Source: Schistocephalus solidus
Taxonomy: Eukaryota; Platyhelminthes; Cestoda; Diphyllobothriidea; Diphyllobothriidae
Direction: 5' to 3'
Assembly: GCA_017591395.1 (NCBI GenBank)
Contig: WEDG01001075.1
Coordinates: 62,001 to 126,000, forward strand
DNA: 64,000 nucleotides
Shown: positions 1 through 64,000 of the stretch, piece by piece
Numbering within the stretch: the first letter of the stretch is position 1
Layout: each line of letters begins with the position of its first letter
Notes under the pieces: generated by a model
What the model saw: the letters and a program-made list of their open reading frames with translations, nothing else
The model's database searches: none
What the model was told of the DNA's origin: nothing
Made by a program: the position numbers and the translations under genes

Positions 1-3000
1 GAACTTCTAAGATAAAATTATCTTGTCGGCATTACAAACTTTGCAACGGGAATTTAATTTTGAGCAATTGACAAACATCTTATAACTTATTACCTTTTTG
101 TAAAAGAGTAACTGCGGCATTTTGCCGTAAGGTATTTGCATAATTTATAGTTTTATGTGGAAATCTTAATAAGGATATTGAAAGATCGGACGTCTGTTTC
201 ATTTTGCTGTAAAAATGTATATTTTTCCAACGTAAAGGTATGAACTTACCTTCCTATTTATATTGCCGCAGAAAATATTGATATCATACATTATTGAGAT
301 TGTACTTACGTTATTAATGCGTTGCGTGCACTCTCCAGTCTCTGGTCTTATGGACTCTTTCTTGACACCAGGTCAAGTAAGGGAAGTCGAACAGAGAATG
401 AGGTAGATGATGTGCAAGTCTAATGTCAATTTAATTCAGTGCAAGTCATGGTTACATACCATAATCCTGTAAAAATACAGAGAACATTGTAAAACTACGA
501 CGGTCAAAGTAAAAATGCGCTTTACTTTCCGTTTTGAAATAATCCATAGACGGAGTAAAGACCCAAATTTAGGAATTATTCAGCAAGCTCAAAAATTGTA
601 ATCACAAGTTGATGATTTTTGGTTTGGTAGTTGTTCATAATAGTTTCAAAACGTAGGGATATATATGTTTATTGCTAAATACAGGATTACATATAGTCTA
701 TTTTGCGGTCTTTTGATCAAATCATAACAGATATTTGCATATATCACATTCAGCTATCGACAAAATAGCTAGGTATTTAAAAATAGAATGGTTGCTCAGA
801 GCTAAAATCTTGCGATTTGCAACTTTCCTATTGTTAATTTCCAAGTGTGGCATTTCAGGTAAAGTTTGCGAGAAATGTTTGATTTTCTCAAAATTAGTCT
901 ATTAAAGCATATAACATAGGCCAGTTGCAAAATAAAGAGTAATTTTGAAACGTTAAAACATATTATGCATGCAAAAAGATATTATCCGGAACGGAAAATG
1001 TAAAAAATTAAAACGCGCATCGTTTAGTGGGCCAAAACGTGTTACTTTTTCTACTGGCATCACGTGTTATAAGTTTTCGTCACACGCTATATTAATGATG
1101 TTAACAAAACCTTCTTACTTCATTCAAAGTAAGCAGATTTCCTCAATGGTTATATTTTAACATTTTTATGTTAAACCATAAAAATGTGCCATTTTTAAAG
1201 AAACAAGGAAAAAATAATGTTCACTTCAATGATCATGTGCAGTGCTTATTAATTTACTGGTTATTTGAAAAATTAAAATAAAGTTGCATTTACGTGACCG
1301 TTTTAATTGAAGCTGTACGACGCGTTACAAGACACTTTATTTGAGGTCCCGTTTAACAACTTTGTACCTGTTGGGCCACCTTTCAGTGAAATGAACGAGG
1401 AGGCCATTTGGACTTGTAAAGTTATCGCAATTTAAAATCGTAACCATAAATGCAGGGTCCCCCTTTAGGCCGATTTGTTTTAATACATTTTTATTCCTGT
1501 TTAATAAAGCCGATTCAATGCCAGGTATATTTTTATGTAAATCAATAATCATCTATGTTGCTTTTTCCATATTTTATAGTGAATCCTTTCCATATTTACC
1601 GTTATTTTGAAAATGACGATCTGTGGAGGCAAAAAGAAAAAAACTGGCACAGTGACCACGATCAGACTGTTAAGAGGTTTTTAAAGTACATGGACCTTCC
1701 TCTTCAGAGGCCAGGCTTCAGAACGCTGACAAGCAATAACGCGGTGTTCTCTTCAAATTAATTGATGAAACAGATGAGCATATATATTTCTGTCGTGTGA
1801 AACGCCCACCATTACGTCTCTGTTACTCTGAGTCATCATGTGATGACATTTGGTTGTCGACGCCCATCTTGTTAACTTAAGCTAGTAAATGCCGTCCTTC
1901 TGTTAACGTTGTGCGGTCTCCTAATCTGCGCTCGCAAAATATTTACGCGTGAATTAACTGCTGTTTCGCTACAGTGGCCACATAGTTCACGCTCGGTTGC
2001 CACTAACGTTCTCTTCTTAATAGTATCTCTTTCTATATATGCGCCGGCTCACTGATTATTCATCAATCGGTCATTAAGATGAAAACCACATGGACAGCGC
2101 TTTGAAGAGTGTCATCGTTGTCGTCCCGCTCATGATTTTGGTGAATGAAAAAATATCAGCAGCACTATATAGTCAAATGTTTTTTGATGAATAAAGGGGT
2201 TTTATTTATCTCACATACTGTGGTCCAAGTCCTTACGTAGGACAGTAATGGAATAGGTAAAAACACATGCAAGTTCACTGGAGTGTACTTTTTTGCAGGC
2301 TTGCATTTTAGAGAATTAAAACTGATATTATTCAAAATCTCCCAATGCGCAGATAATTTTAGACAGCCTGCTTCTGTAATGAAAAACGAGTATTTTCCCT
2401 TTCTGTAGCTCCTTACACTCTTGGTTGACTGCAGGAAATAGAACACGCAGTAAAAACATTTTACTAAAAGCGTAGAAAATTCAGTCACCAGAAATTCGTA
2501 GGCAACACTCACGCATTGATAAAACAAGTCAAAGCCTACACGCACACAGTATGATTCAAAACGTGCTACCGTTCTAATGTATTTGTATAACGAAAACTTG
2601 GTTTGCAGATAGAAAACAGCCTATTTTCAACTTGTCTACGCACACATACGGTGTTTCAAATGAAGACTCAAGAATTCAGTTCTGATTTCATCAGTAGTAT
2701 ATTTGAGTCAGCGTTTAAAACATGTGTCATTTCTAACCTGAAATATCAATGCTTAAGATTATCAATATCTTTAGAAAACTGTTATTGTACGCGTTTGCCG
2801 CGAATTTACTCTGAACCTATTTCGCGCAAGGCATGAGAGAGAAAAAATGACCGCAAGTTGCCACCTTTAATATATGTGCTTGTTTACAGCCCTAATTGTC
2901 GCTGTAGTAAAACAAAATACACTCAAACATGTTTATTATTTTTTTGCGTAAGACTTCACAAATTTGTAAAACTGAATTTTTAAAACTACATGTTTTGTTT

Positions 3001-3655
3001 TTCCACGAAGACAATCAAAATTCCCATATCTCCGTTTACCTGCATTTCAAGAATGCAAAATCAAATTTTCAGTTCTCTGAAGGGATTTATTTATAAGTTT
3101 TCTAGCTAATAGTAATGTGCGTTTACATTACAACGCACACAAGCAGGGTTTAGTCTACAGGGTACAAAAGCATACGTAAACACCTTGAAATCAAAAGACG
3201 TTGGATATTGTTCCAATCTTCCAGTTTTGGACGTTCGTAAACAGATGAGAAATGTTGAATTTCTTAGAAAGTAGATTTATGCACCGCAAATAAGAACAAA
3301 GACACATTTAATAAACTTTAAATTCTTGCGATTCTAGCACCTTAAATTTCGAGGAGAACATTTCATTCCTTAGACAGTCTACAATTCACTTGAAAAATCA
3401 AAACATGGAAAGCAACCATACTATTTCTTCTCTTATTGATAAAATTATGCTCCATGCAGACATTTATTATATCTTACATTTTTCATCCACATTGGGAAAT
3501 ATTAATAAAACCAAAATCAAAATGGAGTGGATAAGACTCACATAGGTTAACTAAATTTGGTTAATAAAGTCTTCCAAAAGTCCTGAATTCGTGTCCAAGT
3601 CTTTAAAATAGCCAAAGTATAGAATTATAAAGGACACATTTAACCGTATGCCGGG
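1..3655. other. AT-rich stretch, no supported gene
   Basis: No domain, RNA gene or repeat is recognised here. Two short non-overlapping ORFs, minus 1337-1552 and plus 1555-1761, have fairly protein-like composition (the plus one includes DHDQTVKRFLKYMDLPL). Neither has a convincing pair of splice sites or a recognised family, so they are not called as genes. Confidence 0.5.
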
Positions 3656-3996
3656 TTGAAAGTGCTATCACCACAGGAATTGCAGTCTTCGCATCAAGGT
3701 AACGTTTGTCGTTACATCAGCTTTAACCAAAGCCATAATCCGAGTCAAAGCCGATTTACTATGGATAACAATACGTTTTCCTTAGAAGAGTTTTTGTGTG
3801 AAAAAGTGCAATACGGAAATGATGAGTTGAAAGCTCTTGAACCATTTGACTTGGCAAAAGATGCTCTTTTTCTTCTAATACCTGAAGCATCCAAATCAAC
3901 TGAATATGTCCTGAAGTTCAGTTTTTTTCCAATGCCAAAATATTCAAGAGTTTTATATGTCACGGTTACCAGTTCGCATGCCATTCATGTATTCAA
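3656..3996 (+). CDS. possible internal coding exon, unrecognised protein
   Basis: The reading frame is open for about 114 codons in an AT-rich background where such length is unusual. It ends exactly where a strong splice-donor-like GTAAGC begins (3997), so the TAA that closes the ORF would be intronic. Acceptor-like AGs lie at 3675-3676, 3684-3685 and 3719-3720; the last follows a pyrimidine-rich tract. The peptide has balanced composition (for example NTFSLEEFLCEKVQYGNDEL, then a beta-rich segment with RVLYVTVTSSHAIHVF). That segment is loosely reminiscent of a WD/beta-propeller strand, but I do not recognise a family. The ORF has no natural ATG at its left edge, which fits an internal exon. 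The opposite strand (3745-3984) is also open, which weakens the call. Confidence 0.3.
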
Positions 3997-4859
3997 GTAA
4001 GCTCATATGTAACCACGTTGGTAGTAGATAGATATCTATAACCTGCCTAAATTGGCGACTCCGGAGAGTCTTACAGCCTGTCCACAATTATTTTTATGCA
4101 TCAACTTTTGTACAACTGAACCGCAAAAAAACTGGAATACCATGAAAAAAACATTGACTTCTATAACATGCCACACGCGAAACAACGTTTGACAAGTCAC
4201 TTGACAGCTAGATCAGCTGCATTTTGCTGCAATGATCGGCAGCTGCAAATTTTTTTTTTTACAAAACGTTGGATATCTCATGACATTTTAACCGTACCTT
4301 CTAGGGATTGTTAAAAATAAAATTCAAATTTAATATGGTTTTGAGGTAAATATTCTTCAAAATAATCCTCAGATATTTCAGTCATATCACGACGCCGCAT
4401 TTCGAAAACGTTTCCATTCCCGGAATCCTGCAACTAAAGCAGATTTTAATGCACTGATCATTTAAAAAGCGTACATTGTCCCATAAATGTCTGATACCAG
4501 TATGTATTTAAAGATGCTTTATTAAAAACATGCACCATAATATGTTTATGGTATTCACTTTGCAGGAAAGTATGGCTGCTTTAAAATGTATACGTTTGAG
4601 TTAATCTGATTATGTATAAGGAACGTTTTTAATTATGTGACTTTTTAAGGCGTTGGAATTTTCGTTTATAAAGCGTCGCAGCTCAATATTTATTAAGAAT
4701 TCTTATAAAGATCACAACCCAGTCCACATCCACTGCGCAAATGAATGAGTAAACATGGTCATTTCATAATAACACATTGGAATGTTAGAATTTACTTATA
4801 CATAAAACATACAGTTTGTAGTTTGCAAACGCGGAATGCAAGAATGTCAGATGGTTGAG

Positions 4860-5590
4860 TCTGTGTGCAGCCAAAACCCCGAGGCAAACATCAGGTGCCA
4901 GGTTATGTGGTAGAAAAACCCAATAGCAAGGCATGCAATTTCGGAAGTCCTTACCTGGTCTGATACAGAAGTGGAAAAAAACAATTACGTCATCCAAACT
5001 AGGGAGTAGTTCACGCGCAAATGGCTGAGCATACAGCAGTGGTAAGGACGAATGACGCTATCTCCCAGATTGCGGCTCATTCGACGAGGCCCGATCGAAC
5101 CTTCAAGTTTGCTGAGTTCGAAATGCTTACAAGAGGTGATAACCCAGTGAGCCGTGAGCTGCTTGAGTTTTGGTTCTCCAGCATGCATTCAATTAGCCGG
5201 TGCGATGATCTTCCGCCTACATATTCTGTTGCGATTTTGCCTGGGCAAAAGAAGAATTACCAGACACACGTGGAGAATGTGGGCGATGAAAAGTCCGGAT
5301 GACAGCAGACCAATCGCCGAATTTTTTGTCACGTCAATTTATGGACAAAGGTAGTGAAATCACGGCTATTAACGTCTTGAGCATGGACCAAGGGGCAATC
5401 ATACCATTAACAACGAATCCCGGGTAAGAACATGAAGACAGCCAAATAAACTAGGTGTGTGGTGCCCTGGCAACTGCGCCTGATAAAAACTGCGATCCAG
5501 TGAAGCCTTTATTACCATTTTTGTGCGATTGTGACCGGTGCTTGTTTCGAGAGAGAATCTGAAACAGCAGGCTAATAATGTTCTAGTTCA
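4860..5590 (+). mobile_element. Penelope-like element remnant (GIY-YIG endonuclease C-terminal half)
   Basis: The frame at 5021-5302 carries the C-terminal half of a PLE-type GIY-YIG endonuclease. It reads MAEHTAVVRTNDAISQIAAH, then FKFAEFEMLTRGDN, VSRELLEFWFSS and SISRCDDLPPTYS, matching in order the usual PLE blocks (EH, AAH..GH.F.F, RE.LE.W.S, sIN..DLP..Y). Just upstream, in another frame, 4985-5030 gives NYVIQTRE before the MAEH block, a decayed YIG motif with one frameshift. Downstream (5300-5590) a third frame continues with DKGSEITAINVLSMDQGA, probably the element's C-terminal tail. No RT domain was found. The catalytic YIG glycine is lost and there are at least two frameshifts, so this is a dead fragment. 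Confidence 0.65.
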
Positions 5591-6091
5591 AATGATCATG
5601 TCTCGATCTTCGCGTTTTTATTTAGGATAAACCTTTGTGTTACATAGGGACACATGGAGCTTGCTGTGAAGGTTAGCGTATTTCCTTATCTTAAATTAGA
5701 ATGACGTGCCATGCTGCTGTAACACGAAGCTAATATTCGCATCTGTTGCACCAAAAAGCAAACAGGTCTCTCATATTTCTGACCACGTGTGAAGTTCATT
5801 TTCAGTTTAATATTTTACATTGACTTAATAAATGTATTAAAAACATCTGAATTTAATTACCTAGCGATTAAAAAAAGATTCTTCTACACTTTTTCGCTAA
5901 AATCCGTGTTCTAATATTTACTTCGTCAAAAATATGTAGTTGGAAATTGGGAATATTTGCTGCCGTCCCAGGCTTTTAATCTTTTTTGCAATGTAACCTC
6001 CGTGTGTTTTCGCAACTGCGGGCTGAGGCGATAATTGTTCATTTCTTTGGGTCTGGGTTGCGTTGCGATTGTGTGCTTGTCAGCCATGTAC
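5591..6091. other. short intergenic stretch
   Basis: Nothing is recognised between two PLE remnants. The right end (about 6000-6090) may still be the 3' tail of the minus-strand remnant that follows. Confidence 0.4.
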
Positions 6092-6480
6092 TCACTGATT
6101 TGCGGATAAATTTTCCACGTATGTTCGCGTGGGCTCTTTTTTAATTAAGTTGCGTCCGGAGGGCTTGGTTGGCCACAGGAAGCATCTCACAACGATTGAT
6201 GGAGACTGTTCCCATCTGCTAGGATCCAATTGTTTCACTTGCCACGCGGTAACTTCTTCGACCCAGAATTTGAGCATTCTGGAATGCTTACGTCCATTCA
6301 GAGACTGCATAGTGTTCGGCCATCCAAAACCGATGTGTCCATCATTCTGAATGCCGTTTGTAGCCGTTTTTTGGTTTCTCCGAAGGAAGTATGATCGCAA
6401 ACAAGATTAACAGCCTGGGACGGCATCTTCAATTAACGAAATCACAGACGACTACTGCCAAACGTGCGAAAGCCGTTCTC
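6092..6480 (-). mobile_element. Penelope-like element remnant (GIY-YIG C-terminus)
   Basis: On the minus strand, 6092-6400 reads DGHIGFGWPNTMQSLNGRKH and KFWVEEVTAWQ, fitting the GH.FdW.NT and LEAW blocks of a PLE GIY-YIG endonuclease. One frame over, near 6200-6160, the strand reads VSINRCEMLPVANQALRTQL, the expected SINRh.dlP.ayqaLR block. A single frameshift therefore separates two collinear pieces. The GIY-YIG N-terminal motifs and the RT are not recognisable upstream. Its sequence differs from the neighbouring PLE copies, so it is probably another subfamily. Confidence 0.6.
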
Positions 6481-6833
6481 CGATCAAACTGAGAACAAGT
6501 AATTACCCGCCTTCCAGCTGTCCACCACGCGCCCAGAATTCAGGAGAAGGATGATCAAAAAGATTGAAACATCGCCCTCCTCCTCAATCAATTAGATGAT
6601 TGAGAATCTCCATAACCAACCAGGCCCCTTCTCAACGATAATTCAAAAGCCTAAGTAATCTCATATATCCTAATGTTACCACCTATGCATCATGTGAGGC
6701 ATGTTACCATAATTATCTCCGACAAATAAAATGTTATTTGACTATAAAACGTAATGACGATATAACTATGGTTCCCACAATCACCTCTTCTACTTATATA
6801 TACTCACATATCCGTATATACCAAGCTCATCAT
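6481..6833. other. AT-rich spacer
   Basis: No gene or repeat is recognised. The spacer lies between the 3' ends of two PLE remnants. Confidence 0.4.
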
Positions 6834-8240
6834 GCCTCAAAGAATACCTCAAAGAAGAATGAGATCATGGACTGGAATGAACTTGGACTGACGTTTCAGA
6901 AACCCCTCGTCTTCATTCTCAGATTTCTGTGGTTTATCTTCCTCCTGGTCTTCACTTTTCAGCCTTGACGCCTGCCTGGTATTATTTCCCTGCTCAGAGT
7001 ATGAAATTTGACCCTCCTGTTTGCTGTTGATCAGGTTTAATCTCTCACCTCGCGTGACCTTTATTACTTTTGCTGCCATCGTATTTCTTGGCTCGCCTGT
7101 GTGCGATGTGGCCTGCCTCGTGTCAGCAAACGTAATAACCAGTCGGTTTTCGTCCACCAGTGTTGATTTTAACCTCGTTGGCGTGGTGGTATGGTGATGT
7201 TCCACGCTGGTCACGTGCCCTCTGGCTGGCTCCGCTCTTCTTTTTGTCTTACATTCATTGTCGTCATGCTTGATTTATGCTCGAATGTCCCATTGGCGCT
7301 GCCCGAACTGACTCCAGTCTTTTGCATATTGCCTGGTAGGCACGATGCAAGTCTTTGGCTCTGTTAAGTGTGCCCGTCGAGAACCAAACTTTCACGCAGC
7401 AGTCTGGCCACCATATCATTGACTCGACCGATTACCCTCGCTTTCCCAGAGGTGAAAATGTGGTTTTTCGGTTGTATGTGGCCAAAGGTCATAAACAGCT
7501 TATCCTTTATTTATTGCAAGCTGGTGTTCATGAAATATTGGGCAAAGGCGTTTGTCCGCTTCACCAACCTATCTACCGTCACAGTTTTGTCATGATATGC
7601 TATAGACCCTGCTGATTGTTCTGGCACTGGAAGCAGTTCTTTTGCCCTCGGAAATGCTGTTTGAGTGTTGATTCATGCTAATGAGCCAGACCAATCCCAC
7701 AAAACTTTAAGGTTTTATGGTTATTGTCCTTATTTTTTCCATATGCCAGCTTATTATCTTGTACTTCGAGGAAGGGCAAATGATGTTTGACCTCTTCTTT
7801 CATAGTATGTGCTGGAGGAGTAAATAAGAAACTTTTTTCGCATAGAATTTCTGAACTCCTCATCTATCTCGCATGTTTGAAGCGCCCATTTAAACGATGC
7901 CATGAAGTTTTCTATTCAAGGAAGGAACCGATAGCTGTGGCTCATTGACACTATATAAGGACAGGTGGTGAACCATTTTCCCGTCAGATTTGGGTTTTTG
8001 GGTGGACTTATTTGCTTAAACCTCTCCAGTAGGTTGGCGTCGCGTTACTTCCGATGATGCTGCACACTTTTTAATAATTGTCGCTTCGAGGATTGAAATT
8101 TCATTCGCCGTTAAGGTTGACTGGCAGGCTACCAAGTGTTGTTCAATTGTGCGGCAGTATTTGTGAAAAGGTGCGTGGCAATCTTGTAACGGGACTCCGA
8201 TCATTCACATTTTGAAGCCTGTCATCGTCTTTCGGCAAAG
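6834..8240 (-). mobile_element. Penelope-like element, decayed copy c (head-to-head with copy d)
   Basis: Read on the minus strand, the order is a possible N-terminal segment (8204-8016, with STLTANEISILE), then an RT C-terminal motif (7863-7678, EEVKHHLPFLEV, the PLE E..LPFLDV block). The GIY-YIG region (about 7640-7300) follows, badly decayed but collinear with copy d (VYSIS, VGEADKRL, IFHEHQLAIN). An open tail comes next (7214-6849). Compared with copy d, about 400 bp is missing between the RT motif and GIY-YIG, so the HPxxHKRSCVRTL region is lost. Nucleotide similarity to copy d is high over the last 800 bp. The 3' end carries a small direct repeat (CCTCAAAGAA twice at 6836-6860). Stops and frameshifts show it is inactive. 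Confidence 0.75.
6849..7214 (-). pseudogene. PLE copy c C-terminal tail ORF
   Basis: This open frame encodes a charged, low-complexity tail (RGERLNLINSKQEGQISYSE, NNTRQASRLKSEDQEEDK). It is clearly homologous at protein level to the tail of copy d (9239-9517). In both copies it follows the GIY-YIG domain directly, so it is probably the C-terminal extension of the PLE protein or a small 3' ORF. No domain is recognised. The minus-strand GAAACGTC near 6898-6891 is the same sequence that ends a hammerhead-like motif in copy d, but copy c has lost the CTGATGA core. Confidence 0.5.
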
Positions 8241-8289
8241 ATTAGTGCCGAAGGATAATGACATTTAGAGGCAAGACACATTCGTTAAG

Positions 8290-8680
8290 ACAGAGTTTAA
8301 AAATCAGTTGCCCATCCTTGAAGTACAAATGACTTAGCTGGCAGATAAGAAAATAAGGACAATGGCCTACGGGAAGGTAACTAACACCATGTTTTTCCTC
8401 CATCCTCGAAAAAATCACCCTGTTGGTCACAAACGCAGTTGTGTTAGAACCCTTTCACAACGTGTTCAAACACACTGCAGCGACGACAGTTGGAAAAAGG
8501 AGAAGACTAAGTACTTGCATGCCCTAGTTGAAGCCAACGGTTATTCGAAGCCTTTTATACGCAATTGACTTAGGAAGCCAAACCTCGAGCGATCAAATGG
8601 AGAAGAGCCGAAGTTCTGCCTCGCGATGCCTTATGCAAAAAAATGTATCAGAGACGGACGCATGAATCCTGAAAGCTTTC
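8290..8680 (+). pseudogene. PLE reverse transcriptase, C-terminal fragment
   Basis: The frame at 8362-8568 contains NTMFFLHPRKNHPVGHKRSC and VRTLSQRVQTHCSD. This is the diagnostic end of PLE RT (NSNHP..HK..CVRTL..R...HC), which lies between the RT thumb and the GIY-YIG linker. Just upstream the same strand reads NQLPILEVQ, the PLE LPFLDV motif, followed by a stop in place of one codon. The RT catalytic core (motif A and the YADD-type motif C) is missing upstream because the copy is truncated. Confidence 0.75.
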
Positions 8681-8689
8681 GGGATTGGT

Positions 8690-9133
8690 GTGGCTGATAA
8701 GCATCAATCAAAACTCATACAGCATTTCATTAGGGCAAAAGAACCGCTACCAATGACAGAACAATCAGCAGTGGTCTACAGCATATCATGCCGAAACTGT
8801 GAGGGAAGGTATATTGGTGAAGCAGACAAACGCCTTGGCCCAATATTTCATGAACACCAGCTTGCAATAAACCATAAGGATAAGCTTTTTACGGCCTATG
8901 GCCACCTAGAACAGAAAAACCACCATTTCAACTGTGGGAAAGTGAGGGTAATCGGTCGAGTCAACGATATGATGGCCAGACTGCTGCTCGAAAGTTGGTC
9001 CTCGACGGGCACACTTAACAGAGCCAAATACTTGCATCGTGCCTACCAGGCAATATGCAGAAGACTAGAGTCGGTTCGGGCAGTGCCAATGGGACATTCG
9101 AGCAAAATCAAGCATGACGACAATGGATGTTAG
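8690..9133 (+). pseudogene. PLE GIY-YIG endonuclease domain
   Basis: This is the clearest GIY-YIG domain in the window. VVYSI (residues 28-32) and YIGEA (41-45) form the two strands, with the CxxC between them (C34, C37) that is typical of PLE endonucleases. R48 and E55 in the EH motif (HEH, 54-56) are in the expected catalytic places. TLNRAKYLHRAYQAICRRLE supplies the final conserved Asn block. The domain nicks DNA to prime insertion in PLEs. The ORF starts at a GTG only because an upstream frameshift cut the polyprotein; the true start lay upstream. It ends at a TAG just before the charged tail. Confidence 0.8.
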
Positions 9134-9238
9134 AAAATAAAGAAAAGAGGAGCCAGCCAGAAGCCACGTGACCAGCGTGGAACATCACCGCACCACCACG
9201 CCAAGGAGGCTAAAATCAAATCTGGCGGGTAAAAACGA

Positions 9239-9517
9239 TTGATCGGTCCGTTGGCTGACAAGAGGCAGGCCACTTCGCACGCTGACTTGCCAACAAATAA
9301 AATGGCATCAAAAGGAATAACGGTCACGCGAGGGGAGAGATTAAACCTGATCAGCAGCAAACAGGAGGGTCAAATTTCATACGCCGAGCCGGGAAATAAT
9401 ACCAGGCAGGCGTCAAGGCTAAAAAGTGAAAACCAGTTAAAAGATCATTTGCAGAACTCTGATGATGGTAATGAAGGGATTTCCGAAACGTCAGTCCTTA
9501 TTTATTTAGGTCCATGA
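9239..9517 (+). pseudogene. PLE copy d C-terminal tail ORF
   Basis: The peptide (KGITVTRGERLNLISSKQEG, NNTRQASRLKSENQ) is homologous to the tail in copy c at 6849-7214, and both follow the GIY-YIG domain. It has no recognised fold. The last third overlaps a hammerhead-like motif (9451-9497). Conservation between the copies could reflect protein coding, RNA structure or simply recent common ancestry. Confidence 0.45.
9451..9497 (+). ncRNA. hammerhead-ribozyme-like motif in PLE 3' region
   Basis: CTGATGA (9459-9465) is followed by a weak stem-loop and GAAA (9485-9488), then CGTC with a candidate cleavage site after C9492. The flanks GAACT and AGTCC give a short stem I with one mismatch. A one-base-pair palindromic helix III (ACGT) is known for PLE hammerheads. 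Stem II is imperfect (a bulged U and a U-U mismatch), so activity is doubtful. Confidence 0.3.
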
Positions 9518-9589
9518 TCTCGTCCGTTCTTTTTGGTCTCCTCACAGATAATGAGCTCATTAAGTTATCTGAACCTCGACACATTCATC

Positions 9590-9609
9590 ATATATATATA
9601 TATATATAT
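9590..9609. repeat. (TA)n microsatellite
   Basis: About ten uninterrupted TA dinucleotides lie just downstream of the PLE copy d 3' end. Confidence 0.9.
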
Positions 9610-12600
9610 TTATAAGGTATACATTGTTCAAATTTACAAAATTCGTTGTGGAATGAGTAGTCTTTGACATGGGACCAGGCGCTCACTTCCTATTCTCTTT
9701 TCAAAGATCAGAAACCAAATATGAATCGTCGTAGTTCCACGTCCTATGCCTTAGCAAAATTACGAGTGTTGATTGGATCTTACATTTATTTTTTGATTAG
9801 ATTATTGACAGCATTGTATATTAAAGATTGATATGCTTAAATTATACAATAACGTATCAAAGCAATAAATGCCACCCTGGACCCCAGCTGGATATACTGA
9901 ACTATACGTGCTATACCTCAAAAGTATTGGCCATTTTTATTTGCCAAAATCGCATTTCATTTAGACATTTTGTTATTTACCTTCCATCATTTCCGTGTTT
10001 ATTAACTTGATAATACCTCTCAAAAAATGCGCTGAATAACGATATTTTCCGAGCTCGGATTAAAACGGACAGTTGTTTTGGCATTAAACATAGAAAGAAT
10101 TCAGAGATATCGTGGAATACAAATGAACTTCGTAAGAAATATTCGGGATTTTTCTAATCTTATCTTTTTTAAATTTAAACATCTGTCACTGAAAAATATG
10201 AAGCTGGTTGCTGTTTTAAAATGATAGCTGTTATGCAATAGGCATTCCTTCGAAATATCGTGAATTTTTAAAATGATATTATGGACCTTTTGGCTGTCGA
10301 TTACGACGAGTTAAACCATTTTCTCCACTGGAGGCAAGTACAGGGATGGTACGTTGGCGTGAATTAATTGCAAGCGATAGAAGACTTGTGCTGCATATAC
10401 CGCTTTCTCTTTTTTCTCACCATCTGTGTCTCGTTTCTTGATAAGTTCAAGAAGGCCGACGGTTTGTTCTGTCGCACGTGTGAGTTATCATATACTTGGT
10501 ATCTAAAACATTGATAGAATTAAATCAATGTGGAGAAACATGCCAGCCACCAGCAAATTCTCCCGATTTCGGTCATTTTGACTTGGTCGAGGAGATGGCA
10601 CGTTAGCTTATCGGGTATCTGAAAGGAATTTGCTTTTAATTCATGGTTTTTTGGGGTTTGCAGAGGTGCTTTAATTTTTTTACATTAAAAGTTGCCAAAG
10701 GTTTGTAAAAATAAACTTTGAGACAGAAATAATGTAATAAACCTCAACTAATTTAGCCAATTATCTACTTAAAAGTGAAAAAGGAGAATATGCACAATGA
10801 AATAATAAATAATTTTAGAATAACTTTAGGGTGGGTTTGAAAAATGCTCAATTTATCTTGTATGAGACCTATTGGAGAAATTAATTTTAGTTGAATATGT
10901 AAAAAGTATCGGTATTATTGAAAAATATATCATAAGTCAGACACAATTAAATGTTTGTGAGGAAACGTTTGATAACTCTTTGCGCTATGAAAAGCACCTG
11001 GACCATCGTTTATCGGTAGATCAACTGATCCTGTGAGGCTGAATAAGAGTGTTGGTAAAATTTAACGTTTATCGAGAGCAAGCCGCACCCTTAGGTATGA
11101 TCCATAAACATGCGTGATACTTATGATTAAGAAAAATGGTGTACGGAATCCTAGAGCCATTTTTTCAATTCCCATTTCTTTCACAAGGCAGGTCAAGGAC
11201 ACCAACATCAATCAATTGAATGGTGTCTCTTTCACCCTATCAAACTAAAATGTTCACCGTAAATTCCCAACAGGAAGCTGGGAACATTCCACACTATTAA
11301 AAGGGGTACTATGGATACGTGCGTTGTTGACACCCTTTGCTTTTAGGTCAGAGTTTACAAGAGATCCATCAAACTATGGTTTCTATACAATAATTTATTG
11401 ACGAAAAAGCTGTTCGAAAACATCAGTTAACTCATTTACGTAAAGACAAAAAGCAGAATATCATGAAGCAAATAACAAGCAGACTGAAATGGCATTTTAT
11501 GCATTATTACTTGTCATTAGTCAGTCATACCCAAACCCAATTGTTGTAAACCCAAGGCTTTAACTTGCAACTTGTCGGTTGGATGTTTGACACTTTGAAT
11601 CACTGCGCCACGAAACCCTTATTTATGTCAATTTCAGTCATAAATAACATTGTGTCTATATTTCTAGTTGCTGTGTTGCTGCAGGCTCGGCTAGATTGAG
11701 CCCCATTTCACAAAGGGGCGAATGAATCCTGCAAACGATGGATGAATGCCTACTTATTATTATTTAGGAAGTGATCGCTTAAATGTTCTAACAAGGGAGA
11801 TGTGAACCTCTGGTAGACACGTAATCGTGTATAATATGTTTCATTGATGATACGTAGGCTAAACAGGACTGCTTTGTACAATAAACAATAAAGAAGACGA
11901 GAGAACGGAGGATATTCATTTTGAAAATGTCCATTTTGATTTTCGTTAAATAACTTAAATCTGTCCCTGTGTCGAGAATAAACATTATTGGACATAGAGT
12001 ACATACATTTAAAGAGGAATACACAACTTTAATGAGCAGAGCAACTTTAATTTCATGTAGTTCAACCTCTGTGCACGTCAGATATGGGATAGTGTTTAAC
12101 ATACGTAGACTTATTATGCGGGCGTGCGGCGAAAAATAGTGCGATACCATTTCATTATATATATATATATTTGAATTAATAACCGCATCGAAAATCAATG
12201 AGAAAATTGTGTACTACTTTAGTAGCCAAATTTTACAGCTGAGTCGTTATGCGGGCTCTCAGGATGAAGCTCCTTCAAAATTCGATGTCCCTCCATGACT
12301 GATGTGTCTTGCTATTAGGCTGCAGAAAAATTAATACGACAAACCCAAAAACGTAATTTGTTTGAATGGAAAACACTTTTAAGAATTTCTGTTAACATTT
12401 GATGACCTAGGGAATCTACAAAAAGCCTCAAACTCACTCAAGGCTACTTAAGTAAAAAGAAGTTAAAATATTCTGCAACAAACGCAGTCTTGCCAACTGG
12501 TAAATACTCTGCCAATGTCACTATGGGGATTAATTTCCACAAGCACATTGATGGCATAGACGTGACATGCCTTTTCTAGAGGATGGGTGACGTATTAAGC

Positions 12601-13429
12601 CCTTGCAGGCTTCTGCCACTGACCATTTTTAATTCATAAAAGTTATGTAAATAGATGTGAGCTTAAAGATGTGATCAGATTTTTCCTTAATACAAAATAT
12701 ATATGCCATACACAAGGAATCAAAGAATTTTCTTCATATTATAGTGAAGCGACATTTCCATTCCATTAGGAAGTACCAAACTAGTTTGATCTATCTTTTA
12801 ATGTGAACCATTAACAAGATCAGGATGTGTATCATGGAGATGTCACAATCATTGGAATCAGATAGTCAGTCATCAGCACCAGCACGTAAACAAGATCCAT
12901 TTTAACGCAAATAATGAATGCATGCATGAACTAAAGGAGTCAAATGTCTGCAAAATTGTTCAAATAAATAAAGAATAAAATTACCAAAAGTATTTAAAGT
13001 ATAGAATTGTGTGTTAATCAATCGAGACTAGCGACATTTTCCTTTCTTGACACAAATGTCTCCAGCGTGTAAAATACAGAATTCAGGGGTAAATATAATC
13101 CACTTTTCGTGTGGGTCGTGGTTTAATTTCCATAAACGTGTAATTGCTTAGCTGCTTAATTTATCTATTACCTTGTAAAAATATGGTTAATATTTGAGAT
13201 TGATTTTCCGCCAACAGTTATTAACAGGTGAATTTCAGGCAGCAGTTCAGAAAAAGAAGAACAATACGTTTATTGGTCTTAAGTTTCCGATTCTCACTTG
13301 AAAATTCAATTCTCAGAGAGATTCTTAGATCACGGTAATCGTGGTACGAGGTGCGAAGTATTTATAGAACAGTGTGGCTACGCGACGACAAAGGCACTGC
13401 AATTAGCAGCTCTCAAGATCAAAACTGAT
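9610..13429. other. AT-rich stretch, no supported gene
   Basis: No coding region, RNA gene or dispersed repeat is recognised. Two overlapping minus-strand ORFs (11750-12198) are in different frames and look like chance. A short AT microsatellite lies at about 12155-12171. Confidence 0.5.
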
Positions 13430-13610
13430 GCGGTGATTACATGATAGTCAGGCGCCAGGTTGTGAAATCGAATGGCCCACTGCTTCGGCAGGAAACGTCT
13501 AGAGCTGTTTGTCTGAGCTGGCACAGTTTTAGACAAAGCAACTTTTTTCTAGAAACCAGGAGATTATTTCGCACGCAACTGGCTAAGCATGCAGCTTCAG
13601 TGATTAGACT
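13430..13610 (+). mobile_element. small PLE scrap (GIY-YIG N-terminal half)
   Basis: About 150 bp here aligns by eye with 4875-5040. Both carry CAGG(T/C)GCCAGGTT at the left and end with a block encoding TR..F/L..R..LA/MA.H (here LETRRLFRTQLAKHAAS), the R...EH region of a PLE GIY-YIG domain. It is much diverged, and neither the downstream half nor any RT is visible. Confidence 0.4.
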
Positions 13611-16600
13611 CATATTCTAAAAAATGTATATAACTTCCAGTGTACTTCCAAGAGAATCCCCTTGGTAGACTGATATTGATATTGGGAATTTTGAATTCCA
13701 CACGCTACTGAATTTACAACAGAAACAAAAACATAAATTAAAGAATATATTGCCCTCATATTATGATTTTCAGCGATTTTTGGGAAAAACAGGTTTCGCC
13801 ACATCTTTCGATTATAAGTTCTTTGTTTAATTTAACATACCATAGACATGTTCAAACATGTGGTCTACCAGGCTGTATCAGTCCGCTCAATGGCATCTAA
13901 CATATAAATAATGGTTAAATAAAGCTTAATATCCCTTAAACATTTACTGGCATATTTGAGAAATAACATCCGCTGATGTCGAACGCATAACAGATAAATA
14001 TTCAGTCAATAAATTAAATCTTGAAATATGAATATAAATTCTGCAATATGACTTAAGGTAGACGGGATAGCTTTGGTAAAAATTAAATATTGCTAACCAT
14101 GCAAAGCAAAACAAAATATACCACTTTTTGTAAGAATTGTATTTTTAGGCATCTGCACAAACGGCACGCACTGCATATGACTGAATCATAATTAAAGTGT
14201 TTTTATTTAATTTCAAATGATAATACAAAAGCCGGGAAAGCCATCCACAAATAAGCCTACATTTTGATACATTTGAGAAACCATAATTTACCTCATTATG
14301 GACCTAACCATAATATTTACAGTAAAAAACGTTCAGTCACAAAACTATCCGTCAGCAAACACTAAACCTTAACATAAACGTTATCCCAAACTGCAACCTT
14401 GTTTTGAACATAAACTGATACATGGAAAGTTGTAAAGTAACTTGGAATAAAAAATGGGTAGTGTTTTCTGTGTTTTGGTCACCAAATTGACGAAAAATCT
14501 ATAGGCATATGGATCAGGTATTTCAATTCGTTTTGATATTGCAGGTATTCTTAAAAACTAGCATAGAGAAGCAAATGCACTTTCATAAAAGATTTAGTTT
14601 AGATAAGGCCGAGATTAATTATTTCATATTTCAATCACATTTTGCAATCTTGTCTGACGTTTCTCATGCAGCGTTAAAAACCTAAACTCGTGAGCTCAAT
14701 CGCTAATTGGGCATATTTAAAGGACTGATATTAAACGAAGTTGTGTTGCTATCTTAATTATGGTTCTTTGTAGGTGGAATAAAACATTTAAAGTGAACTC
14801 AATGGTAACATGGGATACAAAAACGTGAAGGCTGTACAAATCGCCATCATTAGTAACTTTTCCCACGAATATATGTTATTTGGTGGTCAGTGTTTTCAAC
14901 CCCTATCAATACCACCATGAGTGTTGAAAGTATCTTTAAAATTAAATACGGTGAGTCAATGTTGTTTTCTGTAATTGAAAGCCTTTTCTTTAATTAACCT
15001 GAATGGTGCACGTAACTTACATGACTGATTTACTGCTTGTTTAGTGCAAATCCTATGTGGTTTTATGTAATCCTTGGATGATGTCCATTCGCATGTGACG
15101 CATAGCCAATCCGACAAGACGCCTGTTAATATCTCAAAGCTAAGAAGCACATATGTAAGTGCTTAAACACATCATGAGTTCTGGATCCACGTGTTTTGCA
15201 TGACTTCATTAGAATAACATACGTAGCAAATAAAAAAATTGATTAAAAGGGGATAATAATGGACGAATAGTGATTAATAAAACTTTCAATAGAAAATAAA
15301 AAATTAAAAGATCTGATAAATTTAATAGGCTAATGACAAGCTACGATTATAACTTTCATAGTTTAATTTTGTATAAAGAATCCAATTGTGTCAGCTGACG
15401 TTTGTTTACAATTATGTTTTGGTTTCATAACAATCTCTTGTATTAAGGCGCGTTTGCGAAAACCGAGGTTTATGATAGTATATTTTTGCATAGCAATTTC
15501 ATTTTAATGAGAAAATGAGGCATTTAATTATCTTATTGGCTGCTGCTTCTGTTAAGGGCTTCTATCTAAGCCGATGTTATGTGCTAAGCATTCTTTGTTT
15601 ACAAAGTGGTGTTTGATATTAGGTTTGCTTGTTTTATGGTTGGTTTTAGAAAATAATAATTTGTACATTCTACATTAAAATTCTGTTTTTGAATGCATAA
15701 TAAACTTTCTGGACTACTGTATTTTAGCAATATGAAATTGAGTTTTTTGTGCGCCCACAAATATACATGTTTACTATATATAAGCAGAAAGCCTTTATAA
15801 GCAGTATTCGTTCATTGCTGACATATATTAAACATATCTCTTTCTTTTTATTAAAAAATACAATGAGTTTCAAAATACAAATATTTAATCATAACTTTCA
15901 ATTACCAAACACAGATATAAAAATACAAAAATGTCTAAAAGGTTCTTGTCGTGCATCGCTCTTAAACGATTCGTACGTAATAACGTTTCATTGTATTTAA
16001 TATAGGACAGTATTCACTGTAGATCATTTTCCTGGATTTAAATATACTGCGGCACTCAGGTCTTCATTCTAGAGAAGCTGAAGAATTCAAGAATAAGACA
16101 CTGACTTACTTGTATGAAAAGGACTTATGAAATGAATGAATTTTAAGAAATGGTAAGTAAAGGAGAGCAACTGAGAGAACACATCAGATTTTATGTTTTC
16201 AATTTAATAGTTATCGTATAAGCAGGCATGTGAGCTATAACGGTATAAGTTAGAACAATAGAACGTTAGATGAACGACTTCACATAGTCTTGGATTAACC
16301 GATTTTTCACATTAGAGCTGATTTATAGGTGGCAAGAATGTGATAAGTTAAGTTGTATTACATTGACAAAATATCATTTATACAATGTCTTAAACCACAA
16401 TTTATTAAAATATATCAGCAAACCATTGGAAATTGCAACTATTTTGTTAAAACAATTGTTCGAAAAGGCAAATTCCCAACCACATGTATGTGGTCATTCG
16501 TCATCAAGCCAGTACAATGACCTGGAAAATAAACTCATAGGTTACGTACAGTGCTGATATTGTTCAAGATGGGAGGAGGATAGTCGCACAATTCGTTTCC

Positions 16601-19600
16601 ACGCTGCTCGCATGGCTGTGTCGGCGTTTTGAGGTCGTTGGACCTGGAAGCAGAGGAAGAAAGAAAGGGGGGTATCAAGGTGAGCGATGTGAGCAATACA
16701 TGTGCGTTAAACACGTGAAAGGGTTGGGGCTGCATACGAGTACTGCATTGAGGGGCCTAGAGAGGAAGACTGTGTGTGTCAAAGTCTGCTAACAACAGAG
16801 CATTGGGTTTGCCAGAACAATTGCTAGCATTCGGTTGCATAGGCGTTTAGAGTAGCGTGCGGGTGCGTGGTAGGTCAACTGAAAGGCGTTTTTGGCGTCC
16901 ATTTGGTGGTTCGTATTCATTAGATGTGCATGAATTGAAGTAGAAATCAATTTCGTTTCTCCTTCACCTCACAATGCGGGTATGTATTCGCGTACCCTTT
17001 TTTCCAAATGCCTTGTTGTTCGGTCAAGTAATTGCCGTTTCCCATCATTTGTGGTGAAGCACGGTAAGGACTGGATAAGCAGGCAAGGCGGATAGTGGAC
17101 GAATAACATATAAAGGGTTGAAAAATACGTCCATTACCAATAAACAACTAACTAACTTTATCACTGGAATTTACAAAACAAATGGAAAAGGAGGAAGTCA
17201 GGTTATGGCACGCATGCTACCAAATTGATTGGAGTGACAGAGGTTTCGGAATTGAGGGCTTCTTGCAGTGAGAATGAGCTGACTGCCAGTAAGTAGAACA
17301 TTTGCGGAGAACCAATGCAAACTAGATTCCAAGGATTTATTTAGAGGATGCAGCTCGCTCGTGTGCAAATAGCGTGCTTTACGATAATTTCAAAAGGAAA
17401 TCATCTTATTTTAATGAACAAATAATAAAAATATTGATACATAAAATATTTACGCCAATTTGTGGGTTTCCTATAGCGTCAAAATAAGTTATTCGTTATA
17501 AAGCATAATGGCAATTTCATTTAAAGTAAACATTTTTTTCAGTTTCTGCTGATAGTTGCACACCGGTACAAAAATAGCATAAAGTGTTCTGAACCCAATC
17601 ACATCTTCCCATTTTCCACTCAAATTAACATTCCTTGAGTAAACGAACAAATTTTATCACAAAAAAACTGAATAGCATATGAAGCAGCTCACATAACATG
17701 GCGTGCAATATATTGTTATTAGTTCTGAGCCAGAGATGTGATTAATTGCCCCAGAACAAGTTATCTTGAACGTTGTTAGAGGTTTTTGTTCTTTAACATG
17801 CAAGTTAATGAAGTAGAACACAGTGAAAGTAAAGGAAAGCGCAGGATGAACATATCTTCAACGAAATGTCTGTGTACTGAGGTATAAATCATGACATGAG
17901 AAATGGAAAGAAAAAACGTAAAAAGGCAAACATCGCGAGAAATGATATGAAAAGTTAAGGTATACATCGGACACAAATAGCAAAGTAATGACACTTCTTC
18001 AACATGATAATTGAGTGCTTTCTAAATTCTGGAAAACACTATGCAAAATGAATTCAATATTAGATACAGATGCATGATTTTCCTTACACTGAAAACGAAA
18101 GTCATTAAGCTTCGAAATCCTTTATGCAAATGAAACAAATGTCAAATCAAAGGTTTTGCGGTAAATTATTTTTTTTTCAAAAATTAACCTTACATTAACC
18201 TAACATTAAATAGGCAATTTAATATAGATGTAGAAATCCACAAATCTCATGTCATCAAGACCAAAAGATTTAAGAAAAACAATTGAGATATTAATTAGGA
18301 ACCTTGAGGCACGGCGCAGTTGTGAAGTTTCTGTTTGCAAGACTGAAAATGAAGAACATGAAACATTTCACGACATATAGTACCGTAGGGACGTCACCTT
18401 ACGATTTTACCGGCTGATTAAAAAACAACGCAAATAAATGGTCTCATGTTACCAGGAATATAACAGCATTTTACCTACTGCACCTTAATTGATAGGCAAA
18501 TTTAAAGGGTCAAATGAAATACATAATAATGACGCTCTACTATGAAATTAAACCGTTGAATTAATCGCCTAAACTCTGGGAGTTCAGGCGGACAATTAAA
18601 ATAATCAGATGATTAGGAACAGGGATAAACTAAACCTTTTTAAGTAAGCCAACGTTTCGCAATATCTAGCAGTAATAGAAAAGCCACTCAGAAATCGTTT
18701 CAAGAGATGAACGTGCCCAATTTGTACTTCAGGGCTTAAGCTCCACCGTGCCACATGTAGTTTGCACGAAAGGCGTTTATATTAAAGTCCTTCGATAAGT
18801 ATACCTAACGTATCATGCAAATAATCATAAAAAGTATGTTATTTAACATTTATTCCATCAACACCTTTTTTTAAAATTACCAAGGGTTTTATTAATGGAG
18901 CCTCTGTAGGACATAGGCTTGTTATAAATCGGCAAAAAAAAATTATAAACGTTCTTGCCTCCTGAAAAATAACGTAGCATGTTGATGTTATTGTTCATAC
19001 TTTTGTTTAACATGCACCGTAAAAATTTCCAGAACAGTGCAAATAAATAAATCCATGGATGCGGTAGCAAATCGAACCTAACCCGACAGCCATCTTTATT
19101 TCTTTCAGTAGATGAGCATTGCTGGCATAGAAAAGGAAAATAGCAGCGTTCTACAGCATGTCATGCAACGAAATTTAGAACAAAGCTTTATTTGGTCGTT
19201 TTTTAACTTTTATATATGGAGGTGTATTTCTGTAATTTATAACACTGGGAATTTCTTGGCATTGAAGAAATAGAACATTGCAATAAAATATGATGTATTT
19301 TAATTTGAAAACGAATTTTAAACAAAAAACGTTTGACTATCGAAAATGATGTAGCAGTAGTTTCTTTAAAGGAAAACAATATACGCCGTGGCTCTCTACC
19401 TTAGCTTTTTTAACTGCTTTTTGGAGTAAGAAAAACTGTGAGCAAAAGCTAACCAGATATTTATATGTGAGCGATAGGGTGGAACATTCGGTTATTAAGA
19501 ATACCTAGGACATGTACCTTAAATGTTATCATGCAAGAAACTGAACACTATGCAACGTTCATTTTGTAAACTTTGCTCAATAAAAAAGGGGATGCTGAAT

Positions 19601-22120
19601 TGCAACTGTGACTGTTTTATCTGCCTGCGTGCCACAAAATCTGATTAACGCGTGTTGGTCGTTTCAAAGAGTAATTTAAAACTTTAAAACGTGTCTTTAT
19701 TTTTTAACCAGGCTTCAAAGATGGAGGCAATAAATCTTTCAGGGCGTTTGAGTATGATAAACCCTTAACTTACAGATCTTTATTATCAATTAGTTGTCCG
19801 CAAATGTTTTGTTAAATCAAAAGAATCAGTAGGACAAAACCTCGATCAAATGCATTTTTGTATCTTTCGCCAATTTCTTTTAACAGGAATTTATAATTTC
19901 CTCTACTTATTAAGTGAGAGGACGCATTTGTTGTGCACATTTTACGAGTGTTTGATGGTGAAGTCTTTCGATACTAAACTGGTTTTTTAAAATGAAAAAA
20001 ACAGCCAGTATAAACTGCCGTTTTTCACGTTTTTTCTGTCGTCTTTTGCAAGATGCTTGAAGTCTTATTGATTACTTACTATTTTAACATTCATAATAAA
20101 CAATTACGAATTCCTACGGCAAGCTTCGCGAGGTATGCCAAAGCATAGCATGTCCTTTGGGATACTTTCGTGGTACATACATACCAATGAAAGGGAACGT
20201 TTATGTAATTGAACAGGGCCCTTATCTTCAACTGAAAAAATATGCTCAAATTGGCGTACTGTTGTTGCATTTCATGTATAAGAACTTAATGTTATCCGTA
20301 TTTTAATCAAATCTATGCTAGCCATCAAACTCGAAGCATGTATTAAGGTCAGTCATTTTTCGCTTTACTATAAAAGCATTTTATTTAATGGGAACCAAAT
20401 TCAGATCAAAAGGGATGAGAAAAGTGCACAATTGTTTTATTACGTAACACTGAATAGTATTGGTTTTTAGACTTCCTTTACCCAAGCACAATAGTATTGA
20501 TTTGCTCCGCAATTTTGCGCACATACTTATTTATCATGCTTAACTAGGGTTTTCGATCCAACTGATTAAATATGATATCCACATTTAAATTGTTAAACGC
20601 AGAAATCTCGATTTATCTGTACAGTATTAATGCATTGAGTTATGCTGTTAGAGGTTAATTGCTATAAATGCTATTTATAAATAAATTAATATGTTGATTT
20701 ACCGAATGCCTATTACTCTTTTTGCTTACAGTTAACACATAAATATGCCCATTTGTGCTTGAAATTATTTAATTGCATATATTTTCATGTAAAACTGTTT
20801 AGCACGTAATTGCAGACTAATGTGTAGGAAAAACGATATTATTTGGTGCAATAAAACCATGCAAGTTGCTGGATAAATCTAATCAATCAGGCTTTTTTTC
20901 ACTAAAGCACTTAATTCCACATATGAGCGAGCATTCTTAACAATAAAATGTTTTATGTTATGATCTATGTAGAAGTTGTTGTTAATGAAATAAACTATTA
21001 AATGAATTTCCTTAAGAGTAGGTAAGCATGTTGTATAAAACCCTTAAGGCAGAAATTAAATTCATTTAGAAATAGGAAAAGCAATAGGAAATTGTTTGAA
21101 AAACAAATAACCACGTTAATCGATTAGTAGATATGAAAACTGCCTGTTTTGACTAGAATATTCATATTGTTTATCCTTACGTAAACATAAGATTGTGCAC
21201 ATGGAACGAAATTGGCAAAAGCAATAAAAGTGAAAGGGTATAGTAACATTTCGATAGTTTTTCCGGCGTGCAAAGACAGGCACATTAAATATTGGACATC
21301 TTTTCCTGTAAAATGTAATGAGGTTTCACAGCACAACCCACGCAACGATGTCTAACGGATGTCAAATCGCAATTTTTTACCGTACCTTTCCAATTATGCA
21401 TACAGGTTTGAGTGTTTTTTATCTTTAATTGTGCGTGCATCTGTTTATCTTCGTAAGCCGAGCAATCATGCACCATGTGTATGGCAAAAGCCATAAAAGG
21501 AAAGAAACGAGTTAGAATAAAAGGCTATTAATAAACGGGTTGATTATATTTCAACCCGCGTTTGTACAATAATGTGGGACATAAAGCCTTCCTGTCTTTT
21601 TGCGCGATATTGAACCATGTATTATACCATTACACCATGGTCATTAGTCATTTTGGCTGAGATCTTGTCTGAACCACGACGCCAATTTTCATTGAACATG
21701 AGGATATGTCAATGCACAAGGCTTTTGCAATTCGAATTTTCGTACTTAAGACAATTAAATGGGTAAGCAGTGCACACATTCAAGGTTGGCATTTTGTAAT
21801 CAAACTTTAGCAATGATTACCATGCTGCTTGGATAAAATCCGAACCATTTTATAATTATTTCGCAATCTTCTGGATACCTGTAAAATAAAAACGTATTAA
21901 TTAAGTGTATTTTGTTCGGACACGCAAACATCGGTTAAGATGATTAAATACAACACATAAAATAATTCACTTTCAGAATTTATGTTACACTTAAACTTTC
22001 ATATGTTCATCTCTGCATTTTTTAAAATTAAATTTAACAAACTGTTTTCTTCGTTGAAGAGAATTCATATGCACCAACGTATATTTTGCAAACTTCTTAA
22101 TACACATGCCTTCATCTTAG
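13611..22120. other. long AT-rich stretch, no supported gene
   Basis: Nothing is recognised over about 8.5 kb. A slightly GC-richer part, about 16550-17150, holds two short minus-strand ORFs (16535-16735, 16947-17147) without recognisable domains. The rest has dense stops in all frames and scattered poly-A/T runs. Confidence 0.5.
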
Positions 22121-22228
22121 CGTACTCTGCTAAGTTACAAGGAAAGATTCGTATCTGGGCCTCACCGGGATCAGACATTGTCGCTGCGATTTTCAAAAAC
22201 GTGATCAGCACAATATTTGGTGAACGAG
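22121..22228 (+). CDS. possible internal exon, unrecognised
   Basis: A 108-nt block, GC-richer than its flanks, sits between an acceptor-like pyrimidine-rich TTCATCTTAG and a donor-like GAACGAG followed by GTAGCT. The frame open across it reads AYSAKLQGKIRIWASPGSDI, VAAIFKNVISTIFGER, and extends beyond both edges. Length and phase (1 nt left over at the 3' edge) would join in frame to the candidate exon at 27107-27154. The opposite strand is also open here (NIVLITFLKIAATMSDPGEA on the minus strand), so the strand is not certain. No family is recognised. Confidence 0.25.
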
Positions 22229-25200
22229 GTAGCTGTCTATGCACCATAATCCGTACAGTCGATTTACGTGCATGCTTGTTGGAAAATATAGTGAGCGTTA
22301 TTTAACGTGTTTTCTTAACATAAAAGAGAGAGCAACATTAACAAATCGGTGAAATTATAAGGAAGGTATAATTATTTGGTTCAACGCCATGAAATTACAG
22401 TACAAAACTAGGACAGTCATTCTCATCGATCAAATTTAAATGGAAGGCTTCTTAACAAAGTTTAAAATCCTATCAGGGAAATGCAATTTTTATTCAAAGG
22501 AACGGTTTCTGAATTACATACTATAACGATGTGAAAATTTGCTGTGTTCGGAAATAAATTGGCTCGAGTGCATGAGCAGGGAAATACGGACTTTATCCAG
22601 TAATCCGTGCTTATGTAGCTTTTTAGTTACCTCTCTTTTTTTCCAATACCAGCCGACCATTGAATTTTAAAGCATACACCTTGCGCGCATTTCGGAAACT
22701 TTGTGATATTGCTACAAAAGTTAGTGCACATGTCGTTTGCAGCACATGGAGATGGCCTCACCATGTATATTTCCACCACCAGATGACTATAATTTTTATG
22801 AATCTATCTTCCAGTTCTTTAGCTCATTGCTTATCATAATACGTCTGGAGCGTTCGATTCCATCAGATTCCGTTACTTCTCATGGAATTAAATGCTACCA
22901 GTTGTTTGAATAACGCCCGTCAAGCAGTAAGTAATATGTTTTTTTAGCGTGAGTGTTTTAAAGTCTGAGAGATTTGCTCAGCGTCTTATTTAAACAGCGC
23001 ACTATGTGAACATTCTGCGACCTTAATAAACGATGCCTTATTATTTCCAAGAAAACCTTCGATGTCATGTGTAAAGACTGACTGACTCTTAAGCATTTTC
23101 AGTCATGGCATCTGATTAAACCTTCGAATGCCTTGGCATTATCTTGTCATGAGATCCTGCTGGATGCACAAAGAGACAGCGCAATAGAGTTTGCGCACGT
23201 CTATCGCACCACAGATTTTGCTGCGCACAAGTTACCTATGCTGCGCATGAAATAAGTAACTGATCTTATCAAATAATAATCGAAATTGCAAATCAATTTT
23301 AAATTAAAAATGGTAAATTGAATAAGATAGTCACATGCATTATCGTACAGCATTGCCACATGATAGTTTAAACAATCCGGCCTTAGAAATTAATTCATTA
23401 CGGTCATCTGCAAAGTCTTACATCGAGGAAAAATGACCACTTTTATTAAATTAAATATTTTGTTACATTGTTTTGGTGTCTTTGTAAATTGATATTTATT
23501 TAATAGAAAGCAAATGCTCTCAGTTGTCGGAAAAGCGGTAGTCCTTCACTTATTTATCAACCATATTTTATTGTGCGAGTTTGAGGAAGTTTTCAACTTG
23601 AAGATTATAATAATAGTTTTAATAGCACACAATATTTTTTTCAAATAGTTAACTATCTGTCCATTCATAAACCTTTCTCCTGGATACTACTCCATATAAT
23701 GCAGCTGTTGGCAAATTTCACAAACGACATATATTTTCTGCTTTAGGGCAAATGGGAATTTTGACTTTCCTAATGCAAAACGTACACATTTTGTAGACTT
23801 TAAGCATTGAATGCGAACGCAAATATAGGTGTAATTCAAACTTATTTGCCTAAAAATGATCCTTCTTAAAAACGGATACGATTTTTCTTGTGTCAGATTT
23901 AAAAAGAACTGTTCTGTGGATAAATATATAAAGATAGGATTCTTTTTGTTCTACGTTTCCGTTCAATATATTTATTTGCAAGGACATATAAAATTAGTAG
24001 AGAAACTACACGATAGTTAAGAACCCAGTTATAGCGAGCACAGCCTTCCAGGTGGCCTATAGACAGGATAATCTCAAAGTAGACAAGTGAAGAGTTTGTA
24101 TATACTGCATAAGACCGATCATTGGGACATGCTTGCAAATTTTTGTTTGTGCTGCTCAAACTCGGATTATCTAAAAAAAACATTTGAACTTACTGTTTAA
24201 TTTAAGGGTGGTTTAACACAAGGCTAATTCATAGTAAATGATGGTCATTCGTTGCTATTTTTATCGTAGGCAACATCATAACTCCTTGTCCTTAGAGAAA
24301 ATGCAATTATATCTTTGAGAATGATTTGAAAATCATGACGCACATCAAAATAGCTTTATATTCACTTTCGGCTTCTGAAAAAAGCACATGTTCGATCTTT
24401 TCATCTGAAAAATAAGCGAGCTTACGCAAGTTTGAAAATTTCATTCGTCAATTAAATTATACGCTTTAACAGCGGAATCTAAAGGAAGAATTAAGGAGGT
24501 TAAACTCGTTAACTGGGCTGAAAATATATCGCATAATTACGCCTGGAGGAATAGCAGCATGAAGGATGCAACTGCTATACTAATTCTTTCCTAGTTACTA
24601 TCATCCGCTTGCCAACCATTTGTAAATCAGCTCGGAATAAAGAAAATTTAAGATCATACAATGTGTTCAGATTGTCTTTATCTTGCGGAAATTAATGCTG
24701 GCATTCCAAGGGGTAGGTTACAACCATATATCCCGAAACGTGCGGTTAGGTATATATTACTTCCTTAAATTGAAAAATCAGTGATTTGGTTGCGAAATTA
24801 ATACGTAATCCTTTTATTTATCCATATGGGTGCATGCTAAAAAGCCTACAAATGGATAAGAGACCTTTATGCTGATGCAGCTTTTACTGAAAACTTAAAA
24901 ATGCAAAGTGAAAAATAATTCCAATGTGCATTTTCTTGCAGATTTCCTACATTCTGTCTCATTATCCTGGCCAACAGTGGTTCTCAACAGTCCCTCTTTT
25001 TGCTTTCATCTACCGCGCTTGCGTTAGCTGACAGTAGTTGTGTACATAAGCACAGTCATGCGCACCTCCTTCGCCAAATGGCAGATGTTGCGAAAGCCTC
25101 AGTCCTGGGTTCACATTGACGATGAGTGCACAACAAACAGTCATTTATCTGCACTGCAATCCGATGTTTCCTTTCCCACAATTTTCTTATTATTCCGCTT

Positions 25201-25563
25201 TAGGCTCAATGCTTGTACAGTTGTGCACGGAAAATAATGGTCCTCCTGCTTTTCAATATTCGATGGAGTACGTATGGAAGCGAGGGTCGAAGCTCATTTT
25301 AAGAAGCATGGAAACGGAAATTATTTATATGTGCACCTTATTTTAGCAGGATTGAAAAAGCTGAACACATGGCAAAAGGAATTTATATTCAAAACTGTTT
25401 TAACTAGAGTAAACCTACCGAGATCAAACTTGCCTTTTAAGGCAGAGATGAAAGTTACTTATAACTTTTTAAATATTTACAATTTCTATACCAATTGTTA
25501 GTTCGCCATTTTGTTTCCCAATTCACAAAACATATTTTAGTCTTAATTTATGTGAGAATACAA
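22229..25563. other. AT-rich stretch, no supported gene
   Basis: No recognised coding or repeat sequence. Three short overlapping plus-strand ORFs at 25040-25501 have no domain and conflicting frames. Confidence 0.5.
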
Positions 25564-25570
25564 AATGAAG

Positions 25571-26876
25571 TGGCAGTTCGACAGTCGATTTCGACGAGGT
25601 CCACCGTATGCTCCACACCAGGTGGTGCAGGGACAGTGACTTGCGCGTTATTTAGTTTTAAGTGATAGTAGCCTTGCGCTGCAGCTACTGCACTCTCTCC
25701 TCCTCCCCCACATGAGCCCGGTCTAATGACACAGTCAAGAAAACCGGAAATGGGAGAGTGCGCAGGTGGCTGGTGAGGCCGGAACCGCCCCTGGGCGTAC
25801 CACCACACCTGGCTCGGATCCCAAAGAGTGATAGTACCATAAAGATCACATTAAAAAGTAGCCATTGCAGCCTGACTCTCAGTCCACCACTCCACACAAA
25901 AGCACCCATTAGGCTGACCACGCGGTCCGAGTTATCCCATCAGTTGGCAACCTTCCAAGCTACGGCTTTTAGCGCACCGTCAGTTTTAAGCGCGTCAGAT
26001 TGTTTATAGTGAGGAACATGCGCTGAGATGTCGACCTCACTCTCTCCACAACCCCCACCATCAAACACTGTCCGAACCGGTCAGTTGCCTGATGTGGGAG
26101 TGGGCACATTGGCTGACGGATCGGCGTACCCGTCTTCGCACGCCACAGCACAACCTGGTCCCCATAACGCACACACCAGGATTCACAAACTCAGGGGATA
26201 TGGAGCAGCCATCGCCGTCTTACTCCCAGTCCACTGGTCAGCCACTCGACACACACAGCACATACACTGAGCCGACGGCGTGGTCTGGTGGAAGCGACAG
26301 ATTGACAGACTTTCCAGCTACGGTTTCTAGGAAACCGTGATATTCTCTGGTAAATGGTGATTGTGAGGGTGTTGTAGATGTATTGGTGTAGGTAGTGTGC
26401 GCTGATGTAGGTTAGCCTACGGTGGTTTACCGGAGGTTGTCATGGAGGCGCATGTGTCCTTACAGGCCCATGCGGTGTGTAAATGTGCGGGAGCAGTGAG
26501 GGCAGTGAAGGCGGGCGCGTCGACTGTATGTCGGAGCCCTAGGCACTGCTTCACTAGCCTCCGTGCGATGGATTCGCAGGTGACCGACCAGGCCGATGCG
26601 GGAGTTGAAGTTGCGGGCGCAGTGTAGGCAGGAGAAATCGGTAGAGGCTGGGGCGATGTCATTCATGGTAGTGGGGGTGGCACGGGCGCTTAAAATGGCA
26701 AGAGCGGAGGGTGTGCATGGTGTATCGGTGTTGTCGGCATTGTGGTGTATTCCGCTGTCAGGGATGCGCATGTGACCGAATAGGCCCATGCGATGAGTGA
26801 ATGCGCGAGGACAGTGAGGGCAGTGGAGGCGACGATCTCTGCTGTGTGATGGTGCTCCAGGCACTGGCTCACCGGT
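25571..26876 (-). mobile_element. LINE copy 1, 5'-truncated (zinc-finger tail plus 3' UTR)
   Basis: The element reads right to left. Zinc-finger coding sequence at 26876-26430 is followed by the 3' UTR, which ends at about 25571 with the family's terminal sequence (minus-strand GGTCGAACTG-like, here GTCGAACTGCCA). The 3' UTR matches the LINE copy at 48.0-49.4 kb through both of its internal modules. There is no EN or RT, because the 5' truncation falls inside the zinc-finger region. AATGAAG flanks both sides (25564-25570 and 26909-26915), a possible 7-bp target-site duplication. No poly(A) tail follows the 3' end. Confidence 0.8.
26460..26864 (-). pseudogene. LINE C-terminal C2H2 zinc-finger fragment
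   Basis: Three C-x2-C-x12-H-x3-H type fingers are visible in order. The first is CPHCPRAFTHRMGLFGHMRI followed by P (last His lost). The second, CLHCARNFNSRIGLVGHLRI with His following, is intact. The third is CPHCSRTFTHRMGL, cut by a stop and continued in another frame. The fingers repeat the pattern at the end of the 48-53 kb LINE protein, so this is a detached LINE C-terminus and not a host transcription factor. The frame is entered at a truncation and has no start. Confidence 0.75.
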
Positions 26877-26905
26877 GATGTTGGTGTTAAGTCAACACCA
26901 ACATC
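26877..26905. repeat. perfect 12-bp inverted repeat at the LINE 5' junction
   Basis: GATGTTGGTGTT and its exact reverse complement AACACCAACATC are separated by AAGTC. The palindrome sits precisely between the point where LINE homology stops and the putative target-site duplication, and it has no counterpart in the other LINE copies. Confidence 0.8.
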
Positions 26906-27106
26906 AATAATGAAGAAGGAACGTGCAAAAGACAATGAAACTGATATAAAAGGCTATATTTCGGATCCTCCATCGCATGCAACCATTAAGTATTTCCGAA
27001 CCGCAAATAAAACTACAAGTAGAGTTAATGACACAGAATACTCATGAACCATCAGATCATTTTAAGTGCTAACGTAAAAATTCAATATTTGTGGCATATT
27101 TTTCAG

Positions 27107-27154
27107 GAAGGATCAATGAAGCTCACGTAAACGATTTCTTGCATGCAATCGCAG
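27107..27154 (+). CDS. possible micro-exon, unrecognised
   Basis: A 48-nt block is bounded by a canonical acceptor (CATATTTTTCAG) and a CAG|GTAGTG donor. In the open frame it reads RINEAHVNDFLHAIA, with the same intron phase as the 3' edge of the 22121-22228 candidate. The good splice signals and phase match are suggestive but could be chance. The 4.9-kb interval between them contains the LINE copy at 25.6-26.9 kb. Confidence 0.2.
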
Positions 27155-28860
27155 GTAGTGGTGCACGGATTATAATAAATAATTTATTATCACCGAAGGA
27201 GCCATGCAGTACGTATTCAGTCAATATAAGAAATAAGTTACAGCCTATGGAAAAAGGTTTTGCGCCATATAGTCGCTAACAATTAGCACCCAATAAAGGT
27301 ATTCATCATTGGAAGTCGAACTGCCAGCAGGAGATTTGACACACAAAGAAGGTTATTGTTTGTTAAGAAGAAACATCAAGTAAAGATAAGAAATATTTTT
27401 TCTTTAAGTAGGTCAAGGATATGATATTAGCTTTAAAGTGCAGCTTAAATAGAGATGTAATTGAACTTTGCTTTCGACACACATTAAAAACCGCGAATAG
27501 TCATGTTGACAGAGAGACGGAAGGATAACGCCTATTGTTAGAGGCATAAGGAAAATTTTACTACATTTTTTTAAATGTGAAGAGTTTAATGAGGTTGGCA
27601 TCATGGTGGTCTTTAAAATTGCCATGAGTAACAATACGTAAAAGAGGTTCATGTAAGGGCAAAGGGCGGAAAGAGAAACTATGTATAATACGTTTGCCTT
27701 CTTGACTCAGACAGCAGATTGGTACCTGAATTTGGGAGGAGGACGAGACCGAGGCGAGAGGCTGCTCTTTTTCCTGTCTTTACCTTAACTAGTGTGCTTG
27801 CAAACTATCATGATGCACTAAAATCAATGTCCTGGAAGTTTATCAAATTATTAGCTTATAAAATCCTCCTCTAAGAATGAAGAGGTGGGCTACATTTGCT
27901 CGTTTCAAGTGTGCCCTCTATGAAAGTGTCACATTGATGTGTTCTGAGCTGACCTTGCTCCATTGTGCGCAAACACGTCCTAAGTGACAATCGTGTTCAT
28001 TTCATTTAGTTTTATAAACCACTGTGCAAGATTCCGTCTGCAATCCTCTTGACCAAGTTTTGGCACACCACTCAGATGGAAAGGTAGAGTGTAATGCAGT
28101 TATTGTTGCGCAAATCTATTCTATCCATAAACGAATAGACTCAAAGTTAACCTGTCATGCACTAGTCAACCTGCTAGACACATGATTAAAATCGTCGTTC
28201 CAATGGATAGCCTCTTGGTTATAGGTGTTGATCGCAGTTAAGGTTGCTCGAAAGGCAACCAGGATAAGGAAAATTGAAATTTTCTTTAGTTTCATTTTAT
28301 GCGATTAATTGCCTTGGAAATTTAAGATCCGTAGGCACCTTTTTCTTGTCTCAAGTCCTTGCTGAGTAAGAGTGCAGCTGTACATTAACATGATTTTTAC
28401 GATAGAGAGAGCTACTCTTTTTTTAATGTAAATTCTACAAATTTTAGTAAAAAAATCCTGCATTCACCGTGAATAAGTTTGGGCATACAAATCACAAAAC
28501 ACCGGATGATCACAAAGGAATGGCCGTAGAATGCAGATATTGACAACATGAACAGTCACCATTAAATGCGTCTCATAACATCGATCAAATTGAATTTCCT
28601 TCAAAACGGTGCCAGCGTCGTACGCTGATGTCCTCATTATTGTTTTTCGAATAAACAAATAGGGTTAAAATCCGGTAGATAATGGGTTAAATAGGCCAAT
28701 CGACCTACATATAAGAGGATTGACATGCCAATGAAGAGCAGAAAAGATGGCGGCACAATTTCGTTCGCAAAGGTAAGTGTTCCGGGGTGAAATTCAGGAA
28801 AATGTAAAGTGCTCACCAAACTGGTTTATTTTGTCATTGACATTTTGGAGAGCTTTACTG
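27155..28860. other. AT-rich stretch, no supported gene
   Basis: Nothing recognised; the ORFs are short and featureless. The last few hundred bases adjoin the 3' end of a minus-strand PLE remnant. Confidence 0.45.
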
Positions 28861-29480
28861 GCTCTCAATTTTAAAGCGCTACTGGTAATATTGATCAGTG
28901 TCTTGAAGTACAGACTGAACTTGTTGGCCTGTGGAGTGATCGATTTTTTTCTCGTTCACTACCTCGGCCTCTGCGTGGATATTTGCAGCTGCACAGCCAT
29001 TGGTGTTGGGCAACTTCATATCGGTCGAGTGAGTGGTAAGCCAACCTTCTCTGCCAATTAGTTCGTCGCGGGGCCATCGTTCCGGTGTAACTATTTTGTC
29101 CTGGTCTCTATGTATACAAGGATGCAGAACATAATGAGTTTTTGGAAGGTCTATATGCCTGTTGATAGTCTTAGCATCTGAATACCATACCTCAAGCGAA
29201 AGTCTTTCGACTTTTGAGGTTCCTAGGTCAATGCTAGTTGCTAATTGAATTTCAAAAAGTGTGGCCACTTTCCGATATGAATTGCAAGCTGTGAGTTTGT
29301 GTCGAGCATCCAAGCCGCCAGTTTGCGCTTATGCAGGCGTGCCTGCAATTTCTCCGATGGATTTGCTTGGAGATAGTCAATGTCTGCGTCGCATAACACT
29401 GCAGCTGATAGACGAGACTCGCAGGTTCATAAAACACTAGCTGAAATTCTGCAATGTGGTTTTGATTCAAAAGAATATTT
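28861..29480 (-). mobile_element. Penelope-like element remnant (GIY-YIG endonuclease)
   Basis: Three collinear minus-strand pieces in three frames rebuild a GIY-YIG domain. LVYQLQC (about 29425) supplies the first strand. SEKLQARLHKRKLAAWMLDT (about 29360-29300) supplies the R...H.. helix, with the usual EH replaced by KR. The 29313-28879 frame then gives FEIQLATSIDLG, SLEVWYSDAKTINRHIDLP and THYVLHPC, the LE.W.S...INRHIDLP..Y signature of PLEs. The C-terminal tail runs on to about 28880. The catalytic Glu is not seen and there are two frameshifts. It is a separate subfamily from the 5-9 kb copies, with a more canonical INRHIDLP block. Confidence 0.7.
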
Positions 29481-29961
29481 TAGTAATGCTTGGATGATTT
29501 AGTACCTCGCTGCAAAAACCTCTGATGTACCAGTATCCTCAGAAATTCGGTTTTGTGTCACCTGATAAGATGGGTAGGAGCATTAATTTGTAATCTGGAG
29601 ATCAAACAGGGATATTCCACATCATCTTATAAAAGACATTACTAAAAACGTCAAATAACCAGTCATACAATTAAGTATTTTGGTACAGTTGTCTTCTATG
29701 GCCACCTTAACAAGATACTGGGACGGAAACGCCCCGCTTATTTAAAAAAGGTAACCTTGCGATTTAATTTCGGGAAAGGTCAATATTGTCATGACTTAAC
29801 CTTAGCAAGAACCCTATCATTAAACTAAATGTATGCCTTCATATAAATCTTCGCAATACCCTGAAACATAAATCTATTGTTATCACGAGCGCAAAACATA
29901 ACCCTTAATATTCTCCTGAACCTAACCACCATTGCGACTTAAGCCAACCTATAACTTTACC
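29481..29961. other. spacer, no supported gene
   Basis: Nothing recognised. The left part could be decayed PLE sequence upstream of the GIY-YIG remnant, but no motif supports it. Confidence 0.4.
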
Positions 29962-30512
29962 ATGCGCCCACTCCCACATCAGACAACTGACCGGCTCGGA
30001 TGGTGGCCTGATTGTGTGGAGTGGGGGAGAGAGTGAGGGTCAACAGCTCCACGTATTTTCCTCACTATGAACAATCTGACGCACTTGAAACTATCACGGT
30101 GCGCTTAAAGCCGTGGCTTGGAAGGTTGCCAACTGACGGGATAACTCGGACTGCGTGGTCAGCCCAATGTGTGTTTTGTGCGGAGTGGTTGACTTGCGGA
30201 ATGAGAGTCAGGCTGCAATGGCTCCTTCTTAATGTGGCCTTTATGGCACTGACCATCCGTGGGATCCGAGCCAGGCGTGGCGGTACGCCAAGGGGTTTCT
30301 CCGGCCACGCCAACCACCTGCGCCCTCTCCCATCTCCAGTCTTCTTGATTCTGTCTTGACACCGGGCTCAGGTGGGGGAGGAGGAGAGAGTGCAGTAGCT
30401 GCAGCTCAAGGCTACTATCACTTAAAACTAATTCACGTGCAAGTTACCGTCCCTGCACCACCTGGTGTGGAGTATACGGTGGACCTCGTTGAAATCGACG
30501 GTCGAACTGTCA
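29962..30512 (+). mobile_element. LINE copy 2: ~550-bp 3'-end-only insertion
   Basis: This plus-strand copy contains only the distal 3' UTR module of the LINE, from ATCAGACAACTGACCGG (29978 on) to the shared terminus CGGTCGAACTGTCA at 30512. The flanks TAACTTTACC (29952-29961) and TAACTTACC (30513-30521) look like a target-site duplication with a 1-bp indel. There is no poly(A) or simple-repeat tail. Its 5' end lies within about 16 bp of that of the nested copy at 48856. Open frames within it (30012-30598) are repeat conservation, not genes. Confidence 0.8.
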
Positions 30513-32234
30513 TAACTTACCCTAATCGTAGTCCTTACAATCTCCTTAATACTAACTTTAACTTCCCCAGAATAAGGGTCAAAGCTGCTTGCATTTGATG
30601 TGGCTCCATTTCCCGTGTCCTGTTAAGAAAGCCATGCAAACCAACACTACCACTTGCTTTGCATATGAAAAAGAAAGAACCAATGTAAATAAATTGTGTT
30701 ATTTGATTCTAACACACGACAGCAAGAGGGACCTATTCGTACAACCATGGCTCAAACCGCTTGAGCTTAGAGGCCGCACTAGGAGCTAAGAGTTGTTATA
30801 CACTTGCTAATTATTGAATGTTGCAACCAATGTGCATGCTACATATTATTCTGAGCAGCAACTCCAAGAAGTTACATTTATCTTGCTTTCAGGTAGACGA
30901 CTGCTTGGCGTCTACGTCTTGCTCTCATTTTACTGCATTTCTTTTTTTCACAGATGTCATGGGGTTTACACTTGGCTCCCGATTTTTAACTGTAGGCCTG
31001 GGAGTCCACCTATTGTCTACGTAGTATGCTTTTTTATCCTGCTGGAGTTTTTTATGCAGAGCCGTAAATTCATATTTAATTGCTGGGGTGTGTCTAAATA
31101 GGGCACTTGAAAAAGGCAATTCTTCCTCTTTCGAAAAACTGCTTTTTTTTTCTGCTGTTTCGCTCTTCCTTTCGGTGCACACACATAAAGATGTTTGCTC
31201 AGTGTCGGATGATTACAGGCCCAAATGCTATGACGCTTGTGAGTGTCGTTAGATTTATCTCTAGTTACGGACAAGAAGTTGTTAATTGAGAAGAGTGAGG
31301 CTAATTTTGGCGCTTTCTGTGATTTCTATTATTTAGCGTAGTAAGCGTTTACTTTGCTTTTTGGTGGTGCAAACGCGTTTTGAACTACTCTGGTCAATAG
31401 CTCTAAAATATGGCCGTGTGTCAAACCAAACACACAAGATGGTAAAATCGTTAGAAAAAAACCTAATATTGTCACTTGGTGACCATGGTTTTTAATAAGT
31501 TCTTAAAAGACTCTTCCGGAGAATAATACGTGTGTGTGAATTTTGCAACTGTACAAAATAACAATTGCTGAAACACCGTGTCGTTTGTAAAAGCTCCACC
31601 TTTTGTCTCAATGGTTACCCAAAATCATTATTTAAAAATATACATGTGTTAATTGGCCAGAAGCACTGAGCATTCGTAATGAAACACATACAGTTCATGA
31701 TCTAAGAAAGGAACGATCAAAAACATCGTAGTAAGTTTTTTTAAATGCACATTCAGCCCTCCCCGTATTAATTAAGGTTTTATTGCAATGAACAACCAGC
31801 AGCTCTATAAAAGAAATATCGTAGTTTGGAAATTACTATTTTTTGGTTAACAAATACCCAATTTTGTCAAAACCATAAAATAGGGTCAATTATCAAAGGC
31901 TTAATTTACCTATTAGCAGATAAGTAAAATATAATAAAATGAAAATGTATGAAATAATACAAACATACGTTACACACTAGTTCTTTCCTTTCTGCCATTT
32001 ACGTGCCATACCACTGCTTTTTGGGTTGACGAAGAAACCACCTCGTTACCTATAATGAACATTTCTGAAATTGTTGATGTAAAAGCCAGTTATTACGTCC
32101 TTGAAAAATGAGTAATTGCATCGAATTAACTTCCTTGAAAAATCGCAATAAGATTTTACATAGAATTCAGCATCTGAATGTTAGTAGAACAGCGTACTAT
32201 AATAAGAAATATTTTGCGTTAAATATTGCCATAC
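30513..32234. other. AT-rich stretch, no supported gene
   Basis: No gene is recognised. A 7-bp perfect inverted repeat (GTAGACG/CGTCTAC, 30895-30917) and several overlapping ORFs at 30.8-31.3 kb were seen, but none has a domain. Confidence 0.45.
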
Positions 32235-32586
32235 ATTGCTTAACTACATTGCCATACATTGCTAACTTCCTGAACAAAATGAATTGACGCAGAAATCCTC
32301 AATTCAGAAAAGCGAAAGGTTTAAGGACATAAGAAATTTATATATCAGTATTAATCATTTGTAAATGAACTTGAGCAAAACAAAATAAATACAGTGCATT
32401 AATACAGTGCATTGCTTAACTACATTGCCATACATTGCTAGCTTCCTGAACAAAATAAAGTGACGCAGAAATCCTCAATTCAGAAAAGCGAAATGTTTAA
32501 GGACATAAGAAATTTATATATCAGTATTAATCATTTGTAAATGAACTTGAGCAAAACAAAGTAAATACAGTGCATTAATGCAATTT
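32235..32586. repeat. tandem duplication, 2 x 176 bp
   Basis: The block starting ATTGCTTAACTACATTGCCA at 32235 is repeated from 32411 with only a few differences (for example GCTAAC/GCTAGC, AAAGGTT/AAATGTT). The copies are head to tail with a period of 176 bp. The unit itself is AT-rich and matches nothing else in the window. The duplication lies 0.2 kb upstream of LINE copy 3. Confidence 0.9.
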
Positions 32587-33119
32587 TTTTTGGCCGAATT
32601 TATTGAAAACACTTACAAATCTCTCAGATATTCCCACATTATTCATATATGCAATTTGGGGTGTAGGGGTACTAGTTGGGGTTTGCATCATACAGATTCC
32701 ATTAAATAGCTTAAGTAGTCGTGAATGCTCCTGCGGCCACCTCTCAAAATAATACCGAGCTCTCACCTATGGCTCATCGTAGCTATCGTCTGATTAACAG
32801 CCACACTCGGGAACCTACATGAACAGGGGCTAACCAGGGAAAGGTCTCCAGTGTTGTGTGTGCCTCTACAACATAGTGTGTCTAATTCCCAATCTTTCCA
32901 CCACCTTGCCTCTCAAAAGGTCCTACGGAGGGTGCGACAGCAATCCCGTAGGTGGCACACACTAACTCGGTTCGCTCTTTATTTAAAACAAAACCATCAC
33001 ACAGTATGGAGTTTGACAGCCTCTGGGATAATCCAGTAGACCTATTTACGGACCGCAGTGCTAGCGAGCTCTTGAAGAAAAGGGCTAGAAAATTGTACCC
33101 TAAACAGAGAATTCTCAAA

Positions 33120-34735
33120 TACTGAAGCGTTGGTTGGAGCACTTCAGAAGTTTCCTCAATTGATTATTAGCCATCTGTGATGCAGACATTGATCGGCTCC
33201 CTCGAATGGACACAAACAATGGCATGGATCACAAGCCTTCTCTACCAGAAACCATCTGGGCCGTGCAGCAAACGTCCAGACGCAATCCCGCTGGAAGCCT
33301 GCAAACACGGCGGGCCCCGGCTGGTGGCGGAAGTCACAGCAAATATTCCAGGTGACGTGGTGCAAAGGAAAACATTTTTTTGGATTTTAAATACGCGACC
33401 ATCGTTCATCTCTTCAAGCGGAAGGGAAACTGGCAACTTGGTGATAACAACAGAGGCATCTCATTCCTTAGCATCGCTGGGAAGATATTTGTATGCATCC
33501 TTCTCAATGGTCTGAACAGCCACCAAGAGCAGTTTCTACTCCCGGAAAGCCAATTTTGCTTCCGACGATACCGCGAAACAACCAAAATTATTTTCCCAGA
33601 TCGCCAGCTATAAGAGAAGTGCCAGGAGATGCTTACACCTGTACCTTACCATTGTAGATCTGACGACACGGTGGATCGCGACTAAATGTGAAAATCATGC
33701 AGAAATTCGTCTGTTCTGAACCGATCCGTTCATGGTGCGTTAGCTTCATGACGGGATGATGACGTACGTCTCTGACAATGGAACCGTATCTTAAGCATTC
33801 GCAGTGACCAACTGAGTGAATCAGGGCTGCGAGCTGGCCCTCATTTTATTCATCTCATGTTCTCTGCTTTGCTGATGGACATTTACGGTGATGAGCGCCC
33901 TGGGATCCATATTACCGACAAAACGGACAGGTGAATTGTCAGCATATGCAAGGCCTAACGCGTGTGCCTACGAATACAGTCTATGCTATGCTCTTTGCGG
34001 ATGAACGCGCCCTTAACACCATGAAGGAGGACATGCGATGGAGCATGGACATCCTCGCCGCAGGCCTCGTCCATTTTGGACTTACAATCAATACAGTCAA
34101 AATGTTGGTCATATTCTAACTGCCACCCAGCGTGAAATAAAATGCTCCCAAAATCACTGTTATCGGCGCTCAACACTAAAATGGGAAAAAATTGCTTATC
34201 TGGGAAGCACCCAGTCACGCATAACAAGAATCGATGACAAAGTTGTGAAACATTTCTCTAAAGCCAGCTAGGCATTCGGCCGGCTGCAGGCTTCCTTGTA
34301 TAATTTGCACAATATTGACCTATATAATAAACTAAAGATGTACAAGGCCTTTGTCGTCAAGACACTTCTGTACGGAGCTGAAAACTGAACCGTCTCCTTG
34401 AATCTAGCCAGGAAGCTGAAGCATTTTCACCTCAGCTGCCATTGCAGAATACTGAAATTGAGATGGAAAGATAGCAACCCGGAAATGGAAGTCCTGGAGG
34501 GGACCGGAATCCTCAGTAGTCACGCCATCCTGGAGCAAGTGCAACTAAGGTAGAGCAGAGGCCTGGTGAAAATGGACGAGTAGTTAGTACCCAAACGTCT
34601 TTTCTACACAGATTTTGCTTTGATTGCTCGCGGACAGGGGGAAAAAGGACATCACAAGGAAGCTTTGAATAACTCTCTGAAGCAACTGCAAATCAATCCA
34701 GTGACCGAGGAGGACGTTGCCTAGGACACACTGAC
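33120..34735 (+). pseudogene. LINE reverse transcriptase remnant with FADE in place of FADD
   Basis: Collinear pieces in changing frames include the linker (AISDADIDRLP, 33170s) and 33380-33613 with FKRKGNWQLGD, NNRGISFLSIAGKIF and LLPESQ. 33931-34119 then gives MLFADERALNTMKEDMRWSM, the catalytic motif C region, and 34150-34700 gives YLGSTQSRITRIDDKV, FGRLQ, KMYKAF and LLYGAEN. Motif C reads F-A-D-E because codon 34003-34005 is GAA, replacing the second catalytic Asp by Glu. In-frame stops occur after KAS (34269) and GAEN (about 34387) and at several later points. Motifs A and B lie in a scrambled stretch (33620-33930). Confidence 0.8.
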
Positions 34736-35640
34736 TTGGAGAAGATCCATGAGGCCTGGTGCAGCAATATACGAAGCCGAACGGATCGCTGCTGTCAAGG
34801 CCAAGAGGGCGGCTCACAGTTCACAAGTGCCCCTGATCAACACTGTCAATGCACAAGCCCTGCCAACGTGCCCACGCTGCCAACGCACATTCCGCGAACG
34901 ATTTGGCCTGGTCATACATCTTCTAACTCAATGCAACAACAATCACAGAACGTCAACCTCTGCCTCAAACAACGCGTCGACGAAAAGCTCACCCACATAT
35001 TTTTAGTCCTTCATTACCCTGCTGCCAACAATAACCGACACCTTCCGTCCTCAACTAACTCTTGTGCCACTCACAACGACGATCAACACTTGCCCCACTC
35101 TCACAACCTCAGTGGCCACCTCTGATGACCTGCCGCCTGCTATCATCACCACCACCGCCGCCAGTGCCAGCGACGGGGACTCGGTACTAAGCTGTCCAAA
35201 TTGCGATCGTTCATTCAATTCACACATCGGCCCGATCGGTCGTTTGTGAATCCATCCTACAGAGACAGGCGATCTAGCGCATGGAGTAACAATACGCAGC
35301 AGAGACAGCCACTCCCAATTCCCACACTGTTCCGTACATACACCCACCACATTGGCTTGATTGGACACATGCGCATTCAGGAAAGCAGAGTCCACTGTGA
35401 TGCCAACACATCTAACACATCTTGCGCAAATAGCAACACATCTCCCGGTCCTCCTATGAGCGTGACTGCCAGGACCATTAGCCTAATCTCCGCAGACGTA
35501 GCACCTCCCGACCTCTCCTGTTCTCGTTGTCACCGCACTTGCACATCAAGTATCGGCCTGAACGGTCACGTGTAAACACCTCGCAAACAGACCAACGAAG
35601 CAGAGCCAGGTGCATATTCACGCACTGCATGGGTCAACTT
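34736..35640 (+). pseudogene. LINE C-terminal CCHC and C2H2 finger remnants
   Basis: 34749-35006 gives GAAIYEAERIAAVKAKRAAH then a C-x2-C-x12-H-x4-C finger (CPRCQRTF...H....C), which ends the RT protein of this family. 35064-35249 gives CPNCDRSFNSHIGPIG, a finger whose first His is replaced. After a frameshift, 35201-35575 gives THHIGLIGHMRIQ and CSRCHRTCTSSIGLNGH. The order and spacing match the tail of LINE copies 1 and 4. Frameshifts between fingers show it is not expressed as one protein. Confidence 0.75.
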
Positions 35641-36172
35641 GGCCACATGCGTCTCCATGAGAACTGCGGTAGATCACCTCCATCTATACCACAATAAAAC
35701 ATCTCTCCTCACCGGCCTTTGCTTCTCACATGATCACACGAACCACCACACAAAACACGCTTTCCTTTCGCATATCTGATTGAGAGGCAAGCATGATACT
35801 TGCGTCCTAGTCCATGTGGCTCCTCTCCTGCACGTGTGATCTGAGCTTCAGAATATTGCCGAGTATTGCACTGTGGCTTGAAATGTCGATAACTGATAAT
35901 TACACTCTGAACTCTCCGTCAGTCCAATGTGCGTTGTGTGGAGTGCCTGACTGGTGGTCTGGAAGTCGGGGCGCGATGGCCGCGCTAGCCACCTGCGAAC
36001 TCTCACCGCCTCCTGACTTCTTGACTCAGTTGTGAGATTGGGCTTATGTTTGAAGGATAGAGGGCAGTAACTGCAGCACACGTCTTCTATAATCTAAAAC
36101 TAATCCACGCGCAAGTCCTTGTCCCTGCTCAACCCTACGATGGACATCGTCTGACTTCAACGGTCAAACTAT

Positions 36173-39100
36173 CGATAGGAATTTGATCTCCCTTATTGTT
36201 AGCTCTGAATACGGCTGTGAACGAAGTCGTTGAGCAGAAGGTTTATGAGCAGATTTCAATTGACGGCATCAAATATCTTTCTGTGGATCCTCTGTTCACA
36301 GAATTTGACTGTAGTCTTCTCATGGGCGTTAACCTTCCTTCTAATTTCTAATTTTTGTGTTGCTTTCGTGATAATATCTTACCAAATACGAAGACCTGTT
36401 CCACCAATTATATATAACAAACGACTGCAGGCTGCTTTTCCGCCACCACCGGCGCATATGATACTTCCTATACGAATGAAAACGGCATTCAATTCGCTTT
36501 CTTTTAACAAAAAGCTGCGTCGTTATTTGCAAGTGAAAACCAAATTTATATTTTTGACATAAGTTCAAATAGGTTGAATTATATAAATTCCCGCTGTTAA
36601 TAAGGCAAATGGTATGTTAGCTTATTTTAACTGCCAACACAACTAAAACCCGTTATTCTTCCAGTATATGTGCAACTTCGCATGACTTTACATTTGTCCT
36701 TGCCATAAGTATATCGTTCTTTCCTCTACAAAATAGTCTTTAGTCAAGAAACGCTTGTTGTTGATGTTTTTTCATATGCTGTTATATAAGAAATAATAAC
36801 ATAGCTATTAACATACACAAATTTGTTCTTCTGTCTGCAGATTTCAATTAATATATCATATTCCAAAATTTTTTTAAGAGTAATTGAGCAATGTTCCTAA
36901 TAATTCAGTCGTAAATTTGAAGGCTGATTATGATTATTGCGTTTGTAGAAGAACTAAAATTTTCCTGTCTGGCGAAAGCGGATACTAATTAGGCAAAGTC
37001 AAATCTCCGTGGTCAAAATGATTTTACACCAGACCTTCAGGAACTGCATCAATGCGTGCTCATTCGTAAAGAGACCCAATCGAAAACGAACGTTTGCATA
37101 AGTCTTACGACTGAAAAATTGCTTATCTATGAATTTGAGTGGAAACGCGGGCCTTATACCTTTACTTTAACAAGGGTTTAATTTAATAAAAAGTGAATGA
37201 AAAAACGCCGCGTTTAAACAGGTCCACTTTTTTAATCTTTAGAAAATGTTCCTATCATGTAAAGTCATGTTGATGCAGTTCTCACTCAGGAATAAGGTCG
37301 GACTAAGTGAACCTATTAATTAGGCATGAGTTTTTAAAAGCGAAATAGCAATAAGGTTAAGTGCTTTAATATCAAATGATGCTGTTAGCAGCATAGAAGA
37401 TCTCGTTTTGCCTGGAGAAACGTTGTAATTGTCTACATACTATCGCATTTAACCCTTGAGGCAAATACAATGCTTAAGGGATACCCTGAGGCCGACGTAT
37501 AGTCTAGCTTGACAATCAGCCATGCTGTGTGCGCTCATATAAATTATCCTAAAGGTCAGGTACAAAAAATGGACTTGTGCGTCATGGTTTACACTTCAAG
37601 ATGCACAGTAATGCAGAGAATACAAGGCATGTTTTGTCATGAACAACGCTGAATTAAAAAGATAATTAGACTTTTGAAAACACAGATGCGTATGGGTGAA
37701 AAGGCACATCATGCTCAAATAAAAACCTAATGGTATATATGCTCCAAATGCAACAGCTTACAGATAGTTTACTTGTCATTTTACATATTCACTAAGGCAG
37801 CATGTAGTTATGTTGTAAAATTGACAGTATTTTCTTCTCAAACTCGTAGGAAATAAATCTATTACTCTGGATATGTTCGCAAAATGTATCCGGCGGTTAG
37901 AATGAAGACAAATCGCTTTTCCAAAAAAATATTTTTGAAGTTTAAAGTATTTTGAACGTTAGAAAAAGTGAAGAGCTCTCACGAATTTTCGTCTGATATA
38001 TATAATATGGCAAGGATAGGAAAGGAAATAGATAGTTTGTATTAATTGCATCAAGGGTACGTGAGATTCATTTGTTTTTCAAAGTTGATAGGTCTCCAAA
38101 TAGTGACGGTAGCAATTCAAAATGCAAGACTTGCTCTCTAATTCATTAATCAATTGGGTGAGATAGTGTCATTCGCAAGGTTATTTAAGAAGCCTGCGGT
38201 GATATAAATAAGTAAAAATAAAATCGGTCATCTGAGGTCTGTTTCCATTTCGATAGTTTATTTAGAAATGGCTCATTTGCAGATTTATCAGATGATTCAA
38301 TGTTTGCTTTATCTAATGGGGCCTTTCTTGCTTGTAAAAAGGCCACAACGTTTACGTAGCAATTAATTATAATTTTATATTTCACCTTCGCTTACAGATG
38401 CTCAAAAGATTAATAATCACATAAAACGGTCGATTTTATGTGGCAAACTATTCTTTGGTAATACATGTCACCAAAAAGCATAATATATATTGACATAGTC
38501 AACTTATATAACTAGATATTGTGCTTTAAAATATTTATGCTTAAAATACACAAGTTTGTTTTAATGCACATTTCGCAAATAATGGCTCAATGAAATGCTG
38601 TCACTTGAATAAACTGTTGATGCATTATTTTAATAAAGGACGTAGCAGAAATGCCGAATGTGTCTTTGTACTATTTTAAGCCAGGGGTATTTGTTATATA
38701 ATTGGAACTGAATCAGAAAGATCAATAAATGAAATTGGTATTTATCGGAAACTAAAGAATACAGAAAACAATGTTTATGTGTGAATAAATTTTGAAAAAT
38801 TAAAACGGTACCAAAATGTGCCCTACCAATCATTTTCCTAAATTCGCAGCTTGGCTTATTTAAAGCAGTACTCCTTAGTAGCCGAAAGTGCGTCACTGGC
38901 ATTTACTCCTTTTTTTACAGTCAATTACGTTTAAACTGTTCAAAACTGGCTCATATTTGCCTTTATGTGCCGTATTTTGCATTCAAAAGTCGATTAATTG
39001 CCCCTCAAAACAGCTGTGTGTGTAATTTATATTGGAAGTAAATCACAAATAAAGCTCAACTTTGTAGCTTTCTTGTCAATAAACTAACATCTACTTATCA

Positions 39101-42100
39101 AAATCGAAGAAAAAGAAAAAAATAATCGCGATCGGATCTGTTTGAACAAAAAAATAATAAAATTCAATTAAAACTTAGTTTAATTGAAATTTTTAAATTC
39201 TCAACAAGCCAAAAAGAGCAGACCTAGAGAGTGATGTATTTTTTTATTCAACATTATCTAAATTTCTTAATATTTATTCTCATCTATAACTGACAATATC
39301 AAAAGAGTTGCGCACCTCCAGAAATACACATTAATGAATTATACCAATGCGAGTTATATTAACGTTTGATCATTTATCACGCAATGTATCTTTTTTGTCC
39401 GCTTTTCTAGCCTATTCAATTGTACACATATTGATTTTTTTTTAAAATTAAGTGAAACTAGTCAACTCAATCCTTTAGGTGTAAGTTATCTTTTTTCAAC
39501 AATAATCATGCCGATGCTTCTCTTATAGCATTTCGAAATAGCTGTCCGGTGCTATACTATGTTTAAAATAATTAATAACATTCCAGCTCGGAAAAAGTTA
39601 TTTTACTGATTTACCCAAAACATCACTTCACTTCTCAGCAGACTGTTAAACCTATCTAAGCAGATAATTACACTTTGCGTTCCAGTTTCAAAAAAACTAC
39701 CGTATATGATCTTAACCCACGCGTTGTTTATAATTTCTTGAATTTTGTTACAGTACATTCATATCACAACTAACCTTTACAATCTGAAATGAAATCCCTG
39801 AAATATTTTGTTGTCGCAAAACTTCCAATCTGAAAGTCTGACAGAGTTTTATAGCCATTCTCAAGACCCTCATGTTTCCATAGGAAACATCTTAAAAGGT
39901 TTTCTCGTGTAAGAGCCTACAGTTTTATTAATCGTTTGTAAGAGGACCTTTTTTTAAACAGGCATTAGCAGCAGAGTAAAAACTCAATGCAAACATTATC
40001 CCAGATCAGTAACCGCTGCCAGTCGGTTAAGTAGGAAAATCTTTCAGCGTTGGATAACATTTGACAACCAAAAGTTTTTTTTTTATTACAGAAAATGCTA
40101 CCGTTGTGGCCTTTTTACATTTATACCAGAGACGATTGTTTCCAACAGACTTTTGCAAGCCTATATACAATAATCCATGATTAACATTCGCATTTTCATT
40201 TCACGTTATTTTTATGTAACCATTATTCAGCCAACGGCCCTGTTTAATGCTGATACAATGTTTCAGCCCCTATACAAACAGTTATTTTTCTATTTATGTT
40301 CCCCAAATTAACGGCCCATTATTGATGTTTCTCGCAATAGGCTTCTAAACGAACGGTTATTTAAGCAATTACCGTCCTACTAGCTGCTTTAAAGGCCCAT
40401 GCGCTCATTCTGTTCACATTTTAAGTACCGGAGACTTTGTAAAATTGCATTGCAAATACGTCCCATAATATCATTAATATTGAAGTAAACTCAATTCCAT
40501 CAATTTTTTGTTTATTCATATTCTGAAACTCACTTTAGCAGTTACCTTTGGCATAAGGACTACTTTTAACGGGGTTTATCTGACACTGAACATATCTTGG
40601 ACATTTCAATTCATGTACAAACATTTTTCGGCTTGTTGTTAAAGTGACTCAAAGCAACTTAGAAATGCGCATTATCTGGTTACCATTTGGCCAAGCTATA
40701 CTTAATAACAGTTCCTCATGCCTGTCTCTTTCCTAAATTGTTTCCCTTTTCACAAGTTATTTTGATTTCCGGATCCAATAGATACATCACAGTGGATTGA
40801 GGGCCCAAAAGATGGGGTCAAACATACCTGAGTGGACAAGTATTAAAGCAACCCCACCTTTCAAGATGGCCAACTGTTTTAATATTACGTGAAAGTTAAT
40901 TATTTTACGTTTGCTGAATGCTTAAACGTTTTCTCATATCCGAACTTCTATTCAACACGTCTTCATTCAATTTTTTTACTTTTGTTGTATTTTGAATACT
41001 TTGGGATTAAGGCCTGACAGAAATTTATTGCCCTTGCCTTAATTCCCAAACGCTGAACGAAAATCCTCTGATAATTAGAATGACGCAAAAGCGTGAAGGA
41101 AGATTGCATTGTACTTATAAGGTTTTTCGTCCTAGCAAGTATTTCATTGGCCAACATTCTGTTCCTGGAATTCACTAGAGGCAGTAAACGGCAGGCAAGC
41201 GAAATTCACTGGCTCATATTTTGTTAAAACTTATCCCTCCTGAACACAAACATATTTCTTTATTAATCCTGAGTCTGAATTTTTGCAAAGATCTAGTTAC
41301 AATAAAATGAATACCTAACTCGTTGTTCCGATTTCTTTAATGATTGTGGTTTCCATAATCATCATAGCTATCCGGGAATGTATATTGTGTTTTCTTTTAG
41401 ATAAATATGAAACATTACAAGGTTCCACTTTACACCAAATTCGGTTCGTTTCAAGAACGTAACCACAGATCACCTGAAGAATGTCATCTTAGTTTGCTTG
41501 CCAATTATATTTCTGCGTGTTGCGCACTCAAAAGCAAGCAAATCTTCTAACCTTGCTGCACAATTCAGCCATTTATCCAGTGACTTTAGATGCATGCATT
41601 TACCCGCTTGTCATTTGCAGTTCAGTTATTTAGCTGCAAATGGTGTTTTTTTTAACAAAGTTATTATCTGCTCTGATAAGCTGTATATGAGTCCTGTAAC
41701 TCTGTTTCACGTAGCAGTATAGAACATTTTTCAACGATTGCATGTTTTCTAATAAAATTCTAAATGACAGTGCCTATTCATTTGTATATCACCCATCGTT
41801 TTGAACTAATTCAGCAGACGTCGGTGTAGTATAAACAATATGGCCGACCTAATATCAGCTTTAAATCGATCGTTTCCATTAAAATGTGCACCAATTAAGG
41901 TGTTCAACAAAACAAAAATACCCAAATACTGAGTTACGTAAGGATCCTTTATTTGTTAATAGTTTATGTCATTTATAACACTGGCAGGAGAGAAAAAAGA
42001 TATGATATATGAAATATTGGAATTTTTATTTCCAAATCAAACAGTTCTATAGTATATGCAATAACTAAATGCTGCATCGCCATGGAATTTTGATATTTTT

Positions 42101-45100
42101 AGAAGGACATTGCAGTGCTGCCTTTCAAAATATTATTATTGCTGTCTATGAAGTTCTCAGATGATGGTTTCCTATGAGAAACTGACACGTCATGTTGATT
42201 GCATTCTTCTTCTGGCGATCATAACTTTTCCAACTGCACTGCATTCTGAAAATTGCTCTGTTTTGTAGGCCTTATATTTGTCATATATCTAGACTGCGAT
42301 CATTGAGTCATGTTTTATTATTATTTTACCTTTACGAATGTTTGGAAATTTTATAATATCCTTTTAGAATCCACAGGTCTCATTTTACGAAATCGGTTCA
42401 AGTTAAAAAGAGGAATGCATCACCATAAAGAGTGGAAAATTGCAATAAAGGTCATAACAAATCAACATGCGAATTAAAGCAGTATAATGTGATTTAACTC
42501 TAGTAAAATTTTATGCTGTGAATATGTTACTCTGCAATAATAAACACAAATAAAATTCATACTTTCATCAAAACAAATATCTGTTCATAAACATACGTAG
42601 TCCTAAATATTCAAAACTTTTGTAAAAAAATCTCCTGTATTCTATGTCGGTTTTCGCGTAATTTTGCTTTGAACAAGCAAAATTGCCAGGCTGAAGGGAG
42701 CTTTTAGGTTTTTATTCCATCAAATGACATAAAAATTTGCAAAACGTGCGATCAAATCACAAACTTCGACATTTCCTTCGCAAGCAAATAGCAGGCTCTA
42801 TTGGCGCAATCGTGAATTAAGCATTAACAAATAATAATTTGGTTTCATCAACCCTACTGACATTCTTTATCCTTAACCGTAGCTTTACGCGAGGAGGACA
42901 TCAAACTGTTTTGAGCCAACATGCTTGTATTAGCTTTTTTGGTTGTCACCATGTCTAAAACAGGGGAAGTGTTGGTTAGCTTAGGATAGATCAGCTATCC
43001 GGAAGGGGCTTGTAAGTGGCATAATTCCAAAATCTGCCATTTCAATTTAGATGACGATGTGCACTTTTTATCCTTTGTACGAGATGCAGACGCAGTTGCT
43101 GAAACTTTAATTTACCATCTGGTACATTTACTTGTAAAATCAGACGAATCTGTAAAGTTTGACATTTGAAGTAATAAAAAAAGTCTTCGCCAACCATCTA
43201 ATTAGAATCCAGCCGGTAAGGGACTAAATTGAGCACGGTAGCCTACGTAGCATATTTATCGCGCATGCTACAGGAAATATAATTAACATTCACTAAAATG
43301 CCTATTTGGACGGAAACCACTTTTCATTACCTGTTTCTCTTGTTCAAAAGATGTGCCATTGGCAGAATACTTTGTCAGTTTGGTCATGAAAACCCGTAAC
43401 GCATGTCTAATTCCTTCTGACGAAAAATAATAACAGAGGCACTTATTTGAGCCGACAATTTTGGTTAACAGTTTCAGTTTAGTTAATCAAAACCTAAAAT
43501 GTCCCTTGTCATACTATAGAACAAATTTATTAAATTACTGAAATACTGTTCCAGTCATAGTCTCCTTCTTTGTTACTTCACCCTGAAACTCACCTTTTCA
43601 CTTCTATTGACCTACAACTACTTGCCGGTATTGCGAAGGTGGGGAATTGACATGCTTATATCCGTGTTTTGTCACAAGCCGTAGTCAGCGCTTCCAAATA
43701 TGTCAACTGTAACAATATTTTCTTTTTTGCCAAATCTACATAATTGACGTGACAACTACGGATTTTTAATGAACAATATTCGGAGAATACGTTTCATAAA
43801 CATATCTATTTCTGGCTAAGTAGCTTTCCATATCTACTATTTTTCGTGTTTTGTTTTGCAATGTACGCTCAGTGGAAAGCTTTTGTTCGATCTATAAGTC
43901 TAAGAAATGAAAAAGGCTATTTTGGTCGTAACCCTATCCTAAGTTACTTCAGCTGAACAGCAACCAGAGCATTTGCGGAATGAAATGCTGAATTTGCTGC
44001 ATCTGCTGTCACCGGCTCCAGTGTGTTCAATTACACAGGGCGTAGGAAACATATACAACATGGTGAATTATTGACAAAGGTTTAACAGACCTTAACTTTT
44101 CTCAGTTTGCTGAGGCACAATAAACTATTGGTATAAATCAGCATTATGACAATCAGGCCATATTCGTCAGGAAAAACCTACCCGGTATTATTTCATGAAA
44201 TGTTCATTTCCGTAATAAATGCCACCCATGTGTCAAGACATTTATGCTTATGTATATTAATCCTGTGCTGCCTTATTTTTGTTTTGCAGGCTCCTCAGGT
44301 CACAAACATTTGTGTAAAATACGGGTTTCATACTGATCTTAGTCGCTGGAAATTCCGACTTCCATATTTATTCCCAATTTCTGACATCCGTTATTGCTTA
44401 ACAAACTATAATTAAACCTCTTCTTAAAACCCGCTGTCATTGTGGTAATTTTTGCTAGTAAAAGGGGTCTCTGTATGAAAAATGAATGAATGCAGAAGAA
44501 AATATAACGCAAAAATTAATGAGTTGTTTACTGTTCCACTCTTAAAATCAACTTCTTCATCAACGTATTCTCATTCACCTTCTTCACATTATTGCATCGA
44601 TGACAGTATTTGCATTGCTGGTTCTGTAGGGATTTATGCAGTTACTATAAATTATGTTTTGCATGCAGTACTTCAGTGCAGTCTACATTTACTGGTGCTC
44701 AGTTCAAACACCTTTGAACTGTCAATGTGTTCGATGTTTCTACGCACAGAAAGCATATTGTATTACACAAATTGCGGACAAGGTTTTAAGGTGTTTGTTT
44801 CATGTTTTATGTTTGCTGAGTAAGAAGTAACGCTGTAGCAGTCACTTTCGAAAAAGAAATATAAAATGGCCATAGCTAGCTTGTGAAATCATTTGGTTCC
44901 GTCGGTTGTCTGTGGTTATTTGATTTGTTGTTATGTGTGCTTGAAACAATGTTTTAAATATGTTGATAGTTTACTTTCCTGAACATGTCTCAAAAAATTA
45001 TGATAGCACAAAATTTGTTCTTGTCAAATATTTCTTTATATTTTCACTGCGCTGAGCTCAATAACGGTTGTGCATTATTTTGTTTACTGGAAAGTCCATG

Positions 45101-45377
45101 AAACACTGAATAAAGTCATTTTGAACTTCGAATGTTTCGTAGCTTGAATGTTATCGTAAACCAGTCGTATACATTAAGGTTAAATTAGAAGCTGTCAACA
45201 CATTTTAACTGAGAGATTAATAAGTGCAGTTGGCAACACGAATAAGCAATTCAGATCGTCAATACTTACGCAAAATAATGGATTCAGTGTTAACCAATTT
45301 AAGGTTAACTGATTTTACTTCCATAAAATTAAGTTTTTTTAATATTAACAATCGCGATCGAAGAATTAAAACTAGAC
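36173..45377. other. long AT-rich stretch, no supported gene
   Basis: About 9.2 kb without a recognised gene, RNA or repeat. The ORF at 36230-36562 begins just downstream of LINE copy 3, has a hydrophobic N-terminal half and no known domain. 44146-44415 contains an acceptor-like TTTTGTTTTGCAG at 44277-44289, but no partner exon was found. Long AT runs are common. Confidence 0.5.
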
Positions 45378-45596
45378 TTACACAATACTGTTGGTTAAGT
45401 AAAAATGTGTCACATTTATTACTAGCGTTATGCCGGTAAAAAGGTAAAATTCATCCACAAATTTATTTGAGAAATTATATTTGCCTTTTGCGTTAAATGC
45501 TAAGTTAGGTTCAACTAACCGGTTTTTAGTTTCCTTCCATAACGTAAAAAGCAAAAAAGCAATTAACAATAGTAAAACAATCGAACGGAAAACCAT
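45378..45596 (-). CDS. possible first exon or small ORF with signal peptide/anchor
   Basis: This 72-codon ORF starts with a true ATG (minus strand, 45596) and opens with VFRSIVLLLLIAFLLFTLW, a good signal peptide or membrane anchor. A polar stretch follows (KETKNRLVEPNLAFNAKGKY). The stop TAA overlaps a GTAAGTC donor-like sequence on the minus strand (45381-45375), so the coding sequence could continue in another exon. No homologue is recognised. Short AT-rich ORFs rich in Leu and Phe can arise by chance. Confidence 0.2.
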   Translation of the reverse strand: MVFRSIVLLLLIAFLLFTLWKETKNRLVEPNLAFNAKGKYNFSNKFVDEFYLFTGITLVINVTHFYLTNSIV

Positions 45597-48023
45597 TACG
45601 AATTCATTATTTCTTTCTCTTTGTTGGATAGTATTGTAAGGAAAGAAGTGAACATTATTCTTTATGCAAATGAATCTTCCGTTATGAGAACTTGATCATT
45701 GACATTGCTGCATAGTGACACTGGAAGAAAAAATCGTTATTTCAAAAACATTTGTTAAATTAAGTTAGTAGTGTTCATTGCAGTCGATCATTCGATTTGA
45801 TTCGATGATCTTAATTGACGATATTTGATACAACCAGGGTCCACAGTTTGGCATGATTAATATCTCAATTCGAAGGATTGGACTTATTGCTGAAGCACCC
45901 AAGGATGATTCCTTGTCAAAATCTAGTTTTTTCACAATATTCGCATACATGGGGTACGATAGAGTTCACAAGTGCAAAAAAACTTTAAAGGCCAATGAAT
46001 CACCTAGGTCTCAAACGGAAAATTGGATGAATGGATGCTGTTAGAAGAACAAAATATACTAACTATTAAAATGATAACCGATAACTTATATTTATTTTTA
46101 TAAAATACAGAAATTTGGCTCCGACTCCAGAAATAACAACTTTTTTTGCCATTTTTGAAGATTTCATATAGAATAGGATTTGTAAGTCCTGATTTCATAA
46201 AATATGAGAGCATTTGATTTCGACATCTTGGCTATATAAATCGCTTATTACTGACCATTAAGCAAATTAATTGCCAACATTTTCCTAATGTAATTGCCAT
46301 TGAAACCTAAATTTTTTACCTCAAATATCTCTTCTTATTTCATTGGTTCGTCTAATCTTTAATATATTGAACCCAGAAATCAATCTTTTTCTAGACAATC
46401 AGTGCAAGCATTCACGATGTATTATTAACCAACAAATTTAGAAACAAACCAATATGTATTACACACAAACGGTACGATTTTGCGAATGCGACAATAGCGT
46501 TTACGTCAAATTCTTTCAGCCTAAAATTTTATTGATTGTTTGGAGAAGAAATGAACATTTCTGGTGTAATTTGTTTCAATAAAATTAAGATATGATACCC
46601 TGAAAACCCTTTAATAAGGCCAATATGTCAGGCGTTGGATCAAAGCATTTTCTGGCAGACAGTAACAAGGTGAAGGCAATATATGATTCAATATATATGA
46701 AAAATCGCCCAGTTGTTTAGGATTTTTGAAATTTAAACAGAAATATATAAAACAATTTAGAAAAATTTACGTAGATAATAAATTTCCCAAAGAATCGATG
46801 GCCACTTTTACAAGAGTATAATATATATATCTCTCTTTATTCGTTTTAGCCTCTCACATATTCTTCTGAAGATTTCAAATTAAAAAAAGGATGTATTATT
46901 GTCAATTTTAAGCGCCTTCTCATCGAATGGAAATATTGATCTTCTGCGGTCAGATAAATAAATAAGAGTTTCATTGACGCCCAAAAATACTCTTTGGGGA
47001 TTTAAAGGCATCCATTCGAAGATAAAAGAATGAATTGGAACAGGCTGGCTATAAGTATACCGGAGGAACATATTCTATTAAGTAAATCTCTACAAAAAAC
47101 AAAAAAATAAATCTTTTTTCGTAAGGTGATATTTAAAAAATGTTGGACGATATCCTTAAAAACTCATGAGAAGTCGCATTTGAAGGAGTGCGTTTATAAA
47201 TTGAATTATTATATTGATGAATTTAATACCTGTGTAAGAACGTATAGCAGTATAATTTACTAAGACATTTTCAATCTTTAAATAATTCTCGCCAAAGTTT
47301 GACAATGAATAAAGTTCAGAACATTATCTTTGATTATGAATGCAAACAAACAGAAGTTGCATTCAGGCCGCAAATGCCTGTCATGTTCAGAGTCAGTAGT
47401 GTCGATCAACTCGAAAATATTTTTAAGAAACGCGGTTGATGTTTGAAGAACGACTGATTTAGGTGATTCCCTTCGTTTAAACTTTTTGAAAGGATATGGG
47501 AATTTTTCTTATGAAATTTCGATCGAAATTTAAAAATACGATTTCGACGTAAACAAATAACTTAAACAAGATTGGTTATCCTGCAACCTTTTCCCGGAGA
47601 CTTTCAATAACATTTAAATGTCCATTTTTAAACCAGCATTTGTCCGACAACCTGCAAAAATTTGGTTTTAAAATATAACTTCTTGCTAATGATTACATTT
47701 TATTATTCGTTTCCGGTGCTCATAAATATTTTAATATATGAAAATGAACAAAATGATCAAATCTTTTTGTTGTACATATTTAATAACATGTGACATCTTT
47801 ACCAAATTTATAGTTGAACATGTGTATGTTTCAGGTTTGAAAAAATATCATTGAGATTTTTTAAAAACGTAAAATGTTCCATACTAACACATTATATGTG
47901 TCAAATAAAAAAAGGTTGCCAATATATATTACAACATAATTTAGGTGTATTGCTTTGACTAAGTTATGCTCAATAACTTCCTGGAAAAAGCGGATATAAA
48001 TGTTTGAATTTGATAAACACGAC
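45597..48023. other. AT-rich stretch, no supported gene
   Basis: No recognised feature; only short chance ORFs. Confidence 0.5.
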
Positions 48024-48846
48024 ATGACAGTTCGACCATCGATTTCGGGGAGGTCCACATGTATGCTCCGCACCAGATGGTGCAGGGACGGTGACTTATG
48101 CGTGAATTAGATTTAAGTGATAGTAGCCTTGCGTTGCAGCTACCACACTGTCTCCTCCCCCCCCCTACCTGAGCACGGTGTCAAGACAGAGTCAAGAAGA
48201 CCTGAGATGGGAGAGAGCGCAGGGGGTTGGCGCGGCCGAATCCGCCCCTGGGTGTACCACCACACCTAACTGGGATCCCACGGAGTAGGAGTGCCATAAA
48301 GGCCTCATTATGAAGAAGCCATTGCAGCCTGACTCTCAGTCCGCCAGTCAGCCACTCCACACAACACACATATTGGGCTGACCACGTGGTCCAAGTTACC
48401 CCTTCAGTTGGCAACCTTCCAAGCCACGGCTTTTAGCGCATCGTGATAGTTTCAAGCGTGTCAGATTATTTATAGTGAGGAAAATGCTCTGAGCTTTTGA
48501 CCTCACTCTCTCCCCCACTTCCACAATCAGACCACTGTCCGAGCTAGTCAGTTGTCTGACGTGCAAGTGGGCGCATTGGCCGACGTGTCGGCGTACCCGT
48601 CTTCGTGCGCCACAGCACGACCTGGCCCCCATAACGCACACACCAGGATTCACTTAATCAGTGGATTTGGAGGAGCCATCGCCGTTTGATTCACAGTCGG
48701 CTGGTCAGTCACTCGACACACACAACACATTTACTGGGCCTACGGCGTGGTCTGGTGTAAGCGTCAGATTGGCAGCCTTCCAAGCCACGGTTTCTAGGAC
48801 ACCGTCATTTTATCAGGCACATTATGATGATTGTGAGGGTTTTGTC

Positions 48847-48855
48847 TATGTATTA
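48847..48855. repeat. target-site duplication, left copy
   Basis: TATGTATTA here is repeated exactly at 49396-49404 and brackets the nested LINE 3'-end insertion. LINE copy 1 at 26.3-26.4 kb shows the uninterrupted site (ATGTATTGGTG), which confirms that the insert is extra. Confidence 0.85.
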
Positions 48856-49395
48856 TCCTATATCAGACAACTGACCGGCACGAACAGTGGTTTGACTGTG
48901 GGGTTGGGGGAGAGAGTAAGGTCAACAGCTCAGCGCATTCTCCTCCCTATGAACAAGCTGACATGCTTGAAACTATCACGGTGCGCTAAACGCCGTGGCT
49001 TGGAAGGTTGCCAACTGACGGGATAACTTGAACTGCGTGGTCAGCCCAATGTGTTTTTTGTGCGGAGTGGCTGACTGGCGGACTATGTAAAAGGCTGCAA
49101 TTGCTCCTTCTTAATGTGGCCTTTATGGTGTTCCCACTCCATGGGATTCAAGCCAGGTGTGGTTGTACGCCCAGGGGCGGCTTTGGTCGTACCAGCCACC
49201 TGCGTCCTCTCCCGCCTGCTGTCTTCTTGACTCTGTCATGACACTGGGTTCAGGTGGGGGAGGAGGAGAGAGTGCGGTATCTTTAGCGCAAGGCTTCTAT
49301 CGCTTAAAACTTATTCACGCGCAAGTCACCGTCCCTGCACCACCTGATGTGGAGCACACGGTGGATCTCGTCGAAATCGACGGTCGAACTGTCAT
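48856..49395 (+). mobile_element. LINE copy 5: 540-bp 3'-end-only insertion nested in copy 4
   Basis: It starts TCCTAT then ATCAGACAACTGACCGG, runs through the distal 3' UTR module and ends GGTCGAACTGTCAT. It lies opposite in orientation to its host and is flanked by a perfect 9-bp TATGTATTA duplication. There is no tail. The six leading bases (TCCTAT) do not match copy 2 and may be untemplated or filler. It is younger than copy 4, into which it inserted. Open frames such as 49157-49405 are shared with other copies because of repeat homology. Confidence 0.9.
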
Positions 49396-49404
49396 TATGT
49401 ATTA
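49396..49404. repeat. target-site duplication, right copy
   Basis: TATGTATTA is identical to 48847-48855. The host LINE 3' UTR resumes immediately after it with GTGTAGATGGCGTGC. Confidence 0.85.
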
Positions 49405-49445
49405 GTGTAGATGGCGTGCACTGATTTGGCTTAGCCCCCGGTGGT

Positions 49446-49990
49446 TTACTGCAGGTTGTCGTGGAAGCGCATGTGTCCTAACAGGCCCATGCGGTGTGTA
49501 AATGCACGAAAGCAGTGAGGGCAGTGGAGGCTGGCGTGGCGACTGTATTTCGTAGCCCAAGGCACTGGTTCACCAGCCTCCGTGCGATGGATTCGCAGGT
49601 GACCGACCAGGCCGATGCGTGCGTTGAAGTTGCGGGCGCATTGTGGGTAGGAGAAATCGGTAGAGGCTGAGGAGATGTCATTCATGGTAGTGGGGTGGCA
49701 GTGGCTGTACGAATGGCAGGAGCAGAGGGTGTGGATAATGTATCGGTGTTGTCGACGTTGCAGTGAATTCCGCTGTCATGGATGCGCATAGGACCGAAGA
49801 GGCCCATGCGATGAGTGAATGCACGAGGACAGTGAGGACAGTGGAGGCGATGATCTCTGCTCTGTGTCGGTGATTTAGACACTGGTTCACCAGTCTCTGT
49901 ACGATGTATTCGCAAGTGACCGACCAGGCCGATGCGGGAGGTAAATGTGCGGTTGCAATGAGGACAGTTTAGGAGAGAGTCCCCATCGCT
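49446..49990 (-). pseudogene. LINE C-terminal C2H2 zinc-finger cluster
   Basis: Four fingers of the pattern C-x2-C-x12-H-x3-H are encoded on the minus strand. CPHCNRTFTSRIGLVGHLRI (about 49975-49910) is intact. CPHCPRAFTHRMGLFGPMRI (about 49850) has its first His changed to Pro. YPQCARNFNARIGLVGHLRI (about 49650) has lost its first Cys. CPHCFRAFTHRMGLLGHMRF (about 49510) is intact. A frameshift near 49682 separates the first pair from the second. The cluster follows the RT and CCHC finger of the same element and presumably served nucleic-acid binding or targeting. It ends at a TAA at 49446. Confidence 0.8.
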
Positions 49991-50199
49991 GATGGTGGTG
50001 GTGGTATTGAAGGCGAAGGTGGTGGTGTTTGCAATGGTGGGGGTAACAGGCTATGAGTAGAGGTATTTGGCCTCTATAATGGTGGGAGTAATTGAATTGA
50101 TGCCAGGAGTGAGGGTGGGGGAGTCTGAAGGAGGGTTTGCAGAATTTGACGAATAAGTTGGAATTGTCGTATTGTTAATGCATTGGATCCAAAGATGTC

Positions 50200-50578
50200 T
50201 AACCAAACCGATTCACACGCGGAAGATGCGTTGACAACGCGGGCATTTTGGCAGGGCCTGGGCATCAACGATGTTGGTCCAGGGCGCTGGTGACTTTCGT
50301 GCCGCTCTTTTGGCCTTGCCGGTGGCGATCCGGTTGGTCTCATGGATTGCTGAACCAGTCTTCACGAATCATTTACATGCCGGTCGTTCCTGGGTGAGGT
50401 CCTCCAAGGTTGCTGGGTTGATTTGCATTTTCTTCAGCGATTTCTTCAAAGTGTCCTTGTAGCGTCGTTTTTGACCTCCCTGTCGGCGAGCACCCGTAGC
50501 GACATCTTCGTAGAAAAGCCGTTTGGGTAGTCGCTCGTCGTCCATTCTTACCAGGTGGCCACTCCATCGCATTTGCAC
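50200..50578 (-). pseudogene. LINE post-RT region and CCHC finger
   Basis: After an in-frame TAA at about 50580 that replaces one codon, the strand reads RWSGHLVRMDDERLPKRLFY, then GGQKRRYKDTLKKSLKKMQI, a conserved post-RT segment of this LINE family. A frame change near 50370 leads to KAKRAARKSPAPW and CPRCQRIFRV, a C-x2-C finger interrupted by a stop. This corresponds to the C-x2-C-x12-H-x4-C finger seen intact in copy 3 at about 34870-34935. Confidence 0.75.
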
Positions 50579-51644
50579 TTACCTCAGCATGACGTGGATG
50601 TTGAGGATTCCGGTCCGCTCCAGGACCTGCGTGTCTGGGATCCTGTTTTGCCATCTCAGCTTCAGTATTCTGCGGAGGCAGCTGATGTGGAGGAGATTCA
50701 GTTTCCTGGCTTGATTCATGTAGACAGTCCAGGTCTCCGCTCCGTAAAGGAGTGTCATCAAGACAACGGCCTTGTACATCTTCATTTGGGTGTTCAGGTG
50801 AATACCGTGGTGATTCCACACAGAGGACTGTAGCCGGCCGAAGGCCTGACTAGCTTTGGAGATCCATTGGGCAACCTCGTCATCGATTCTCGTGTTGCGT
50901 GACATCGTGCTTCCTAGATAAGTGAAAGTTTCAACGTTTTTGAGTTGAGCGAAGAGCAAGTCATGGACTGTAGTCTTAGACACGTGCGTTGTAGCCTGCA
51001 TACGCCGATTGGTGAGAAGGGGCCCGTCAGTTCTGTAGGCGATGCTGATTCAAGGCTGCTCATCATGGTAGGCGTCCATCAGCACAGCCGCAAAACATGA
51101 AACTGAAGAGGATGGGGGCCAGTACGCAGCCCTGCTTCACTCCTTTGGTCACTGCGAATGCTTCGGATACCGTCCCGTTGTCAGTGACGCTCGAAGTCAT
51201 CCCATCATGATGCTGACGCACCATGTGCGTGAACCGCTCAGGACAACCAAATTTCTGCATGACTTTCCACAGTCTGTCACGATTCTACGTATCAAAGGCT
51301 TTCGTTAGATCCACGAAGGTAGTGTATAGGTGAGTTCGCATCTCCTGGCAATTCTCTTGTAGCTGGCAGACAGCAAAGATCATGTCGGATGTTCCACAGT
51401 GTCGGCGGAAGCCACATTGGCTTTCCGGGAGCAGGTTCTGCTCTAGGTGACCGTTAAGACGATTAAAAAGGATATGGGTGAAGATCTTCCCGGCGATGTT
51501 GAGCAACGAGATGCCTCTGTGATTATCACAGAGTTTCCGGTTCCCCTTCCGTTTATATAGATGGACGATGGTCGCGTCTTTGAAATCCTGAGAAACTTGT
51601 CCTTGACGCCACATCCCCTGGAAGAGTATTGTGAGTTCTGCCAT
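50579..51644 (-). pseudogene. LINE reverse transcriptase lacking its catalytic motif C
   Basis: 51644-51285 encodes the RT fingers and motif A (LYKRKGN, NHRGISLLNIAGKI, LPESQCGFRRH and FVDLTKAFDT with the first catalytic Asp). 51260-51063 carries motif B (GVKQGCVLAP). One extra base near 51090 shifts the frame after MF, and a TGA follows at about 51048. The next frame (51001-50579) reads TTVHDLLFA and continues at once with [13 protein letters not shown]. The segment that should hold the two Asp of FADD and the following ~35-50 residues is therefore gone by an in-frame deletion at about 50955. The thumb-like part ([35 protein letters not shown]) remains. Confidence 0.85.
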
Positions 51645-52403
51645 CAGCCGGGGCCCACCATGCTTGTAGACTTCCAGTGGGATTTCGTCGGATCCTGGTG
51701 CTTTACCGCTGGAAATCTATTGCACGGCCTGGATGGTTTCTGGTAGGAAAGGCGGCAGATTCAGGGCATTTTTCATGTCCACTTGAGGGAGCCGGTCAAT
51801 GGCAGCATCGGAGATGGCTGATGAGCCATTAATGACACTTCTTACGTGCTCGGCCAGGTGCTTCAGAAATTTCGATTTTTCTGTCAGCAGTTTTGTGCCA
51901 TCAGAGCTGAGCAGTGTTGCGGTACCCTTTATTCGCGGGCCGTCGATGCTTTTGAATAAGTTTTTAATTTCACTGTGGTCCGCATACCTCTGGATTTCCT
52001 CAGCCTTTCGGATCGTCCAGGCATCTTGCATCTCCCTCGGCCGATGCTGTACAATGCGCCGGCATCTGAAGAAGGCTGCTTTGGTGGCGTCAGTCAGATG
52101 GTCCATGTAGGCTTTGTGTAGTTCATTCTTCTCCGCAAGTAAGATGCTGATGTCGGCGTCATTGTCGTCAAATAGGTCCTGGTGTTGACGGCGTGCGCGT
52201 CCGAGGACTTCAAGGGCGGTGGACTGGATGACATTTTGCAGTTGACACCATCATGTCTTCAGGGTAGCATTATCATCTGGTACATGCAGGTCATCGAGTT
52301 TCTCGGGTTTTTGGTTGCTGAAATCAAAACAGTGAGCACGCAAATTTAATAAAAGAGTATTTAGCTTACCTGACAGTCTTTTACCTTGGGGCCTTCGTTG
52401 GGG
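51645..52403 (-). pseudogene. LINE EN-RT linker region
   Basis: This links the endonuclease and RT. 52106-51717 reads as an open frame (FFRCRRIVQHRPREMQDAWT, RKAEEIQRYADHSEIKNLF, AISDAAIDRLPQVD). Upstream (52400-52110) decayed sequence still shows STALEVLGRARRQHQDLFDD in another frame. The same DA.IDRLP block marks where copy 3 resumes after its endonuclease deletion. Confidence 0.7.
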
Positions 52404-53190
52404 TCACAGTCGGAGCCTCATCTGGGAGATGACGAGGCAGGGATCTGTCCAACCATCGGCATCGTGGATCTCCTTGGTTACCAGCACATCCTGATGATCT
52501 CGCCTCCGGATGAGAACATAGTCCAGCAGTTGCCAGTGCCGTGACCGAGTGTGCATCCACGTGTCTTTCTCCCGCGTCGGAAGGCGGAAGAAGGTTTTGG
52601 TCAGCAGGAGACTGTGTTCCGCACACGTGCGCAGAAGAAGGAGGCCTTTATCGTTACAGCTACGAAGACAGTGGGGACCCAGCACTCCCTGCTAGGCAGC
52701 GTGATCCGTCCGGACGCAGGCGTTGAAGTCACCAAGGACAATTAACTTGTCCACATTCAACACAGTCGCCAGCAGGGCGTGCATGTCCTCGTGGAATTTG
52801 TCTTTCGCCGCATCAGAGCTCGTCATTGGGGGAGCGTAGGCGCTGATAATGGTGGTAAACTTGTCTCCCCGAAGAGGCCGGCGGAGGATCATCAGGCGAT
52901 CATTGATACCCTGTTGCAGACAGGGCAGATGTCCCACGATGTCGTTGTGGATGGCAATGACAACACCAGCGTCGCGTCGCTCTGCCCTTGGCCGGCCGCT
53001 GCAGAAGAAGGTGTAGCCGGCACGCACCTACTCCAGCTGACCCTGCACAGAGAATCGGGTCTCGCTGAGAGCAGCAATGTCCACCTTGTAGCACGCCAGT
53101 TCCCAAATGACAAGTGCCGTCCTCCGTTCCGTCTAGTTGCTCCTAGGATTGTCTAAGTGGGAACGAACATGCCAGGCTGCTAGTGTTAGT
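52404..53190 (-). pseudogene. LINE AP-type endonuclease domain with altered catalytic residues
   Basis: The minus strand shows the APE motifs in order: LTLAAWHVRSHLDNPRSN (first motif; the usual Asn of WNVR is His), [47 protein letters not shown] (GDFNA intact), [11 protein letters not shown] and [11 protein letters not shown]. In the last motif the catalytic His of the usual (S/T)DHRL is Pro (CCC codon at 52440-52442). Stops break it at 53028-53030, 52692-52694 and 52401-52403. This domain normally nicks target DNA to prime reverse transcription. Confidence 0.85.
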
Positions 53191-53700
53191 GGACTCACCC
53201 GAGCAGCCTGGAGAGTATTGCGAGGGGGATTGAGACGGGGGGTTTTGGTTTTTTGTTTGAGTTTAACGACCGCGTATTTTGCGATCTGCAAGCCACGGCC
53301 GGCTGCAGAAGACGTGATAACCAGCATTTGTTTAGGGCACCTTTTCTGGCCCCTTCCTCCGCAAGGAGGCATTCAGTGCTGTCCGTAAATAGGGCTGCTT
53401 GGACATCCCAGACGGCTGCCCAACTCCAGTACGGGTCACGGTTTTATTTTAGTGGGAAAACGACCCGAGTTAACCTGGGTCGCCTACGGGATTGCTGTCG
53501 CCCCCACCGTAGGACTTTTTGAGAGGGGGAAGTTGAAAAGTTCGGGAGGCACACACAACACCAGAGACCGTCACCTGTTTTACCCCGCCAGCCGAGACGG
53601 TTGCCCGGGGTTTGACCTCTGGGAAGAACCCAACTTCGAGGAGCCACGTGTGAGAGTTGGGTACCAGTTAGAGGCAGCCACAGGAACATTCAACGCCTGT
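53191..53700 (-). other. LINE 5' region, GC-rich
   Basis: GC-rich sequence upstream of the endonuclease matches 32820-33115 of LINE copy 3. It includes CGACAGCAATCCCGTAGG and the GTGTTGTGTGTGCCTC block. Minus ORFs at 53133-53372 and 53444-53689 are open but have no recognised domain, so I cannot tell a 5' UTR from a decayed ORF1. Confidence 0.55.
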
Positions 53701-54394
53701 ACGAGACAAATGGATCAACAAAATTCTATTTGTGTGGTGCTACCCCTAAATAGTACCCCTAACCCCGAATTTCATATAACGAAGTGTACACACACCTATT
53801 TTTTTATTTCTAAATGGACATGTAACGACAGGTTAGGTTCAAGATTATTCTGTCATCAAGCATATTTTTAAAACCAAGGGATGCACATGATAAGTGCACC
53901 AAAGTTGAAGGAAAACATTTCTGCAAGTCGTGTATTCTAAAGCGGGATTTATAGTTTTATCGAAATATGTTTGAATTAACAAGACAATATAAATAATAAA
54001 TGTTAGACATTTGACGCCTTAAAGTTCTATCTAAGCTTTTGTTTGAGTTTGAATGTCATTGGTTTAAAACATGGTGTTGCATACGGCTGGCAAAGAAAAG
54101 CTATTATGTCAGAATTGACCACCCAGTTCTCCCGTTTGTTTGGGGATAGTGTTATTTTGCCTAAAAACTGGCACTTTTGAGGGCATAAGTGGAGCTCAGC
54201 ATTGAGTCTCGCTGCAGGGGGGAATCAGATTGTGAATACAGTCAGTCATTTTATCAAAACATCTTTTAAACTAAAACGAAAATACAATCTGAAAAATGCT
54301 GCGTACGGATTGTCCATCGAAAGTAGTATTACGTTCAAGTATCTTACTAGGAGATTTTGGCAGTTTTTGTAATTCATTTGGCATACTTGCTTAA
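53701..54394. other. AT-rich spacer
   Basis: No gene is recognised. It lies between the LINE 5' end and a tRNA-like sequence. Confidence 0.45.
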
Positions 54395-54482
54395 CGTCGG
54401 CTACTTCGATGGGATTCGAACCCAGCTCCATGAAGGGAAGGCTAAAGTACAGCCAATTCTCTAGCCAACTGAGCTATGATGC
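54395..54482 (-). repeat. tRNA-like sequence, probably a tRNA-derived SINE head
   Basis: The minus strand carries a perfect Pol III A box (TAGCTCAGTTGG) and B box (GGTTCGAATCC) at tRNA-like spacing, and begins GGGCATCATAGCTCAG. A GGCT/AGCC hairpin with a 7-nt loop lies where an anticodon arm would be. The acceptor 3' half does not pair with the 5' GGGCATC, the D and T stems each have a mismatch, and there is an extended variable region. A functional tRNA is therefore unlikely. It differs in sequence from the tRNA heads in the 58-61 kb array. Confidence 0.55.
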
Positions 54483-55884
54483 CCACAGGGGGATCCATGA
54501 GTTTAATAACAATTGGATTAATTTACCCTTTCCAGCCTACTGCAGCATATGGAATTCATCAATTCCGCTAAAGTAAGCTGACTGCCAAACCAGAATTCTT
54601 TATGACATCAATGTATAATCCCTCAGAAAAAATGTAAAAATATTTTTATAGAGACAGGATAATGCTTTATTTTGAAGTTCGCTCTCACAATCTTCAGTAA
54701 GGATGGCTCAAGTCATTGTAACAGGAAATCACATACACAAATAATGCAAGATTGAATGTATTTACTGAAAATGTACGGCTATTTCGGAATGGTTCAAATT
54801 TCTTTTTTTGAATTTATGTCTATTTACCGTTATGGTATCGTGCCAGAAAAAGCAATAAAGTAGATGGCTATGTGGATTTTCGAAAAAATATATGCCATAG
54901 GCCTCGACGCACTGGTGGCAAGACTTCGCAAAAATTAGATCAGAGTGAAAATGGTGGAGCTCAGCATCCAGAAATAGACCGACGAATTGCTTGACTCTTG
55001 TGAAATGCCGTTAGATTATAAAATCATTCGATCAACATACAAAGCACCAGCATCCGATAGCACTCGTAAAGTCTGCTTAACAATTAGCATATCCTGTTTA
55101 AGCAAAGCATGGAAAATAGCATAAGAAAAAAAATGACAGGAAATGGCAGACATCTAAACACAGCAAGATTAACGGGTTTGAATGTGTGATTAGGAACGTT
55201 AATGCCGAATTTGATAAACATCTTTATGGAGTGTAGTTTAACTAGATTCAATGTAAAGAGAGAATGAGCGTTTCTATTTCAGAGAATAATCAGGGCACTG
55301 GAAAAGATAAAAATGTCCAAGATTTCAGAAATGGAGAAGTGCTGCGGTTGGAAAGCGCAATAAACTGACATCCCCGCATTTTATAAAATTGCATTTTCTT
55401 ATAACTATGCTAAGACATGTTCCTAGCAATTCTTTGAAGCTAAATGTGTTTTTTTTTTTCAAGAGGATAACCTCCCACCATATCGCCAACATGCACAACA
55501 TACAGACAAAAATTTGACGTTCTCAATTCTTCCGTATGAAGGGAGAAGATATGAGGAAATAAGACAAAACATTGACAAACTACACACTTATAAGAAAGAA
55601 TCGTGCATTTCTACTTTTGATACAGGAAAAATTGAGTACGAGAAATAAGATAATATCTTAGCCAAAATTCAGCTCAGTCAGGAGAGTCACACGGGGGTTT
55701 GTTAAAAATACAAATGCATATGCATGGATTCCGTTATTGAGATGTCGTAGATCAGAGTTTGTCAGAAGACGAACAACAATACGGTTTTCTAATTATGACT
55801 GCCTTAAACTAAATGCAGGTCATTCAGCATAACTTCGCAAACGTCTAAAATACGTGTTCGAGGTTCCTTCTTAGTTTAGATCGC
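54483..55884. other. AT-rich stretch, no supported gene
   Basis: Nothing recognised. Confidence 0.45.
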
Positions 55885-56199
55885 TTAAAACGAATAACAT
55901 ATCGAAAATATTTGCGACTTATTATCAGAATCATTAACGATATGCATAAAATAATTAATCGCTTGGCAATTATCACAAGAATATAGGTTAACGTGCGCTG
56001 TTCCACAAATAGTTAATAAGCACTCAGACTTATTCGTTTTGCTTTGTTCAAAATTATAACAACAGCAATGCCCATCGGTACCTAAGCATTTAAACCGTTT
56101 TTTTGATATTTCTTCACATATATTTGTCGGATGTAATGCATTCTGCTTAGGATTGGCAAAAACTAGCCAAATGCTTGACAAAATTGGAAGTAAAACCAT
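55885..56199 (-). CDS. possible small secreted cysteine-rich protein (104 aa)
   Basis: From the ATG at 56199 the ORF opens with VLLPILSSIWLVFA, a plausible signal peptide, and then contains ten Cys (NIC, FKC, HCCC, SEC, TIC, YSC, DNC, SIC) in about 85 residues. Composition is unlike the surrounding chance ORFs. The frame stays open about 25 codons upstream of the ATG without another ATG, so it could instead be an exon of a spliced gene. I do not recognise the family. A second signal-peptide ORF lies 47 bp upstream on the same strand. Confidence 0.3.
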   Translation of the reverse strand: MVLLPILSSIWLVFANPKQNALHPTNICEEISKKRFKCLGTDGHCCCYNFEQSKTNKSECLLTICGTAHVNLYSCDNCQAINYFMHIVNDSDNKSQIFSICYSF

Positions 56200-56246
56200 A
56201 AGAACTAATATCAGCGCTTCATCTATCAAAAAGACAGTAGAATAAA

Positions 56247-56414
56247 CTAGGTTGAAGCATTTTTTTCAGGGAATAAATTCGAAAAAGTCAAAGGCAAGGA
56301 ATTAAGCAGAATTAACTGACGTTTTAACATTTCCTGACTTCGTTTACGTAGGCAGGCAGATGGTTCCATCCATAGATAAACAACTAACAAAAGCCAATGC
56401 AAGCATTTCTTCAT
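56247..56414 (-). CDS. possible small secreted peptide precursor (55 aa)
   Basis: From the ATG at 56414 (A at -3) the ORF reads MKKCLHWLLLVVYLWMEPSA, a good signal peptide, followed by CLRKRSQEMLKRQ. The two basic pairs (RKR, KR) could be prohormone-convertase sites, giving a peptide-precursor layout. The remainder (LILLNSLPLTFSNLFPEKNA) has no recognised motif. It may be an independent small gene, the signal-peptide exon of the downstream Cys-rich ORF, or chance. Confidence 0.25.
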   Translation of the reverse strand: MKKCLHWLLLVVYLWMEPSACLRKRSQEMLKRQLILLNSLPLTFSNLFPEKNAST

Positions 56415-56699
56415 TTTCGTTCCAATTCGCAGAAAACGAAATTTGGTTTCGTGCCTGTTCAATAGAGCCACTAGAATTTGATGTTAGATACGATAGATAA
56501 TGAGATCAGTTTCCTGAAGTATATATCCGGGAAAATTCAACGATAAGTATAGCCATCTGAGAGAAAAAAGGTCCACCAAAATATCCATGCAAAAAAGGCG
56601 GTGAGAATCATTCTCCCTTAAAAGGCAACAATGTGTCAAATTTGATAAAGCGACGACTTAGCTGCACCATTGAACAAACGTAACCCACATTCAAGTTGT

Positions 56700-57100
56700 T
56701 GTTTTTAAGCACCACTACGGTTATTGCAGTTAGACCAATCAAATATATTCTGCCTTCGCAAGCCACATCAAATTGTATTTATGAGTTTAAATGTAGATGC
56801 GGATGCGAATACATTGGGAACTTCAAATGCAGTTGGCAACTTTGTCTGCTGAACACCTCCTGAAATGGCTGGTCAAGGTAGAAAATAAGATACCCAGGAG
56901 TTCAATTGCAAAGTGCCTGGTGGACACTGGCCATAAGGTGGACCCAATGGCTGCATTTAAGGTCAAATTTCGGGTGCCGACTGACGTTTCCTGTGCTATA
57001 CAGAGGCAGCTCCAGTACGGAGACAAATCATAACTGTGTAAGCAGCTGGATCACGTGATCAACCTTGCATTTTCATGGAAAGGACTGATAATAGACAAAG
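56700..57100 (+). mobile_element. Penelope-like element remnant (GIY-YIG endonuclease)
   Basis: Pieces in shifting frames give CIYEFKCRCGCEYIGN (about 56770-56820, with CxC and YIG), then after a frameshift SAEHLLKWLVKVENK, SSIAKCLVDTGHKVDP and MAAFKVKFRVP (56797-57033). Just downstream comes LCKQLDHVINLAFSWKG, the usual LC.Q..v..L.LPW end of PLE endonucleases. The order is as in PLE GIY-YIG domains, but the sequence is of a different subfamily from the copies at 5-9 kb and 29 kb. No RT is visible upstream. Confidence 0.65.
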
Positions 57101-57599
57101 CCCCATATGCGCACCATTCCTCTCATTCCCCTTTTCCCACCCACGTGACTATCTGTTTCCCCGCGCGTCGCAGTGGTTATCACGCTTGACACGTTTTGAC
57201 TAAAATCTGAAATTGTTTGCTTAGATAAAACTGTCATCTTCCTTTTCCCTCTCACAACGTGCACATGCATGTATTAGACCCACAGTTAGATGTATAATTG
57301 GACAATATATATTTAATTATTAATGCGCAATGACCATATGCAGTTAAATAAGAGGTCGCGAAATTCTATGACATCATTTAATTCTGTTTAAGTTGTCACT
57401 GTTGCCTTGCTTGAATTAACGAAGTGCATGCAGCTTGCCACGCACGACCGGGCTCTCTTATCATCAAGATATCAGATACATAAGTTAACATTTAATGAGT
57501 GCAAACATGGTTTCCTTATATGTGAGTAATTTAAAGTATTTAGAAGAATGTTTGTGAAACCTAGTAAAGCTTTCAACCTCATAGGTAGAGATGTCCTCA
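57101..57599. other. AT-rich spacer
   Basis: Nothing recognised downstream of the PLE remnant. Confidence 0.4.
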
Positions 57600-57722
57600 A
57601 TTAACCTAGATTTCACTGAATGCAGATTTCACTAGAATTCACTAAAATTCACTAGACATTTACTTGAAATTCACTAGAATTCACTAGATTCTATAGAATT
57701 AACTAGATTTCACTGAATTCGG
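57600..57722. repeat. degenerate AATTCACTAG minisatellite
   Basis: The decamer AATTCACTAG and close variants (AATTCACTAA, ATTTCACTGA, AATTAACTAG) recur about ten times in 120 bp, with short insertions between some units. Confidence 0.75.
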
Positions 57723-58390
57723 ATTTTCCATAACAACCTGCTGTGGTTGTTTACCACGTGTTAATTTAACACATGAGTCGACTAGCACGTTTTTAGTTCC
57801 TTTCGTATTACCCTCGGCTGACAATATAGTAGGGTGAAGGAGATTAATGTGACAGTTAACAAAATACCTTACATTCAAAGCGTTTTATTCATCTCTACAA
57901 AACTCTTATTCGTATTTGCTAACAGTTTTAATATATTCGAATCATTTTAGATAAAATTTATGAAAAGAATTTTTTTAAATTGTTGAGAAATCATGAACAG
58001 TGGCCATGGAATTGCATGGATGTAAAACATAATTAAAAAAGTGGATTATTTAGATCAAGTGCCAGCATATTAATCTGGAAAAGTGTTTTTTAATGCATGT
58101 CATTTTTGCCATATATTTGGTTCTATAAAAACACGTTTATTTTCAGAAAGTAAGAGTATGTAAGACTGGTTTAGGGATTTAGAATACGTGAGCATTTAAG
58201 AAAATAAGGTAACGTCCGTGAAATAAATTTAGAGAATTCTTATCAATAACACGTGGCTTCTTTTATCGTGCCACAGTTACATTGTGTTGTAATCCTCTAT
58301 ACTGTAGTCATCATTGTCTTTAAACTGGATTTCATTTCTATCTACTGTATTTAATTCTCTGAAGTTTTCTAGTACACCGGACTGAAGAGA
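57723..58390. other. AT-rich spacer
   Basis: No feature recognised. It ends in an AT microsatellite (about 58391-58407) at the left edge of the tRNA-hammerhead array. Confidence 0.45.
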
Positions 58391-58434
58391 AATATATATA
58401 TATATATTTAAGTAGAACCAACAAAGACAAGGGA

Positions 58435-58479
58435 GACCTGAACGGCCTTTTCTGGCTTATTAGCCGTCATCAGCAAGTC
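58435..58479 (-). ncRNA. hammerhead ribozyme motif, unit 1
   Basis: Minus strand: stem I GACTTG/CAGGTC, core CTGATGA, stem II CGGCT-AATA-AGCCA (closing pair mismatched), GAAA. Stem I differs from other units by G-to-T and C-to-A on opposite strands, keeping the pair. The helix III palindrome is partly lost. Confidence 0.65.
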
Positions 58480-58739
58480 ATACAAAATCTCAAGTGTGGA
58501 CTACCTGGAATTCGTACCCACAACGTTTGGTAACTGAGTGAAACACTCTACCATTGAGCCACGGGCCCGCTGTTTAATCTGATGTGATCGGGAATATAAG
58601 GAAAGTGTGCGGCTCACCGATCTGCTTAAAAAATATGTATGTTCCGTTGTACCCAGGAGCTCACTTAAGAGCCCCGGCAGGCGGTTGCATAGTGACGTGA
58701 AGCATATGTTGATAAAGTGAAACAGACAAAGACAAGTGA

Positions 58740-58784
58740 GACCCGAATAGCCATTTCTGGCTAATAAGCTGATATCAGCCAGTC
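58740..58784 (-). ncRNA. hammerhead motif, unit 2 (core mutated)
   Basis: Stem I GACTGG is kept, but the core reads CTGATAT instead of CTGATGA and stem II is altered. GAAA is present. Probably inactive. Confidence 0.5.
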
Positions 58785-59044
58785 ATACCCAATCCCAAGT
58801 GTGGACTACCTGGGATTCGAACCCGCGACATTTGGTAACTGAGTTGAATGCTCTACCATTGAGCCACGGGCAAGTTATTTTGTCGGTTGCGATTGGGAAT
58901 ATGATGATAGTGTGCGGCTCACCGACCTGCTTAAAAAATATGTATGTTCCGTTGTACTGAGGAGCTCACTTAAGAGCCCCGGCAGGCGGTTGCATAGCGA
59001 CGTGAAGCATATGTTGCTAAAGTGAAACAGACAAAGACAAGTGA

Positions 59045-59089
59045 GACCCGAATAGCCATTTCTGGCTAATAAGCTGATATCAGCCAGTC
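59045..59089 (-). ncRNA. hammerhead motif, unit 3 (core mutated)
   Basis: Identical to unit 2 over the motif (CTGATAT core), as expected if units 2 and 3 are a recent duplication. Probably inactive. Confidence 0.5.
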
Positions 59090-59338
59090 ATACCTTATCC
59101 CAAGTGTGGACTACCTGGGATTCGAACCCGCGACCTTTGGTAACTGAGTTGAATGCTCTACCATTGAGCCACGGGCAAGTTATTTTGTCGGTTGCGATTG
59201 GGAATTTGATGATAGTGTGCGGCTCACCGACCTGCTTAAGGAACATTGTGCCCCGTAGCTCACTTTAGAGCCCTTGCAGTCGGTCGCATAGCGACGTGAA
59301 GCATATGTTGATAAAGTGGAACCAAAAAAGATAAGGGA

Positions 59339-59383
59339 GACCGGAATGGCCATTTCTGGCTTATTAGCCATTATCAGCCAGTC
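59339..59383 (-). ncRNA. hammerhead motif, unit 4 (G8 changed)
   Basis: Stem I GACTGG/CCGGTC, stem II TGGCT-AATA-AGCCA and the ATGGCCAT helix III palindrome are perfect. The core is CTGATAA, with the essential G8 replaced by A. Confidence 0.6.
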
Positions 59384-59640
59384 ATACACAATCCCAAGTG
59401 TGGACTACCTGAGATTCGAACATGAGACCTTAAGTAATTGAGTCGAACGTTGTACCATTGAGCCACGGGCCCGTTGTTTTGCCGGTTGCGATCGGGATTA
59501 TGGTAATAGTTTGCGGCTCACCAATCTGCTTTTGAAACATGTTTGTTCCATTGTGCCCTGGAGCTTACGTTAGAGCGCTCGTAGGCGGTCGCATAGCGAC
59601 GTGAAGCATATGTTGATAAAGTGGAACTGAGAAAGACAAG

Positions 59641-59687
59641 GACACCTGAATGGCTATTTCTGGCTTATACGCTGTCATCAGCCTGTC
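59641..59687 (-). ncRNA. hammerhead motif, unit 5
   Basis: The CTGATGA core and GAAA are intact. Stem I (GACAGG versus CAGGTGTC) and stem II (CAGCG...AGCCA) are disrupted. Confidence 0.5.
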
Positions 59688-59935
59688 ATAACCAATCCGA
59701 AAGTGTGGACTACCTGGTATTCAAACCCGCAACATTTAGTAATTGAGCAGAACGCTCTACCATTGAGCCACGGGCCCGTTGTTTAGTCGGTTGCGATCGG
59801 GCATATGGTGATAGTGTGTGCATAATGAACATGTATGTTCCGTGGTGCCCTGGAGCTCACTTAAGAGCCCACGCAGGCGGTCGCATATCGAAGTGTAGCA
59901 TGTGTTGATAAAGTGGAACTGACAATGGCAATGGA

Positions 59936-59980
59936 TACCGGAATGGCCATTTCGGGCTTATTAGCCATCATCAGCCAGTC
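59936..59980 (-). ncRNA. hammerhead ribozyme motif, unit 6
   Basis: The core CTGATGA and GAAA are intact and helix III ATGGCCAT is intact. Stem I ACTGG/CCGGT has 5 pairs, and stem II GGCT-AATA-AGCC has 4 pairs with a mismatched closing pair. Confidence 0.7.
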
Positions 59981-60240
59981 ATACCCAATACCCAGTGTGG
60001 ACTTCCTGGGATTCGAACACGAGAACTTTTGCAATTGAGTCGAACGTTGTATCATTTAGCCAAGGGCCCGTTGTTTTTTCGGTTGCGATCGGGAATATGA
60101 TGATAGTGTGTGGCTTACCGATATGCTTAAGGAACATGTATGTTCCGTTGTGCGCTGGAGCTCACTTTAGAACCCTTGCAGTCGGTCACATAGCGACGTC
60201 AAGCATATGTTGATAATGTTGAAACGACAAAGACAAAGAA

Positions 60241-60284
60241 GACCAGGATGGCCATTTCTGGCTTATTAAAGTCATCAGCCAGTC
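60241..60284 (-). ncRNA. hammerhead ribozyme motif, unit 7
   Basis: The core CTGATGA and GAAA are intact, and helix III is followed by C at position 17 (ATC triplet), the preferred cleavage base. Stem I is GACTGG/CTGGTC. Stem II (CTTT...AGCCA) is broken. Confidence 0.6.
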
Positions 60285-60544
60285 AATCCCAATCCAAAAT
60301 GTGGACAACCTGGGATTCAAACCCAAGACCTTTGGTAATTTAGTCGAACGCTCTTTTATTGAGCCACGTGCCCGTGGTTATGTCGGTCGCGATCGGGAAA
60401 ATGAAGATATTATGTGGCCTACATACCTGCTTTTGGAACATGTATGATCCGTTGTGCCCTGGAGTTCACTTAAGAGCCCTCGCAGGCGGTCACAGAGCGA
60501 CGTAAAGCATATGTTGATAAAGTGGAACCGAAAAAGACAAGGGA

Positions 60545-60589
60545 GACCGGAATGGCCATTTCTGGCTTAAACGCCGTCATCAGCCTTTC
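60545..60589 (-). ncRNA. hammerhead ribozyme motif, unit 8
   Basis: The core CTGATGA, GAAA and ATGGCCAT are intact. Stem II CGGCG-TTTA-AGCCA and stem I GAAAGG/CCGGTC are weakened by mismatches. Confidence 0.55.
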
Positions 60590-60992
60590 ATAACCAATCC
60601 CAAGTGTGTACTACCTGAGATTCGGCCCGCGATCTTTGGTAATTGAGTCGGCCCGTTGTTTTGTCGGTTTTAATCGAGAAAATGATGATAATGCGTGGCT
60701 CACCGATCTGCGTAAGAAACATGTATGTTACGCTGTGCCCTGGAGCTCACATTAGAGCCCTCGCAGGCGGTTGCATAGCGACGTGAAGCATATGTTGATA
60801 AAAAGGAACCGACAAAGACAGGGGAGACTAGAGTGGGGAGCCTGCGAGGGCTCTCAAGTTAGCTCACTATCATCATATTCCCGATCGCAACCGACAAAAC
60901 AACGGACGCAAGGTTCAATGGTAGAGAGTTCGACTCAATATCCGCAGGTCGCGGGTTCGAATCCCAAGTAGTCCACACTTGGGATTGGGTAT

Positions 60993-61037
60993 TACTGGCT
61001 GATGATGGCTTACAAGCCAGAAATGGCCATTTCGGTC
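60993..61037 (+). ncRNA. hammerhead ribozyme, unit 9, best preserved
   Basis: Plus strand: stem I ACTGG/TCGGT (G-U wobbles allowed), complete core CTGATGA (60999-61005), perfect 5-bp stem II TGGCT-TACA-AGCCA, GAAA, the helix III palindrome ATGGCCAT, then T17 as predicted cleavage base. All catalytic core nucleotides are present. Helix III has no loop of its own, so it may act best as a dimer, as known for hammerheads with palindromic helix III. Confidence 0.75.
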
Positions 61038-61296
61038 TCCACTGTCTTTCTCGGTTTCCATTTAAAAACATATGTTTCCAGTCGCTATGCGACTGCCTGC
61101 GGGCGCTCTAAAGTTAGCTCCAGGGCACAACGAAACATCCATGTTCCATATGCAGATTGGTAAGCAGCACACTTTCATCATATTTCCGATCGCATCCGAC
61201 ACAACAACGGGCCCGTGGCTCAATGTTAGAACGTTCGTTTCAATTACCACAGGTCGCGGGTTCGTATCCCAGGTAGTCCACACTTTGGATTGCGTA

Positions 61297-61342
61297 TTAC
61301 TGGCTGATAACTGTTAATAAGCCAGAAATTGCCATTCCGGTC
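61297..61342 (+). ncRNA. hammerhead motif, unit 10 (G8 changed)
   Basis: Stem I ACTGG/CCGGT and GAAA are kept. The core reads CTGATAA and stem II is weak (CTGTT...AGCCA). Probably inactive. Confidence 0.5.
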
Positions 61343-61503
61343 TCCGTTGTCTTTGTCGGTTCCACTTTATGATCATATACTTTACGTTGCAATGCGATTG
61401 CCTGCGAGGGCCTTTAAATTGAGCTCCAGAGCACAACGGAACATACATGTTCCATAAGCAGATCAGTGAGCCGCAAACTACCATAATGACAATTGCCAAC
61501 ATC

Positions 61504-63529
61504 TTATTTACCGATAAGGTCAATCGTTCCATATAATGAGAACGAAATTTCCAAGTGTCAGCTGTATGAATGCTGAACAGGCTTTATCAAACTCCTTCGA
61601 AACTGCAGTGCACAAGACTGTTGCAGCATATGAAATTAGGCAAAAATAGTGATTTTCTGCAACGAAACTTACATTTTATCCGAAATTTTTTTATATTCGT
61701 ATTTTCCTATGGGATTTTATACAGAAGCCAAAATGCATTGTTGCTTTTGCTACTGAGATTCGTACAGCTCTAAGTAATAAGATTGGTGATTGAATAGAAC
61801 GGTCGCAGTTCTGAAACGATGGGTTCGAGTGAGAATACGAAGCTTCAGGCCAATTAAAGTCTTGGTTCAATGGTCACGTCTTCCTTTATTTGAATTTCGA
61901 TTTGTGCATTGCATAAGTGCGCACCTCGAAGGTTTTGCTCACTGCTTACTGTTTACTACCCTTTGATTCTAATTTCCGCCAATTAAGGCAGCCGACCAAA
62001 TTTCTGAATTTTCAATCGAAATTCAGAAGCCGATGTGTTAAACATCGTATTTATAAAATTTGTAAAAAAAGAAATATATAACTCAACCCAAACAACTGTA
62101 TTTTAGTTTTTTTCTATAAAATAAACGGCTTTATTCGTGCATATTTATCATATACAAAACGTAATGATATATGAGTACACTTATCTACAGTGTGTGCTGT
62201 CTGCTGGCGGTCGAAAAATTTTTTCCACTAGCAAACACCCTGGACTTTACCAAATATTAACGAATTATGCGTACGATGATAGATATCACAGTCACACTAA
62301 AAAAATTTATAATAGAAATCGTTTTTCATAATTGCAGTAAGTATCTCATGTGCTTGATCAATAACTCTTTGTTTGGAAAGATTACACTACCGTACATCAA
62401 ACAATTTTACTACATAACTAGGAGTTCTATGTTTGCTGCTTAAAGATGCAAATCCAATTTCAGGTGAATTTACTATACATGAGAAAATATTTGATTGACT
62501 CATTGTAAAATTAAATGTTTTTGCATAAGTAGAACTGAATGAATGCGCTCTAATTCAAAGATCAGTCGTGGGCGAATTATTCAGACAATTCTTTGTTTGG
62601 TATACCATCGTAACAAATGCAGTGAATACCAAAATTATCAGAAAACTATGCTCAATTTCTAAATAAATTGCAACTCTGTTTGGTACTTTATTTATCGACT
62701 GAAATTGATTATTCTGCAAATGTATTGTTAATTTTTTCATACCGAAACAAACAACGAACTAAATATATATAGATACTCAGTCCTGTTATATATCTCCCAC
62801 TTTTTTTTACTGTGTTATGACTAATATCCTGGAGATGAGTTTCTGCCACAACTTTAATTTAGCAGTTTGTTAAAATAAAATCAACTATGAATGCATCTTT
62901 TACATTTCTGGAGCGTCTGCTGCATTAAGCTATCTTATTGTTTTGACTCAATTTTCCTTCAAATACAAAACTCTTTGGTTGATTTTGCTTCTCTTTAGAT
63001 AATCTAGAAGTTCTTTTCTACCAACTGAAGTGAAAATGCATGGCTCATCAACCACAACACGTTAACGTTTGTTGTTTAGTAGCCTCTGTGTGACTAGGCC
63101 TACATTTTTTAATTTCAAGCCTCGCAAATAAAATTATTTCGACAAGGCAGTTAAGCTTCATGCAATAATTAGAAAGTAAAATAAGCAGGCACATACTATA
63201 AAATTCAAAAAGGACCAGTTTTGGAAAAGAAGGGTCATCTAAAACCCCAATGTGCGGGGAATCGTATAATCCCTTTCACTCAGTATTTATATATTTACCG
63301 CAAAATATCCTTTGCATACGTTTTTTGCCATTCAGCTGGTAAATTTACATACCATTAGAGAGCAGACAGTACTTTCATGTTACTGATAGAATTGAACATG
63401 TGACTTCCAGAATGTGCTTTGCAAGAAGATGAGGCGATCTCTGGAAGATGGTGCTAATTTGTCTGACGTTTTGAATTCTTTCAAACCCACCACCAGATAC
63501 CTTTGAGAAAAACGGTAATCAGAAATAAA
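61504..63529. other. AT-rich stretch, no supported gene
   Basis: No gene is recognised. A plus ORF at 62137-62331 follows an acceptor-like CTTATCTACAG and reads GGRKIFSTSKHPGLYQILTN, but it has no second splice site or known domain. Confidence 0.45.
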
Positions 63530-63965
63530 GCAGTTCACAACTCACGCGGTTGTGAAATGGTTGAGTCCTGGATCGCTGGTCCGCAGTGAGTACATAAGTG
63601 CAATGACCACGCAGTTCCGTATTATGGGTTGTGATTTTCTCTGGGCGAAATGGTTAGCCACGCGGAGGCAATGCACGGAATTAGCAGACTCCGTGACAGC
63701 GAGTCAAGTAGTTGAGTACTTTTCATGTCAGGAATCAACAGCATTGATTTAGTCGCGGCAATTACCGACTCCAGTACGGACCAAACTAAAGTCATTGGTT
63801 CTCCTACGAGGTCTACAACCGATAGTTTGTCTAAAATGACCCGACAAGAAGGCCTTAGAAGTACTGCGCAACTTGTGCCCAAATTACTCTTTTCTGCAAC
63901 TGTCTTGCATTATGGGTTCGATAGAATAAGAAAAGTCAGGCTAATAAAGAACATTTTCCGGTGAT
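63530..63965. other. GC-richer block of unknown nature
   Basis: This block is visibly GC-richer than the surrounding DNA and contains open frames on both strands (plus 63552-63752 and 63725-63964, minus 63622-63882). That profile resembles the retroelement islands elsewhere in the window. No domain or matching copy was found, so it may be an unrecognised repeat or an exon of a gene outside the window. Confidence 0.3.
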
Positions 63966-64000
63966 CACCTCTTGTTCTTTTGAAGCCCGTTCATTCTATT

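Follow-up and report, generated by a model that had tools for sequence, protein, structure and literature searches.

Array organization

The window, i.e., the whole 64-kb stretch of DNA that was analyzed, contains ten repeat units of ~305 bp between positions 58410 and 61490, in agreement with the ten ~300-bp units described in an earlier note on this DNA. Most units carry a tRNA-like head, and a hammerhead-like domain follows ~34 nt after box B. The single tandem array described in that note had to be revised: the units do lie in tandem, but they form two opposed arms joined head to head, with eight units on the minus strand (58410–60828) and two inverted units on the plus strand (60830–61490). 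The locus is laid out as follows:

58392–58407, no strand: (AT)8 microsatellite abutting the array at the sense 3′ end of the minus arm; presumed insertion target
58410–60828, minus strand: minus arm, units M8 to M1 plus the partial 5′ unit M0; sense 3′ end at 58410 (site A, see below), 5′ end at ~60828
58410–58566, minus strand: unit M8, cut off at site A; core CTGATGA, C3 at 58473
58567–58871, minus strand: unit M7; core CTGATAT, C3 at 58778
58872–59176, minus strand: unit M6; core CTGATAT, C3 at 59083
59177–59470, minus strand: unit M5; core CTGATAA, C3 at 59377
59471–59775, minus strand: unit M4; core CTGATGA, C3 at 59681
59776–60067, minus strand: unit M3; core CTGATGA, C3 at 59974
60068–60371, minus strand: unit M2; core CTGATGA, C3 at 60278; tRNA-like head at 60302–60373
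60372–60648, minus strand: unit M1, head truncated; core CTGATGA, C3 at 60583
60830–61490, plus strand: plus arm, partial P0 plus P1 and P2, head to head with the minus arm; 3′ end at ~61487 (site B)
60904–61210, plus strand: unit P1, degenerate head; C3 at 60999, predicted cut after 61031
61211–61490, plus strand: unit P2; core CTGATAA, C3 at 61304

The array units are mostly 75–84% alike. Mean likeness of complete units within the two window arms is 0.80 and 0.84, and the window array is therefore taken to be an old copy. Units M6 and M7 are 91% alike, the others being ~74–81% like M6, and this pair looks like a later duplication. No reading frame of at least 120 aa overlaps the array, a weak test for so short a unit. 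No flanking repeat longer than 6 bp (target site duplication) was found around the window array; a (TA)n target would mask such a duplication.

The family across the genome

The genome (603.7 Mb in 8019 contigs) contains 17,346 exact matches to a 35-nt core of the young copies, the backward control giving none. With one unit as query, 6849 candidate places were obtained, of which 39 were scored, yielding 128 matches. The sample analyzed below consists of 37 fetched loci plus the window, comprising 105 complete units in 32 arrays. Mean unit likeness is 0.955 within arrays and 0.912 between them, and it is higher within than between in 24 of the 27 arrays with at least two units, the exceptions being one further locus (L015) and both window arms. 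Judged from these matches and likenesses, the family is very abundant and partly young, and the window array is an old member of it.

The first 200 kb of contig C4519 served as a blind sample, chosen for size, with the known match at 241 kb lying outside. It holds 19 matching places. The majority are divergent members that differ in their 3′ body, including two ~320-bp tandem dimers, and the tRNA-like head is found in the divergent group too. The divergent sister family (family B) also has a hammerhead-like domain. Array length varies: ten units run to the contig end in one locus (L029), very long arrays were also seen in three fetched pieces of contig C343, and three arms are about one circle long (297–308 bp; the minus arms of L027 and L028, and C4519:38465–38772).

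The tRNA-like head

The Rfam tRNA model scores 29.0 bits in unit M2 (60302–60373, minus strand), exactly the gathering score; the gathering-level Rfam search of the whole 64-kb window listed nothing, and ARAGORN (bacterial mode) found no tRNA. Elsewhere in the genome, the model reached 27.3 in a young copy (L010), under the cut-off of 29, and 31.7 in a family B copy (L062). In the alignment, read by eye, box A equals the family consensus in five of the ten window units (M4–M8) and box B in three (M6, M7 and P1). The Pol III-type heads of the earlier description are thus recognizable as tRNA-like, but its count of eight intact heads was too generous, M1 also being truncated. The unit consensus has no run of four T. 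With boxes A and B, the head is of the kind expected in a tRNA-derived SINE.

The hammerhead-like domain

CTGAT and GAAA are present in all ten window units, with GAAA intact in each, and 83% of helix I cells are paired. To this extent the hammerhead proposed earlier stands; its CTGATGA core, however, is kept in six of the ten units, two having CTGATAA and two CTGATAT, and P1 alone combines an intact core with a fully paired stem II. The CUGANAA-type core, represented in the window by M5 and P2, is described as inactive in a schistosome element (PMC8490949). When 60 Mb of single-strand sequence were simulated at the dinucleotide content of the window, the full hammerhead descriptor, matched by one unit (P1), had no match there and a relaxed descriptor had one.

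Among the 105 young and old units, the core CUGANGA/GAAA together with A15.1–U16.1 is the majority state; motif-selected rows, namely the listing of motif-fitting rows and the 305-bp majority built from 37 units bounded by exact cores, were excluded as tests of the core. Helix I is 6 bp long and Watson–Crick throughout in several family B copies; there is also an outer helix I, and helix III, next to the predicted cut, is palindromic and of the minimal type. The 61-nt domain avoids subfamily variation: none of the 30 positions variable at ≥12% falls inside it (expected 6.0, P = 8e-4), and at 10, 15 and 20% the counts are 1 of 38, 0 of 21 and 0 of 14 (P = 0.0013, 0.0077 and 0.041). Mean variation is 0.030 in the domain and 0.055 overall, 17 of 305 circular shifts being equally low. 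Variation at N7, where hammerheads are tolerant (CUGANGA), is not the highest within the core, at 1% in the 105 units. A second alignment of 26 rows (14 of the 25 domain matches in C4519, one window relic, nine of the ten window units with M7 omitted, and two young units) has variants at N7 in 4 rows and at G8 in 5.

The hammerhead covariance check put forward in the earlier note came out negative: Rfam searches of the window at gathering level, and of the array and of P1 by itself at E ≤ 10, gave no hammerhead match, and neither did the further genome stretches searched. This miss is not decisive, because the hammerhead motif of the Penelope-like element (PLE) of the same genome, described below, also has no Rfam match. 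The closing pair of stem II, 10.1–11.1, is a C–A mismatch in 99 of 104 units. The canonical G–C version, considered as a possible active subfamily, has no exact match genome-wide. This pair is reported to be the most conserved one of the hammerhead besides A15.1–U16.1, a natural U–U being known (PMC3088659). U occupies the predicted cut position in 25 of the 26 rows. Since the core, fold, Rfam result, C–A mismatch and folding energy yield points on both sides, the domain is called hammerhead-like here. The best explanation of its sequence is derivation from a hammerhead of the minimal type with palindromic helix III, as in PLEs.

Hammerhead versus hairpin pairing

A rival hairpin, GGGATTGG/CCGGTCTC plus CTGGCT/AGCCAG, can be drawn through the same domain. 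In a comparison of the 61-nt monomer that omits helix III and tertiary contacts, the hammerhead has −12.6 and the best hairpin −22.1 kcal/mol. The hairpin also keeps more pairs, with 88.6% of cells paired in the ten window units against 76.3–79.9% for the hammerhead, and 87.6% against 81.6% in the 26 rows. In the ten units, the covariation score of the hairpin was reached by 34 of 500 shuffles and that of the hammerhead by 323–439 of 500. The wider set of 26 rows gives the hairpin no advantage, because the hammerhead shows 23 additional pair types there, a number that 6 of 500 shuffles attained. Covariation was dropped as arbiter between the two folds. RNAalifold returned a third fold for the ten units, without a compensatory pair.

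Insertion ends and the (TA)n target

Insertion ends were numbered with the predicted hammerhead cut at 0. The fetched DNA includes the 3′ end of 39 of the 52 arms: 15 end at positions 26–42 (site A), 17 at 131–152 (site B) and 7 elsewhere, i.e., 32 of 39 at A or B (expected 5.0, P = 1.6e-22). These counts omit arms shorter than 100 bp or with a best identity below 84%, the window being exempt; two family B dimers passed this filter and are among the seven ends elsewhere. The sampled loci favor full units, because most came from the similarity search.

An (AT)≥4 run lies within 25 nt of 21 of the 32 A/B ends, as compared with 0.3% of random 28-mers from one contig; the remaining 11, the right arm of the window included, have no (AT)4 nearby. 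The site B end joined to (AT)n has 139 exact genome matches (control, 0), and both sites, read by eye, have CAC...TATCA just 5′ of (TA)n. In the window, the left arm ends at site A beside (AT)8 and the right arm at site B without an AT run, and two of the three (AT)≥6 runs of the 64 kb are at array or PLE ends. In the blind sample, the first 200 kb of C4519, five of the eight (AT)≥6 clusters are at the end of a unit or PLE. The sample has two family A insertions, one (C4519:38465–38772) ending at site A with (TA)n on both sides, the other (C4519:159258–159674) ending at site B with (AT)n on the 5′ side only.

Head-to-head junctions, derived from arm coordinates, occur in 9 of 38 sources. The 5′ ends of arms are scattered, with no enrichment at the predicted ribozyme cut (3 of 37, expected 1.6). 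As a separate, post hoc observation, 5 of the 37 coincide with the tRNA T-loop (expected 0.8). Defined internal 3′ ends, an AT-rich target and inverted arms, the marks of PLE-type integration, are all present.

A Penelope-like element of the same genome

The window also contains remains of a PLE:

6824–9592: PLE fragments, two inverted similar stretches found by self-comparison (6824–7799, minus strand; 8287–9557, plus strand); plus-strand 3′ end at ~9589
9459–9494, plus strand: PLE-type minimal hammerhead motif, CTGATGAT...GAAACGTC
9590–9609, no strand: (AT)10 microsatellite at the 3′ end of the plus-strand PLE part

The window ORF at 8666–9133 alone had no Pfam match. Across 146 aa it shares 60% identity with the last part of a relative from the same genome, an open piece of 362 aa. 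In that piece a reverse-transcriptase match (E = 1.7e-5) precedes one to GIY-YIG (E = 6.8e-4), each below the Pfam curated cut-offs; PLE protein queries found no match in the PDB. PMC11167929 gives a reverse transcriptase and then GIY-YIG in one frame as the arrangement canonical for PLEs.

Of 547 candidate PLE places, 40 were scored. Aligned with the window copy as query, 10 of them match up to positions 343–359 and 30 up to positions 378–393 (window included). Eighteen plus-strand 3′ ends were fetched from these 40 places: beyond the hammerhead cut, the PLE majority sequence runs for 70 or 101 nt, 15 of the 18 ends run into (AT)≥4, and in six a family A unit lies further along the 251-bp stretch. 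GAAACGTC is exact in 17 of the 18 fetched copies, and the motif shares its CTGATGA-Y-GG start with the domain of the units. A common 3′ tail of units and PLEs was considered and rejected. With the divergent PLE copy of the window, sharing gave p = 0.0008 at site B and p = 0.62 at site A; against the majority of the 18 copies, four comparisons gave p = 0.12 to 0.92, and because significance is absent there, a shared tail is not claimed. In the samples taken, and at the level of sequence, units and PLEs agree in target, end architecture and inverted layout.

Proposed mobilization and alternative explanations

We consider it reasonably likely that a non-autonomous tRNA-derived retroelement inserted here long ago and gave the window array, the ends of which, at sites A and B, would have been set by a PLE protein acting at (TA)n. 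The link to PLEs is suggested by the shared target and end architecture. In the proposed sequence of events, Pol III would transcribe single or multimeric unit RNA, and the GIY-YIG/RT protein of the PLE would cut (TA)n. Reverse transcription could then begin at either internal site, A or B, using one target strand or both. From a circular or multimeric template, tandem arms that differ in length and are uneven at their 5′ ends would result. The conserved domain would probably serve either as a hammerhead that is weak, dimeric or helped by a protein, or as an RNA fold recognized by the PLE protein. A more specific and tentative version, to which we would give less than even chances, is that of a tRNA-derived circular RNA parasite, with the PLE protein priming both (TA)n strands from two fixed starts over several rounds, so that head-to-head arrays arise in one event.

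The unit could instead be a canonical retrozyme: tandem transcripts would be cleaved by an active type I hammerhead to give ~305-nt monomers, which would then be circularized and serve as templates for reverse transcription. The intact CUGAUGA and GAAA of most young copies, the 6-bp helix I, the outer helix I and palindromic helix III beside the cut, and three arms of a length that a circular template could give would suit it, as would the higher likeness within arrays, although that could also stem from DNA-level homogenization. Against it count the missing Rfam hammerhead match where searched, the C–A pair with no G–C version in the genome, the U at the cut position, the more stable hairpin, and 5′ ends that are not enriched at the cut; the window copies, furthermore, are old, with the core changed in four of ten. 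We regard this reading as rather unlikely.

Also unlikely, in our estimate, is a domain that is no ribozyme at all but a conserved stem-loop recognized by the PLE protein, its hammerhead likeness being a relic or chance. The hairpin is indeed the more stable fold, keeps more pairs and covaries better in the ten units. Chance, however, would hardly place core, GAAA, helix I and palindrome in hammerhead registers, as the descriptor control indicates; given the further pair types of the hammerhead, the 26 rows do not favor the hairpin, and a related minimal hammerhead motif that begins in the same way is present in the PLEs of the genome.

Satellite DNA, spread mainly by unequal exchange or extrachromosomal circles with retroposition only as seed, would account for the very long arrays and the M6/M7 pair, but is improbable in view of short insertions of one to three units that lie in otherwise unrelated DNA and share this pair of 3′ ends, in many cases at (TA)n.

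Comparison with known systems

A tRNA-type promoter and a hammerhead-like domain in a tandem retroposed unit, seen genome-wide, bear out the likeness to Sm-alpha and metazoan retrozymes drawn in the earlier note. Metazoan non-LTR retrozymes, as described in PMC7229834, have in common with the units tandem repeats of 150–450 bp, a hammerhead-like domain and multimeric arrays, and the 305-bp units are small non-coding tandem repeats within this size range. The units differ by their tRNA-derived head, the stem II mismatch and two 3′ end sites at (TA)n. Platyhelminths are named in that paper, in a short mention, among the phyla with hammerhead tandem repeats. The alpha elements of schistosomes, Sm-alpha and Sj-alpha, share the tRNA-derived SINE-like design and have a type I hammerhead, with >10,000 copies and a 335-bp relative reported (PMC2770079, PMC8490949). 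The Sm-alpha hammerhead is active, whereas the present domain is hammerhead-like and without an Rfam match in the stretches searched; the two are likened by description only.

Among the papers listed, none dealt with hammerhead elements in tapeworms. Schistosomes are already known to have tRNA-derived hammerhead elements, and many animals have tandem hammerhead repeats. For a PLE link by insertion ends and for a stem II departure kept in most copies, no precedent was found in the literature consulted on retrozymes, Sm-alpha and PLEs. The present family is read here as a variant of the metazoan retrozyme/Sm-alpha kind that, judging by its ends, is probably PLE-mobilized.

PLEs have been named a strong candidate for the element that mobilizes animal retrozymes (PMC7229834), and a review states that metazoan retrozymes have no conserved motif that would help to deduce it (PMC7761336). 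The literature consulted leaves the identity of this element open. In the present genome, the insertion ends of units, in their thousands, can be set beside those of PLEs. Because units and PLEs agree in their ends in the samples taken, the question becomes testable with one protein and one RNA. If the circular-parasite reading is true, the unit would be a non-autonomous partner tied to the PLE by its insertion ends. The family also raises the question of how far a hammerhead may depart from the norm (C–A at 10.1–11.1, U at the cut) and yet be kept.

The closest parallel for the ends is the Anolis PLE PAc (PMC11167929), which has in common with the units an AT-rich target, two internal starts of reverse transcription and a hammerhead motif upstream of the ends. 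In vitro, this element is reported to cut AT-rich DNA, extend both strands and start reverse transcription internally at two sites with a tail of 30–40 bp between them; the two ends of the PLE of the present genome are 31 nt apart. Insertion did not need hammerhead cleavage, which took place only with the protein. Unlike PAc, the units encode no protein, and they end 26–42 and 131–152 nt past the predicted cut.

Insertion ends and the tRNA-like head

Among insertions of the unit family in the window and at the further loci fetched from the same genome, 5 of 37 5' ends fall in the tRNA T-loop (positions 231–237 after the predicted hammerhead cut) against 0.8 expected, an excess noted post hoc. 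Modification or folding of the tRNA-like head could halt the reverse transcriptase at the T-loop, a reading likewise formed after the fact. At G000:C572:217311-217354, a single (TA)n run carries two site-B ends (3' ends at 131–152 after the cut), placed tail to tail by their coordinates.

Other elements in the window

A relic copy of the array-type hammerhead-like domain lies beyond the array at 11481–11552 (minus strand), with 76% identity. The window also contains the following repeats and reverse-transcriptase remains:

6824–9609, inverted pair of Penelope-like element (PLE) fragments that carries a minimal hammerhead motif and has (AT)10 at its 3' end
25557–30513 and 48024–49894, dispersed repeats, mutual identity about 81–86%
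32234–32582, two direct copies of 173–176 bp, mutual identity 96–97%
50579–52250, minus strand, broken reverse-transcriptase reading frames, RVT_1 match at 51288–51716 (E=4e-10)

Two of the dispersed repeats include C2H2 zinc-finger coding pieces. We read the broken reverse-transcriptase frames as probably belonging to an element other than a PLE.
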